From Isoetes taiwanensis (taxonomy: Eukaryota > Streptophyta > Lycopodiopsida > Isoetales > Isoetaceae), in NCBI GenBank assembly GCA_021234155.1, contig JAJEKV010000051.1, forward strand, positions 9,258,105-9,322,104: 64,000 nt of DNA, given 5' to 3'. Under the pieces are notes generated by a model. It saw nothing but the letters and a program-made list of their open reading frames with translations. It had not been told where the DNA came from and ran no database searches. Position 1 is the stretch's first letter, and the number at the start of each line of letters is the position of its first letter. Made by a program: the position numbers and the translations under genes. Shown piece after piece: positions 1 through 64,000 of the stretch.

Positions 1-390
1 TCACATTACTTCCACGGGGGGCGACTCGTTATGGTGATCTTACGCAAGTGTCCGACGGCCAGCTCCCCGGCCTTCCTTGGTCGATCTTCGAGGAGTCAAT
101 CCGGGGATAGGGGTCAAGTTGGCATCCAAACTTGGCAATCCCCATGCTACCCAATCGATTGGGGCAGGTGGCGCCTTCCCAAATGGTAATTAGCCTAATT
201 TCCTAGGTTATAGGTTATTATTATTAATGTGTTAAATTAGCATAGCTAATTTAATCCTTCTTAAGATAACCCCCTAGGTTGCAATTAAGTTCCCATACCC
301 CCATGGTAGCGCATGCACTGTGGGGGAGTGACGTGCTTGTATTTGTACGTGTCCCGTATAGTAGACCGTATAAATACGTGGAACGTCACA
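1..390 (-). repeat. 3' LTR of the gypsy element, partial
   Basis: Positions 1-390 match 11604-11985 of the right-hand LTR almost base for base from about position 118 on, and with scattered differences before that. On the minus strand the LTR begins TGTGACGTTCC at 390. About 1.2 kb of this LTR lies outside the window to the left, so the left target duplication cannot be read. Confidence 0.93.
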
Positions 391-403
391 TTCTCCCCTC
401 CTT
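391..403 (-). other. Polypurine tract of the gypsy element
   Basis: On the minus strand the purine run AAGGAGGGGAGAA abuts the start of the 3' LTR. This is the expected plus-strand primer site for reverse transcription, and its position fixes the inner edge of the LTR. Confidence 0.85.
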
Positions 404-917
404 AAAAACAATGTTGTCCTCAGCATTGGGGTTAGCTAATTGAATACATATACGTAAAGCACTGAATTAGAAAATGAAGTTAAGAATATAACATTAATAC
501 GTTGAGATTATAGTAATTCTGACAGTAATACATTGAAGTTAAAATATGAAAGTATAAGCACCAAGGTGCCCGATACAAACTTATGATCAAGGGAGTTTAG
601 GACCAAGTCCCATTTAAAACATTCGACAAAGAAAAATCACACATGTAGACAAAACCAATACGGAAAAAGTTGGGTCATCGGCAACCCTCTATACAAGGCG
701 GTGGCGACTTGTTCAATCGGCTCCACACACAACCATATACCCAGTAGGTTAATAATATGATTAAGTTGTGGTTGAAGGGACCACCCCCTACAAATAAAAG
801 AAAAAATATCTAGAAGGGAATCTATCATGTGTACGGCTTGCAATTCATTGTGGCATAAGGAATGGTGGAGTTCCCCTTATAGCCGGAATGAACGCAGTCT
901 ATTTACTAGATGCCTTC
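404..917. other. 3' untranslated part of the gypsy element
   Basis: AT-rich sequence lies between the chromodomain stretch and the polypurine tract. I see no convincing coding frame here, and it is best read as the 3' untranslated region of the element. Confidence 0.6.
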
Positions 918-1211
918 CTAGCAATTCGCGGTCATGTCAACATCAACAATACACCACGTCCTAGAGAACACGAAGGTGATCTCATCATCGGTTATTATTA
1001 TCATATACGATGCGTCTACCCCTCTAAAACATGATTCTCGGTCAATCAAGCCTTCAAGCTTACCGCCGGGAGCGGGGTTGATAGCATCGTTGATGGTGCG
1101 GCCTTGAGATTCCCGCATGAAGTCTGGATAGTGCTTCTCAAGGTTTATCTTCATCACCCAGGTAGCATCTTCAATCGGTAAGTGCTTCCACTTGACCAAG
1201 TATTGCAACAT
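918..1211 (-). CDS. Chromodomain of the gypsy polyprotein (fossil part)
   Basis: The start of the frame has the chromodomain signature YLVKWKHLPIEDATW. The family consensus has an aromatic residue and VKWKG followed by W and an acidic stretch that forms the methyl-lysine pocket. In chromoviruses this domain ends the integrase and is known to steer integration by binding methylated histone H3 tails. It lies directly after the integrase. The frame runs past the domain into sequence that does not look conserved. The element is treated here as a fossil. Confidence 0.88.
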   Translation of the reverse strand: MLQYLVKWKHLPIEDATWVMKINLEKHYPDFMRESQGRTINDAINPAPGGKLEGLIDRESCFRGVDASYMIIITDDEITFVFSRTWCIVDVDMTANC

Positions 1212-1286
1212 TTGAGTCCTTAAATTACGTTTGTAAGCTCGATCAAGAAGAGCTTGGGCACTATTTCCAGCTGCTCTTGATCATTT

Positions 1287-2486
1287 CTAGGAGGGTAGGG
1301 GTATCCAAAACCTCCTCCGGATCAGGTGTGTTGCTTGAAGACTCACGTGAAAGACCTTGTGGATTTTCAAGCGGGTGGCAAGTCCAAGCGATATGCACCT
1401 GTTCTCCCACACGCGTTCGATAATCTGAGCGGCCCGATATCTGGGTGCCAACTTCTTCTGATTACCAATTTTAAGCTTGGCTTGTTTTACTTTGATCTTA
1501 AGCCAAACTGATTCGCCCACCTGGAAGATTCGTGGGGTTCGGTGCTTATCCGCTAGACTCTTCTGACGACTGCGTGCGGCCAATAAGTAACCCCGAACTT
1601 CTTCCACCAAGGCCTGCATTTCTAGAAGGAGTTGTTGCGAGACCTCCACTTTAGAAACAGGATTATGCCACGTGTCTGGAGTAAGACATTGATAGCCATA
1701 ATTTATCATGAAGGGAGACATTCTAGAAGACTCCTGCTTTGTACTGTTGTAGGCGAATTCTACCAAGTAAATATAATCCGCCCATTGTGACTGTTTACTC
1801 CATACATAGCTTCTTAGCATATCTTCGATAATACGATTGACACGTTCTGTTTGACCATCTGTCTGAGGATGGTAGGCTGTACTCATGGCAAGCTTGGTCT
1901 GGATGGTGGCGAAGAAATCCTTCCAGAATGCACTGACAAACTTAGGATCCCTATCCGATACAATTACTCTCGGCATCCCGTGCAACCTGAAAATTTCCTT
2001 TGCAAAGAGCAAGGCGGTGTCGAAGGCGGTGTCCGTGGTGCGACATGGCAGGAAGTGAGCCATCTTTGATAGTTTGTCGACCACGACCATTAAGGCATCA
2101 TACCCACGGAGAGTACGTGGAAGCCCCACAATGAAATCCATGGTTATGACTTCCCACTTGGCGTTGGGCACATCCAAAGGTTGCAACTCCCCGGGAACTC
2201 TTAATTGCTCAGCCTTGGTTTGTTGACAAACCTGACACTGTTTGATGTACCTAGCAATATCCTTCTTCATGGAAGGCCAAAAATAGCTGGAGCGGATCTT
2301 AAAGTAAGTTTTCATAAAACCCGCATGTCCTGCTATAGGGCTGTTGTGTGTGTCGTGGAGAATCAGCTTTCGCACCCCTGAAGTCGCTGGAACACACAAC
2401 TTATCTTTGTAATATAATAAATTGCCCTCCTTCTTATATGAACGGAATGCTTCACGTTCTCTATCGGTACGGGCTTCCTTACCCAA
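1287..2486 (-). CDS. Integrase of the gypsy element (fossil part)
   Basis: A 399-residue frame shows the integrase zinc-binding HHCC region (HAGFMKTYFKI, then CQVCQQTK) and a DDE core. The first aspartate is in VITMDFIVGLP, the second in VSDRDPKFVS, and the glutamate is in the YHPQTDGQTERVNR region. Downstream is the conserved GPY-type region (VGESVWLKIK through APRYRAAQIIERV), leading to the chromodomain. The domains are in normal order, and this is the longest preserved stretch of pol in the copy. Confidence 0.95.
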   Translation of the reverse strand: MGKEARTDREREAFRSYKKEGNLLYYKDKLCVPATSGVRKLILHDTHNSPIAGHAGFMKTYFKIRSSYFWPSMKKDIARYIKQCQVCQQTKAEQLRVPGELQPLDVPNAKWEVITMDFIVGLPRTLRGYDALMVVVDKLSKMAHFLPCRTTDTAFDTALLFAKEIFRLHGMPRVIVSDRDPKFVSAFWKDFFATIQTKLAMSTAYHPQTDGQTERVNRIIEDMLRSYVWSKQSQWADYIYLVEFAYNSTKQESSRMSPFMINYGYQCLTPDTWHNPVSKVEVSQQLLLEMQALVEEVRGYLLAARSRQKSLADKHRTPRIFQVGESVWLKIKVKQAKLKIGNQKKLAPRYRAAQIIERVWENRCISLGLATRLKIHKVFHVSLQATHLIRRRFWIPLPS

Positions 2487-2573
2487 ACTTTCCCAAATAT
2501 TACAATTGCGGATCTGTGGCCAAGGTCTGTCTATCCGCTTCCCAAACTCGGGCCGGTGAGTGTGGAAATGGCA

Positions 2574-3159
2574 TTACAATGGGTGCGGGTTATGAAGGGA
2601 TGACGTGACAAGGCATCCGCAAACCACATTGTGCTTCCCCGGTTTTATATACAATCTCAAGTCATATTCCTCGAGGAATTCCATCCATCTCTGTATTTGG
2701 CGTAGATTCAGATTTAATTTGGGTGGATAAATAGCGGAGACTCGATGATCCGTATCCGGCTGAAATCTTCTACCAAGAAGGTAGTGTCTCCAAATACGGA
2801 GAGCACGAACAACCGCCGAAGAATTCCTGGTCATGGGTAGGATATCATTTGCTGCTGCATCGTTCATCTTCTTTGAATCGTAAGCAACAACTCTCCCCTC
2901 CTCGCATTAGAACTCCACCAAAGTAGCTATCTTACTAGCGTCGGTGGCTACTTGATTATCCTTTTCAGGATCGGGGGCAAGGTAAGGGATCTGGTGCGGA
3001 TGTTAAGGCATCCTTGAGCTTCTGGAAGCCGACTTGGACTTTTGTTTTCCAATGTTCCATCCAATCCTTTACTTTCTCATGCCTTGTGAGATTAGTAAGA
3101 GGTGCGGCAATTGTTGCAAAATCCTTAACAAATTTCCGATAATATCCTGCGAGTCCCAA
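2574..3159 (-). CDS. RNase H region and RT-RNase H linker of the gypsy element (fossil part)
   Basis: The right part (2965-3159) has GLAGYYRKFVKDFATIAAPL, the typical start of the linker after reverse transcriptase in Ty3/gypsy polyproteins. The left part (2574-2867) has RIWRHYLLGRRFQPDTDHR and then RQIQRWMEFLEEYDL, the classic RNase H C-terminal half (WRHYLLG, TDH, RxRWxEFLxEYD). The region is decayed and is not offered as a continuous gene. Confidence 0.9.
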
Positions 3160-3240
3160 GAAACTCCGGACCTCAAAACATTAGGCGGAATGGGCCAATC
3201 CTTTATTGCTTCTATCTTAGTTGGGTCTGTAGCAATTCCT

Positions 3241-4492
3241 TCACGAGATAATATGCCCCAAATAGTCTACCCTCGGAGTGGCGAACTTGCATTTAGAGAA
3301 CTTGGCAAAGAGCTGATGGCGCCTTAGCTTTTGCAAAGCTAATCGAAGATGTTGTTCATGTTGCTGCAAGGTTTTACTATAGATGAGAATGTCATCAAAG
3401 AAAATGACAACAAAGTCATCCAAGTATTGGCGGAAGATGTCATTCATCAACCGCATAAACGTTGCAGGGGCGTTGGTCAATCCAAAAGGCATGACAGTGA
3501 ATTCATAATGCCCATATCCGGGTACTGAAAAGCGACTTATGGATGTCCTCTTCCTTAATCCTTATCTGATGGTACCCGGAGCGCAAATCAATCTTTGAGA
3601 AATATTTTGCTCCTTGTAACTGGTCCATAAGATCATCTGCCCTAGGCAAAGCATAGCGATTCTTGATGGTATGCTTATTGAGTTGCCTATAATCAATACA
3701 CATCCTTAAGGAGCCATCTTTCTTCTTGACAAAAAGAATAGGAGCGCCAAATGGTGAAACACTGGGCCGAATAAACCCCAAATTCAGTAACTCTTGTAGC
3801 TGTTTCTTAAGCTCTGCTAACTCCGGAGGACTCATTCTCTGACGGGCTTTGTTGGTAGGCTTAGTACCTGGTTCAAGAGTTATCTCACATTCCACCCCTC
3901 TGAAAGGAGGAAGCTTGTGGATCTCATCTGGAAAAAGATCGCTAAATTCTCGAAGAAGGGTAGCAATGTCCGATGGTAAGACGTCGATTACTTGCTGCTG
4001 TTTGGAGTCCGACTCAATGGAAGCAAGTTTAATGAGGCAAAGGAGTTCATTCCTGCGTATAGCTTTTCCTAGCTGCTTTATTGACATTGACTGCATAGCG
4101 GAGTGTAATGAATCACCTTTTATTGTCACACGTGCTCCATTAGCGGCGTTGAAGGTGACCTCCCGTTTCTCACAGTCTATGTGGGCCCTAGCAGACGCTA
4201 AAAACTCCATTCCCACAATAAGATCATATTTGCCAATGTCCATTAACTCGGCACCCAAGGCAACTGGTGCACCTGGCAACTGCATTTTAAGGTTAATACG
4301 GCGGCCATGAGTGTGTCTGATCTTACCGCTAGCTAATGTGACTGGCTTAGGTCGGGATCTCAACGTTTCCAGCTGCAGTACCTGGGCCATTCTAGGAGAA
4401 GCAAAATTATGCGTACTACCCGTGTCCATCAAAATTATGAAGGGCTTACTGTCTACTTGGCCTATTGTAGAAATAATGTATATGACTTTCAA
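3241..4492 (-). CDS. Protease and reverse transcriptase of the gypsy element (fossil part)
   Basis: The upstream frame (3503-4492) starts with an aspartic protease: [12 protein letters not shown] with the DTG active site, and later DLIVGMEFL. It continues into reverse transcriptase: [52 protein letters not shown]. The adjacent frame (3241-3492) has [20 protein letters not shown] and the catalytic FFDDILIYS (the YxDD box), then [10 protein letters not shown] and VDYLGHIIS. This order of PR then RT, with integrase downstream, is diagnostic of Ty3/gypsy. Confidence 0.95.
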
Positions 4493-4928
4493 GCGTTACT
4501 GTTTCTATAGCGGCAAGAATATGAGACGCACCATGAATGTACTTTCGGGGCCTCGTCCTCCGCAAAGAAGATTGGACTCCAAATCTTCCCAATCCAGGCC
4601 GACCATGGCGGTTGAGCGATCTGCGTGGCGTGCGGACAATTCGCATGAAGTGTCCGGCCTCATCTGCCCGTAGCATGCCTTATCCCGTGGAGCTGTTCTC
4701 GCCTCTTTAGGAATGGACCGTAAGAGGCCCCAATTTCCTTTCCAGCATTGTTCTCGCTTATCCGGGCGTGCTAAAAGCAACTTTCTTCTCCCTCAAGGCG
4801 TCCATAAGAATTGTCTTTGAGAGGGCCCCGGACTTGGCTTAACGGGGTTTGTAAGGTGTGGACGGCCGTGGTCGCGAGTAAGGAGCAGGTCGCGGATCTT
4901 GCGCTCCTTGGCGTGTCTTCCTCAAGGC

Positions 4929-5816
4929 TTAATGCCTTAGCTTCCGCCTACTCATCGACTTTGGGTCGATGGCCTTGACCATTCGTTTAATGGATGGGGC
5001 CAACCCTTCAATGTAGCCCTCTACTGCTCTTTTCTCATTCATTCCTGGCACGTACAACCTCAAACGCATGAATTCGTCAGTGTAGGCCTGCACGGACATG
5101 CCCTTCCTCGTTCCAACCTTGTAGAAGGTCTGAATCACAGCATTTGTGCGCGTGAGGCACGTAATGCGATTTAAAAAGCCTTAGCAAACTTCACGAACTT
5201 GCATCCGCTCCTATCCGGTGTTTAGCTTCGGCGTAACCCTTCCACCAAATACGGGCAGCTCCGGTAAGGTTCGTGGTGGCGACCTTCCCTGTATCTTTCT
5301 CCGTCATTCCATAGGACTTCCCGAATTCCTTCATTTCGTCCAACCAAGATTCCGCATTCAAGCCTCCTCTGGATTTCCCATCAAACTGAGCCAACTTCCG
5401 GTTCTTCCATATACTAGTGATAGCTGTATCAACGGTTTTTCGGTATTCCTTATCCTTACGCCTTGAATGGTCACTGTCTGATAGCGAGGACCCCGAAGAA
5501 CCCGAAGTGGTTGAATGTGAGGAAGCGGCGCTATCCTTAGAGGAACTTCGTTGACGCTTAGCATGAGTCCTTCTCTCATGCAATTACATGGCTAGCTCCT
5601 CGGGAGGAGATGGTCTGTTGTGTGTGGACTCAATGGTCGCGAGGTAATTCGGTCCGTCCTCTCCCGAGTATGTGGCAGTGGATTGGTATGCAACACATAA
5701 GCCTGTAACTCGCCGAGTTGCCTTTTCATTAACATCAATTCCTGTTCAGGGGTGAGCCTACTGGCGTTGGAGGGTGTTTGCCAAGCGGCGTTACGTACAC
5801 CGTCTATAGGAATCAT
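4929..5816 (-). CDS. Gag region of the gypsy element (fossil part)
   Basis: The stretch holds IWKNRKLAQFDGKSRGGLNAESWLDEMKEF (split over the motif), typical of plant gypsy gag before the capsid helices, then TNLTGAARIWWKG, MIQTFYKVGTRKGMSVQAY and TDEFMRLRLYVPGMNEKR. A Ser/Arg-rich low-complexity segment (about 5480-5580) precedes it, and an N-terminal part lies at 5592-5816 (LTPEQELMLMKRQLGELQAY, probably a coiled coil). It is broken. The gap to the protease at 4500-4900 should hold the CCHC knuckle, and I read only weak traces of one there. Confidence 0.85.
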
Positions 5817-5997
5817 TCATGAATATATAAGCAGATTTACATTAATGTACAATCCCTTTTTAAGTTAATCGAAACAAAAGTATATACAAACAGAAGACAA
5901 TATTTGTATTTCATTCAAGTTGATTATAACAACGGGTTGATTGATACATGGATTGAGACAAAAAAGTAGGTATGATACAATGGGAACTTTTAAAGTT

Positions 5998-6480
5998 CTA
6001 CTTGCACACAAATAAACCACAACAACGAAAAACACAACGGAAGAGACCAAGCCTAGGGGTTGGGAAGAAGTACAGGATCGCCAGAAGCGGTACTCTCCCC
6101 GCATGTTTCGGACGAAGTTTATAGCGCGCCCGTGCTTGGACAATGATTGCTTGGTACTCCCATGTTGGGCTGATAATCAGAAGGTTAAAGAGCCTTCGTG
6201 ATTGCATAAAAGAGTTGCCAAAGATGGTCGTTATGCCCTCGAAGGCTTCGTGCCTGGTCATATTCCAAAGTAGTCCTGTGTGCGACCGGGGGGTCATCTT
6301 CGGATCCTCGGCTCGATCCCCGAGGATGTTAACTATCTCCAGCCCTTTGTCAGGGTCGTAGAGTTCCCCTGGTGGCGGTGGTTCGGTTTCATAGCCTTCC
6401 TCCCATTCTGGATATTCACCATATCTCTGGCCATAGTCCTGGTCTCATGCCCTGATCGTCCCTCCTAACCATATCGGTGA
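5998..6480 (-). CDS. Leader ORF c of the gypsy element, unrecognised
   Basis: Upstream of gag a minus-strand open frame reads GEYPEWEEGYETEPPPPGEL, then DPDKGLEIVNILGDRAEDPK and TPRSHTGLLWNMTRHEAFEG before the stop near 5998. The N-terminal half is acidic and proline-rich, and the C-terminal half is hydrophobic and basic. I do not recognise the family. It lies in the element's sense orientation between the H3-bearing segment and gag, so it is either a second additional ORF of the element or captured sequence. Confidence 0.45.
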
Positions 6481-6539
6481 TTCTCTCCTCATATTCCCAA
6501 ATGTTTTCCTCTGCAACATAGTTGGAATAAATAGAGAAC

Positions 6540-7150
6540 ATTTTGTAATTCCATTATATTCTAAAGTTTTAATACTTTTGAAGAGGATGTCATAAAGAAA
6601 AACACACAATTCAATAATACTCCTCAAGAGAACTTTGTATTTAATAAGTAAATAAGGTATACCATTTGTCAATATGGTCCATTCAATTGCCAACCGAAAA
6701 TCCCAGAACACACATATATAGATATATAAGAAAAAAACTAGCAAAACATATATATATATATATACATTTTTCATAGCAAAATTATACTAGGAACTAGGCC
6801 CTGCCTCCTGATCCTTAGCCCTAGGAGGTGGTGGAGGCGGTCGGTGTCGCAGAAGAGAGTAACCCTGTGGTCTCTCTTGTGGCAGCCGCAATGTCTGCAA
6901 CCTCTCGGGGATAGGCAACGGCCAATGGGGCTGCCGTGAGGAGCTTCATGCCCATCCAAGGCGCAATGTCCCGACCCAAGGCCCGTCGGGGCAAGGTCCC
7001 GTCGATGAAAGTACATACGTAAACGTCACGATAGGGAAGCTTCTTGTGGCGGCCAGGTGTAGAGAGTGCACGGAGGGCCCACCATGAAGCTTCACCTCCG
7101 GCGCTAGATCTCGGCTATGAAGAGGACTTGTCCGCGGTTTGAAGGCCGAC
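6540..7150. other. AT-rich spacer within the gypsy leader
   Basis: The left half (6540-6780) is AT-rich and includes a short TA repeat near 6748-6765. The right half is mixed sequence with short minus-strand frames that I cannot recognise. Nothing convincing is coded here. Confidence 0.5.
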
Positions 7151-7171
7151 AAAAAAGAAATCGTAAGATGG

Positions 7172-7420
7172 TTACCCAAAGACTTTCCCTTGCGAAGTCT
7201 CGAGATGTCGCCACTTCTTTATCCAGTCCATGGGGACTTCTTCCTCCTTGAGCTCCCTTGCTCCCTCCTTCTTGTGCTTGGGGGTTATGGTATAAATCTT
7301 CACCCTCATCATCCGAAAGTCGGAGGGAACTTCCACCATATTAATGTTTGGGACGGAGGTCTCATAGCCGTGAAGGCATCCAGTGCAAAGTCTAAGGCCG
7401 GGTTCCCCGCACGAAGTCAC
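7172..7420 (-). CDS. Leader ORF, small, unrecognised
   Basis: An 82-residue minus-strand frame reads VPNINMVEVPSDFRMMRVKI, then TPKHKKEGARELKEEEVPMD and WIKKWRHLETSQGK. It has the composition of a real protein, alternating basic and acidic residues with a Trp-rich end. It follows leader ORF b directly in another frame. I recognise no family and do not infer that the two were one protein. Confidence 0.35.
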   Translation of the reverse strand: MTSCGEPGLRLCTGCLHGYETSVPNINMVEVPSDFRMMRVKIYTITPKHKKEGARELKEEEVPMDWIKKWRHLETSQGKVFG

Positions 7421-8198
7421 GAGACGTAGGTAGGGTCTCCGCCGGCTCTAGAGTCTCCTGACGGAACTGAAGCAGCTGGTGCACCTCCGGAGGAAGCTCG
7501 GTAGAAGTGAAGTCGATGAAATCATCCATACAATACTCCGCAAGCTCGTAAAGTACATGGTCTTTGCGCTTGCGTCTAAATCCGGCCACCACGTGATACG
7601 TCCAGATAATATCATCCAAGAGAAGGTATTCCCCCCTTTGGTGATAAATAACGGAAGGCCGTCCTAACCCCGACAAGCCTATAGATTGGTCACGGCCGCG
7701 GTGGTAGCTCCTCGCTAGCTCTTTCCAACGGGCAAAGTCGCCCATGCCTATATGCTCGTCATCCCCCTCCTCGGGAGGATTCGCGGCAGCTTGCCCTTCT
7801 CTGCGCAAGCAAGGTTTCATCCTCAACGTATTGGTCCATGAGGATGGCTAGAGCGAAAGTGGCTTCCAGATACTGCTGCCCCTGATGCTGGACCACTGGT
7901 AGGTGTTTACCCCATCGGAGTTTCCCCTTCAGGACATCATAAGCATGTGTGTCCCCGCCTAGCATCTGCCGAACTATCTCCCGCTCCAAATACAAGTGGG
8001 GAGGATCCCCCAGAGGAATACACAGAGGAAGCATTTCCTCCATGTAAAAGTCAAGGAATCCGGGAGTCCCTGATGCCGCATGTTGGCAAGGAGATCTATG
8101 CGTTGGCATAGCAAAGGCTGCAGCAGGTCGAAGGGAACCTGTGGATCCCATTTCTCTCCATCAAGGTACCAGGCAGCAAGGTCGGCGGCGGCAGCCAT
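7392..8198 (-). CDS. Leader ORF b region, unrecognised protein family
   Basis: The region opens with MAAAADLAAWYLDGEKWDP at 8198, 58 bases below a TATA-like box. It continues in minus-strand frames with GFLDFYMEEMLPLCIPLGDP, YLEREIVRQMLGGDTHAYDV, HLPVVQHQGQQYLEATFALA, MGDFARWKELARSYHRGRDQ and ELAEYCMDDFIDFTSTELPP. Composition is that of a soluble, helix-rich protein. More than one frame is involved, so the copy appears broken once or twice. I do not recognise the family. It may be a second captured host gene next to the H3, or an element-specific accessory protein. Confidence 0.55.
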
Positions 8199-8250
8199 GG
8201 CGCTAGAAGGGAGGAGAGAGGATAAGAAGCGTTTAAAATAACCTTACAGT

Positions 8251-8286
8251 CCCCTTTTAAACCCTCTTATTAAAGCTGACGTCAGC
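8251..8286 (-). promoter_or_regulatory. Candidate internal promoter: TGACGTCA palindrome and TATA-like box
   Basis: The perfect 12-base palindrome GCTGACGTCAGC lies at 8275-8286. It contains TGACGTCA, the classic bZIP/ACGT site, and the hexamer ACGTCA is a known plant histone-promoter element. On the minus strand it is followed at 8261-8251 by TTTAAAAGGGG, a TATA-like box, then a pyrimidine-rich leader (CTTATCCTCTCTCCTCCC) and the ATG of ORF b at 8198. This layout suggests that ORF b has its own transcription start inside the retroelement. Promoter activity is inferred. Confidence 0.5.
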
Positions 8287-8347
8287 ATTTTATTTTAAAT
8301 TTAACATAAAAAAAAACATTAAACTTTTAATTCAAAATAAAAGCCTC

Positions 8348-8353
8348 TTTATT
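8348..8353 (-). terminator. Candidate poly(A) signal behind the H3 ORF
   Basis: AATAAA on the minus strand lies about 50 bases beyond the H3 stop codon at 8400, in AT-rich sequence, with further AATAAA-like words near 8290. Together with the promoter-like block that follows, it makes the H3 ORF look like a complete small transcription unit. Confidence 0.4.
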
Positions 8354-8399
8354 AATTTTCACAAAAAAATATGTACAAATGCGGATCCCCGCAAGTAGG

Positions 8400-9089
8400 C
8401 TAAGGTTGCTCCCCCCGTATCCTATGGGCGAGGGCTAAATCCTTAGGCATTATGGTGACCCTCTTTGCGTGGATAGCGCAAAGGTTGGCATCACCAAAAA
8501 GTGCTACCAAGTAGGCTTCAGCAGCCTCTTGGAGCGCCAAAATTGCAAAGGTCTGGAAACGGAGATCGGTCTTAAATTGCTGTGCGATCTCCCGTACCAG
8601 CCTCTGGAAAGGCAGCTTCCTGATCAGAAGGTCCGTGGACTTCTGAAATTTGCGGATCTCCCGCAATGCCACGGTACCGGGTCGGAACCGATGAGGCTTC
8701 CGCTGTGGCCCAGGCCCCGACGATGTTGGCACCGTCTTAGCCCCAGCAACCGGCCGGGAGTTATCCACTCTCTGCTGCCTCCGGTCGGAGCTGGTCTTCT
8801 TCCCAAAAGCCCCGACAGTCTTTAACTTATCCTTGTATTGACTGCCGGCCTTATGGGCGACTCCCTTCCTCCGGAGCTTAACGGTCGGATGCGTCGGTTT
8901 TGGGTTCGAGCCACTCCCAGATGCACCTCCTCCCTGTTGGTCCCGCTGATCTTGTCGGTCCCGCTCCTCTTGCTCCAACTTCTCGCGCTCTTCCCGAGCT
9001 CTCCTTAGGTCTTCTTGGATCTGAGCAAAAAGTTGGGCTGCGGCACGGCGATTAAGTTCAGCGTGGTACCGTTGTGGCCGCAGACCCAT
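8400..9089 (-). CDS. Histone H3-like protein with long divergent N-terminus, carried in a gypsy leader
   Basis: This is an uninterrupted 229-codon ORF from ATG at 9089. Residues 131-229 are a full histone H3 fold: [72 protein letters not shown] and LAHRIRGE. About 84 of 99 residues match canonical plant H3. R63, R83, K56, K79, K115, C110, H113, K122 and D123 (H3 numbering) are all kept. Changes include D77Q, S86T, F at 87, G102A, E105G, T107A and R128H. F41 is as in plant H3.1 and L90 as in H3.3. The loop-1 length is canonical, so it is not CENH3. Residues 10-52 form a charged, probably coiled helix. Residues 60-130 are a basic tail without the ARKS motifs around K9 and K27. There is no intron. 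It lies sense to gag-pol and inside the LTRs. Confidence 0.93.
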
Positions 9090-9399
9090 GTCTATCTGAA
9101 TAGTTGTCAGATAGTCTATGCTAATGTCGGGATTTCTCCCCGGACAAAGGCTGTTGGAACCCTCATGCCGGTGGTATGGGGAACCTCAATGGCTCTGCCA
9201 TCAATGACGGCAAAGCCGCCCCCTCGGTGGTATCTGCATTACTCCCTACCCCTCCTCTTTGTCGGCCGGCCAATCTCCCTGGTCGCCCCTCCCCGGCAAA
9301 ACCCCTAATCACGGTCACCTCCCCGACATCTTCCTCCTCCGTATGGCCTTCCCGTTGGGAGGATAAAATTTGATGAGCATCATTACCATATCGGGTTGC

Positions 9400-9771
9400 T
9401 CAACAAGGGTATATATGGGAGAGGCGTAGGTTCAAATGGATGAGGAATGGCTCTGAGAAGTGATAGACAGGATATGGAATCCTATCGTTGTTCTCAAACC
9501 TATTGACCAGCTCATCCAACAAGATGTCGATGAGGGCTGGGTCAGTAGCCATGTGCTTAGCAATCATGGCGTAGATCTCCACGATGCTCATGGTGGACGG
9601 ATCCGGAGCGCTCTTGGTAATAGCCATAGCGGGTAGTGCGGCGCTGGCGGCGAAGGGGATGGCAAAGGGGGCGCTAAGAGGCACAAAGCACAAGGGCGCA
9701 GGATCAAGGTCCGGTCTGGTGGCGATGGCGGAGGGCGGCTCAGGCGGTTGGAGGCACGGAAGCAAAAGCAA
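9400..9771 (-). CDS. Leader ORF a, unrecognised
   Basis: A 123-residue minus-strand frame opens with a Pro/Ala-rich stretch and continues MAITKSAPDPSTMSIVEIYA, MIAKHMATDPALIDILLDEL and VNRFENNDRIPYPVYHFSEP. The likely true start is the internal Met before AITKSAP. The helical middle (IVEIYAMIAKHM, ALIDILLDELV) is protein-like. It is the first ORF behind the primer site and lies about 300 bases ahead of the H3 ORF. I do not recognise a family. Sequence between it and H3 (9090-9400) also reads partly open but is not clearly coding. Confidence 0.4.
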   Translation of the reverse strand: MLLLPCLQPPEPPSAIATRPDLDPAPLCFVPLSAPFAIPFAASAALPAMAITKSAPDPSTMSIVEIYAMIAKHMATDPALIDILLDELVNRFENNDRIPYPVYHFSEPFLIHLNLRLSHIYPC

Positions 9772-9889
9772 ATGACAGAAATTGGTTTGCTAAACGGCCC
9801 ATTAACTTTTAAAATTTCAAAATTTTTTTCTTATTAACTTCAAAATTTTATTATTAAAAAAAATTATACGGCGGAAATACGCGCCACAT

Positions 9890-10076
9890 ACGGTCGGGCG
9901 CCGATGGCATTATACGGGTTTCTACCTCGACTGGGTGTCGTCGAAATGCAAGCGGCGCCCGAGTTGACCTGGCGGGCCCGCGTTGACTCGAGTCTGACGG
10001 GTCGGGCGCCGACAGCATTTCGGGCGCTTCGATCTTGACTGCAAGGTGACAAAAGGCAAGCGGCGCCCGAGTTCAT
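9890..10076. repeat. GC-rich tandem duplication in the gypsy leader, period about 116 bp
   Basis: The block starting CGGTCGGGCGCCGATGGCAT near 9892 recurs near 10007 as GGGTCGGGCGCCGACAGCAT. The word AGCGGCGCCCGAGTT recurs at both ends with the same spacing. It lies between the primer site and leader ORF a, where a packaging or translation-control structure would be expected. Function is unknown. Confidence 0.6.
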
Positions 10077-10363
10077 TTTTGGGCCTGCCCTTGACCATTT
10101 TTCGCCTAGAGTTGACTGTTTTAGGGTAATTCGAGTACGCCCAATCCAATGGAGCCATCATCTTTGTCATTTGAGCTACCCACTGGCACCTGCTAGGCCT
10201 CCAATCTTGGCCCCTCCACTTCAAAGCTACAATTTCTTAACTTAACCTAACACCAAGCCAAACAACAAAGAGAACTAACGACACATTGACTTAGCCTCCT
10301 CCTAACTACCGTGCTACGAGTTAGTGTTTGGCCAGTGCTATGATTTCGAACAACCGAAATCAC

Positions 10364-10376
10364 GGCTCTGATACCA
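10364..10376 (-). other. Primer binding site (initiator Met tRNA)
   Basis: On the minus strand TGGTATCAGAGCC follows the end of the 5' LTR after one base. It is complementary to the 3' end of plant initiator-Met tRNA, the usual primer of chromoviruses and many copia elements. Confidence 0.92.
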
Positions 10377-10377
10377 C

Positions 10378-11985
10378 TGTGACGCTCCCGGAATATATAC
10401 GACCCTCTTTGCGTATACATACGGGACTTTCCCTCCCATGGCAACCATCTCACCATGAGCGGGGGCCCTCCGCCTATTTCAGGCCATCTATGAAATGAGG
10501 CCCCAAAGAAGGACACGAAAGGGGTCATTCGCCCACGCCTTGATGGGACTCCTACGTCGCGCGAAGCATGAATACAAGGGTTAGCACACAAAGATGAATA
10601 TACATAAATAACCACCACGAAGGGTGGCGATCCATCTACTATACCAATGGCATAGAATATGCATCTAATCCTACGAAAATACCGAACCCGTGTTCTACCC
10701 CTCTCGAACTCCCATGAGGATCGATCGACGGCCGGGCCTCAAGGGATCAAGACCGAAGTCTTGGCATGGCGTTATCGGCATAGAACATTGGCTAGGGTTG
10801 TCCACTCCATCCGCCCCTCACACACTTTGCGGATGGGTCGATTCATGCTATGGCTTTGCTATAGCCTTCCTGAGACGCAAACTCGTGGCATCACCCTCTG
10901 AGCCTACTCCAGTGTTCATGACGCTTGGTCCGATGAGGCGTGCTCGGGGAGGCGTCCCCTTCCGTAATCACAATGGGTTCCATGGGTGAGCTAGAGAATA
11001 CGTGCCGCATCACACCGGCCCCGCATCCGTGCAGAGCTTACTCACCCTAAATCTACTCAAAGTGCATGGTGCTCCATACGGATCACACCACTACACTCGG
11101 GGAGTGTCGGACCCATACCCGCCCTCAACGTGGCCCGGCTATCAGGCCTAGCCCATTTGTAGGAGTCTCAGGAGCCTTGTATGCTCATGCAAGACCCCAC
11201 CCCTCATGTCGCCACTGTGTTCCTTGTCTGGTGCTAAGCCAGACCATAGCATCTAGGACCCGGTGGGTTCTTGTGCACAGGCCGCACTTAATGGGACTCT
11301 ACAGGGCGCGATCTAGGAGCATACTACAATACACGGTTCAGAGGCCTCTACCCCCGTAATCCCCCGCTTGAGTCGATTAAACAAAGAACTAACAATCCAT
11401 CCTTTCGAGTAAGAACCAGAATTGAATATAAAGAGAACTTGTTTGTACAATCAAGGGTTAGTTTCTATGATTGATTCACAAAGAGAACAGAGAGAGACGG
11501 ACACAACCAAGTGTTAACTAGAATTCACATAGCCACCTACCTGAATTCTGGCTGGACTCGTTTCCATGGGGCGCCTCCATCTTCTGGGAGTTGAGAATTC
11601 AGCTGTTACTTCACAGGGACGACTGTTATGGTGATCTTCTGCAAGTGTCTGACGGCGCCCAGCTCCTGGCCTTCCTTGGTCGATCTTCAGGAGTCAATCC
11701 CAGGGATAGGGGTCAAGTTGGCATCCAAACTTGGCAATCCCCATGCTACCCAATCGATTGGGGCAGGTGGCGCCTTCCCAAATGGTAATTAGCCTAATTT
11801 CCTAGGTTATAGGTTATTATTATTAATGTGTTAAATTAGCATAGCTAATTTAATCCTTCTTAAGATAACCCCCTAGGTTGCAATTAAGTTCCCATACCCC
11901 CATGGTAGCGTACCTGTAGGGAGTGACGTGCTTGTATTTGTACGTGTCCCGTATAGTAGACCGTATAAATACGTGGAACGTCACA
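10378..11985 (-). repeat. 5' LTR of the gypsy element, complete (1608 bp)
   Basis: The LTR is bounded by TGTGACG at 10378 and CGTCACA at 11985, with matching inverted ends, and the primer site lies just inside. The part 11604-11985 matches window positions 1-390. The base run after it, GTTAC at 11986-11990, would be the target duplication, but its partner is outside the window. Confidence 0.92.
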
Positions 11986-12439
11986 GTTACTGATGCATTA
12001 GTTCGTTGATTATGGATGAAATCTATATCTGAAAGCAAACATCCATTCCAATTGCCATTGTCTGCTTAGCATGCCTGAAGAACTGAAGAGACGTTCATAA
12101 TTTAAAGCTTAAAGCTAAGTTGATAAGCAAAATGACTCAATTTTTTGGAGTTTGACGTTGATGATGGGTTTCAAAATGGATACAAATGGGAGACTGGGAT
12201 AGTAATACATCATGATATTATGACATGGATGCAAGTCCAAAATCATCGAATGTTGAACATTGGATATTTTGTATTGGCTCTTGCATTAAAGTCATTTTTG
12301 ACCATCTCACCATAAAAGCTTTTTCAAGATCAATTTCCACGGCAAAATGAAATTCTCTTCATCGAAGGCAATGTGTAATGTGTGATGATTAATATATCAT
12401 ACCACCGTATTAACTTGTCTATATATACAAGAAATTTAT

Positions 12440-12461
12440 CGCGGCGGCCAAGGCCGCCGCG
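12440..12461. repeat. Perfect GC-rich palindrome
   Basis: CGCGGCGGCC, then AA, then GGCCGCCGCG make a perfect 10-base-pair stem in otherwise AT-rich DNA. It could be the tip of a small inverted-repeat element or of a Helitron-like 3' hairpin. No CTRR end or other hallmark follows it closely. Confidence 0.6.
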
Positions 12462-12524
12462 AACATTTCTCTTCCCCGGCTCCCTTATATTTGGCAGAGT
12501 GAGTCAGAAGAAGGGAATACTCTC

Positions 12525-12607
12525 GAGGCAAAAATCTCTCTCTACTGATCCATTTGGTAATAGTGGAGGCAAAGATCTCTCTCTACTGATCCATTTGGTA
12601 ATAGTGG
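12525..12607. repeat. 41-bp tandem duplication
   Basis: GAGGCAAAAATCTCTCTC... and GAGGCAAAGATCTCTCTC... are two adjacent copies of a 41-base unit (starts 12525 and 12566), each ending in TTTGGTAATAGTGGA. Confidence 0.75.
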
Positions 12608-13289
12608 ATGGATGTCAGTCTAGGAATAAGCAAGATTGAGACCTATGCTAGTGCCTAGCGTCTAAAGGATACATATTCAATTTTCATAACCACCATGGGC
12701 ATTTGGGCACAATCCCACCATTTAGAGTTTTAAAACATCATCCAATATTTATTTTCGATGCAAAATCATATTTCACAAATTTGGACTAGTGGGAACTTTA
12801 TTGCTAGCCGTTGTGCAACAAAGTCCTTCGGTTGAATCAAACAATCGGATTCAAATTAAAATGTTTCGGTTCACATGAAATACTCTAGGATATATGATTG
12901 GTCCAAAAAATTACGTACACTACAGAAGAAGAAAGACGATCCATTAAAGAAGGCAATCCAAGAGTGCTTAAAGAGTAGAGACTTGTCTAAATTTTAAACC
13001 AATTAACCCCAAATGACTCAATTGTGTTGTGCATGCTAGGAAGAAGATTCTAGACAGCCATGGGCTTAATTTCCAACATACGTCCTGCAATGAACTTAAT
13101 GATTGAAATTTGAGCAATCTGAGTCGAACTTTAACAACACAAATTCAAACCAACGACACAAGAATTTACGGATGTTGCTAAAAGAAACCTTAACAGTGAA
13201 TTGAATGTGTTTGCAAACCACCTTTAGAAAAATGGCAGCCTGTTCATATCTCCTTGCCCTTATTTACCAGGAATATAAGAGATTTTCAT

Positions 13290-15100
13290 CTCTTTCTATC
13301 TTTGCAGAAGTTGAAGCTCCAAGTTTGAGCCATCTGGAATGCCTAATGGCATATCTTTGCAATTACAATCTATAGAATACAGTTCCCAGCGCTTTATTCC
13401 ACACTTCTCCAAAGCACAAGTCATCCTTTCTTGTTGATTCTCTGCAGGCCAGAGTCCAGCAGGAGATACCAAAATGGCACATGTATAGGATAATCCAGCT
13501 GATGCTGCGGCACCACTATAATAAAAAGGTCTCCATGATAAGTCATCCACTACATCAACAATCATCAAGAACTCTTCATCAGTTGGAGACACATAACAAT
13601 TTGTCTGTAATCTAATGCAAGAAATGATTCTAAATACTATGGCACAAAGAATTGAATGCTTAATTACCACTCTTGACGTATTAAAACTGCAAAATCATTA
13701 GCAATGTGGACAGCAGAAATAAAATTGCAACCTAAGAGCATTTCCTGCAAAGGAAAGTGCACACTTTCAGTTTACAGTGACATACCTGACGGGTATCACA
13801 AAATAAGAAGCTCTGCTTTTCTAGCATACTGATGCAAGCGAATATTTTAACCTGTAGAAGTCTAAGATTGGTTAGGTGATGAGTTCCTGGAAAGAAAGCA
13901 GGAAAGATCAATGACATCCATGAACACATGAGATCAAGTACATAAAACATTTGGAACCTGCAAGGATACAAGCCTCCAAGTCATTTAATGTATTTGCAAA
14001 CAATCTATTAATTAAAATCTACTTAGAAAATGTTGGATTATGTAAAGATGTTATATTTGCCATTCTGCCTGCTCCATGATGTCAATCGTTTTTGCTTTCT
14101 ATCAGGCTTATTTTACCTCTGTAGACATCCTGTCTAAACATACAATTATACTGGCATATCATTTCCATTTGGCTCTTCTTATGCAGAAAAAGGAAGAAGC
14201 GCCTGGGCATCCTACTCTGACATTATTCCAAAAACACAATGAGATGCTAACCGAACAGCTCAGGGAGAAAACTTTCCTGGTTGAAACCTTGAACTGAATT
14301 GTCAAGTTTGCAGAAAGATTCAGGGGCAAAAATCATGACCACAAAAGAAATGTGGACCTCAACTGGTGAGGAGGCTTCTTCTAAACAAAATGCTCAATTC
14401 CAGCAACCCGGCCTCTCTGATCCATAAATCCATTCCCTCACCACAAAATCTTGCACTGCCACGCTCTCATTCTTAAGCTCAAAATTGTTCAAATTCGATG
14501 TTCTAATCTGTAGACCTATGGTGTGCCTCAAATGCATGACGTGCCTCAATACAGACAAACCGGACTTAAAAACTCTAGCACATCTAATGCTTATGCTCGC
14601 TAGAGAAGTAGGGTATGGAAAAGTTTTCAATGGCATTTTCACATCAAGAACCTCTTCTGCATCGCCATCTTTCAAGTAAAAAGAACCGCCGGAACTAAGC
14701 CAGATTGACAGAATCAGGCCATTTAAGAGCAAAAACAGCACTGGCATTGAAAGACATTCTATCACAGAGCTCCATGTCTTGAATTCAAACAGCATTCCAG
14801 AAATACCTGAGAGATTTTTAACGGCAAAAAAAGGATCAATACCTGACCTCCGGATTTAGGGCTGGATGGAAAATGGACAGAGAGCAAAGCACCGTCTTTT
14901 ACACGCAGGCTGAGTCACCACTGCACCTTATGCTTCTGCACTGGAAGTGGCTATGGCACCAGTCTGCATTTGCAAGCAAGATTTGTAGGGCCTGTAGAGC
15001 CGACCTTCCTTCTCCTTGGTCTGGATCCAGCCGTTGCCAGGCGTCGTGGTTGGACGCCGCAGATCGCTACGTGGCACTTAAATATAGAACAGGATTGCGG
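13290..15100 (-). pseudogene. Possible multi-exon gene or gene fragment, unrecognised membrane protein
   Basis: Several minus-strand blocks look like exons. 14394-14795 has a hydrophobic segment (CLSMPVLFLLLNGLILSIWL), then DGDAEEVLDVKMPLKTFPYP, and a Leu/Arg-rich helical part. 13730-13966 starts after an acceptor (TATCCTTGCAG) with FQMFYVLDLMCSWMSLIFPA and ends at a CAG|GTATGT donor. 13290-13670 has SPTDEEFLMIVDVVDDLSWR, then GAAASAGLSYTCAILVSPAG, and ends LELQLLQR before a stop. TATATTTAAG on the minus strand near 15080 could be a TATA box. The style is that of a small host membrane protein, but I do not recognise it, and the exon chain is my inference. Confidence 0.4.
14187..14297 (+). CDS. 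Exon-like coiled-coil C-terminus, unrecognised
   Basis: After a good acceptor (CTTCTTATGCAG) a plus-strand frame reads KKEEAPGHPTLTLFQKHNEM, then LTEQLREKTFLVETLN and a stop at 14297. The spacing of Leu residues suggests a coiled coil. It lies on the opposite strand, between exon-like blocks of the minus-strand candidate. One of the two assignments may be wrong, or it is a relic of another gene. Confidence 0.25.
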   Translation, partial: KKEEAPGHPTLTLFQKHNEMLTEQLREKTFLVETLN

Positions 15101-15139
15101 CGCAGAAAAAATCGAGTGAACGACGAACAAAAATGAAAA

Positions 15140-17740
15140 ATTTGAGAATGGTTTATATATGTTTAGATAGCCCATCCTAATGTCAACTTTTGAACCTAAT
15201 TTTGAATTTTTTTCTTATATTAAAGAAAAGACCAAATCTAGCATCTCATGCACAAGGCCTCCGCGCTTTCCAAAAGTATCATGTTTTCTCTGAAACATTG
15301 TAAACTATGGCATATTCTTACCTTTACACAAGTCTAACTTGTGCCTAAAAGTAGATAATGTGCTTGTTTCTAGATTAATGTGAGTGTATCATAAGTTGCC
15401 TAAAAGTAGATATTCATTTTCAAATGGTTTCATAACTAACAATTAGATAATGTGATCTTAAGTTAAATATCGCATAGACTCTCTTTGGATCATCAAAATT
15501 CTCTAGTCTTTAAGGGATGTCCTAATTCTCCAATACTAATATCATGGTAAATAAGCATAGTTGTTTGGCATCCATACTAGCAGTACGTATACATCCAACA
15601 CATTTACTTATTTTCTAAGGTTCAAGATGCTTGTCAATCACCATAACCCACCAATACCAACCCACCCCAGCACTTGCCCCAAGCCTGCTCTACTACTTCA
15701 TCGATAAAGAAGAAGCACTCAGCAAAATCGACACTGACACAACAGTGTTGTGCACCCACCGAGGACGTTCGACATTACAACACAATGGCTATGCTCAAAA
15801 TGTTTTCCAGTGCACAAGATACAAACAAGTCCACACCAACGCAACAACAGAAAACAGAACGAACGACTGGATTGATGACCCGCCATTCTATTAAATACCT
15901 TACGCCGCTGTAGGATGTGGAGTTATAATCATTACCAATATAGATATATTGGGAGAAATAGTCAATGGAACAACAGGAACAATCACATACATAGAGATTG
16001 ACGACCAAACAGGAGACATAAAAGGCATCATTGTCCACGACAACTCCCACCAACACATGAACGTCAAACGAACACTGGTTGAATAAAGACATCAAGCATC
16101 TTCAAGAGAACATTCCCTCCTGCATTGGCGTACGCCATGATAAGGCACAAGAGCCAAAGCTCCACAATAGAAGGTAATGCAATAATGGTTCACTATTGTA
16201 CAGGTTACATGCTATACATTTCTAATAGTAAGAACCCATGGATGCAATGGTTCCTATTTAAGAACCAAACGTTGCAAGGTCTTATGCTTCATGCTACTTA
16301 TTCTCCTTAAGGACTGTACATGCCCTGCTTGCATTCGAAAAATTAGAAGTACATTATAAAAAAAGAAAAAAGAAAAACCCTACCTCCTAGGATGAAGGCA
16401 GTTACCCTTTGACATAGATATCTAACTAATAATAGGATGGTGGGTATGCCCATATTATTATAGTAGGGATTTGAAAGTGTGGAATGTAATAGTTTGTGCC
16501 ACGAATACCATCATGTATCAAGATGCTAACATCTTCCACACTCATATAATGATTTGAGTGTCATCACTAATAAGTCTCTGCATAGCCATGCTTCTAATAT
16601 GGTTGTGACAAATAAAAGAAAGGTTTGTAGCCTTGTCCACACCAGAAATATAGAAATTTTTTTGTAAGCCATTTCAAGCTTTTAGTGACCATAGGATCAC
16701 TTAGTAGAAACTTTCTAGTTAAATCTTGTCTGCAAGCTGTATTCACACATTCTTTTACATCAAGCATTACTCTCCTTTTAACTTGCATCTTGTGTTTCTA
16801 GGATATACTAGAAACGCTATACTGTTGTAGCTCAAATATCTTATCACATACCACTTCCGTTTCCTCTCTTAGTTCATTCCATGCAAAGCATTTATTAGGT
16901 ACATGGGTAAGACCTTTTTCAAAGAGATTTCTAAGAGCTCTATTTTTTACAATTTGCAATCTGGTGGGGGATCACTTAAGTGCCCTGCCTCAATGCCCTA
17001 TGTAATTTCATGTTTACGCTTATTATTCGTACTTTAGCAGATGGCTATACGAATATATTCCTATGTGTTATTTGCTCTACAAGCCCTATCTTTGACAAGC
17101 ACATAGATGTTAATTTCAAGATTGTATTGTGTGGTTTTCTTTATTTCACACAATCAATCGCTTAGTGGATCAATATGCTTAATAGTGTTGGAACTCATAT
17201 TATATGCTCTAACATTGTTTATCATGACTATTGTTTAGACTATTGCATGGTTCAGATTGGGACATGTAAAAATAAATGAGATTAGAAATCTCGTCTACTC
17301 GGTGGCTAGAAAACATGAGCTAGAGCTACTGACCAGATATTGGGTGTTGATCGGAATTGAAGGGGGGCATAATTGCAAACAATTGAATTGGATGCCGGAT
17401 TGGTTGCCAGACTGTCTTGGATGCCGGATTTGATAGATTGGATGACCGGACTGAACTCTCTCTAATAATAAAGTGTGAAGAACGTAATAGTGAATAGTGC
17501 CGGGGTTATAGTTCCTTGTCAATTCTTTTAAGCAAAAGGAAAACACTTGCAAGAAATAGGCTGGTTAAACCATTGATTGAAGATTGGCACTTACAAATAG
17601 ATGAAAGTAAGTCAATAGAAGTTGGTCTATTTGTAAAGCTCTGGGTTTGTAATGGACAAGTTATAGGCTCAAAGTTGTATATGTATACAATTTTCAAAAA
17701 TGTGGCTACAGTGCAAAATATTGATTTCCTTTTAGGGATC
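15140..17740. other. AT-rich intergenic DNA
   Basis: I find no supported coding region or element. Minor items are a run of A/AAAG words near 16360-16378 and a cluster of GATGCCGGATT-like words near 17385-17450. Open frames here are short and have composition expected by chance. Confidence 0.5.
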
Positions 17741-17743
17741 CAT

Positions 17744-18610
17744 ACATGCATTTTGCATTGTGACCATTGTTCCCTTTATTTGTTCCTTTCTTTTTTATTA
17801 TTTTATTTAATAATAATAATAATAATAATAATGATATTAATCAAGCCATTTTTAGGCCCCCAGGCCTCTATGGCATAATACATCAAAATAAGTCACTTAT
17901 CTCAAAGCACCATCTGTGTGTCAAAGTCAGACATTAAATTAAATAACTCCATGATATCGCCTCTTTCAGACCAAACATCTCTAATATACGAGCTTAAGAC
18001 TTGCGCAGGTAGTCTCCAAAGCTCACTCAATGTAGCTGCATGGATACCATGGCTGGCCCTAACATGCTCATAAGAAGCACATTCTAGAAAGGTATGTTGC
18101 TCAGTTTCAACCACTGGATCTAAACAACCCAAGCAATATCTCTCGTGACGAGGTGTAGTGGCCCACCGTCCTGTTTCTATATGCAAGGCATGAGATGACA
18201 GTCTTAACTGAGAAATCAACATACGATTTTTCCTGCTTACATATGATAGCAAATAAGGTTGTTCTTCATAAGCATCCAGCCCATTTATTTCTTCCATATA
18301 AAATCGTTTCTTCACATCTCCTTCAGGATCAAGTCTCCACAACTTATCCAACACCCTGATCTTCACATGCTCATAAACTTCTTTAAAGTTCCGTGACATC
18401 GGCCATGAATCTGAGTTAAGCCACCTTGCGCACCATCTTCTGACCTCACAAAATGCATGTATTGTTAAGCAAATACATGCGTTTTCAATAACATAGGGAC
18501 AATGCAAATTCATTCCATTTTGAAAAATGCATACATGCATAGACATGCATTTCGCACTGTGACCAAGGTCCCCTTTATTTCCTCTTTTTTCTTTTTTTCT
18601 TTTAGTTATA
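17744..18610. repeat. Diverged ~65-bp direct repeats flanking a LINE fragment
   Basis: The sequence from CATGCATTTTGCATTGTGAC near 17748 through a pyrimidine run to about 17812 recurs diverged from CATGCATTTCGCACTGTGAC near 18545 to about 18615. The two copies bracket the LINE fragment. They are longer than a normal LINE target duplication, so an older local duplication may be involved. Confidence 0.55.
17808..18546 (-). mobile_element. LINE (L1-type) 3' fragment: ORF2 zinc-binding region and ATT tail
   Basis: A minus-strand frame (17902-18546, 214 codons) carries RLSSHALHIETGRWATTPRH followed by YCLGCLDPVVETEQHTFLEC and a Y-x-x-x-R end. This is the Cys-Cys-His-Cys region that follows reverse transcriptase in plant L1-type ORF2 proteins. 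Upstream are KLWRLDPEGDVKKRFYMEEI and YLLSYVSRKNRMLISQLRLS, also typical. On the minus strand it ends in a run of ATT/TTA repeats (17808-17832) and an A-rich tail, the usual LINE 3' end. The 5' part, with endonuclease and reverse transcriptase, is missing. This is a dead 5'-truncated copy, but the remaining frame is open. Confidence 0.85.
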
Positions 18611-19519
18611 TTTAATGTATTGATAAGAAATACTCAAGTACAGACATTTCCAATAGATGATTCAACAAGCTTTTCATCTCACCGCAACAAGGTTTTGGTG
18701 CTATATGTGTTAGTTATTGGACATTAAAATAAATTGCCTGTCATTTTTTTCCACTTGCGTGGTTTGTTATTTTTAATAACAACAATTTTTTTTTTAATTA
18801 ATAGGACCAAAAGAGGTTTCTAGGCTCGAGAGGTTTTTTTGCCCAAGGCTATAGGTTCAGTACCCTACGTATCTATTCAACATTGCATTCCTTAAAAGGC
18901 ACTTATTTGATCCCATGAAACCTCTAATGCGTATCAGTACCTATAAAAGCCTTTAAATTTAAGTTACTGCATGGACATGCCGCTTCTTGGTCTGGGGCAA
19001 AGACATAAAGGGGTTTATAGCACATGTCCCTTAAATTCTCAGCATACTTTTAAGGAGTCTCATTTATTGTTATAGATCCAACTAAATTGTCCTAGGACTC
19101 CGACTTTAGCCTTATATACAATCTTAGGGATACAGAACTTGTACATAACTTTAGACAGAAACAAATAGTGCACAATTTTTTCCCTTTTTCTTATTCATCA
19201 TATCATTCATGTGAATCCTCCCAAGACAGTCAACTTGGTAGGCCTTTCAATCTACATACACACTACAAACAGTGAACCCATTGGCCATATATCATTTATA
19301 CTTATTACTTAGCCTATTAATGCTTGATGAATATCTCATGTCCCCCCCCCCCTTTTTTTTCGCCAAGTGGTATATAATCCTATTAACTCTATTTGTCATA
19401 TGACTACAGTTATATTAGAGCAGTGCTTTCCATTGAAAGCTGGTTAGTCATGCAAGGTAAGTACCAAACATTACCAAATTAAAATTTGCATTAATGGACA
19501 TACCAGTTATAGCATGAGC
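18611..19519. other. AT-rich intergenic DNA
   Basis: Nothing recognisable is present apart from a C-run followed by a T-run near 19342-19361. I see no gene or element end. Confidence 0.5.
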
Positions 19520-20310
19520 TTTTTATATTGCACCATCAGCAATTGTGTCCACAACAGGCTTCACAATGTTTGTACTTGAGTACCCAATAATGCTAGGTGT
19601 ACCAATGATATCAATAGATGAGCTATTTGTCAAATTAATCACCTCATTAGCTTTAACCACACTAGATGGTTTGGTCATCCTTGGAGGTTTGTAGACAGTA
19701 CTAGTGTTCCATAAGATACCTTGGATTTACCCTGTCAAGAATGTTTGCTACCATTATTACTAGTAACATTTTCCATATTTATTGACTTGATGGTTTTTTC
19801 ACATATCACAATCATTTTGCCAGGCTGAAAATGGAGTTTCAGGTCAGACTATGGATCAGCTGCTAAATACATAGCCATATCAATCAAAGTGCACCTGCTC
19901 TTCAAATAAGATATAAAGGCAATGCTACTTGCCTTAAAAATAGTTTTCATGCATTTTTTCTTCAAAAACATTTGCCCGGCTAAGATAAATTTTGTCCAAG
20001 TTATTGAACTTGTACCAAATCCTCTAATCTAGCCAGGGCATGTTTTCTTTGCACATGTTCCCCTTAGACATCAGTTCACATATACATTTAAAGTATGGAC
20101 ACATTGTCTACCACAATATTTTCAAGTAAAAGTCTTTGTGATCAACGTATGCCCTTTCTATTTAATGTAGATGCAGCCATCCCTATTGCGCTTCTTGTCA
20201 AAAAAAACCTATGATCAACCCTAAGCTTGATCCTTTCCTTATTAATAACCTTTTTCATACTAAGAGCAGCAGTCTTACCATACTCATTATTATTTACCAA
20301 GGCTTAGCCA
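19520..20310 (-). pseudogene. Decayed coding stretch, unrecognised
   Basis: On the minus strand short open blocks follow each other. LVNNNEYGKTAALSMKKVIN and ERIKLRVDHRFF lie near 20200-20300. A block with LDKIYLSRANVFEEKMHENY is near 19950. A final one, MTKPSSVVKANEVINLTNSS then IDIIGTPSIIGYSSTNIVKP and a stop, is near 19530-19680. They are separated by stops and frame changes. The composition is coding-like (Lys/Asn/Ile-rich). I cannot name the family; a transposase or a Lys-rich host protein would both fit. Confidence 0.35.
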
Positions 20311-20317
20311 TGATTTT

Positions 20318-20847
20318 TTGCTAATGGATGCCAGTGCACCAAAGTTCGTGGTCCTCCGAATGCTTGTTACGAAAAGCAGCATGCCCTTCTACCATAGTTG
20401 GCACAGAACGCCGTTCCATGCCATTGGAACGGCAGAGCGGCGTGTCAAGGCAGAAACCGTGCCAATGTTGTCGTGCTATACAAAAAAAGTTGCAGATCTT
20501 TCTTGTTGGCAAGAATGCCGTTCAGAATGCCGTTCTGCCTCAAATCTGCCCGTTCTTTGCTCTGAGAACGCCATAGCTATGCTTTTCCGCCAAAAAATTG
20601 AGGAGCCGTTTGCCTCATCCCGATTCTTGGGGAGGTATTTGCCCATCCACCTGTTACCTTCTAAAAACAGCCTTCCAAGGCATTTCGGATGGCATTTCGG
20701 ATCTGCTGCTGCTGGGGTGCTCAAATCTGGCATAAAATTCAGAGATAAGGATGAAAAACGTCATGGATTTGTGAGGGAAAAGCTTTTACAGGTAAGAATT
20801 GCTTTGGAAACCCAAGAAAGTATGATACTTTTTGCGCCCACTTTATT
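20318..20847. other. Flank of the inverted-repeat element, CCGTTC-rich
   Basis: The stretch is full of short inverted and direct copies of GCCGTTC and GAACGGC (for example CCGTTCCATGCCATTGGAAC near 20414). Open frames in several phases look like composition artefacts. It may be an older element end. I cannot assign it. Confidence 0.35.
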
Positions 20848-21090
20848 GGCTCCCGAAATTGAGTCAACATGCCAAGCGGGTTCGCCCAAGCGAACCCCAA
20901 AATTCGCCCAGCGAACCCCCAGGGGGACGTGGCATGACGGTTTGCGGGCGCGATCGCCTGCGTGGCATTGCTGCCGGGTTCGCTTGGGCGAACCCAAACC
21001 CTGGTTAAGTGTGTCAGGCGGCAGGGCGGCAGGGCGTCACGCGTGTTGGACCAGCGACCCTATCGGGTTCGCAGCAGCGAACCCACGCCA
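20848..21090 (+). repeat. Outer left arm with GGGTTCGC/GCGAACCC words
   Basis: The segment holds GGGTTCGCCCAAGCGAACCC at 20879, related words near 20910, 20978 and 21065, and GGCATGACGGTTTGCGGG between them. It corresponds in inverse orientation to 28600-28832. The arm is itself made of small palindromes. Confidence 0.65.
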
Positions 21091-22008
21091 GCGTCTCGAA
21101 TTCTGCTCTTTCTCGAATTCTGTTCTGTTCTTTTCTGTCTCTTGGGCGGATTTCGGATCTGCTGCCCAAATTCCTCTGCCGTTTGCTCAAATTGCGAACA
21201 AATTTTGCCCAAATCGGTGCTCCCCAGCTTCCTATCCCTGTTTATCTCTGCACCTTTTGGGCTCGATCATGTGCTAAGAATGGACCCAGCCCTTTATAGA
21301 ATACGAAAAATCGATCACCAGAAATGGGAAGAGAGGAAAATCAATCAGCTAGAGTTACTAGACAGAATCGAAGCAGAAGCAAGCTTTTCTGCGCAGAGAA
21401 ACTCGATCGAGTCATAGTTTTAGACACATTTTTGAACGGATTAGGCAGATTTTAGGCTTGATAGGAGGTGAGCTTTAGGACCGGAAACAGCTATGGCGGA
21501 TCATGTGGGCAGTGCCGGATCATCGAGAAGTGGCGGGTTGGGGGGACCCAATTCGGGGATACGACCCTAACAAAGGTTTTTGTGGGCGGATTGGCCTGGG
21601 AAACTCCTCTGAATTTTCTGCACCAGAAAATGCCCCTGTTTTTCCTTCATCTTGCTCAAGAGTTTGCACTGATTTGCTCGTTTCTGCTTCAGATAACGAT
21701 CTTTTCCCCTTTGCTCTGCTCTTCCGAGACGTAGAGTTCTGTTTTGGCACTGATTTAAGAGCTCTGTGCGAGAGCTTCATAGATTTGGCTTTTGATTTCT
21801 CCGTTTCTTCGTCAGATGTACTAAAATCGGTGTCAAATGCCATTTTCTTATCAGAAAATTTAGAATCGGCTATCAAACGAGCAGCTTCAGCTTCACAAGC
21901 GGCTAAAGAGATGCGGCCAAGGCGTAGAAGCAGGGCGGTTGGTTTTCCTGCCGGAATGGAGCTCAAATTCAGCCAAGGAAAAAACATGAGAGCAACAAGA
22001 GCAAACAA
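21091..22008. other. Unmatched segment inside the left arm, with protein-like ORFs
   Basis: This ~0.9 kb has no counterpart in the right arm. On the plus strand it ends one frame with MDPALYRIRKIDHQKWEERK and INQLELLDRIEAEASFSAQR before a stop at 21417. On the minus strand a 162-codon frame (21520-22008) has FSDKKMAFDTDFSTSDEETE, then KSKAKSMKLSHRALKSVPKQ and a Ser/Lys/Arg-rich continuation that looks like a nuclear, disordered protein. The minus frame has the more convincing composition. I recognise neither. The segment may be captured or inserted DNA. Confidence 0.35.
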
Positions 22009-22009
22009 T

Positions 22010-22880
22010 TCCGGCAGGGCAGATCCGGCGGCTCAGGATAGTCTTACCCTGGTTTCGGGGATCCCGGAGGTAAAAAAACCGTCCTCCGGTATCACCGCCA
22101 GGGCTCGACGGAATCCGTTTCAGGACCCCCCGTTTCGCCGTACTGACACACGTGAGGGGTCCTGCATAAATCTGGGCCGTCCGGCCACGCGACACATCCG
22201 GGCCGTCCGTGGTGTTCCCCGCCTCCGGTATCACCAACGCCTGATCCCGCCCTCCGGAATCACCGACGCCTGATCCCTGCCTCCGGGATCACCAAGCCCT
22301 GGCCGATAACCGCGCCCCGATATCGGCCGTGTGTGTGATCCCCTCCTCCGGGATCGCCATCGCGTGGCCGATATCGGCCACCCGATATACGCCACCTGAT
22401 CCCGGCCTCCGGGATCACCACCATGGCCGACTTCGGTAGGCCTCGAACACCGTGGAAATCCCGGCCTCGGGATCACCCTGCCGCCGGGCCAGCGATTCCT
22501 TCCTCGGGATCACCCAGAAGGCCGAATGCTTGGCGGGGCCAGATATCGGCAGCGTTCTCCCTCTCGGGATCCGCAAGCCACGGCCGATAACTTGGCGCCC
22601 GATGTCGGCGTGTGTGTGATCCCCTCCTCGAGATCGCCATCGGCGTGGCGATGTCGGCCACCGTCTCGCCACGATCGGCCTCGGGATCACCACCATGGCG
22701 GGCTTCGGGCGGCCTCGAGGACCCGCGTGGAAATCTGCGGCCTCGGGGATCACCCTGCCGTAGGGGCGATTCCTTCCTCGGGGATCACCCACAGAAAGAT
22801 GCTTGGCCGGGCCGATGCTCGGCAGCGTTCTCCTCCTCACACGGGATCACCAGCGTGGGGCCGATATCGGCGATCGGTTA
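22010..22880 (-). repeat. Inner left arm: ~270-bp GATATCGG/GATCCCGGAGG tandem repeats
   Basis: Two to three diverged units are present, for example GTGTGTGATCCCCTCCTC near 22333 and again near 22610, and CGATTCCTTCCTCGGGATCA near 22492 and 22770. Every landmark recurs in reverse complement in the right arm at 27420-28480. Units carry many GATCC and GATATC words and small palindromes. Confidence 0.8.
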
Positions 22881-23335
22881 GAACCTTCTTCGCATCCTCC
22901 TCGGTGCGGCATACATTTCCTCGAAGCGGGGCTTTTAGGGTGTTGCCTTCCCGGACAATGTCGAAGTAGCTAGCAAATTCTTCAAAGCCTTGCTGGATAA
23001 TGCACTTCTTCAATTCCCAAAGCAATGCCCGTGGCTTGGCCGGCCGGGGATCATTGTCTAGAGGCCTAGGGGTCTCTCGTTGTATTCCCCATTCTCCACG
23101 GTCTGCATGAACCATGAGGGGATCATGCAAAGATGGTGAAAAAGATTAGTATGAAAGTAGAACATAAATGTGAAGGAAGACAACAACATGCTTACTTTGG
23201 AACGTTTTGATCTTTGTCGGGTTGGATGAGATCTAGCCCCACTTCCTCCGAATTTCATTCAAGTGGGCGAGAATATCCTCAAGGTCGTGTGCATTGATGG
23301 CACCGCCTTGTAGGCATGTTAATCGTCCTCACCAT
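22840..23335 (-). pseudogene. Captured gene fragment A (two exons), unrecognised
   Basis: An ATG at 23335 lies below a TATATATA box (23411-23404, minus strand). Exon 1 (23196-23335) contains GAINAHDLEDILAHLNEIRR but not in one frame with the ATG. It ends at a consensus donor, GTAAGC. A ~90-base intron ends in TTCATGCAG, and exon 2 runs from 23102 with RGEWGIQRETPRPLDNDPRP, ALLWELKKCIIQQGFEEFAS and YFDIVREGNTLKAPLRGNVC, then DAKKVLTDRR. It then runs into the arm repeats, where it is cut. Splice signals and protein-like composition argue for a host gene piece picked up by the element. I do not recognise the protein. Confidence 0.45.
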
Positions 23336-23403
23336 CTCTCACTCAACTACTGAACTCAATTGAAACCAAGCCCCAACTTACTTTCTAGCAAGAACCACTA
23401 AGG

Positions 23404-23411
23404 TATATATA
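23404..23411 (-). promoter_or_regulatory. TATA box of captured fragment A
   Basis: TATATATA on the minus strand lies about 70 bases upstream of the ATG at 23335, in otherwise mixed sequence. Spacing suits a TATA box with a ~40-base leader. Confidence 0.45.
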
Positions 23412-23539
23412 GACTCATGAATCAACCGTTGTACTATCCGTTGTACAACGGTTAACCCTTGATTTCAATTTGTAATGGTAAAGTGGTAAAGTGGACCTTT
23501 TTTCCAATGGCTAGGTACCTCTATTATTTTTTTTGGGAC

Positions 23540-24385
23540 GTGGGGATCCCGGGAGGGCCGAGTCCACGCTTTGGGGATCCCTGATGATCGGATCGCCGGT
23601 GGTGATCCCCACCTCCGGATCACCGGGATGGCGGACGGGCCTTTTTTTTTTCTAAGGCTCTATGGTTCTAAGGTTTTCGAATTTATTCCCGTCCGTGATC
23701 TGGTGATCCCGGAGGTCGGGATCACTAGTGGTGATCCCCACCTCCGGGATCACCAGATCGCGGACGGACTTTATTTTTTTTTTTTTCCCGCCTGTTAGGT
23801 GCAATGGTTATATTCCGTCGTCCACCGGGTGATCCCGAGGTGGGGATCACCATGGGTGATCCCCACCTCCCGGGATCACCGAATGGCCGACGGGCCTTTT
23901 TTTTTTTCTAAGGCTCTATGGTGTTGGGCTTTTGAATTTATTCCGTCCAGGATCTCGGTGATCCCGAGGTCGGGATCACTAGTGGTGATCCCCACCTCCC
24001 GATCACCGGTCACGAACAAACTTTATTTTTTTTTTTCGCCTGTTAGGTGCAATGGTTATATTCCCGTCCATACACGGTGATCCGGGAGGTGGGGATCACC
24101 ATGGGTGATCCCCCACCTCCCGATCACCCGGATGGCGACGCCTTTTTTTTTTCTAAGGCTCTATGGTGTTGGGCTTTTCAATTTATTCCCGCCTGCGACA
24201 CGGTGATCCCGGAGGTGGGATCACTAGTGGTGATCCCCACCTCACGGGATCACCCGAATGACATTCTTTATTTTTTTCCTATTAGGCTAGGTACAATGGT
24301 TATATTCCCGTCCGCCATCCGGTGATCCCGAGGTGGGGGGGAGCACCATGGGGAACCCGTCCTCTGGGATCACCACAATAATTGT
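23540..24385. repeat. Array of ~246-bp units, each with two GATC-rich palindromes
   Basis: The landmark CTAAGGCTCTATGG recurs at about 23652, 23906 and 24152, and GTTAGGTGCAATGGTTATAT recurs near 23794, 24040 and (altered) 24286. This gives a period of about 246-254 bases. Each half unit ends in a palindrome of the form GGTGATCCCGGAGGTGGGGA, a few bases, then TCCCCACCTCCGGGATCACC, followed by a run of T. Transcripts or single strands would fold into a row of strong hairpins separated by U/T runs. There is no coding potential. Confidence 0.85.
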
Positions 24386-24780
24386 TTTTTTTTTTTGTGT
24401 TTGTCTTTTCCATTGGTTGTTTTAATATTTGCCTCCCTGGGGATCCCGGAGGTGTTCAAACTTCGGGATCCCAGAGCTATTCAAGTTTGGGGATCCCGAG
24501 AGGTGTTCAAATTCCCAAACATCTGTGGCCAACATCCGTTATGAATTGAGGGGATGCAGTTGGCGGTTCAGGAGTAAACCCGGGATAAGGAAAAACAAAA
24601 GCTATTTCCCACATCAATTAACCATTCGAACCGTCGTATTTTACAATCATAGCAAAAAATTTACATTGTTGAACAAGGATCAAAAGTTTTTTACATATGG
24701 ACCATTCAAAGATCAAGCGGGTAACGGGTTCGATCGAATTGGTTGCTACCCTCGGGCAAGTAGAAGGTTGATTTTCCTGC
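24386..24780. other. Spacer between palindrome array and gene-like region
   Basis: GGGATCCCGGAGGTGTTCAA-type words occur three times near 24438-24510, after which the sequence becomes ordinary. No gene is supported. Confidence 0.45.
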
Positions 24781-27270
24781 TTTTAGGCGATCCTTAACTT
24801 CTGCGGCATGACCTTGAAGCTTGTCCTCAAATCGTCCATCTCTTCTTTGGCAAACCGGTCCACATGGATCACCATCACATACCGCGATAGATTATAAATG
24901 GACACTAAATAAATTTGCTGATCAAGAAAGACGAGAAGTTAAGACATAGACAACTCACATCTATATCCTTCATGTAGATTTCTTTGATGAATTTCGCACA
25001 CAACCAATAACATAGATGCCACAATCACGTTGTTGTCTTTGTCATTGTGGAGCTTCCATCAAGATTCTTGGTGCATTATGCGATCTTTGATTCCTCGTGC
25101 CTCCACCTCTTAAATACATCACTTAAAACCTGCAATTCAAGGCATTAGAAGATAGGCTATGAATGAATAGTTACCAAATTTTGCACTCACAAAGTGATGA
25201 ACCCGTGTTGGAGCATGGAGGGATCAAAGGAATCGAAGTGCAATATGCAAGGGCAAGGCTTCTTCAATTTACGGCATGCCAAAGGATCAGCCACCAAAAT
25301 GAAGAGGCTCCAAAGGGCCACCGCATAGGACAAGCCGTCATCAATTCAAACCCGAAACTAAAAAGGCAATACAAAATCCACTTCCCAAACCCAATTTACC
25401 CGCATTGACCGGTATGTAGTAGAACTGTGCATACTGGATTTTCCACACGGCCTTGCCAAAGGGGGATCCCGGAATTAGCTTGACGAACTGCTCGTAGGCA
25501 CCACAGAGGCCTGGTTTTGTGCCATTTAGAAACAGGCCAAAAGCAGCAGGGTGGAGGAAGACATGATGACAGCGTTTTTGGTGAGGAATTGAGTGTGCAA
25601 GAACCCCCGCCAAAGCTCAACTTAGCATACCATGCAAGAAATAAAAACAAAGACAACACACATACATACAAATAGGCTCCTAGGCGTTCGGCATCGATCT
25701 CTCGAATCTTCAATACCGGGTCACCGGAATAGTCGAGAATTTTTTAGTGCCTCTGTCTCTGAGATGTGGAATTCAACATCGGATGATTTGCTGCCCACCT
25801 TCAACAGAGGACTTTGAACCACAATTGGATAATTCAGAGAAAATCTAAACTGCCAAAGCTCCTTTCTAATCCCTCTGTCATATAATTTTAGAGATTCAAA
25901 GAAGTGGGGTCCAAAGATATACAAATACCACATTTTTATCTTGCTTTCGGTCTGGGAGCCAATTCATCTGCATTTTCGGCTCCTCCTCCTCCTCGATTCT
26001 TCATGCACAATATGGTTTGGAGCCATCAAATCCCTCCATCCCCTCAAATGCAAAAGTCCGCTTCCTTGGGGTCACCAGAGACTTGGGCTATTCAATTTGG
26101 GGTTTTGGGCGAGGTGAATTAAAATCAAAGCGTATCTTGCCGACTTCAAACTCCGCTCTTCGTCTTATCCAACTGGTTTGGGGTTCTCATCCAAATTGCC
26201 ATGCTTGCCCCTAATCCTTTCCTTGATTTCCCTTATCCGCTCTACGCATTTCTAGTTAACGTGGCCTCCTTTCTCCGCTGCGGGGGTTTATAAACTTCGG
26301 CTTTCGGGCCGTGTCATCCAAAAGGCCGAGGGCGATTTGCTCATCTGCCATACGCCTTCTGCCCTTGCCCTCTGAAGTTTTAGATCTCAGTTGTGGCTAA
26401 ATTTGAAGTCGGGATCAAGAGATCTCTCCACACTTATCTTCCCATAATCTCTAACCCTCACCTCAGCCTTGTTCTTGAATTGACCCTCGGGCATCACGGA
26501 AGCTTGTAATTTTGCCATAATTGATGCACCACGAACCTATGATTCTCGATTCGATCTTCCCGGCTGTAGGATTTGCTGCGATCCACCGACCCAACAGCGC
26601 CATTTTCGTTGACCAATCATACCGTAGTCCTTCAAAATTTCTTGATGTGGTCGGTTCCTCCCTTGGATTGGCGTTAAAACATTCAATATTACTTTTTTCG
26701 GGCCTCATCCCCCTCATCTCGCATTTTTAGCATTCTTTAGATCATCTGCTTTTTAAGTGGCATTGGCCATCAAGCTGAAGCCTCGTCCCTCGGCGTGGGG
26801 GTATTCTTCGTGGTGAAGCGCCCTTAGCTCTTGCTTCGCCCTTAATCTCTTCTTGTTGGGGATTGAACCTCTTGGTGGGATTCAATCGAGCAATATCTTT
26901 GAGGCGATCGGGCAATGGCCAAGCCGAGTTTCCTTCCATTTCCCCATTCCAGTTCTCGTTAATGGAGGTATTTAGGCTGATTTGAAGTTAATCGACTCCT
27001 CCATCATCTCAAAAAATAACATAACCCGTTAGAATAAGACTAAAATAGACTTTAACAAAGGATCGCGTCCATGGCGCTTACCTTTAAATACTTTCGGCGG
27101 ATGCAACGGCGGAAATGGCGCCTCTGGATTCGGCGACAATCGGGCCCTTTCCAATCGGTTCGGTTGGGAAAGGGCAATGGCTTCTTGGCGCCACGAGTTC
27201 GGACATAGCCATCGCACCATCTGTGCTCCCTTCCTCCTAATCCCCACCGCATTACGTGGCGACTACGCAA
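24780..27270 (-). pseudogene. Multi-exon gene-like region B inside the inverted-repeat element, unrecognised
   Basis: The minus strand shows exon-like blocks with good splice signals. The first, 27082-27270, has HRWCDGYVRTRGAKKPLPFP and ends CIRRKYLK at AAAG|GTAAGC. 26463-26717 includes LLGRWIAANPTAGKIESRII. 25721-25933 reads MWYLYIFGPHFFESLKLYDR, then KELWQFRFSLNYPIVVQSPL. 25341-25613 has FLHPAAFGLFLNGTKPGLCG, then AYEQFVKLIPGSPFGKAVWK. 24959-25129 (171 bases, acceptor GAATTGCAG, donor GTGAGT) includes HNDKDNNVIVASMLLVV. The last block ends DDLRTSFKVMPQKLRIA and a stop near 24796. Frames are not consistent throughout, so it is decayed or miscalled. I recognise no domain. It could be the element's own lost transposase or a captured host gene. 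Confidence 0.4.
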
Positions 27271-27419
27271 TTGGGCCGATCACGAATAATCGGGCGGTTT
27301 TCCGCTCTCGGGTTACCCATTAGTGGATGGCGTCATTTACCCTGACCTAGGCGCCGGGGCATTAATTCAAACCAATGGCATCGATTGAACCACGTGGACG
27401 GCCCCGGCTTTCGTCAAGG

Positions 27420-28480
27420 CCGTGGTGATCCCGGAGGAGGTTTTCACCGAGAAGGACTTTCGGGGATCCCGGAGGAAGGAATCGCTCCCGGCGGTGTGGG
27501 TGATCCCGGAGGCCGGGATTTCCACGGGTCCCCGAGGCCGGCCTGAGTCGGCCATGGTGGTGATCCCGGAGGCCGGGATCAGGTGGCGTATATCGGGTGG
27601 CCGATATCGGCCACGCGATGGCGATCCCGGAGGAGGGGATCACACACACGCCGATATCGGGCGCTGTTATCGCCGGGCTTGGTGATCCCGAGGTGGGGAG
27701 AACGCATATCGGCCCGCCAAGTATCGCCTTCTCGTGGGTGATCCCGGAGGAAGGAATCGCTCCCGGCGGTGTGGGTGATCCCGGAGGCCGGGATTTCCAC
27801 GGGTCCCCGAGGCCGGCCTGAGTCGGCCATGGTGGTGATCCCGGAGGCCGGATCGTGGCGATATCGGGTGGCCGATATATCGCCACGCCGATGGCTTATC
27901 CGAAGGGATCACACACACCACCCACCCGGCGCCGGCTATCGCCGTGGCTTGGTGATCCCGAGGCAGGAGAACGCGGGGTATATCGGTCCGCCAGTGGGTG
28001 ATCCCGAGGAAGGAATCGCGTCCGGCGGTGTGGGTGATCCCGAGGTCGGATTTCCATCGTCCTCGGCGGCCGCCCGAAGTCGGCCATGGTGGTGATCCCG
28101 AGGTCGATCGTGGCGATATCGGTGGCCGATATCGCCACGCGATGGCGATCCCCGAGGAGGGGATCACACACACCCACCGATATCGGGCGCTATTATCGGC
28201 CAGGCTTGGTGATCCCCGGAGGCGGGATCAGCGCGTCGGGATTCCCGGAGGGCTGATCAGCGCTGGTGATACCGAGGCGGGAACACCACCGGACGGCCCT
28301 GATGTGTCGCGCGGGTCGGACGGCCCAGATTTATGCGGTGACCCTCACGGTGTCAAGACGGGCAACGGGGGGTCCCGGAACGGATTCCGTCGAGCCTCGC
28401 GATACCGGAGGATTCGGTTTTACCTCCGGATCCCCGAAACCGGGTAAGACTATCCCCAGCCGACGGGCCTTCCTTTAGAA
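27420..28480 (+). repeat. Inner right arm: ~268-bp tandem repeats, inverse of the left arm
   Basis: GGAAGGAATCGC recurs at about 27474, 27741 and 28010, giving a period of 267-269 bases. Each unit has GTGATCCCGGAGGCCGGGAT, GAGTCGGCCATGGTGGTGAT and GTGGCCGATATCG in the same order. The outer end (28220-28470) has CGGACGGCCCTGATGTG, then GGTGACCCTCACGGTGTC, mirrored on the left at 22080-22230. Open frames through it are composition artefacts. Confidence 0.82.
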
Positions 28481-28599
28481 CGGGTTTATCCTTGTAGCAG
28501 AGCTTCTCATGGCGCTACCGACCGAGTGGGGCCCTCACGGTGGGTTACAGGGTAATAAATGCCCCCTACGAAATCTGACATGTAGCCCCGCCCGGTTCG

Positions 28600-28832
28600 C
28601 CATAACCCTGCCCGGGGTAATAAATGCCCCACGTAATAAACGACCGCCGGTTACCAAGACGGTTGGCTAACCCCGGTCTCGGTTCGCCAGGCGAACCCGT
28701 GAGGGTAGTGCCAATAGCGCCACGTGGACATGGCGGGGTTCGCTTAAGAATCCTGTGGGTTCGCCTGGGCGATTTCTTTTCGCTTAAGGGCGAACCCGTA
28801 CTGCTCCCCTAATGAACTCAATTTTGGGAGCC
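28600..28832 (-). repeat. Outer right arm
   Basis: GGTTCGCCAGGCGAACCC near 28681, GGGTTCGCTTAAG near 28736, GGGTTCGCCTGGGCGA near 28757 and the terminal ACTCAATTTTGGGAGCC mirror the left outer arm. Just outside, TACTTTTTGTGCCCA (28845 on) resembles TACTTTTTGCGCCCA just outside the left arm (20827 on) in the same orientation. These may be an old flanking duplication or part of the target. Confidence 0.65.
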
Positions 28833-29215
28833 GATCGAAGCACCGTACTTTTTGTGCCCAAATACAAATGGTAGCCCGTATGATTCTGCAAACCATAAGA
28901 CTGCATTGATCTGATGCTTAGAACTCTGGAGCAATAGGCTAATGGCTTATCACCCACATCAAGCAAAACCAAAAGGCTAATGGCTTCCTGGTAAATCTCT
29001 AGCAGATCAGAGCTGGGTCTCCTGCTTTCAGACGATTCAACCGCCAAAAGTGCTGCTATGGCTCGAATAGCGTCTGCTCTGCGGATCACCATTTGGTTAA
29101 ATTGGCACTTAAAATTTTTATAATGAACTGCATATTCATGAAAATTGCAAAAAGGCTTGTCCTGTTCCGGCCTAGACTTGAAGCAAAAATCTATCCCCTT
29201 GATTGGGCCTCTCAT
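28784..29215 (-). CDS. Unrecognised 143-codon ORF abutting the element
   Basis: The frame opens MRGPIKGIDFCFKSRPEQDK, passes through RRADAIRAIAALLAVESSES and SSDLLEIYQEAISLLVLLDV, and then LAYCSRVLSIRSMQSYGLQN. The middle is a convincing amphipathic helical stretch, and the last 10 codons run into the arm of the inverted-repeat element. It could be a host gene piece broken by that element. I do not recognise a domain. Confidence 0.3.
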   Translation of the reverse strand: MRGPIKGIDFCFKSRPEQDKPFCNFHEYAVHYKNFKCQFNQMVIRRADAIRAIAALLAVESSESRRPSSDLLEIYQEAISLLVLLDVGDKPLAYCSRVLSIRSMQSYGLQNHTGYHLYLGTKSTVLRSAPKIEFIRGAVRVRP

Positions 29216-29683
29216 ATTTCGGCCTTAGGCAGGGAGAAGGCTGCCTTCAGCACACTTTGGCTGTCACGTGTTCAATTATATGATCTTTAAGTTGCCGAAT
29301 TTCCTACTAGAGCTGTTACAGCCTTTCGATTTCGCTTCGATAACTGCACTTTGCTTCAATTTCGCTTTCATAAGTCAGGAGGAGCTTTCTCTAGTAATTG
29401 GGATGGCACTTCCTAGGAAAATTTTGGGTCATACACATATTAAATTGGCAGTGTAAAATATTGAATCAAACACATACTTTGGCACAGGCCATTGAAAGCC
29501 TATTGGAAAAGTACTTTTCCTAAAAGCACTAAACTATCAATTAACCTTAGTAATTGAATTTGAAAGCCTACTAGAGTTTTTTATGCAGGGCGACCTACCC
29601 TTTTGCCATGTTTCCCATTGATTATAAGTTGACCTCCAATAGAATGAGTCCCTATTTCGTGCTCAGCTTAGAACTACCACAGT
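29216..29683. other. Intergenic DNA upstream of the hAT fossil
   Basis: Mixed AT-rich sequence with no supported gene. It probably contains the 5' part of the hAT element, but I could not find its terminal inverted repeat. Confidence 0.4.
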
Positions 29684-29815
29684 GTTTTCTATTTGCATTA
29701 TTTTGTTTTCTAAGTTGTTTTCTATTTGCATTATTTTGTATTCGAAGTTGTTTTCTATTTGCATTATTTTGTATTCGAAGTTGTTTTCTATTTGCATTAT
29801 TTTGTGCAAAATTGT
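29684..29815. repeat. 33-bp tandem repeat, four copies
   Basis: GTTTTCTATTTGCATTATTT begins at 29684, 29717, 29750 and 29783, each unit ending in TTTGTATTCGAAGTT or a close variant. It lies just ahead of the hAT reading frame. Confidence 0.9.
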
Positions 29816-29845
29816 AATCCATTTCTTTCTCTTCTATTTCGTAGA

Positions 29846-31391
29846 ATGGTTAGTAGAAAATCTGTTTGGTGGGATGAAGTTGATATGGTAGGCCATAAAT
29901 CTTGGATATGCAAGTATTGCAAGGCCAACAAAACAGGTGGTCCAGATAGGGTGAGGGCGCACTTGATACTCGAGGAGGGCAAAGACATAGTCTTTTGCAT
30001 GAGCATTACTGAGGAAAAAAGAGCACAGTTGAAACAAAAGGCTATTGAACTAGATGCAACTAAGGCAAGGAAAAAGATCAAAGTTTATAATCCATCCCGT
30101 GGCATAGATGGCTCCTCTACATCAAGGAACGCGAACCCATGTGAGTCTTCATCTCATGTTGTAGACATGGGTCATGCTAATTTGCATTCATACTACAAGA
30201 GATCAAGAACAAGTATGCCTCCTCTCGCTACTGCAAAAAAAATGAGGCAACAAGACATTGTAACAATCCTTGATAAAACCAGAAAGAAGGAAGTAGATGC
30301 AGCTATGTGCAGGGCATTGTACATTAACCATACTCCTTTTCGCATTGTTGAATGCCCTTATTTTTAGGATGCTTTGAGTGCAAAGACTCAATTCGTCACC
30401 TCTTCACCGATCCAAGTTTCCTTCGTCTACAAGAAGCAAGTTCTGATACAGGTTATGTTTTCTTTTTAATATTTAACCAATATATTCATTCGTACTTAAT
30501 TAATATATTCATCCATATCTTAAATAACTAAAGTGTATGATTATATTATGCAGGCAAAGATCCTATTGGTATTGCATTCGATGGATTATTTTGGAAAGAT
30601 ATTGAGCATCTTGGTAAGATCGGCGCAAGGATGACCAAGATGTTGAGATTGGTCGATGGTTTGCGACCTTACATAGGCAAGGTCTATGAAGGTCTAGATC
30701 GTATGGTGGAGTACTTGAATGGCATTGCAGAAGATGACACAAAACTTGCTGATGTGAAAGAAATTTGCTCAAACAGGTGGACTTCCTATCACTCTGATTT
30801 GCAATGTGCTGCTTTTGTATTAGATCCTGAATTTCATGGGCTTAATCAAGAGAAAGATAAGGAGGTTTCCAAGGGATGGGATGGAACTCTTATTCGATTG
30901 GTACCTCACATGGAAAAAAGGCGTATTGTCATAGAAATTTGGAAGGATCCTTTAGTTCTTCTGATGCAAGGGCTGATATGACAGAAATTGATCCAGTTCA
31001 GTGATGGGAAAACTAAGGATCCTCAGCTCTATTATTACAAGCACTAGCAACAAGAATATTGAGTCAAAATGCAGCTTCGTCCCCTATTGAGCATATCTTT
31101 AGTAGGTTTGGTCACATCCACAATAAGAAAAGAAGGCGTCTAGGAGTGCAGAAACTGAATGACCTTGTATTTGTTAGTTCTAACCTGCATTTGACGACCA
31201 AGACAATGAACCCAACTAAACAAAAGGTTGTATCATTTGGATGGCATGACGAGGAGGAAGACGATAATAGTAATGAGGTGTCTCCGAAGAAGAGGAAATT
31301 CGTGATAATGTGGATATTGAAGATGTTGAGGATGATAATCGAAGTGAAGAGGATGAAGAGTATGAGGAAGATAACAATGATGATGATGATC
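29846..31391 (+). pseudogene. Decayed hAT transposase (BED finger, hAT C-terminal dimerisation region)
   Basis: The ATG at 29846 follows an acceptor-like TATTTCGTAG. The frame to 30367 has SVWWDEVDMVGHKSWICKYC, then GGPDRVRAHL and a Cys 13 residues later, a BED-type Cys-Cys-His-Cys finger of plant hAT proteins. It then has KKEVDAAMCRALYINHTPFR followed by IVECPYF, the start of the transposase core. A possible intron (30452-30553) leads to MLRLVDGLRPYIGKVYEGLD and NRWTSYHSDLQCAAFVLDPE, the region before the C-terminus. At 31050-31200 SPIEHIFSRFGHIHNKKRRR with LGVQKLNDLVFVSSN is the dimerisation domain. An acidic tail follows. The catalytic middle is missing, so this copy cannot act. The 3' side is interrupted by a LINE. 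Confidence 0.85.
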
Positions 31392-31402
31392 AAGAAGTGA
31401 TG

Positions 31403-32580
31403 TGGAGTTGCCCTGGGCACGTTGTATGGTCTCCGGCCTTTCCCACATGCATCCCCTTTTCTCACAGGAGTGTTGCGGGCTTGGGATCATGTGCGTGTGC
31501 TCTTCCAGCTAGATTATGCCTCAGTTTATCACCACTCTTCTCCTTTCTTGTGGGTTCCTCTACCCCCTACGCACTTGCCCTTGGCCGCCACTTTGTGCAT
31601 GCTTTGACCTTGAGGGCGTTGGAGGCGAGCTGCTGTGCTCACCTTGGAGGATTGGTATTGGGATGGCCAGCTAGCTTCGTGGGAGTTCTTTCGAGCTCGC
31701 TTTCGCCTGAGGGGTAGTGACCGGGCTAACTGGGAACACGTGGCGGGGAGTATTCTGCTACACATACCTATAGTCCCTCAGGATGATGTGGTGGTGCAGG
31801 TTTGGAAGGTTCATCCTGATGTTGTGTCTTCTTGCTTTGTGCGGTCTTCTTACCGGGTCTTTGGCTATTCATGACACACTTGCCCCTTCGGGCAAGTGGT
31901 CTCTGCGGCTTCGGGTTCTCGATGGCTCGGTTTGGGCGTGGACATGGAGCTCACTTCCCCCACCGAAGGTTAGGGCGCCGTGGCGGTGGTGCACCGTATG
32001 CATCGGGGTGAATGCCCTTGTGAGTCGGTTTAGACCGGGTGTGAGCCCTCTACGCCCTTGTTGTGGCCTTCTTCGTTGAGGCGTGGAGCATTATGCGGTT
32101 TATGCCCTCACTTGCGGCTGCACGGGATTGGGTTAGGGCTCTGTTTGGTGAGATTGACTAGCCCGCCATTCTTTGCTTCATGTGTATCTGGTGCTTGGCG
32201 CTCTTGCGGCGACAAAGCCTGCATTTGTCGCGTGGCTTGGTTGGTGTGGCTGATTTGGGCGGCCCGGTTGTGGATCTTTTCGGGGGATTCAGCGACTGCG
32301 GCCTCTCGATTCCTCGACTTCGGTACAAGCTATTTCAAAGCTTTACGGTGTTCCGGGGTAGTAGAGCGGAAGTTTGCCATTTGGCGGGACTTGTTGGGTG
32401 TTGTAGATGGTGATGGTCGGTTTGTACAGCAGTAGAGTTGCAGTTTTTCTGTGAGTTTGTTGTGGAGTGTCGAGGTATCGCTGTCTCTTTGGGGCAGTTC
32501 TCCTTCCTCTCCACTTGCTTTGTAACATTACCATTCTTTTAATATATTGATGACACAGTTCTTCAAAAAAAAAAAAAAAA
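31403..32580 (+). mobile_element. LINE 3' fragment inserted in the hAT relic, with poly(A) and 11-bp target duplication
   Basis: The fragment ends in TTAATATATTGATGACACAG, then TTCTTC and a run of 17 A (32564-32580), as in plant L1-type LINEs. Inside, decayed frames read VWAWTWSSLPPPKVRAPWRW and RPCCGLLR, the PPKVR-W motif of the ORF2 C-terminal zinc-binding region, and later KFAIWRDLLGVVDGDGRF. The words AAGAAGTGATG (31392-31402) and AAGAAGTGCTG (32580-32590) flank it and fit a target duplication with one mismatch. Endonuclease and reverse transcriptase are absent, so it was 5'-truncated on arrival. Confidence 0.85.
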
Positions 32581-32590
32581 AGAAGTGCTG

Positions 32591-35500
32591 CATAGACGAC
32601 ATGCACAGACTCGTAGTGTGGCTTCAATGTATTAGGTTTAGGCGCAAGCATTTGATATTTTGTTTTGATCTAACAGTTTAAGCTTCTGAATTTCGCTAAA
32701 AAAAACTGTTTTGATTGATGTTACAACATGATAAGTTTATGCACGTTTAATTGCATTCAAGGTTTCTGATTGTTTTAAGTGGTTTTTTAACAGTTGCCTA
32801 TCAAAGGTGAATTCTGATACATGTTTCGTTCCTCTCTTTGTTCCGTTTCGTTCCAGATGCATAGGAACACGTTCTGGTGCAGTTATGGGAATGACGGGTT
32901 CACGTTATGCAAGAATATTTTGAAATGGCAGTAGCAAAGGTTTTAGAGAAAGAACCAGAGAAAAATATGTCCTTGAAGAAGCTTTGGAGGCAAATGCACT
33001 TTCTGTTGGCTTGTGATGCCTCTGGTGTGCTGCAACTTGTGAGCAAGTTGACATTACTACAGATCATGTTTCATTTCATCAGTGATTACACTGCTCTGGT
33101 AAGTTGCATATGCTGCCTTATGAGGTTACAACCTTTTTCTCTTTTTGTTTCTGGATGGGTTGCTGGCACTGAAGATGGCATCAGGGAATCTACGGCCACG
33201 TTTTCTTCGTGTTTTAATGCACTCTTATGTTAAAGTCCAAATACTTGTGTTTATCATTGCAGATCCAAATATTTGTGTTTATCATTGTAGGTACAGTTCA
33301 AGTAACATTCATTTTGTGATATTGCATGCAATGCACTTACAGATGTCACAGTTCTCCTGGGCTAGATTTATCATCTTGGATCATATCAAAGGTGAATTCT
33401 GATGCCTATCCTCAGTCGAATTTATTTCTTGTCAGATTGCCCTGTTTTGTTTTAGCAATAGAGAATATCTGCTAATGCTTAGATGTAAATGAGTGGAAAA
33501 TTGATTTTCTATGGAGTATACTATAATTTAGCCGCATTAGCTATTGGAGACAATGTTCAAATATATTGCCTGGCTACTACCACCTTTGAACTTTACTATA
33601 TTTGAGGTGCCTTTGTTACGCATAATAAGGAATAATCACGTTTTTAATAATTTTGGCGGATGCATATTTTATCTTTTATTGCAGTATTGAAGCTAAATGT
33701 TATTGTTTTGCATTGATATTAATTGAACAGGTTTGTTGTGATTGCAGGGAAGCATTCTTAATGCTCAAGACATGGATAACATGTTGAAACAAAATCAACA
33801 GTTTAGACTCTGAAATGAAAAGATCGAGTGCAACATAGATACGTAGAGAAGTTTTATGGAGAGTTTGTTACCACAGTTTAAATAGAATGGTCCTTGAAGC
33901 ATGGTATTCTTAGTAAGTGTTACAAGGTTCTGCCAAGGAACAAAACATAGCAGGCTTTGCTAGAATAAATGCTCGGCTTGGTTCTCCGATACGATAACCC
34001 CTTTATTGCTTTAATTCTTGGAAACGCATCTGCACATCTTTGTAGAGTAAGAACTCCATGAAAGAAAGGATACATTATTTGACTGGATATGAAGCAGTCT
34101 CTTTCGACCTGGGGGATGTCATATACTCTGAAAATCAGAGACTGTCAACAGAAATAAAATTTAGAAATATACAAAATCCTAGCTTTCCAAGTCTATTAAA
34201 CTTAATTCTTTAATTGCACTTCCAAGTCCGCAAAATTTAATTGCACTGCATCAATATTTAGGGGACACAATCGTATGGTGTATGGAACAAATAATTCTAT
34301 TTACAACAAGGTGTTTGGTGATGGGGCCAGTAGGTCAAAACACATTGGATGTGAAGGTCTAGTATGGCCACAAGAAACTCACATGTTTAAATTTTCACTT
34401 GAAATAAGGAACATGAGAAAACTGAGTAGAGGAATTACGTCTTGATTGACCAGATATGAGTAAATGGTTGTTCTTGAGGGGATAATGAAAGCAGAGATGT
34501 CAAACACGAGACCAATAGAATGTATATGGAATATGACATATGGGACCATTGAACATAATATATTTTTTATTCTATTTTAGATGTGATTAGAATGCTGAGA
34601 ACTCATCTGCAGAACTTGAAGAGTGTCAAAAGCTAGGATAAGGCAGCATAGACCATAAGATAGCCTCATAATAGATACGGTGGATAAATGACCAAGGGGT
34701 CAAGACATATTATGTATGGAGGTATTGCACAACCACACAACATTATAAAAGAGCTTGTATGTGCTGGCCTTAGGTAACAAAAAATGACATCCTGAGGCAA
34801 AACAACCTAAAATAGTTTACCTTAGGTTCATGAATAAATGTCAACAATTCTTTTCTAAAAAGTAATGCACCCATGTGGAAGTGTAGGCGCATGCACACCT
34901 GTATAAAAACTTAACCTGCTTATGTTTCTATAGCTATGAGATTTTATTACATACCTTAATCTCGAAGTGTTCGCAGTTTTATGGGCCATTATAAATGTTA
35001 GCTCAAGTTTGTACAAGACAATATAAGGTCAATCAGCATCAACATAATGCCACCATCAACGGTAAATGTCATGCATTGATACTCTAGGGGTGATATTTTT
35101 AGCCATTGTTGCTCATACAAGATAGCTTAAACGATTCGTATAGCCCTTATGACTTAGAAAAAATTGCAAAGGTTCAATGTGGCAAACTTGGCTCAAGTTC
35201 ATTAGTTTTAAAATTTCCATCTTTTGTATTATTTTAAAGACCATCTTGGGTACTTTGGATCCAAAAGCACGAGTATTTGTAGCTCCATGCACCCTTATAT
35301 AAGGACTTAAAAAATTCCTATAGGAATAAAATGCATTACAAACCTTAATGAAGCGCCACCAGAACTACCCTGCAGAAAAGGGCCATTATGTGTGTCTTTT
35401 TAACATAACTGTAATTGTTATGCCTTGCTACTCTTGAAATGTCTATAGGTTGTTCCAACATGTGTGGGACCATGTATTAACTTTCCCCTTAAGATTCAAG

Positions 35501-36015
35501 TACCAATCAATTTACATGGCAATAACACATTCAAGTACCAACCAATTTACATGGCAATAAATAAGCTAATGGTTCACCTGATATGATTCACATCTAGAGT
35601 TACGATTGTCCTTTCTCCCCAAGTTAAACACGGGTTAAACTCTACACTCAAGCGGGCCAATCAAATAGTAATACATGAAACCCCTACACAGCTGATCAAG
35701 AGCACTTGTGGATAGACTTGTAGCGGCACCTTGTAGAATAAGGTGGAAATATGGTAGGGGTATGGTTGAATTTAGATAATTTATTGTACAAATATGGTAG
35801 AGGGTTTGGAGGAATTTATAAAAATCAAAAATAAAAAAATAAAATAAAAGAATTTATAGAACTCAGTGTGCATATACGGTAGGGAGTTACCTAGAGTTTC
35901 TAAAATTTTCCATATAAGGGGATTTTTTCTAGTAATTAAACTGTATAAGGACCTTTTTCTTTAACCCTGTGCTTGCACATGCCCTATAGACTATACATTA
36001 ACTGCACCCTTCTCG
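32591..36015. other. AT-rich intergenic DNA with one exon-like stretch
   Basis: Apart from the short coding-like stretch at 32907-33062 (listed separately), 3.4 kb show no supported gene or element. Small direct repeats occur (TATCAAAGGTGAATTCTGAT near 32799 and 33384; AAGTACCAA.CAATTTACAT near 35498 and 35533). Confidence 0.5.
32907..33062 (+). CDS. Exon-like stretch, possibly a nucleolar-protein C-terminal motif
   Basis: The frame reads [20 protein letters not shown], then [20 protein letters not shown] and [12 protein letters not shown] before a CAG. The pattern hydrophobic-x-x-A-x-x-x-L-x-x-x-P ... LKKL resembles the short C-terminal helix pair of LYAR-like and some G-patch nucleolar proteins. 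That resemblance is from memory of the motif only. The gene to which it would belong is not visible around it, so it may be a stray exon. Confidence 0.2.
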
Positions 36016-36029
36016 GGGTTGGGGTTGTA

Positions 36030-36070
36030 GGAATAGAATAGAATAGAATAGAATAGAATAGAATAGAATA
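36030..36070. repeat. (AGAAT)n microsatellite
   Basis: About eight perfect copies of a pentanucleotide AGAAT lie 50 bases ahead of the first long (GAA)n tract. Confidence 0.95.
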
Positions 36071-36120
36071 TGATTTTATCGTCCACGGAGACCATCTGGC
36101 CTATGGGACCCAAGTACAAA

Positions 36121-36269
36121 GAGGAGGAGAAGAAGAAGAAGAAGAAGAAGAAGAAGAAGAAGAAGAAGAAGAAGAAGAAGAAGAAGAAGAAGAAGAAGAA
36201 GAAGAAGAAGAAGAAGAAGAAGAAGAAGAAGAAGAAGAAGAAGAAGAAGAAGAAGAAGAAGAAGAAGAA
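36121..36269. repeat. (GAA)n tract 1, about 47 copies, head of unit U0
   Basis: An almost perfect GAA/AAG run with three GAG at its start. It marks the 5' end of unit U0 in the array. Poly-Lys, poly-Glu and poly-Arg frames through it are artefacts. Confidence 0.97.
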
Positions 36270-38262
36270 TAATCTGGTATGTTTGTTTGAAAAATGCTTT
36301 AGTTGTGAATTTATCATATGTTAAATTTCTAATGATGAAGGATTTATGGAAGTTTATATGGACTAATATGGATAAATATGAGTTATGGGAAAGAAAATGA
36401 AGGAAAATATTCAAGCTATCTTTTACAATGTATTTGATGGGCCAAAGCCAAATGAATATCTACCAAATGGAGATGTGATAAAAATTTTTTCACTAAAGGT
36501 ACGTTATTTTATCTCATGATCTAGCATTTATTGCTACACATGGAATTTAATGATATGCTATGTGCAAAAGCACTTAGGCTTTTGAAAGTTGTGGTAATAA
36601 TAAATTGTGTCAACCTATAAAGTTTCTATTGGGTCTAGTACCATATATGCTTATGATTCGGTCCTTTGAAGCCGTAGATATGAATAAATTAATTGATTGA
36701 GACTCTACATAGGTAAATGCCTTTTCTTTGTTTCATATGGCCGATGGTAATTATGTCACCATTATGGCATGGGATAAGGAAGCGGTTGCGAATATAAGGT
36801 AAGATACCAAGAAATAGGTTAAGGGTTTGAAACGGATAACCTAAAAGCCAAGTTATTGTGGAGACTCTGTAGTTTGGCGCCCAAGCTGCCGCCTGTAGTT
36901 TGGCGCCCAAGTTGCCGCCTGAAAAATCTGCTTGATGCAACATGCTGTATGAATCATGGCCGATAGTACTTGGACGATTCTATCCTGCTGTGATACACAT
37001 GAAAATACTTGATGGGTTTGATTCTTTGAGGGTTTTGAGATCTTCCATCAAAGAAGCCTATTTGATACAGTGCAGACAAGAAGCCAAAGGAGCTGGACCA
37101 ATGCATGGAGATGCTTCACCATAAAAGTATGAACGAAACAAATACAATATGAAGTCTTAATCTGGAGCGAAACTATTCAGGTCAGCTTATGATGTGTTGA
37201 GCTTTATAACAGGTTTGAGGGTACCGTTAGTATTGTCTTGCTTCAATAACATGAAGAATATTTGTTCATAACTAAGATATCTTCCACAAAATACAATATT
37301 GATGGTTCTTGAGCTTATGTTTGCTTTTTATTTGGAAAATAACGTTTGTTGCTACCAAAATCAAGATTAATGAACTATTTGATTATTAGACTACATGTTC
37401 TATACTTCTGGCTGTCACATATTATTGATGGGAATCCAGATTCAGAAGGCTGTAGTAAACAGCCAATACTATATGCTTTTCATTTTTCTTGAAATACCTA
37501 ATGTCTTTTTGCATACTTCACTATTATATTGACCCATAATACTTTGGGAATCTCTAGGTGAAGGGCGAAGAGCCAAGATATCTAACTGCTTACCTGTCAT
37601 CCCTTATACTATTACCAAGATTATTGCTAACTAGTATATTGGTTGGATGCAGGTAACCCAGATATCTTCTCCTTGGAGTTCTCTTTTGTATTGTCAAAGG
37701 TCATTATGCTATGGCATTTTGGGCCGTGTATGAAGAACAGGCATTAAATGGTGCTATGAGAAGTTTAGAACCTTATGAGACATTATGGTGAGATCCTTCC
37801 GATTTGAAAGTTTAAGAAGATTATCTACAAAGACTCAATCAGCATAAAACAAGGATTTGGTATTCATATGTAATGGTCTGATTTTTTACATAAAAGCTTG
37901 AGAATTTTGCTGTTATATGCTCCTTATCTGTTATATTTCAGAAATGATGACTTGACCTTCATAAAATAATTATAGTCTTTCTTGAGATAATCAACCTTTG
38001 TACTCTTTATGATGAAATCACATATAATGGTCTGTTTTTTATGATTAAATCTTACTTCTCTTTTTGTCTTTAAACTGAATACATGAATAAGACTCTATTT
38101 AAAGCTGAAAAAATAAATTTCCTAATATATTAAGGTGGTACATTGTACCATAGACTGTGGCCTAGTGCATAACTAGGAAGGATATTATTGAAACGTTTAC
38201 ATCATATATGGAACAATATTTCTGTTATTAAACAAAATAATGTGAAGTTTTGATGTAAATAT
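36270..38262 (+). repeat. Array unit U0 (diverged, 2.0 kb)
   Basis: U0 is related to the other units by its GAA head, by TTTGGCGCCCAAG..TGCCGC words (36878-36920, a 27-base tandem pair) that match TTGGCGCCAAAGACTGCCGC in U1, and by GGTGAAGGGCGAAGAGCC (37558) shared with U4. It has a donor-like AAAG|GTACGT near 36499 and a strong acceptor, GGATGCAG|GTAACC, at 37651, inside a hairpin (37575-37668). I find no protein that I can recognise. Confidence 0.65.
37575..37668 (+). other. Hairpin around a 3' splice site in U0
   Basis: AAGATATCT (37575-37583) pairs perfectly with AGATATCTT (37660-37668), and TACCTG (37591-37596) pairs with CAGGTA (37650-37655). The ~53-base loop carries TTGCTAAC, a good branch-point word. 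The same structure with different stem sequences recurs in U1-U5. Confidence 0.6.
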
Positions 38263-38374
38263 GAAGAAGAAGAAGAAGAAGAAGAAGAAGAAGAAGAAGA
38301 AGAAGAAGAAGAAGAAGAAGAAGAAGAAGAAGAAGAAGAAGAAGAAGAAGAAGAAGAAGAAGAAGAAGAAGAAG
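38263..38374. repeat. (GAA)n tract 2, head of U1
   Basis: About 37 copies of GAA run into GATCTTCTCTTC, which starts the U1-type leader. Confidence 0.97.
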
Positions 38375-38743
38375 ATCTTCTCTTCTTTTGTTTGTAAACT
38401 TGTGGAATATGATGACCACACATTGTGGTAAAAGATTTATTGAGTTTAGGTTAAAGACATGTAGTGCAAACAAATCCAATGGTAGTGTATTCTACTATTA
38501 ATGCTTCACATGTATAACTAGCTAAGAAAAAATATGAGGTTGGTGATGGCCAATGATTTATAGATGGGATATGTAAAGACACAAGCTAAATTCTTGAAAT
38601 TTGAGGAGCTATGCTCCAAGTATATTGAAGGAGAATAGTCTTTACCTTAGAAATACATGGGAAATTGATTGTGTGAACATTTATGTACACTAATTTTATG
38701 AGCTAAGGCAAAATACATGTAAATATTTGGGACTAGATGTGGC

Positions 38744-41700
38744 TGTTGATGTTTGGGGTTCTTGGCATCACCTTGCAGCAGCAGTCCATGACTGCCGGAT
38801 GCCACAAGGCTGCCACAAATGCTCATGGATCAACAAAAGAAGATGGGAAGAACTCCAAGAACAAGAACAAAGCAAAGAATGAACAAAACAGAATCAGATT
38901 GATGCTCCAAAAGGAGGTGCTCCAAAACGTGAGCAAAAACCTAAACAATGAGAGGAAATGCTCTCTCTAAATAGTAGAGCAAAACCCTAACCCTAACTGA
39001 CATCTCACCGTCCACAGATCTAGGCTAAATCTGGGCCATAGATTGTGGGGTCCAATATGACAAATACATGTGGCATATGCCACCTACCATATATATGGGC
39101 TAAATCTGGGCCCTAGATCAAGTGGTCCAATGTGATGAATACATGTGGCCTATGCCACTCATACATATGTTTAGCCCAAAGGGCTAACACTCCCCCCCAC
39201 CACACCAAACTATGTAGAACCTTTATAACATCAGATTAAACATTTACAACAGTGTCCAAAGTGAGGGGAAATAATGAGAATGTCGCCGAAGTCTTGAAAA
39301 AAATGCCAATGTCGATGAAGTACAAAAAATCGTAAGAGGTTGAGAAGGCTGTCACCACTTCTCTTGAGCTTGCCACAAGCTCCTTTAAAGCCATAGAAGT
39401 CAAATCTAAGGTTGAGAAGGCTGTCACCACTTCTCATAGAGCATGCCACGTAGCTCCGAATATATGCGCCAATCAAAGTGTCTTGAGTTGAACAAAAATG
39501 AGGAAACAAAATTGTTGAAGGGGCGGAAGGCCATAAGTCATCTTCACACCAGTTTTGAACTTGAAAAGTTGAAACAAGGAGTTGAACTTGAAAGAGTTGA
39601 AACATAAGTGATTGAAGGAGCTTAAGACCACGAGTCATCTTCATGCCATTTGTTGAACTTGAAAGAGTGTGAGCAGATAGTTGAACTTGAAGGAGTTGAA
39701 ATTGAAGGGGCGGAAGGCCATAAGTCATCTTCATGCCATTGATGGAACTTGAAAGAGGCTTGATCGCCATGTATTATGGACGGATGTGGTTGATCAAAAT
39801 GTTGAACTTGAAAAAGTTGACACCAAAGAGAAATTGTTGAAATTGGCCTGCACATGCGATGTGGCCATGTGAGGTTGATGTCTGAAAGGGCTAAGGCGAA
39901 ATTCATCTTCACGCCATTGTAGGAACTTGAAATTTGTTGGTACAAAGGTGCAAAGCAGATCTAAGAATCGGGCAAAAGATGAGGCGTCCCCCAAAATGTG
40001 CCAAAAATATGCTCAAGATACTTCTTGCGTCAAAAGTTGATTGAAAGTTGTGCGTGAAGTCACGCCGTGAGGGGCCATGACAATTTTGATGAACTCACGC
40101 CGTTGGGCCGTGATTTTGTTGTCGAAAGAAAGGATGCTGCTGGACTTATGGATTGATGAAAAGTTGTGCCTCCAAAGTCAAGAAGTCACCATTAAAAAAA
40201 ATCACGCCAAGGGGCCGTGATCGAGGTTGCATCCAAGTGCTGAAGAATGGCCTTAGCATGCCGTTGGGCCATGTAAGGTTAAGGTATGAAAGGGGCGGAA
40301 GGTTGAATCATCTTCACGCCATTTGCTTATAAGCACGCCATGTATAGAACGTGATAGAGGGTATCAAAAAAAACCTCTTCAATAGTAGAAGAAGTGGAAA
40401 ATACCAAGAATGTTGCCCATCTTGAATGGCCCAAGTGCCAAGTGTCGCCATAAAAGAATCGAGTCATTGAAGATATGTATGTTGAACAACAAGTGATTTC
40501 ATGCTTTTTTTTTTTTTTTTCCAATGGTTGGGTGGGCCGCACGCCACTGGTACCACGCCCGTGAGGGGCCGTCAACACTGAAGGTGCCGTGGCCACATCC
40601 TGATGGGCCGTGGGATTCTGAGGGCGGAAGGCCACGCCGTGATAGCCCGTGGAAGGGTCCACGCCGTGAGGGGCCGTGGCCCGTGGGGGCTCTGATCTGG
40701 ACCCACGCCGTGGGAGGCCGTGGATATGCTGAGTGACGGGTCGTGGACGGACTTACAGGGCCGTGGTGAGGGTAGCACGCCCTGAACTGTTATGCCTTGA
40801 AGCTTGTTGCCGTGAGAGTTGCAGAAAGCTCTCCAAGATTTTTGTTAAGCCACGCTGTGAGCGCACAAAGCCCCCGCTGTGAAGATGTTGCAGACTCCAA
40901 GCCACGCCGTGATGGCCGTGGGCTTCTAGGAAGTTGGGCAGAGGCACGCCTGTGAAGGTTTTGCAGATTGAAGCCATGCCATGATGGCCGTGGGCTGCAG
41001 ACCAAACCCTTTGAAAAAAACACAGGCAAAACTCTAGTGCTTGCTCTGTTTCGACAGGGCGAAGGTAGTGATGTCTTGGAAATTTTGGGGTCACAGAGCC
41101 GTGGTTGGGCTTCACACTTCTGTGAAAAAAAGTCATAGATTGGTCCACGCCGTGGAGGGCCGTGGAGTTGGTTTCGTCAAGGCTTGAGTAGATGCACAGA
41201 TTTCTTGAAAGTTTTGCCAGAAGATCAGTTGTTGCAGAAAAGAGGTTATTTGATTGCCACGGAAATACTGAGGGTGTAATCGCTGGAAGATGGTTTCACA
41301 ATGTGGCTTAGAAATGCAGAGCAGTTTTCCAGCGTGATCATATGGAGGTGAAAATTTCTGAAGCCAACAGACAAATGTGAACAGTGTGTGGGATAGCAGA
41401 GCCGCCATACGAGGTAAAGTGAGTTGATAAGCCCCTGCATGATGCTCGGATTTTGGGGCGCTGTTGCTGGTCAAATTTGGAGGCAAACTCTGCCCTGCTC
41501 CGTTGAAGGCAGAATGAGGTGATTTAGCAGCCGGATGTTGTCTTCAAAATGTATAGAGATGGCACTGTGTCCAACGCTGCAACAGAGCGATTGTTTGAGG
41601 CAGTTCTGCGCAGTAAGCTGTGATTCAGAGATGTGTATACAAGACTCCTCTTGAATGGTTTGCTTGTCGAGGCAATGCCATGCAAGCTTGCGGATGTGGT

Positions 41701-43157
41701 GGCTTTGCTCGTAAGGGCCCCAAATGTACCTGGCAATGAGAGGGCAAGAATAGACCTGGTCGCAGTTTGAAAGACCGGACTGAATGCTTAAGCTTGCTTG
41801 AAGAACATAGCTTTATGTCCCTGAAACATCGCAGACGAATCGGCTACAGCCACAAAGGGGAGAGCCTTAAGAAAGCAAGAAAAAATTCTGAGAGATAATC
41901 CGTTGTGTGCCTGATGGTCCCTGAAGAATGAGTGAGGAATCGATTGTTGAAAACTCGATTGTGGGCCATATGATATTGTGTTCGCCAGAAGGATAGCCAG
42001 AGATTGCGATACAGAGCTCTGATTCCGGTGTGAACAAAAGGCTAAAAAGCTAACTGCCCCTGTGTTGCTTCTGTCGTGCACAAGGGCAAGCTTAGGATCT
42101 GGTGAAATGGCAAAAATCAGAGCTGTGAATCATGATAGACGAATGGGCCTTGCATCTGAGGGAAAAAATCGCCAATGAATCACGGACTGGTCACAAGACA
42201 GATATGTTAGACGTTAAAATCCACCGCTTAGCTTGCCTCTTGAAATGATTTCTGGATATCCATAGGAACTAAAGAAAATTTATGCTGAGAATCGCGGTGA
42301 GATCGCATTCTTGCCCATGTTTTTGAGAACCACCATCGTGCAAAATGGCCTGTGAAACTCTTTGGAAAAAAACAGAGTTCTAGTCCACAAAATAGTACTA
42401 TGAAAAGTACAGGTAAAAGAGCGGTTGATCCTCTTCTGCTACGGTGTTGCTTTGATTTTGGGCAAACAGGAGAGATAATAGAGACAATGAGCCAAAAAAA
42501 TGTGACGAAGAACCATGAGGTTGGACAAAGGAGGACATTATTTTGCCAAATACTAGTTTCGCCCCAAAGATGGGCAAATATCAGAGACGTCAATCAAGGA
42601 AGTGTCGGTGTCGATGTAGATCCAATATTTTTGCTGAAAAACTTTTGGAGATGCTTAAAAAGAAAGCAAAGGATGATCATGAGCCCAAGAGACCCCGGCA
42701 TGAGGCGCCAGTGTTGATGTTTGGGGTTCTTGGCATCACCTTGCAGCAGCAGTCCATGACTGCCGGATGCCACAAGGCTGCCACAAATGCTCATGGATCA
42801 ACAAAAGAAGATGGGAAGAACTCCAAGAACAAGAACAAAGCAAAGAATGAACAAAACAGAATCAGATTGATGCTCCAAAAGGAGGTGCTCCAAAACGTGA
42901 GCAAAAACCTAAACAATGAGAGGAAATGCTCTCTCTAAATAGTAGAGCAAAACCCTAACCCTAACTGACATCTCACCGTCCACAGATCTAGGCTAAATCT
43001 GGGCCATAGATTGTGGGGTCCAATATGACAAATACATGTGGCATATGCCACCTACCATATATATGGGCTAAATCTGGGCCCTAGATCAAGTGGTCCAATG
43101 TGATGAATACATGTGGCCTATGCCACTCATACATATGTTTAGCCCAAAGGGCTAACA
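38744..43157 (-). mobile_element. Young non-autonomous LTR element (LARD-like), looks whole
   Basis: Two 446-base LTRs (38744-39189 and 42712-43157) appear identical and have TGTTGATG..GGCTAACA ends. Target duplication GTGGC lies at 38739-38743 and 43158-43162, and units U2 and U3 show the unoccupied site. On the minus strand the primer site TGGCGCCTCATGCCGGGG (42710-42693) follows the 5' LTR, and a GTGGTGGGGGGGAG polypurine tract (39190 on) precedes the 3' LTR. The 3.5 kb interior has no gag or pol. It consists largely of short tandem repeats: TTGAACTTGAAAGAGTTGAA-like words (39540-39830) and CACGCCGTGAGGGGCCGTG-like words (40050-41160). It is structurally whole but must depend on another element. 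Identical LTRs mean a very recent insertion. Confidence 0.93.
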
Positions 43158-43162
43158 GTGGC

Positions 43163-44044
43163 ATGATACACTCTATGTCGTACATAAGCATCAAGTGGTC
43201 ATATATATTGTTTTATGACTAAAGATAAAGATAAGCCTTTTCTTTCTTTTAAAACTTATGCATGCATGGCCTTATATGCAAGCATAACAAGTGGTGGTCT
43301 ACATGCAAATGCAAATGTACTTTGCATTCAACTTTGTGGCTTTACGCAACTTTGTGGCTTATAATTAGCACGAAGGAGCTCATGGAACGTGGGCTTTCTA
43401 GCATGCATATACTCTAAGGTACGGTACCTTTTGTGCCAATGGTTTTGGATAATATTGCATGGTAATATTGCATGGTTTTGGATAATATGGTAGAAAATAC
43501 ATTGCCTAATTGCCTAATAGGTTAATAGGCAAAAAAATACCTAATACTGAAACGTCCAGCATTAGCTGCGACTATGCTTGGCGCCAAAGACTGCCGCACG
43601 CAGATGCTTCAACATATTTGCCATCAAGCTATGCCTGTGAGGCTTTGATCTTGCTAGAAGGTCATGTAGCAAGGTCGTTTTTGACCCGACTATACAGATC
43701 TCAGGTGCCTGAACTAGTGGCTGTGGCCAGAGGTAGAAATACAGATGCAAATCTCTGCCTTCAGATTATGTCTTAACTCTGCACATAGCTAGAGATGTGC
43801 TTACGTTTGAAGAGACCGGAATCCATATTTGTGCCATGGAGATTTAAGTGCTAAGGCGAGTTCTTGCTTAGCCAATGAAAAATAACTCAGGCCTGCCTTC
43901 CTGCTAACATGATTGGCTAGAAGTTTATGTCCAAGATAAAGGAGCTGGATTTGTTACTCTCGATTCTTGCTCTATGGCGGTTCTGCCATAAACGGATTTG
44001 CTTTGAAAATGGTGTTCCCAAGTTCTTAAGGATTTGAGACAGAG
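43163..44044 (+). ncRNA. Possible first exon of the U1 transcription unit (distal part)
   Basis: This is the U1 sequence between the LTR element and the donor. It carries TTGGCGCCAAAGACTGCCGC near 43579 and ends GGATTTGAGACAGAG. Frames are short and differ between U1, U2 and U3. Whether it is transcribed is unknown; the claim rests on the TATA block upstream and the splice signals. Confidence 0.3.
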
Positions 44045-44975
44045 GTATGTAATACAATTTTGGGCTTTATCAAAATACTGTGCCTAGTCTGGATTTTAGA
44101 TGTGCATTGACATCTTAATCAAATGCAGTCCTACCAGGTAGATAGAAATTTTGGCCTTAATGGCTATTGATCATAGCAGCATAAATAAAGAAAGCTTTTC
44201 AATTAAGATTTATGGTTCTCATAAGAAGATCTGGTTGCCAGGCTCATATGATACTTTCTTGCCACAGCATTGGAGCTATAAGACAGTACGAAAATAGGAG
44301 CTATGGTTGAATTTTCATAATAGGCTGGATATATTCCTGCACAAACTATTGCGGTGGTTGGATGCGACTTCCAAATACCAGGTTCTTTATTACTTCTAGA
44401 ATGCCATGGAGCAATGAACAGGTTTTAGATCTAAGCATGACAAAATGAGATGTAATTCCGCATCTCTCCATTACTAAAATCTATTTGGCGCTGGATTTAT
44501 GGTTGTCATGATAGGCATCTTCATAACATAAGCTGTATATGATCTGTATGATAAAAGTTCATGTTTGTTATGCTAAGAAAGTCCATGTTTCTATGCTAGA
44601 TATTCCTAAAAGCTTACAAGTTATTCTATGATACGATGTACAGTTTGAGAAGTTAAAAATGCTACACTTTATATACTATAGATTTGACGTTGGTTCTTTG
44701 TAATATGTAAAGGATTATGCTATCAAGTAACCAGCTAGATTTGGGATCAAGAAATTGGTTCTCATCTAATGTTATAGCTTGATATTGGTTGATTAATTAC
44801 ATATTTTTACTTGAAAATTTCGATGAAGTTATTATTCCATTTCCTTTTTTGTTAATGTCCACCTCAGGGCAAAAGGATACAATTGGTGATCAGTGATAAA
44901 CTGAGAGACCCAATGTACCTTTTGGCCCTTGCACATTTACCATTATCATGCTAATTGTGTATTGATTGGCTGTAG
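44045..44975 (+). other. Candidate intron in U1
   Basis: It starts GTATGT after CAGAG and ends TTGATTGGCTGTAG, with ATGCTAAT 26 bases before the end as a branch-point word. The counterpart in U3 is 50298-51239, and in U5 61131-62146. In U2 the donor reads AGTTATGT, so splicing there would fail. Confidence 0.5.
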
Positions 44976-44989
44976 GTACGGGTTCTCTC
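44903..44989 (+). other. Hairpin around the 3' splice site in U1
   Basis: GAGAGA (44903-44908) pairs with TCTCTC (44984-44989), CCC (44909-44911) with GGG (44980-44982), and GTACC (44915-44919) with GGTAC (44975-44979). The loop holds TTACCATTATCATGCTAATT. U2, U3 and U5 have the same stem; U0 and U4 have different but equally paired stems. Confidence 0.6.
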
Positions 44990-45836
44990 CTCTAATTGTC
45001 TCCATTTTGCTGTTAGAGTTGGCGTTAACGCGGAAGAGGATGGAATATCTTACATCAAGATTCAAAGTTTACTTTACACTTCACACTTTCAAATTCAAAA
45101 CTTCATGGTTGTAAGATTTAAGTTTATAGTTGTAAGATTGATTACTTTATACTTTCAAATTCAAAAACATTATGTACAAATTGGATATGCTAATATGGAA
45201 AGGATGATATGAATTATTTTACTCAAGATTTTTATTTTTTGATATTTTTCAATATAGTAAATTATATGGGCTAAGGTTTGTAGAGTGCCTGATGTGGCCT
45301 GGCCTAAAAACCAGGGTGGATATTGGGATAAGTGATCTTGCCTTGAACAAGGTTCTTTTAATGTAATTGTTTGCATAACTGTGACTGTAGTCTTGGCAAG
45401 AACATGTACGAAGAAGAAATCGTGACTTCCACTTGCTGGAGATATCTGGCAAACGCATCACTTCTACAAGCCAGGTTAGTTTGAATATTATTGCTTTTGG
45501 ACAGTAAAATAGGTTCTGCTACCATATGCTATGGTAAATGGCCCATAGCCTATTATGATATAGTGTTTTATACTATATCGTGTCATCCATGGTACTTAAG
45601 GCCCACTGTGCCTCATGTACTTCAAGATTTTAAAACCCTGACATTTTGTTGGGTCTTGAACTAGTCCATTGTACTAGTTCTTGAATTATCTGCTATTGCA
45701 GATATAGTATTTGGTCCATTGCACCTTATACTAATAAGATAAAGATGATGTAATAATTTGATGCTGATTGAAAGATTCTTTGAATCTGTTTTTCTTCTGG
45801 TGTAAGGAAGTAGGACCCCTCTTTTTATAAAGGAAG

Positions 45837-45893
45837 TAGGACCCCTCTTTTTATAGGGGGGGTCCTGCTTTCCTTATAAAAAGAGGAGTCCTA
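45837..45893 (+). promoter_or_regulatory. TATA-bearing inverted repeat upstream of U2
   Basis: TAGGACCCCTCTTTTTATA (45837-45855) is the near-perfect inverse of TATAAAAAGAGGAGTCCTA (45875-45893), with GGGGGGGTCCTGCTTTCCT between them. The right arm offers a TATA box about 35-45 bases before the GAA leader. The left arm is itself duplicated here (AAGGAAGTAGGACCCCTC at 45804 and 45830). The block recurs before U3 and after U5. Confidence 0.5.
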
Positions 45894-45916
45894 CATCCCG
45901 AGGGAGGGATTGTGGG

Positions 45917-45935
45917 AGGAGGAGGAGAAGAAGAT
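45917..45935. repeat. (GGA/GAA)n tract 3, head of U2
   Basis: This is a short GAGGAGGAGGAGAAGAAG run at the same place as the long tracts of other units. The tract length is therefore highly variable between units. Confidence 0.9.
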
Positions 45936-48900
45936 CTTCTCTTCTTTTGTTTGTAAACTTGTGGAATATGATGACCACACATTGTGGTAAAAGATTTATT
46001 GAGTTTAGGTTAAAGACATGTAGTGCAAACAAATCCAATGGTAGTGTATTCTACTATTAATGCTTCACATGTATAACTAGCTAAGAAAAAATATGAGGTT
46101 GGTGATGGCCAATGATTTATAGATGGGATATGTAAAGACACAAGCTAAATTCTTGAAATTTGAGGAGCTATGCTCCAAGTATATTGAAGGAGAATAGTCT
46201 TTACCTTAGAAATACATGGGAAATTGATTGTGTGAACATTTATGTACACTAATTTTATGAGCTAAGGCAAAATACATGTAAATATTTGGGACTAGATGTG
46301 GCATGATACACTCTATGTCGTACATAAGCATCAAGTGGTCATATATATTGTTTTATGACTAAAGATAAAGATAAGCCTTTTCTTTCTTTTAAAACTTATG
46401 CATGCATGGCCTTATATGCAAGCATAACAAGTGGTGGTCTACATGCAAATGCAAATGTACTTTGCATTCAACTTTGTGGCTTTACGCAACTTTGTGGCTT
46501 ATAATTAGCACGAAGGAGCTCATGGAACGTGGGCTTTCTAGCATGCATATACTCTAAGGTACGGTACCTTTTGTGCCAATGGTTTTGGATAATATTGCAT
46601 GGTAATATTGCATGGTTTTGGATAATATGGTAGAAAATACATTGCCTAATTGCCTAATAGGTTAATAGGCAAAAAAAATACCTAATACTGAAACGTCCAG
46701 CATTAGCTGCGACTATGCTTGGCGCCAAAGACTGCCGCACGCAGATGCTTCAACATATTTGCCATCAAGCTATGCCTGTGAGGCTTTGATCTTGCTAGAA
46801 GGTCATGTAGCAAGGTCGTTTTTTGACCGACTATACGAGATCTCGGTGCACGAACTAGTGGTCGTGGGGCCGAGGGTAGAAATACTGATGCAAATCTCGC
46901 CTTGATTATGTCTTAACTCGCACATAGCTAGAGATGTGCTTACGTTTGAAGAGACCTAATCCATATTTGTGAAATGGAGATTTAAGTGCTAAAGGCGAGT
47001 TTTGCTTAGCCAATGAAAAATAACTCAGGCCTGCCTTCCTGCTAACATGATTGGCTAGAAGTTTATGTCCAAGATAAAGGAGCTGGATTTGTTACTCTCG
47101 ATTCTTGCTCTATGGCGGTTCTGCCATAAACGGATTTGCTTTGAAAATGGTGTTCCCAAGTTCTTAAGGATTTGAGACAGAGTTATGTAATACAATTTTG
47201 GGCTTTATCAAAATACTGTGCCTAGTCTGGATTTTAGATGTGCATTGACATCTTAATCAAATGCAGTCCTACCAGGTAGATAGAAATTTTGGCCTTAATG
47301 GCTATTGATCATAGCAGCATAAATAAAGAAAGCTTTTCAATTAAGATTTATGGTTCTCATAAGAAGATCTGGTTGCCAGGCTCATATGATACTTTCTTGC
47401 CACAGCATTGGAGCTATAAGACAGTACGAAAATAGGAGCTATGGTTGAATTTTCATAATAGGCTGGATATATTCCTGCACAAACTATTGCGGTGGTTGGA
47501 TGCGACTTCCAAATACCAGGTTCTTTATTACTTCTAGAATGCCATGGAGCAATGAACAGGTTTTAGATCTAAGCATGACAAAATGAGATGTAATTCCGCA
47601 TCTCTCCATTACTAAAATCTATTTGGCGCTGGATTTATGGTTGTCATGATAGGCATCTTCATAACATAAGCTGTATATGATCTGTATGATAAAAGTTCAT
47701 GTTTGTTATGCTAAGAAAGTCCATGTTTCTATGCTAGATATTCCTAAAAGCTTACAAGTTATTCTATGATACGATGTACAGTTTGAGAAGTTAAAAATGC
47801 TACACTTTATATACTATAGATTTGACGTTGGTTCTTTGTAATATGTAAAGGATTATGCTATCAAGTAACCAGCTAGATTTGGGATCAAGAAATTGGTTCT
47901 CATCTAATGTTATAGCTTGATATTGGTTGATTAATTACATATTTTTACTTGAAAATTTCGATGAAGTTATTATTCCATTTCCTTTTTTGTTAATGTCCAC
48001 CTCAGGGCAAAAGGATACAATTGGTGATCAGTGATAAACTGAGAGACCCAATGTACCTTTTGGCCCTTGCACATTTACCATTATCATGCTAATTGTGTAT
48101 TGATTGGCTGTAGGTACGGGTTCTCTCCTCTAATTGTCTCCATTTTGCTGTTAGAGTTGGCGTTAACGCGGAAGAGGATGGAATATCTTACATCAAGATT
48201 CAAAGTTTACTTTACACTTCACACTTTCAAATTCAAAACTTCATGGTTGTAAGATTTAAGTTTATAGTTGTAAGATTGATTACTTTATACTTTCAAATTC
48301 AAAAACATTATGTACAAATTGGATATGCTAATATGGAAAGGATGATATGAATTATTTTACTCAAGATTTTTATTTTTTGATATTTTTCAATATAGTAAAT
48401 TATATGGGCTAAGGTTTGTAGAGTGCCTGATGTGGCCTCGCCCTAAAAACCCGAGGTGGATATTGGGATAAGTGATCTTGCCTTGAACAAGGTTCTTTTA
48501 ATGTAATTGTTTGCATAATCGTGGATCGTAGTCTTGGCAAGAACATGTACTGAAGAAGAAATCGTGACTTCCACTTGCCGGAGATATCCGCAAACGCATC
48601 ACTTCTACAAGCCAGGTTAGTTTGAATATTATTGCTTTTGGACAGTAAAATAGGTTCTGCTACCATATGCTATGGTAAATGGCCCATAGCCTATTATGAT
48701 ATAGTGTTTTATACTATATCAGGCTGTCCATGGTACTTAAGGCCCACTGTGCCTCATGTACTTCAAGATTTTAAAACCCTGACATTTTGTTGGGTCTTGA
48801 ACTAGTCCATTGTACTAGTTCTTGAATTATCTGCTATTGCGGATATAGTATTTGGTCCATTGCACCTTATACTAATAAGATAAAGATGATGTAATAATTT

Positions 48901-49030
48901 GATGCTGATTGAAAGATTCTTTGAATCTGTTTTTCTTCTGGTGTAAGGAAGTAGGACCCCTCTTTTTATAGGGGGGGTCCTGCTTTCCTTATAAAAAGAG
49001 GAGTCCTACATCCCGAGGGAGGGATTGTGG
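45936..49030 (+). repeat. Array unit U2 (3.1 kb, no insertion)
   Basis: U2 is nearly identical to U1, with a direct offset of 3138 bases between matching points, and it shows the empty site GATGTGGCATGATACACTC near 46296 that proves the LTR insertion in U1. Differences from U1 cluster at CAG and CTG triplets (46820-46920). The donor position reads GACAGAGTTATG (47175 on), so the intron signal is lost. The acceptor (48113) and hairpin remain. Confidence 0.85.
48952..49008 (+). promoter_or_regulatory. TATA-bearing inverted repeat upstream of U3
   Basis: This is the same 19-base arms and 19-base spacer as at 45837-45893, followed by CATCCCGAGGGAGGGATTGT and then the GAA tract. Confidence 0.5.
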
Positions 49031-49059
49031 GAGAAGAAGAAGAAGAAGAAGAAGAAGAT
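49031..49059. repeat. (GAA)n tract 4, head of U3
   Basis: About nine GAA copies lie between GGGATTGTGGGA and GATCTTCTCTTC. Confidence 0.95.
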
Positions 49060-51673
49060 CTTCTCTTCTTTTGTTTGTAAACTTGTGGAATATGATGACC
49101 ACACATTGTGGTAAAAGATTTATTGAGTTTAGGTTAAAGACATGTAGTGCAAACAAATCCAATGGTAGTGTATTCTACTATTAATGCTTCACATGTATAA
49201 CTAGCTAAGAAAAAATATGAGGTTGGTGATGGCCAATGATTTATAGATGGGATATGTAAAGACACAAGCTAAATTCTTGAAATTTGAGGAGCTATGCTCC
49301 AAGTATATTGAAGGAGAATAGTCTTTACCTTAGAAATACATGGGAAATTGATTGTGTGAACATTTATGTACACTAATTTTATGAGCTAAGGCAAAATACA
49401 TGTAAATATTTGGGACTAGATGTGGCATGATACACTCTATGTCGTACATAAGCATCAAGTGGTCATATATATTGTTTTATGACTAAAGATAAAGATAAGC
49501 CTTTTCTTTCTTTTAAAACTTATGCATGCATGGCCTTATATGCAAGCATAACAAGTGGTGGTCTACATGCAAATGCAAATGTACTTTGCATTCAACTTTG
49601 TGGCTTTACGCAACTTTGTGGCTTATAATTAGCACGAAGGAGCTCATGGAACGTGGGCTTTCTAGCATGCATATACTCTAAGGTACGGTACCTTTTGTGC
49701 CAATGGTTTTGGATAATATTGCATGGTTTTGGATAATATGGTAGAAAATACATTGCCTAATTGCCTAATAGGTTAATAGGCAAAAAAATACCTAATACTG
49801 AAACGTCCAGCATTAGCTGCGACTATGCTTGGCGCCAAAGACTGCCGCACGCAGATGCTTCAACATATTTGCCATCAAGCTATGCATCGTGAGGCTTTGA
49901 TCTTGCTAGAAGGTCATGTAGCAAGGTCGTTTTTGACCCGACTATATGATCTCGGTGCTTGAACTAGTGGTCGCGGCGGAGGTAGAAATACTGATGCAAA
50001 TCTCATGCTTGAGATTATGTCTTAACTCGCACATAGCTAGAGATGTGCTTACGTTTGAAGAGACCTAATCCATATTTGTGCCATGGAGATTTAAGTGCTA
50101 AAAGGCGAAGTTCTTGCTTAGCCAATGAAAAATAACTTCGCCCCGCCTTCCCCGCTAACATGATTGGCTAGAAGTTTATGTCCAAGATAAAGGAGCCGGA
50201 TTTGTTACTCTCGATTCTTGCTCTATGGCGGTTACGCCATAAAATCGGATTTGCTTTGAAAATGGTGTTCCCAAGTTCTTAAGGATTTGAGACGGAGGTA
50301 TGTAATACAATTTTGGGCTTTATCAAAATCATGCCTAGTCTGGATTTTAGATGTGCATTGACATCTTAATCAAATGCAAATCCTACCGGTAGATAGAAAT
50401 TTTGGCCTTAATGGCTATTGATCATAGCGAAGATAAATAAAGAAAGCTTTTCAATTAAGATTTATGGTTCTCATAAGAAGATCTGGTTGCCAGGCTCATA
50501 TGATACTTTCTTGCCACAGCATTGGAGCTATAAGACAGTACGAAAATAGGAGCTATGGTTGAATTTTCATAATAGGCTGGATATATTCCTGCACAAACTA
50601 TTGTGGTGGTTGGATGCGACTTCCAAATACCAGGTTCTTTATTACTTCTAGAATGCCATGGAGCAATGAATGTTTTAGATCTAAGCATGACAAAATGAGA
50701 TGTAATTCCGCATCTCTCCATTACTAAAATCTATTTGGCGCTGGATTTATGGTTGTCATGATAGGCATCTTCATAACATAAGCTGTATATGATCTGTATG
50801 ATAAAAGTTCATGTTTGTTATGCTAAGAAAGTCCATGTTTCTATGCTAGATATTCCTAAAAGCTTACAAGTTATTCTATGATACGATGTACAGTTTGAGA
50901 AGTTAAAAATGCTACACTTTATATACTATAGATTTGACGTTGGTTCTTTGTAATATGTAAAGGATTATGCACTATGAAACTGATTATCAAGTAACCAGCT
51001 AGATTTGGGATCAAGAAATTGGTTCTCATCTAATGTTATAGCTTGATATTGGTTGATTAATTACATATTTTTACTTGAAAATTTCGATGAAGTTATTATT
51101 CCATTTCCTTTTTTGTTAATGTCCACCTCAGGGCAAAAGGATACAATTGGTGATCAGTGATAAACTGAGAGACCCAATGTACCTTTTGGCCCTTGCACAT
51201 TTACTATTATCATGCTAATTGTGTATTGATTGGCTGCAGGTACGGGTTCTCTCCTCTAATTGTCTCCATTTTGCTGTTAGAGTTGGCGTTAACGCGGAAG
51301 AGGATGGAATATCTTACATCAAGATTCAAAGTTTACTTTACACTTCACACTTTCAAATTCAAAACTTCATGGTTGTAAGATTTAAGTTTATAGTTGTAAG
51401 ATTGATTACTTTATACTTTCAAATTCAAAAACATTATGTACAAATTGGATATGCTAATATGGAAAGGATGATATGAATTATTTTACTCAAGATTTTTATT
51501 TTTTGATATTTTTCAATATAGTAAATTATATGGGCTAAGGTTTGTAGAGTGCCTGATGTGGCCTGGCCTAAAAACTAGGGTGGATATTGGGATAAGTGAT
51601 CTTGCCTTGAACAAGGTTCTTTTAATGTAATTGTTTGCATAACTGTGACTGTAGTCTTGGCAAGAACATGTAC
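49060..51673 (+). repeat. Array unit U3 (3' truncated, 2.6 kb)
   Basis: U3 matches U1 and U2 (offset from U2 about 3126) up to CAAGAACATGTACGA near 51674. In U1 and U2 a short GAAGAAGAA at that point is followed by ~500 more bases including the TATA block. Here the sequence jumps into a giant GAA tract and then into U4. The donor (50298) and acceptor (51239) are both intact. Confidence 0.85.
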
Positions 51674-51833
51674 GACGACGAAGAAGAAGAAGAAGAAGAA
51701 GAAGAAGAAGAAGAAGAAGAAGAAGAAGAAGAAGAAGAAGAAGAAGAAGAAGAAGAAGAAGAAGAAGAAGAAGAAGAAGAAGAAGAAGAAGAAGAAGAAG
51801 AAGAAGAAGAAGAAGAAGAAGAAGAAGAAGAAG
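51674..51833. repeat. (GAA)n tract 5, about 51 copies, U3/U4 fusion point
   Basis: The longest GAA tract joins the interior of U3's 3' part directly to the start of U4. Best explanation: unequal recombination between the short GAA run inside U3 and the leader GAA run of the next unit deleted what lay between. Poly-Glu, Lys and Ser frames here are artefacts. Confidence 0.95.
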
Positions 51834-54371
51834 GGAATATTCTTTGATTCTTCAAACTATGAATACAAGGGGCCTATGGTAGGCCGATACTGCATTATAC
51901 TATTCTGATAATTCCGTAAAATTGTTACAGAATGGCATTAGACCTGCTAATATGTTATTGAAACGTGAATCTGTTAGCAACTCTAAAGATATGAGTGGAT
52001 ACTATTATGTCTAATATGAATGGGGTTAGCAAAAAACAAAAATGGAAAATATAAAGCTTATTGCTAGTGCTATGATACTTATATAAGATGAGACTTGTTG
52101 TCACTAAAGTATGGTCCCAAAAAATAAAATTTGAATCTTGTGATAAGCATATATGTCGATGGATTTTGGTGTATAAGCCCCATACAATGACCCTATGGGT
52201 AAAAGAATTTATTTCTATGGCAAAAGTGGATACCTTAAGGCAATTATTATATGAAGAGGTGATGACCAAGATACACATCATTATTTGAATAGGTGTAGGG
52301 CAAAATCAATGTTGGTGGTTGAAAAGTGGAATAAAATGAGTTATATCATGGGTGTACGGCAATATGCCATTAATTTACTGGACCCCACTTGATATAGGTG
52401 AACTAGGGTATTCAAGTTCACTTATAGAGGCAATGATGGAAAGAGATACGCTAAGGCAATTGTTATGTTGGTAAAAGGTAAATCTCTATATGGGATACAT
52501 GGTGAAAAAATACGGATGGCTAATAAATGACATATAATAAGTGAGCTGCTTTATTTTTATGTGCATATACCGATGGGATAAGAAAAGAAGCTTGAAAGAT
52601 GTAATACCTTGAATCGAGATGCAAAGATATTGACTTAGGAGATGTGGAGTACCTAAATAGGCATGCCGATTGCATTAAATGCTTATATAAAATGTTAAAG
52701 CATGGGATTTCATTGAATGCTTTTACAAAATGTTGAAGCATGAGTTAGAAAAGCGTACATTTTAAGTGGACATTTGTATTGGCACAAATGCGTTTCTTAA
52801 TGATAAAAAAGGCCGGTTTGGACATTTAGGGGTAGTGGTTACCCTAAGAGCATTGTCGAAGCGGCTCCTCTGTTGGTTTATTGCCGCTGGTCTGCCTGTG
52901 GAAGATCCGATATGCCTAAGGGCTTTTATATTTGCGGTAGCAGGGTAGAACGAGCTGGGAACTCTGCTCCAAACATACATGCACGGAATGATAATGAAGG
53001 AGAACAAACGAAGCAAGCTGCCATGACCAGGAGCGACCAAACCCAGGTTTCGATTATTTATCTGAATATGTAGTCTACTTTTGGTTCCGATTCATGCAAA
53101 AACAGAGCAAAAAATGAAGGCTTTGTTAGTCTTGCGATAGTTTGAGAATTCTTCTTGAAAAGATTAGCTAGGAGTAATACAGAAACATGCTACAAAAGTT
53201 TACATTCTTATAGAATGTTTTGGGTGACGAATGTGTTCATATATCTGAGCTAGATATAGCTGGTATGCATCCGGTTTCTGCTATGGGGCCAGATGGTTAA
53301 AAGAAAAACTTAGTTTTGATACATGATATAGCTTGATTAATGTGTTTTTTTTAAAGGTCTAGTATAAGCTTCTATAGGTTCGGTTATAGAAGACCGAATA
53401 TACCCTTAGACTTGGCTGTAGGCTGCCTGCTGGACACATGTTTTATGTGTACATGGTTGATCTAGAATCAAATGATGTGCCAATATAAGAAGAATGCATG
53501 GTTACGATGCCATATAAGGGATAAACTCGATCTGTTAAATGAGTAGTTACTACATGACAGGTTTACATGATGAATCTGATATAGTCCTCTTATTATTCAT
53601 AGTAGCTCTTTAATACATGTCAATAATTTAGCCTCTGGTCTTAAAAGGATATGTCAAGAACATAATATGCCTATACATGTCATGATGATGAATGAATAAA
53701 AAGAAGATGGAACTGCTACTGTTTTAGAATAAGGCAAATGTAGAATATTTTAAGACTTATGGACGAATTGCAGATGAAAGATATGGTTAACGGGTAATTT
53801 ATATTGAATATAAGGTGTTTAAATGTCTGCTGAATAATGGATGATGCATACATAGTGATTTTACTTGCTTTACCATATCATAAATATAGACTTACAATCC
53901 TTTAACAGATTATATATCGGATGGGACTAACTGCAGGTTGTTTGTATAGTATATGTTTGATAAACATGTTTTTCTGCATTATCGATTCATGATCCGCTGG
54001 ATTAGGTGCAGCATATTTCAGATTTGGATGATTTCTTTTTGGCTAATTATATGCTAATATACCAGACCATATTGCTGGTGTAAACAGATATGAAAGATTA
54101 ATTATACTTTTTCTAAGATTTAAGGTTAATTTGTGAGCTCATTTTGCTTCTATTACACCATTCTTCCTTGGAAAAGAATAGGTGAAGGGCGAAGAGCCAT
54201 AGTGTCTCACTGCTTACCTGACGCCCCTTTCCTTATTACCATTCTCATGCTAATATTGGTCTGTTTGGGTGCAGGTAACCGAGACTCTATCTCCTGTCTT
54301 TTCAAAGTTACAAGGTTGCAGTAGGAAGGCAACAAAAATAGAAGATATTACATGGAAATCATGCTCAACAT
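51834..54371 (+). repeat. Array unit U4 (diverged, 2.5 kb)
   Basis: It starts GGGAATATTCTTTGATTCTT, similar to the U5 start. GGTGAAGGGCGAAGAGCC at 54181 and the hairpin with acceptor GGGTGCAG|GTAACC at 54274 relate it to U0. A short frame (52766-52948) with SKRLLCWFIAAGLPVEDPIC is not recognisable. No TATA inverted repeat follows it. Confidence 0.65.
54204..54285 (+). other. Hairpin around a 3' splice site in U4
   Basis: TACCTG (54215-54220) pairs with CAGGTA (54272-54277), and GTCTC (54204-54208) pairs with GAGAC (54281-54285). The loop has ATGCTAAT as branch-point word. Stem sequences differ from U0 and U1 while pairing is kept. Confidence 0.55.
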
Positions 54372-54412
54372 GAAGAAGAAGAAGAAGAAGAAGAAGAAGA
54401 AGAAGAAGAAGA
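54372..54412. repeat. (GAA)n tract 6, head of U5
   Basis: About 13 GAA copies lie between CATGCTCAACAT and GAGAATATTCTC. Confidence 0.95.
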
Positions 54413-55318
54413 GAATATTCTCTTTTGTTCTTCATTCTCTTCAGAGATTCAAATCATTGAAATACGAATTTATATGATATTAGTTGCATTTTGAATGCTA
54501 TTGAAGTATTTTGCATTATGTTGGCTCTATGCTGTTATTTGACTTTAAAGATCCATAGTGCGGTACCACTAGAAATCCAAGTGGTTCTCTATAATAAGGT
54601 GGCCTTCACAATTAAAATTGGGGCTTTAAATTAAGAAACTGGCCAATGACATGGGTTATAGTGCCACATCCTCTAAGAAGATAGCTCTGGCATATTATTT
54701 GAGAAATTCTTAACTATTATGCCTAGGGTGCAATATGGGGGCATTTGCCTAAGATGCTAGTTGGCTTAAGGCATTGGAACCTGAAATTAAAAGACTGACA
54801 TGTGGTACAGGTTATAGTGCCACATCCTCTAAAGGGATTGTTCTGGCAAACTACATGAGAAATTCTTGAATAATATGCCTAAAGTGCACTGCGAGTTGGT
54901 TTAAGGAAATTTGGCTTAAGATTTGTGAAGTTTATTGAGATTTTGATGGTTGAAAGGCACACTTGTTAGCTTAAAATTCTAACAATGTTGAAAATCCTAA
55001 GGGAAAAGTTACTATGATGGAATATATAGTCCAAATAAGAATTTTGTTAATATGTTATTTGGGACAATTTGTGAGGCAAGTTTGTCCTCATAGAATATGT
55101 TGAGATATTGCAACACTCGTGCAAAAAGTTGATGGCATTACTTCTTTGACTTGTGGCTTTTAAGGATTGAAGAACCATGAGACATGCATGCTTGCCACAT
55201 GTAGACTTAAGAGAAAATTGGGGCATGCATCCACATCTAAGCTAAATATGTTGCATGTACTTTTTGTAAACAATTTGGGGCTTCCATTAGCTTTTCTATC
55301 GTGAGCAATAGAAGATAA

Positions 55319-55677
55319 TGTTGTATTTAGCCTTTATGTTAAAACAAGGAAGAGTAAGACGTGTACACGTGGCCCAACCGTGTAAGGCGGTGTGACTTCT
55401 CGATCGTGGGAACGCAAAGCACGCTGGATGGAGAAGCTAAAAAGGGAAGCAATCGAAGCCAAGGCGGTGGCGGCAGAGGCGGATCGAACTGAAAAGGATC
55501 CGGTGGAGCGAGGTCGCGAAGTAGTGATCCGTACCGGAAGGAAGATTGCGTGGGAGCCGCAATCAGCACGTAAGAGCAAAGCACTGAATCGCGCTTGGGC
55601 CGCCTAAGCAACCCATAACAGATTAGTGATACGCTTTGCAATGGACCGGTGGGCTCCGTAATCTCTCAGAACCAACA
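55319..55677 (+). repeat. 5' LTR of the copia element
   Basis: The LTR runs from TGTTGTATTTAGCC to CTCAGAACCAACA. Its long internal open frames (55392-55607) are not coding. It aligns over its full length with 59958-60323. Confidence 0.9.
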
Positions 55678-55867
55678 AAGGGGTATCGAGCAAGAACAGA
55701 TATGGCCACCGATTGGCATTGACCTATCTCAACAAGCATCAAGTATTTGATGGAGACATTGGCTTTCAGGCTTTGGAAGGCCAAAATGATGCAGCCCCGG
55801 AAGGTAGACAAGCCGTGGGATTTGGTAGATCCAAACAAGGAGAGGGGAGATTCCATCTAAATCTAAG

Positions 55868-56500
55868 GTGAAAGCGGAAGCATCGGGATCTGAAGAAACT
55901 AGAGTTTCAGATGACGAAAGGGAGGAGATTGCCAAAGCCATTATCATGGCAAAGCTGGGTGGTGACATTGTGCTTGAAATTCAGCACAAACAAAGCCGTA
56001 GAGATATGGAAGTATCTCCTAAAAAGATACGAGGAGAAGACGCCTACTCGCATTGATATCCTCGAAATGAAATTGCGCAACCCGCAATTCAAGAAAGGTG
56101 ATGATCTAAGGAGCTTGATACGAAATCTTAGATTGTCTGTTGCACGATTTGATGGAGCCGGAGCGCGCTATAACGAAAGCGCCAGAAGGTATTAGCCTTA
56201 ACCGTGAGCATTTCGTGTTTCATTTAAAGATTTAGCTATGCTAGTGAGAAGGACTACATCCACCCCGGATGAAGCAATAGAAGCAATTAAAACCGAACTT
56301 GAGCAGAGATTTTGGTAAAACCAGACTGGGGGAGATTTAAGAACACCCCATTACATTGTATGCGGGAGAATCTGGCAGAGAGAGGTCGAGGACGCTTAAG
56401 AGGCAGGGAAGGGGGGAGAGCGTAGATACAAGGTTACTACGGGATGCGAGGAGTTTGGTCATATCAAGGCGAGTGTCCGAATCGAAAAAATGGAATCGAG
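55868..56500 (+). CDS. Gag region of the copia element (fossil part)
   Basis: Frames include KAIIMAKLGGDIVLEIQHKQ, WKYLLKRYEEKTPTRIDILE and KKGDDLRSLIRNLRLSVARF. These are the UBN2/copia-gag capsid-like pattern (W..L...Y......... L...L....). A decayed CCHC knuckle follows near 56430-56480. Confidence 0.75.
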
Positions 56501-56639
56501 GACGTGGTCGTGGTTCGCTTGGTCGCGGAAGGGCACGACCGCGTGGTGGCTGCAGCTTGGTGAGACGCCTGAGGCAAAAGCGCCGGCCGTGGGAGCCCTT
56601 ACAGAAGAAGAAGTAAGTAATTGCAAGTCGTTTTTCAAA

Positions 56640-57558
56640 AATGAGCATCACATCTCGAAAATTAATGTTGCAAAGAAAAATTTGGACAAAACTAATACCC
56701 TGACTGTAGATTCTGGAGCTGAAGTCTCCATAGTGAGCTCACCTGACATGTTGAAATGCATTGAGCCGAGTATGGATTGCAAGGCTGTTCAGATGGGCAA
56801 TGGAGCAATGCAAAAGGTGCTTGGAAAAAGGAGTTTGCATATTTTGGTTAAAGGCAAGAATGTTTTAAGTTTGCCAGATACATTATTTGTGCCGGGGATG
56901 TTGTTTAATTTAATTTCGGTTGCCAATCTGGTAGATAATGGATATGATTTATTTTTTCATAAGTATGGATGCAAATTCATTAGAGGAGGCATTAAATTGT
57001 TTGAAGCTCAAAGAAGAGGAAATCTGTTTGATCAATAAGGTGTCTCCCCTCGATAGCTTAAGACTTTGGCATTTGAGGTTAGGGCATGTCTGCTATGACA
57101 ACATTAAAATAGCAAAAAGGCACAATCTTTTAGATGAGCTTGATTATGAGGATTGCGAGGTTGATGACGTGTGTGAAGCTTGCATGTTGGGAAAACAAAA
57201 TAGAGTGGCATTTAGAAATAAAGGAAAAAGGGCGCATGAGTTACTTGAACTAGTGCATTTGGATGTTTGCGGGCCTATGCAGGTTGAGAGTAGAGGAGCG
57301 AAATCTTACTTCGCTACCTTTATTGACGATTACAGTAGACGTACTAAATGCTATTTTTTAAAGACTAAAGATCAAGTATTTGATGCATTTAGATTATATG
57401 TTGCGGAAGTTGAAAGGGAAACATCACTAAAAGTTAAATGTCTAAGATCTGACCTTGGTGGAGAATATAGGTCAACTGAATTTTGTAGGTATTGTCAAGT
57501 CGCGAGGGATACGGAGACAATATACTTGCAGGTACACACCACAATGAGAATGGAGTAG
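56640..57558 (+). CDS. Protease and N-terminal integrase of the copia element (fossil part)
   Basis: The protease begins at TLTVDSGAEVSIVSSP, with D-S-G as active site, and has LPDTLFVPGMLFNLISVANL. The integrase zinc-binding part follows, LRLWHLRLGHVCYDN with CEACMLGKQNRVAF, and then the core with HLDVCGPMQVESRGAKSYF and FIDDYSRRTKCYFLKTKDQV. Confidence 0.92.
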
Positions 57559-57586
57559 CGTAAGCGCAAAAATCGCACCATCATGA

Positions 57587-58375
57587 ATGCAAACTAGATC
57601 CATGCTTAAGCATGCAGGCTTGCCGAACAGTCTATGGGGAGAAGCTGTCGCAGCTGCCTGCTACATTCAAAATAAGTTGCCGACAATTGCTGTGAAGGGA
57701 GGTGTGCCAGAAGAGTATTGGACAGGCAGGAAACAGTCTGTGAAAAGATTTAAAGTCTATGGGTGTCTAGCTTATATGATGGTACCGGAAGAGTTAAGGA
57801 GAAAGCTGGATGATCGGAGCATGTGTACCTTCCTAGTAGGCTACGATGAGCAGACAAATGGCTACAGATTGTATGAACCAGTCACACGTAAAGTGTATGT
57901 TAGTAGGGATGTTGTATTTAATGAGAATGTTCTATACAAGGGCAGGAAAAGTCTAAGCCAGCGTGAAGCAGATGAGTGGGTGCCGGCAGAATACTTGGAG
58001 ACTGAGCCGGCAAATAATAAAGAAGAAACAGAGACCACGATGGTAAAGGAAGATGAAATCAATGTGGAGTCAGAGAGTGAAGAGGATACAGAGACTAGCA
58101 ATGAGATTGAAGAAATAGACGTGGAACCGGATGAGGTGTATGAGGTCATTGAGTCCGATAGTGCACCTCATGGACCGGAAATCAAGCCAGAGGAGGTGCA
58201 TGAGGTTGTTGATATCAATAGTGCACCAGAACCTGGGCCTCAGGTTGGAGAAGGAAGTAGGAGAACTCGACGTAGCGATGCAGAACGTCTAAAAGCCGGA
58301 GTTTCATTTGACACAAGTTTATACGGCAGGGCAGAAAGTGGAAGACAACCAGACCAAGGAAGCCTAAAGTATTGA
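57587..58375 (+). CDS. C-terminal integrase region of the copia element (fossil part)
   Basis: The frame has LPNSLWGEAVAAACYIQNKL, then FKVYGCLAYMMVPEELRRKL and TFLVGYDEQTNGYRLYEPVT, then RKVYVSRDVVFNE, all standard after the copia integrase core. It is followed by a long acidic linker rich in Glu and Asp (about 58010-58240). Confidence 0.92.
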   Translation: MQTRSMLKHAGLPNSLWGEAVAAACYIQNKLPTIAVKGGVPEEYWTGRKQSVKRFKVYGCLAYMMVPEELRRKLDDRSMCTFLVGYDEQTNGYRLYEPVTRKVYVSRDVVFNENVLYKGRKSLSQREADEWVPAEYLETEPANNKEETETTMVKEDEINVESESEEDTETSNEIEEIDVEPDEVYEVIESDSAPHGPEIKPEEVHEVVDINSAPEPGPQVGEGSRRTRRSDAERLKAGVSFDTSLYGRAESGRQPDQGSLKY

Positions 58376-58522
58376 CTTGCACAGTGGAGCCAGAAACAGT
58401 GGAAGAAGCCTTGGAAAGGAAGGATGCAGATCAATGGAAAGAAGCCATGCAAAGTGAATTAGATTCATTTAAAAGGGATCGGGGACCTATGAACTTGTGT
58501 CGCGCCAAAAGATAAGAACGTC

Positions 58523-59042
58523 GTGGGAAGCAAATGGCTTTTTAAAATTAAAAGAAAAGCAGATGGATCAGTAGAACGGTATAAAGCGAGGCTGGTTGCA
58601 AAAGGGTATACTCAAGAAGAAGGCGTGGACTATAAGGATACATTCTCCCCTATTGTCAAAGTAACCAGTCTGAGGACACTCCTTGCGATTCTGGGTGGTA
58701 ATGATATGGAGATAAACCATATGGATGTTAAGACTCAAGTTCTTGAATGGGGATTTAGATGAAGAAATATACATGGAGCAGCCACAAGGCTATGAACAAG
58801 GTCGAAACATGGTGTGTAAATTAAAGAAGGCGCTTTCTGACTTAGGCAAGCAACCAGCGGTGGTATTTGTGCATAAACAAAGGTTCCCCGATTTCTGCAG
58901 ATTTACAAAGTTAAGAACTGAGGGTAATCTATACATGAAAAGGAATGGGGACAAATGTCTGATTATGGCCCTCTATGTGGATGATTGCGTCATTGTAAGC
59001 AATGACAGAAGTTTGTTGATAGATTGCAAAGCATTACAATAG
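58523..59042 (+). CDS. Reverse transcriptase of the copia element (fossil part)
   Basis: [20 protein letters not shown], then [20 protein letters not shown] and [15 protein letters not shown] form the diagnostic start of Ty1/copia reverse transcriptase. [14 protein letters not shown] and the catalytic [11 protein letters not shown] follow. Confidence 0.93.
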
Positions 59043-59263
59043 TCGATTCCGATAGATGACGACTTTGGGAGATTTAGAGAAATTGCTAGGAATGGAAGTT
59101 CAAGGGATAAAGAACGGGATTGCTCTATCTTACGCAGAACAAAATATTAAGGGAGTATTGGCTAAATTCGTAATGCTTGAGTGCAATCCAACAAAAACAC
59201 CTATGGCATCGGAGTGAAAATTTATGAGATATATGCCCTAAGACCCCAAAGGAGACTAAGGAA

Positions 59264-59947
59264 ATGAAATCTAGACCTTACAGATCATTGGTTGGTTGCT
59301 TGTTATACATTGCAAACCGCACTCGACCGCACATCACTTATGTGGTGAACTTGCTAAGGTGTTTTGCAATAACCCCGAATACAAAGATTGGGCAAAAAAT
59401 AAAAGAGTGCTCGATACTTAAAAGGGACAAGAACAACACACGGATTTGTTTTTCAAAGGGTACGAGAACAAACCGGTTGGGTATGCGATGCGGACCGGGA
59501 GGAGGTATCGATGACAGGAAATCCACATCTGGCTATTTGTGCAAACTTGGGGATGCAGCAATATCATGGGCAAGTAAAAAGCAAGAATGCGTTGCCAAAT
59601 CTAGTGCGGAAGCGGAATATGTAGCGGTATCCATGGCAGCTTCAGAAATAATTTGGCTGCGTAGAATGCTTAAAGAATTGGGGAATTCATCAAGCCGAAA
59701 GGTACCGCGGTTGTATTGTGATAATAAGAGCGGGGTGGCGATGACGAAGAATCCAGTTCAACATTCTAGAACCAAGCACATCGACATTCATCATCACTTC
59801 ATACGAGATGAAGTGGAAAAGGGGGAGATAAATGTGACGTATATTCCCACCCATCTTCAGCAGGCGAATATGTTAACAAAGGCTCTGTCTGAGCCCAAAC
59901 TAGTAGCTGCAAAGAACCTAGTGGGGGTTCTAGACCATAAAGGCTAA
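59264..59947 (+). CDS. RNase H of the copia element (fossil part)
   Basis: YRSLVGCLLYIANRTRPHIT opens the frame. STSGYLCKLGDAAISWASKK, then QECVAKSSAEAEYVAVSMAA and HSRTKHIDIHHHFIRDEVEK complete the typical copia RNase H. The stop comes just before the polypurine tract. Confidence 0.93.
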   Translation: MKSRPYRSLVGCLLYIANRTRPHITYVVNLLRCFAITPNTKIGQKIKECSILKRDKNNTRICFSKGTRTNRLGMRCGPGGGIDDRKSTSGYLCKLGDAAISWASKKQECVAKSSAEAEYVAVSMAASEIIWLRRMLKELGNSSSRKVPRLYCDNKSGVAMTKNPVQHSRTKHIDIHHHFIRDEVEKGEINVTYIPTHLQQANMLTKALSEPKLVAAKNLVGVLDHKG

Positions 59948-59957
59948 AGGGGGAGTT

Positions 59958-60323
59958 TGTTGTATTTAGCCTTTATGTTAAAACAAGGAAGAGTAAGACG
60001 TGTACACGTGGCCCAACCGTGTAAGGCGGTGTGACTTCTGATCAGGGGAACGCAACAGACGCGGGATGGAGAAGCTAAAAAGGGGAAGCAATCAGAAAGC
60101 CAGGGCGGTGCGGCAGAGGCGGATCGGGAATCCGAAAAGGATCTGGTGGAGCGAGGTCGTAAAGTAGTGATCGCCCGAAGGAAGATTGCGGGGGGGGCAA
60201 TCGTGCACGTAAGAGCAAAGCACACCCGAATCGTGCTTGGGCCGCCTAAGCAACCCATAACATTAGTGGACTCGAATATACGCTTGGTAATCGCAAGGTG
60301 GGCTCCGAATCTCTAAACCAACA
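59958..60323 (+). repeat. 3' LTR of the copia element
   Basis: The LTR runs from TGTTGTATTTAGCC to AAACCAACA and aligns with 55319-55677. Differences between the two are many and again often fall at CAG/CTG/CCG words. Confidence 0.88.
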
Positions 60324-61130
60324 GATACGGCAATTATATTTTTGTTTTGAATATTTTGTGGCCATGTGCGATGGTGCAAAAGCAAAAAAAGATACATGAA
60401 AAAATCCTTGTTATTTGTACCATTATGCAGTGATAATTAATTTTATCAGCATATGGATACGAATGGGCTTCTACAAGGTAAAGATTAGCTTTAGGTTTTC
60501 CACAAAATGGATATCTGTGGAGCCGAAATTATGTGCCACAGTTCAATAGCCGATTTGATCTTGAAAGCATGAGAATGGATGAATCCATTTCGTCTGTCTA
60601 TAGCAGAAGCCGATTTGATCTTGAAAGCATGAGAATGGATGAATCCATTTCATCTGTCTATAGCAGAGATGACCAAAAGCTCTGAGGAAAAGGCAACCAC
60701 ATACAAGATAAGAGCCGAGTTTATGGAAAATGCCTAGTTTATGCATGGCCGGATATGCAAAAAGGAAATGGATGGAACCTAGATGCCGGTATGGTGGCTG
60801 CTCCTAAAGCTAAACGGACTGTGAAGTCCTGATCCAGCATTTGCTAATACGAAATCAATGTAAAAGCTTCTATACTAGCAGCTTCTTCAGTTTTCCATTG
60901 TCTCAATGCTTTCAAAACAGAGTTCTGTTGGTAAGTTCACTATTGGAATTCCTGATATTTATGGATTTCGAAATTAGTATGAGATTTAGGGGATCCAAAT
61001 CTTGGTTTCCATACAGATTGTGAAGCAAAATATAGTTGCATGGAGTCGTCTCCTGCAGAAAATGGCACTGCCAAAGGGTATTTTGCCTCTTTGCCAAGTT
61101 CTTACTGCAACTTTTTGACCTGAGACAAAG

Positions 61131-62146
61131 GTATAATCTTTGATTAAATGGGTTATATGCATATGCCTATTGCCAAAATTGTGGTCAATACATCCGCTTT
61201 GACAGGCAATATTGCAAAAATTTGATGCTATGAATTGAATACAAGCTTATCGGATATGGCTGATTTATGGTGTGGACCACGCATTCTATAAACATATTCT
61301 ATTTGCAAGCTCTGTACATGATACATCGTCGCTAAAGATCAAAGCAAAATGTAAAAATGTGGAGCGACATCAATCAGGTTAGATTGTGCACGGTTGATTT
61401 ACTTCTATATAGATAAACATATTATTATAAGCCAGATACAGATGGCTTCACAATCTTTGCAAGGTTTCCAGTGGCTGGTTTATTTGAACTTCCTTGGGAA
61501 CAAATCTAGCTGGCCATTGCAATAATGTTGGCCATTGCATATAAATGCATTATTTTGTGAATCTAAAGCTGAAAGCTGATGCTGCATAAGCTTAGTTTAT
61601 GGCTTCATTATATTGCGGATGTATGTGTATGATTCTACAGATTTTCTAGATCGCATATACCTATCTACTTGGTAAGTACAATTTCTCAAAAATTATGAAA
61701 TGGAACTAAGTGAAATAAGAATGATGGAAATGAACTAAATAAGGGATCTGATGCTTAAAATATGATCCATATAAATAGGATTTCTCTTGATGAGTGAAAA
61801 TTTATCTTGGACTGAATATGAAATTTTATAGCTTATGTTTAAATTTGAGATCGATTTGGAAAAGTTTAAAATGATAAAAATATTATGCTATATTATGAAT
61901 TTGGCATGATTATCAAGGTTGCCAGCTAGGTTTGGGACTAAGAAATTAGTTCTCGTCTAATGGTAATGCTTGAGATCATAAGTGGAAGTTTAAAATGATA
62001 TTATCCCAGTTTTCTTTTTCTTGTTAATGTCACCTCAGGGCAAAAGGATACAATTGGTGATCAGTGATAAACTGAGAGACCCAATGTACCTTTTGGCCCT
62101 TGCACATTTACCGTTTTCACGCTAATTGTGTATTGATTGGCTGCAG
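61131..62146 (+). other. Candidate intron in U5
   Basis: It begins GTATAATC after GAGACAAAG and ends TTGATTGGCTGCAG, with ACGCTAAT as branch-point word. Most of the intron body is unlike that of U1, while both ends are alike, as expected if the splice sites are under constraint. Confidence 0.4.
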
Positions 62147-62980
62147 GTACGGGTTCTCTCCTCTAATTGTCTCGCTTTTGCTGTTAGAGTTGGCGTTAAT
62201 GCGGAAATGATAACTGGAGACGACAGAGATAGAACTATGAAATACAGGAATGTAACTATTACTTTATACTTCATATATTTTACATTTTACACTTTCTACT
62301 GTGCAATTTACAATTTATACTCTACATGTTACACTTCAGATTATTTTAATACCTTACACTTTCAAATTCATGTACAAATGCTAAATGATAATGATGATAA
62401 GTTCTAAAGTTAAGTTATATTGTGAAAGGTTGATTATACTAAGTGGTAATGGAAGTAGGAGTACCTGATGTGGCCTGGCATAAAACACCAGGGTAGATAT
62501 TGGGAGACATGTCCTTACTCTGAACAAGGCTTTTAAATGTTTTTTTTGCATTATCTGACCGTAGTCTTTGTAAGAACATATTCGAAGAAGAAACTGTGAC
62601 ATCTATTTGCTGGAGGTATTCAGCAAACACATCATTTTTGAAACCATTAAATAATGTTGATTCCTTATTTGGATTTAGCATTACTAACTGATATTATATT
62701 TTATTACAGCTGAATGGTTCTGCTACCATATCTTATGGTAAAGGGCCCATAGCCTATTAAATGATATAATGCATTATATTATATCTGGCTGTCCATAGTA
62801 TGTATGGCCCACTGTGCTTTACGTACATATTAAGATTATAAAAAGACCTTGGTCCATAGTGCCATGGCTTAGAGATTAGGGCCACTGTACCTAATACTCT
62901 AAATTTCAAAATTTCAATATCTAATGCAGATTAATCTGCTTTCTTATGGTGTTAATCTGCTTTCTTATGGTGTAAGGAAG

Positions 62981-63037
62981 TAGGACCCCTCTTTTTATAG
63001 GGGGGGTTCTACTTTCCTTATAAAAAGTGGTGTCCTA
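62981..63037 (+). promoter_or_regulatory. TATA-bearing inverted repeat after U5
   Basis: TAGGACCCCTCTTTTTATA (62981-62999) faces TATAAAAAGTGGTGTCCTA (63019-63037). The right arm has two substitutions relative to the U2/U3 copies, but the TATA is kept. It precedes GAA tract 7. Confidence 0.45.
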
Positions 63038-63060
63038 CATCCTGAGGGAGGGATTGTGGG

Positions 63061-63096
63061 AGAAGAAGAAGAAGAAGAAGAAGAAGAAGAAGAAGA
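63061..63096. repeat. (GAA)n tract 7
   Basis: About 12 GAA copies lie between TTGTGGGA and GAGAATATTCTC, heading the next unit. Confidence 0.95.
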
Positions 63097-64000
63097 GAAT
63101 ATTCTCTTTTGTTCTTCATTCTCTTCAGAGATTCAAATCATTGAAATACGAATTTATATGATATTAGTTGCATTTTGAATGCTATTGAAGTATTTTGCAT
63201 TATGTTGGCTCTATGCTGTTATTTGACTTTAAAGATCCATAGTGCGGTACCACTAGAAATCCAAGTGGTTCTCTATAATAAGGTGGCCTTCACAATTAAA
63301 ATTGGGGCTTTAAATTAAGAAACTGGCCAATGACATGGGTTATAGTGCCACATCCTCTAAGAAGATAGCTCTGGCATATTATTTGGGAAATTCTTAACTA
63401 TTATGCCTAGGGTGCAATATGGGGGCATTTGCCTAAGATGCTAGTTGGCTTAAGGCATTGGAACCTGAAATTAAAAGACTGACATATGGTACAGGTTATA
63501 GTGCCACATCCTCTAAAGGGATTGTTCTGGCAAACTACATGAGAAATTCTTGAATAATATGCCTAAAGTGCACTGCGAGTTGGTTTAAGGAAATTTGGCT
63601 TAAGATTTGTGAAGTTTATTGAGATTTTGATGGTTGAAAGGCACACTTGTTAGCTTAAAATTCTAACAATGTTGAAAATCCTAAGGGAAAATTTACTATG
63701 ATGGAATATATAGTCCAAATAAGAATTTTGTTAATATGTTATTTGGGACAATTTGTGAGGCAAGTTTGTCCTCATAGAATAAGTTGAGATATTGCAACAC
63801 TCGTGCAAAAAGTTGATGGCATTACTTCTTTGACTTGTGGCTTTTAAGAACCATGAGACATGCATGCTTGCCACATGTAGACTTAAGAGAAAATTGGGGC
63901 ATGCATCCACATCTAAGCTAAATATGTTGCATGTACTTTTTGTAAACAATTTGAGGCTTCCATTAGCTTTTCTATCGTGAGCAATAGAAGATAATGTTGT
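63095..64000 (+). repeat. Start of the next unit, a near-identical copy of 54411-55324
   Basis: About 900 bases match 54411-55318 with only a handful of differences, including one 8-base deletion near 63846. The window ends with GATAATGTTGT. Its last six bases equal the start of the copia LTR, whereas an empty site would read GATA followed by CGGCAATT. The copy therefore carries the same copia insertion. Confidence 0.9.

Follow-up and report, generated by a model that had tools for sequence, protein, structure and literature searches.

The question raised by this locus is whether a core histone can belong to the genes of a retrotransposon. The window, i.e., the whole stretch of 64,000 nucleotides from Isoetes taiwanensis analysed here, contains at 8400-9089 an open reading frame of 229 codons, which a sequence-only reading had described as a histone H3 gene carried inside a Ty3/gypsy element. 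The open frame was confirmed; it lies on the minus strand, which had not been mentioned in that reading, and is part of a frame of 261 codons from stop to stop (8403-9185, minus strand). The 229-codon frame matches the Pfam family Histone (PF00125) with an E-value of 4.6e-41 (140 bits, cut-off 26.4), and its top match in the PDB is an H3.3 (E 2.3e-52). The assertion that it ends in a complete H3 fold, with about 84 of 99 residues as in canonical H3, is about right: the core from H39 to E133 shares 82 of 95 residues with each of two host H3 genes (L030 and L033). Two points go beyond the earlier reading, namely that the H3 is the C-terminal quarter of a bigger protein and that the element is a chromovirus.

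Organization of the insertion

The complete insertion measures 13.2 kb (genome position C1058:9256873-9270089), and all of its features are read from the minus strand. The 5' LTR of 1608 bp (TGTGACG...CGTCACA), delimited by self-BLAST and from the sequence, is situated at 10378..11985, and one base after its end follows the primer binding site TGGTATCAGAGCC (10364..10376), which we take to be complementary to the initiator tRNA-Met. At the other end, the purine tract GGGGAGAA (391..398) adjoins the start of the 3' LTR (1..390, self-BLAST); a further 1232 bp of this LTR extend beyond the window, to C1058:9256873, and were found in the fetched flanking stretch L055. The LTRs have the ends TG..CA; an alignment of 1586 sites gives them an identity of 92.0% (K2P 0.085), and the insertion is flanked on both sides by a duplicated 5-bp target site, GTAAC. 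At the rate of rice LTRs (1.3e-8 per site per year), which is not calibrated for Isoetes, the insertion would be about 3 million years old. Because the paired LTRs and the GTAAC duplication on both sides enclose the H3 frame, it lies inside the complete insertion and not beside it, as the sequence-only reading had held.

The first gene after the primer binding site, here called ORF-A (8400..9627), consists of an N-terminal acidic domain, a basic linker, and a C-terminal H3; in the window copy it is open only from 9185 to 8403. Its H3 core (8400..8700), recognised by PF00125 and by H3 matches in the PDB, runs from RKPHRF... to RIRGEQP and the stop codon. It is followed by ORF-B (6790..8198), likewise acidic, with several frame changes in the window copy, and by ORF-C, a short third open frame (6001-6444) between ORF-B and gag. 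Gag is found in pieces at 4932..5816, on the basis of frames and of Pfam matches for 4932-5180 that lie under the curated cut-off (Ty3_capsid, E 2e-4; Retrotrans_gag, E 4e-4). Protease and reverse transcriptase occupy two frames at 3244..4495, with matches to RVP_2 (E 6e-11) and RVT_1 (E 5e-11) on 3506-4495 and the rest of the reverse transcriptase read from the frame translation. The integrase follows at 1290..2573 (Integrase_H2C2, E 2e-21; rve, E 9e-8), and the end of pol is formed by a chromodomain at 924..1280 (Pfam Chromo, E 6.5e-8, 32.8 bits, cut-off 25.1).

The order gag, protease, reverse transcriptase, integrase, chromodomain was established in the window copy by Pfam searches on separate pieces; in other copies the order from gag to integrase was seen as far as the 9.9 kb read of them reach, and the chromodomain in the window copy only. 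The element is a Ty3/gypsy LTR retrotransposon of the chromovirus type. The position formerly given for the H3 frame, between primer site and gag and in the sense of gag-pol, is correct, since all of these domains lie downstream of it on the minus strand. Chromodomains in general interact with chromatin (PMC2864245), and the presence of one in the same element suggests that the lineage already does so. The further claim that the H3 frame stays open while gag-pol around it is broken applies from the internal methionine at 9089 onwards; the first part of ORF-A is itself broken in the window copy.

Concerning the remainder of the window, long direct duplications (5.4 kb at 96.7% and 0.95 kb at 98.6% identity) are found in 43158-51682 and 54377-64000, and arrays of trinucleotide type near 36122-36272, 38263-38375, 51674-51833, and 54372-54412. 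An open frame of 214 codons on the minus strand (17905-18546) gives the impression of being the terminal part of a reverse transcriptase gene of the LINE type; it had no Pfam match at E 1. The whole window had no match in Rfam at gathering thresholds.

Copy number and spread in the genome

ORF-A or an H3 of the element type was found at a minimum of 353 distinct places in the source genome (at least 353 as the union of three lists, with same-strand places less than 2.5 kb apart merged and 15 host H3 genes excluded); 53 of the 353 come from the H3 query alone, and few of these 53 were opened. The family may be larger than this. With the window frame as query, the best 150 of 11013 first-look candidates are 75-100% identical, and a hand count gave 112 of these 150 without an internal stop. 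The best 150 places for a canonical H3 query comprise 15 intact H3 genes at 96-98%, which are taken as the host genes (five were fetched), and 135 places at 71-86%. An N-terminal domain of subfamily 2, used as query without its H3, gave best 150 places of 61-100% identity. When the five of lowest identity were opened, an H3 core was present downstream in four, three of them damaged; at the fifth, the sequence leaves the element before the H3.

From the list of matches to the window frame, twenty copies distributed over its length were fetched, 9.9 kb of each; they are biased towards an intact H3 because they were chosen by their H3 match. It had been proposed to ask whether other copies carry the frame at the same place, and all 20 copies fetched in this way possess, one after the other, a 5' LTR, ORF-A with H3, and ORF-B. 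ORF-A is open in 19 of them and broken in L027. The exact 12-mer of the primer site stands at the equivalent place in 15, and within the 9.9 kb gag was recognised in 16 and protease-reverse transcriptase in 16. An ORF-C of about 165 codons occurs around 1.8-2.3 kb after ORF-A in L010, L015, L017, L022, L026, L027, and L028.

A query with the integrase led to 98 scored places (87-100% identical) among 34970 candidates. For 26 of the 98, a listed ORF-A or H3 place precedes the integrase on its own strand by 2.5-14 kb; the corresponding controls, downstream on the same strand and on the opposite strand, yielded 0 and 0. None of the other 72 has an ORF-A or H3 place among the matches listed. Six of these 72, picked for long open pol frames, were opened, and five contain an H3 core: four directly (L047 being damaged and L051 cut by the end of its stretch), the fifth after the neighbouring stretches had been read. 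The sixth begins inside ORF-B, with no ORF-A in the preceding 1.3 kb. At C1041:9391646-9397603, four integrase copies follow one another on the same strand, 1573 bases apart; a fragment of an element seems to be arrayed there in tandem.

With ORF-A or element-type H3 at so many places (at least 353), a one-off capture was rejected. That the locus results from an artefact of assembly or annotation, i.e., from a host H3 gene lying beside an element or joined to it, is extremely unlikely: no point in its support was found, the target-site duplication and the LTR pair enclose the H3, ORF-A or an H3 of the element type recurs over the same number of places, and the element cores differ from the five host H3 genes fetched.

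The proteins of ORF-A and ORF-B

In the relatives, ORF-A encodes a protein of 407-442 amino acids, composed of the acidic domain (around 180-181 residues), the basic linker, and the H3 core. Within the window's subfamily the open copies have 407-420 codons, except L023, where the frame runs past the usual stop to 452 codons; in L014, the ORF-A frame of 409 codons lies within a longer open stretch. The isoelectric points, calculated for three copies, are 4.5-5.2 for the N-terminal domain, 10.0-11.2 for the linker, and 10.7-11.1 for the H3 core. Comparison with the relatives shows that the ATG at 9089 encodes a methionine within the gene, the start of which is equivalent to position 9627; this corresponds to a protein of about 409 amino acids. 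A stop and frame changes break the first part of ORF-A in the window copy, and since this part has lost its reading frame, the 229 open codons are a remnant of the gene.

ORF-B has around 466 amino acids in the relatives (pI 4.7 in L028); it is complete in five of the 20 fetched copies and nearly complete in two more, and between L028 and the related copy L049 its identity amounts to 45%. ORF-B had no match in Pfam, and its profile found nothing better than E 0.87 in the PDB. The profile of the N-terminal domain of ORF-A had no match in the PDB either (best E 2.7), nor a confirmed one among viral and prokaryote contigs, and the comparison of both profiles with one another gave a probability of 0.1%. 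Searches of a protein database at E 1e-3 returned nothing for residues 1-126 of the window frame (225 candidates) and nothing for residues 1-300 of an intact ORF-A (3252 candidates). The whole window frame finds ordinary H3s, largely tandem H3s, among the best 120 of 8000, of which five listed protein matches were inspected as sequences. A structure model of the window frame, with a mean pLDDT of 48.8 and a poor alignment built on tandem H3s, was discarded. On a 4-kb contig of IMG/VR (L001), an H3-like stretch at 1054-1338 is 37% identical to the window frame and gives the impression of a giant-virus histone gene.

The histone core

Thirty intact cores, picked by a motif pattern that excludes the damaged loci L041, L042, L044, L047, L050, and L051, are identical to the canonical host H3 at 80-86 of 95 positions. 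Since such a pattern fixes some positions and drops damaged loci, a recount was made without motif filter, in which the host core was compared by tblastn with 36 element loci, the damaged ones included. The core is without a gap in all 36. The residue of the host is found at 41 of the 95 positions in every locus covering them, and at 71 in all but at most two. Position 107 is alanine in each of the 35 loci that cover it and threonine in the 12 canonical H3s used for comparison, five of the host and seven of other eukaryotes; at position 124, leucine replaces isoleucine in 32 of 34 loci. Centromeric H3 (CENH3) has a divergent core with a longer loop 1, and an identity with it was rejected for the element H3, the core of which contains no insertion and remains as close to the canonical host H3 as given above.

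The earlier statement that the DNA-contact residues are kept was borne out by the recount. The residue of the host was compared at 32 listed positions, which we presume to make contacts to DNA, to H4, or between the two H3s; at 29 of them, no more than one element locus departs from it. Variation is greater at R42, which is K in 5 of 34 loci, at K64, with R in 6 of 35, and at P121, where 3 of 34 loci have another residue. The conservation of these contacts bears on a possible role inside the particle, where ORF-A would compact the RNA or cDNA of the element as a second nucleocapsid and the H3 fold would serve for DNA binding and dimerisation only. The basic linker and core, the position of ORF-A as the first gene after the primer site, and the packaging of DNA by histones in giant viruses (PMC9145170) are consistent with such a role. 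However, packing without H4 would not demand contacts to H4, between H3s, and to nucleosomal DNA that are almost unchanged, and Pfam recognised no further histone in the element ORFs submitted to it; we therefore consider a nucleoprotein of this kind unlikely.

In a tree of H3 sequences, the construction of which had been suggested, the canonical H3s are placed apart from the element H3s, on a branch whose support (92/89) stays under that required for a star; 3 of 26 inner branches are starred for strong support (thresholds 95 and 80). A single origin consequently rests mainly on the shared N-terminal domain and on A107.

The replaced tail

The canonical tail (ARTKQTARKS...) was not met with in ORF-A, in which linker and N-terminal domain take its place, and the 75 residues that precede the core contain neither the K4 nor the K9 segment (ARTK/ARKS). 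K36 is replaced by arginine in 30 of 33 element tails, a change found in three of the four types of N-terminal domain read; in the tails of L048, L050, and L054, which are without P38, the alignment of K36 is ambiguous. A motif resembling the surroundings of K27 (AKTVP, GKSIP, GKTIP) stands ahead of the core in most copies. In one copy, L051, ORF-A starts with MARTKGTK, like the N-terminus of H3 and far from its core, and mimicry of that N-terminus is possible. Within the core, the chaperone patch is altered: residues 87-90 are mostly FAIL, and HAIL in another group. It is conceivable that the ORF-A protein is for this reason not accepted by host chaperones.

Both the loss of the K4 and K9 segments, together with arginine at K36, and the altered chaperone patch agree with a decoy acting on the whole host, i.e., a dominant H3 that would titrate H4 or chaperones, or poison the marking of K9 and K36, and would thereby loosen the silencing of all elements. 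The H4 of bracoviruses is a known effector of host chromatin (PMC9145170). However, a genome-wide poison would damage the very host on which an element with vertical inheritance depends, and we regard a decoy of this sort as improbable.

Subfamilies and probable exchange of cassettes

Four types of N-terminal domain, represented by L010, L035, L051, and a copy on C946, are pairwise 30-43% identical (34-35% for that of L010 compared with L035 and L040) and share a pattern of RIPYP or RVPYP, ERF or EPF, LN, VEQ, and YLG. The in-frame fusion of N-terminal domain and H3 was seen in the L010 and L035 types. In the L051 and C946 types, the H3 core follows the N-terminal domain on the same strand, with the frame broken in the one copy read of each. 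L036 represents a further, damaged type. The integrases linked to subfamily 2, ten in number, show 88-90% identity to that of the window, as do those linked to subfamily 1; the integrase list comprises 98 scored places, and its selection favours similar integrases. Because these near-identical integrases follow N-terminal domains that are only around 35% alike, the elements have probably swapped leader cassettes and pol with one another.

Selection on ORF-A

The ratio dN/dS was calculated (Nei-Gojobori) among the 19 copies with an open ORF-A, pairs with dS outside 0.1-1.5 being excluded; as the set had been selected by the quality of the H3 match, intact copies are favoured in it. Its median is 0.069 for the N-terminal domain (median dS 0.74, 138 of 171 pairs), 0.204 for the linker (median dS 0.57, 168 of 171 pairs), and 0.043 for the H3 core (median dS 0.469, 162 of 171 pairs). 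The comparison among element-borne copies, which the sequence-only reading had called for, thus gave values far below 1. They are low in all bins of dS and higher in the eight closest pairs (0.148 for the whole of ORF-A, 0.124 for the H3). Elsewhere in the element, dN/dS amounts to 0.079 in ORF-B (seven copies), 0.081 in protease-reverse transcriptase (seven copies), and 0.009 in the core of the reverse transcriptase (nine copies). ORF-A is constrained about as much as the protease-reverse transcriptase stretch and less than the core of the reverse transcriptase.

A host H3 transcript might also have been captured and spread by hitch-hiking without any function, as suggested for fungal hAT elements, and such captures do exist (PMC3538342, PMC6710886). 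For the element H3 this is very unlikely and largely refuted by the selection test, given a dN/dS of 0.043 at a median dS of 0.469; furthermore, N-terminal domains with 30-43% identity keep their place ahead of the H3 core, and the order is constant in all 20 copies fetched by H3 match. From its position, copy number, diversity, and dN/dS, ORF-A is almost certainly a genuine and long-kept gene of this chromovirus family and not a passenger.

The constraint on the N-terminal domain (0.069), which stands ahead of the H3 core in all four types and in frame with it in two, and the chromodomain in the same pol would also suit a pure tether. The H3 core would then anchor an N-terminal domain bound to Gag, integrase, or RNA, and would guide integration together with the chromodomain, leaving chromatin unchanged; we think this rather unlikely.

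Comparison with known systems

Genes for H3-like proteins are already known from transposable elements, namely from hAT DNA transposons of Dothideomycete fungi. The copies of Pyrenophora tritici-repentis (H3L) are recent and nearly identical (PMC3538342), and those in Pseudocercospora fijiensis and its relatives are ancient, inactivated, RIP-mutated, and mostly truncated (PMC6710886). Like the element of Isoetes, these are mobile elements with an H3 gene in tens or hundreds of copies. According to the accounts just cited, however, they are DNA transposons with a separate H3 frame, whereas in Isoetes a retroelement carries the H3 fused to a conserved domain and under purifying selection. An identity with the hAT elements was rejected, as LTRs, reverse transcriptase, and integrase are found in place of terminal inverted repeats and a hAT transposase.

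Single H3 genes also occur in several DNA viruses (PMC9145170); there they appear as scattered single acquisitions, and no LTR retroelement is described in the excerpted text of that source. ORF-A differs from the viral H3s in its conserved acidic extension of around 180 residues and in being common to many divergent copies. Since its carrier is an LTR retroelement, it was not assigned to such viral singlets, and at most it works like the viral H3s.

Concerning Ty3/gypsy elements, those of orchids with a frame for an AlkB-type RNA demethylase (PMC9289625) are similar in that an extra cellular domain was fixed in a plant lineage, plausibly against host control; there the domain is an enzyme against RNA marks, whereas the element of Isoetes encodes a histone. 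The excerpted text of the same source reports a screen of 121 angiosperm genomes that found 15 uncommon domains in LTR retrotransposons and names no histone among them. The chromoviruses of plants and fungi share with the present element the chromodomain-carrying Ty3/gypsy type, lycophytes included, and differ from it in that no H3 gene is described for them in the excerpted text of PMC2864245. The sequence-only reading knew of no described retroelement family with a core histone, and no LTR retroelement with a histone gene was found in the open-licence PMC literature; that statement needs to be supplemented by the hAT DNA elements with H3. In the two papers on Isoetes genomes (one of them PMC8566536), the word 'histone' is absent from the main text as excerpted. 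While an H3 carried by a transposable element is known already, the retroelement-borne, domain-fused H3 under purifying selection is new. The finding is stronger than the earlier reading had held: a chromovirus lineage possesses a whole gene family, diverse and under selection, in which the H3 is joined to a new domain.

A possible role in chromatin

Since selection has kept the nucleosome surfaces and replaced the part that is modified by the host, a role in nucleosomes is the simplest reading. The H3 core would pair with host H4 and be deposited in nucleosomes, either on newly made DNA copies of the element itself or on a broader scale; with the acidic domain (around 180 residues) and the basic linker in the place of the ordinary tail, the N-terminal domain would be displayed on the nucleosome surface and so carried to chromatin. 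The resulting nucleosome would have no K4 and K9 segments, arginine at K36 in most types, and a K27-like motif in most copies. Marking such nucleosomes would be difficult for the H3K9 pathway of the host. The likeliest gain for the element would be resistance to silencing, the tethering of its own products to chromatin, or both. To such a tail-swapped H3 that enters nucleosomes, with one of these benefits, we give an even chance. ORF-B, conserved and acidic, might speculatively be the chaperone of ORF-A. A more far-reaching form of the nucleosomal reading would be a private chromatin code, with tail-swapped nucleosomes built on new copies by ORF-A together with host H4 and with ORF-B as chaperone, unmarkable by the H3K9 machinery and recognised by the element's own proteins; we put it forward tentatively and regard it as doubtful.

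The finding also indicates that even a large and conserved gene family can escape protein collections, in which the searches with the N-terminal part retrieved no relative, perhaps because genes such as ORF-A are masked as repeats. Histones are the means by which the host silences its transposons, and here a family of retrotransposons itself encodes a core histone, in which selection has kept the nucleosome surfaces plus a new domain replacing the modified tail. The family constitutes a natural experiment on which residues of H3 are needed once the tail is gone. Whether transposons write chromatin as well as read it is now a question for the bench, with a defined protein; to judge from their sequences, the H3-carrying elements of Isoetes may act on the very chromatin that normally silences them.
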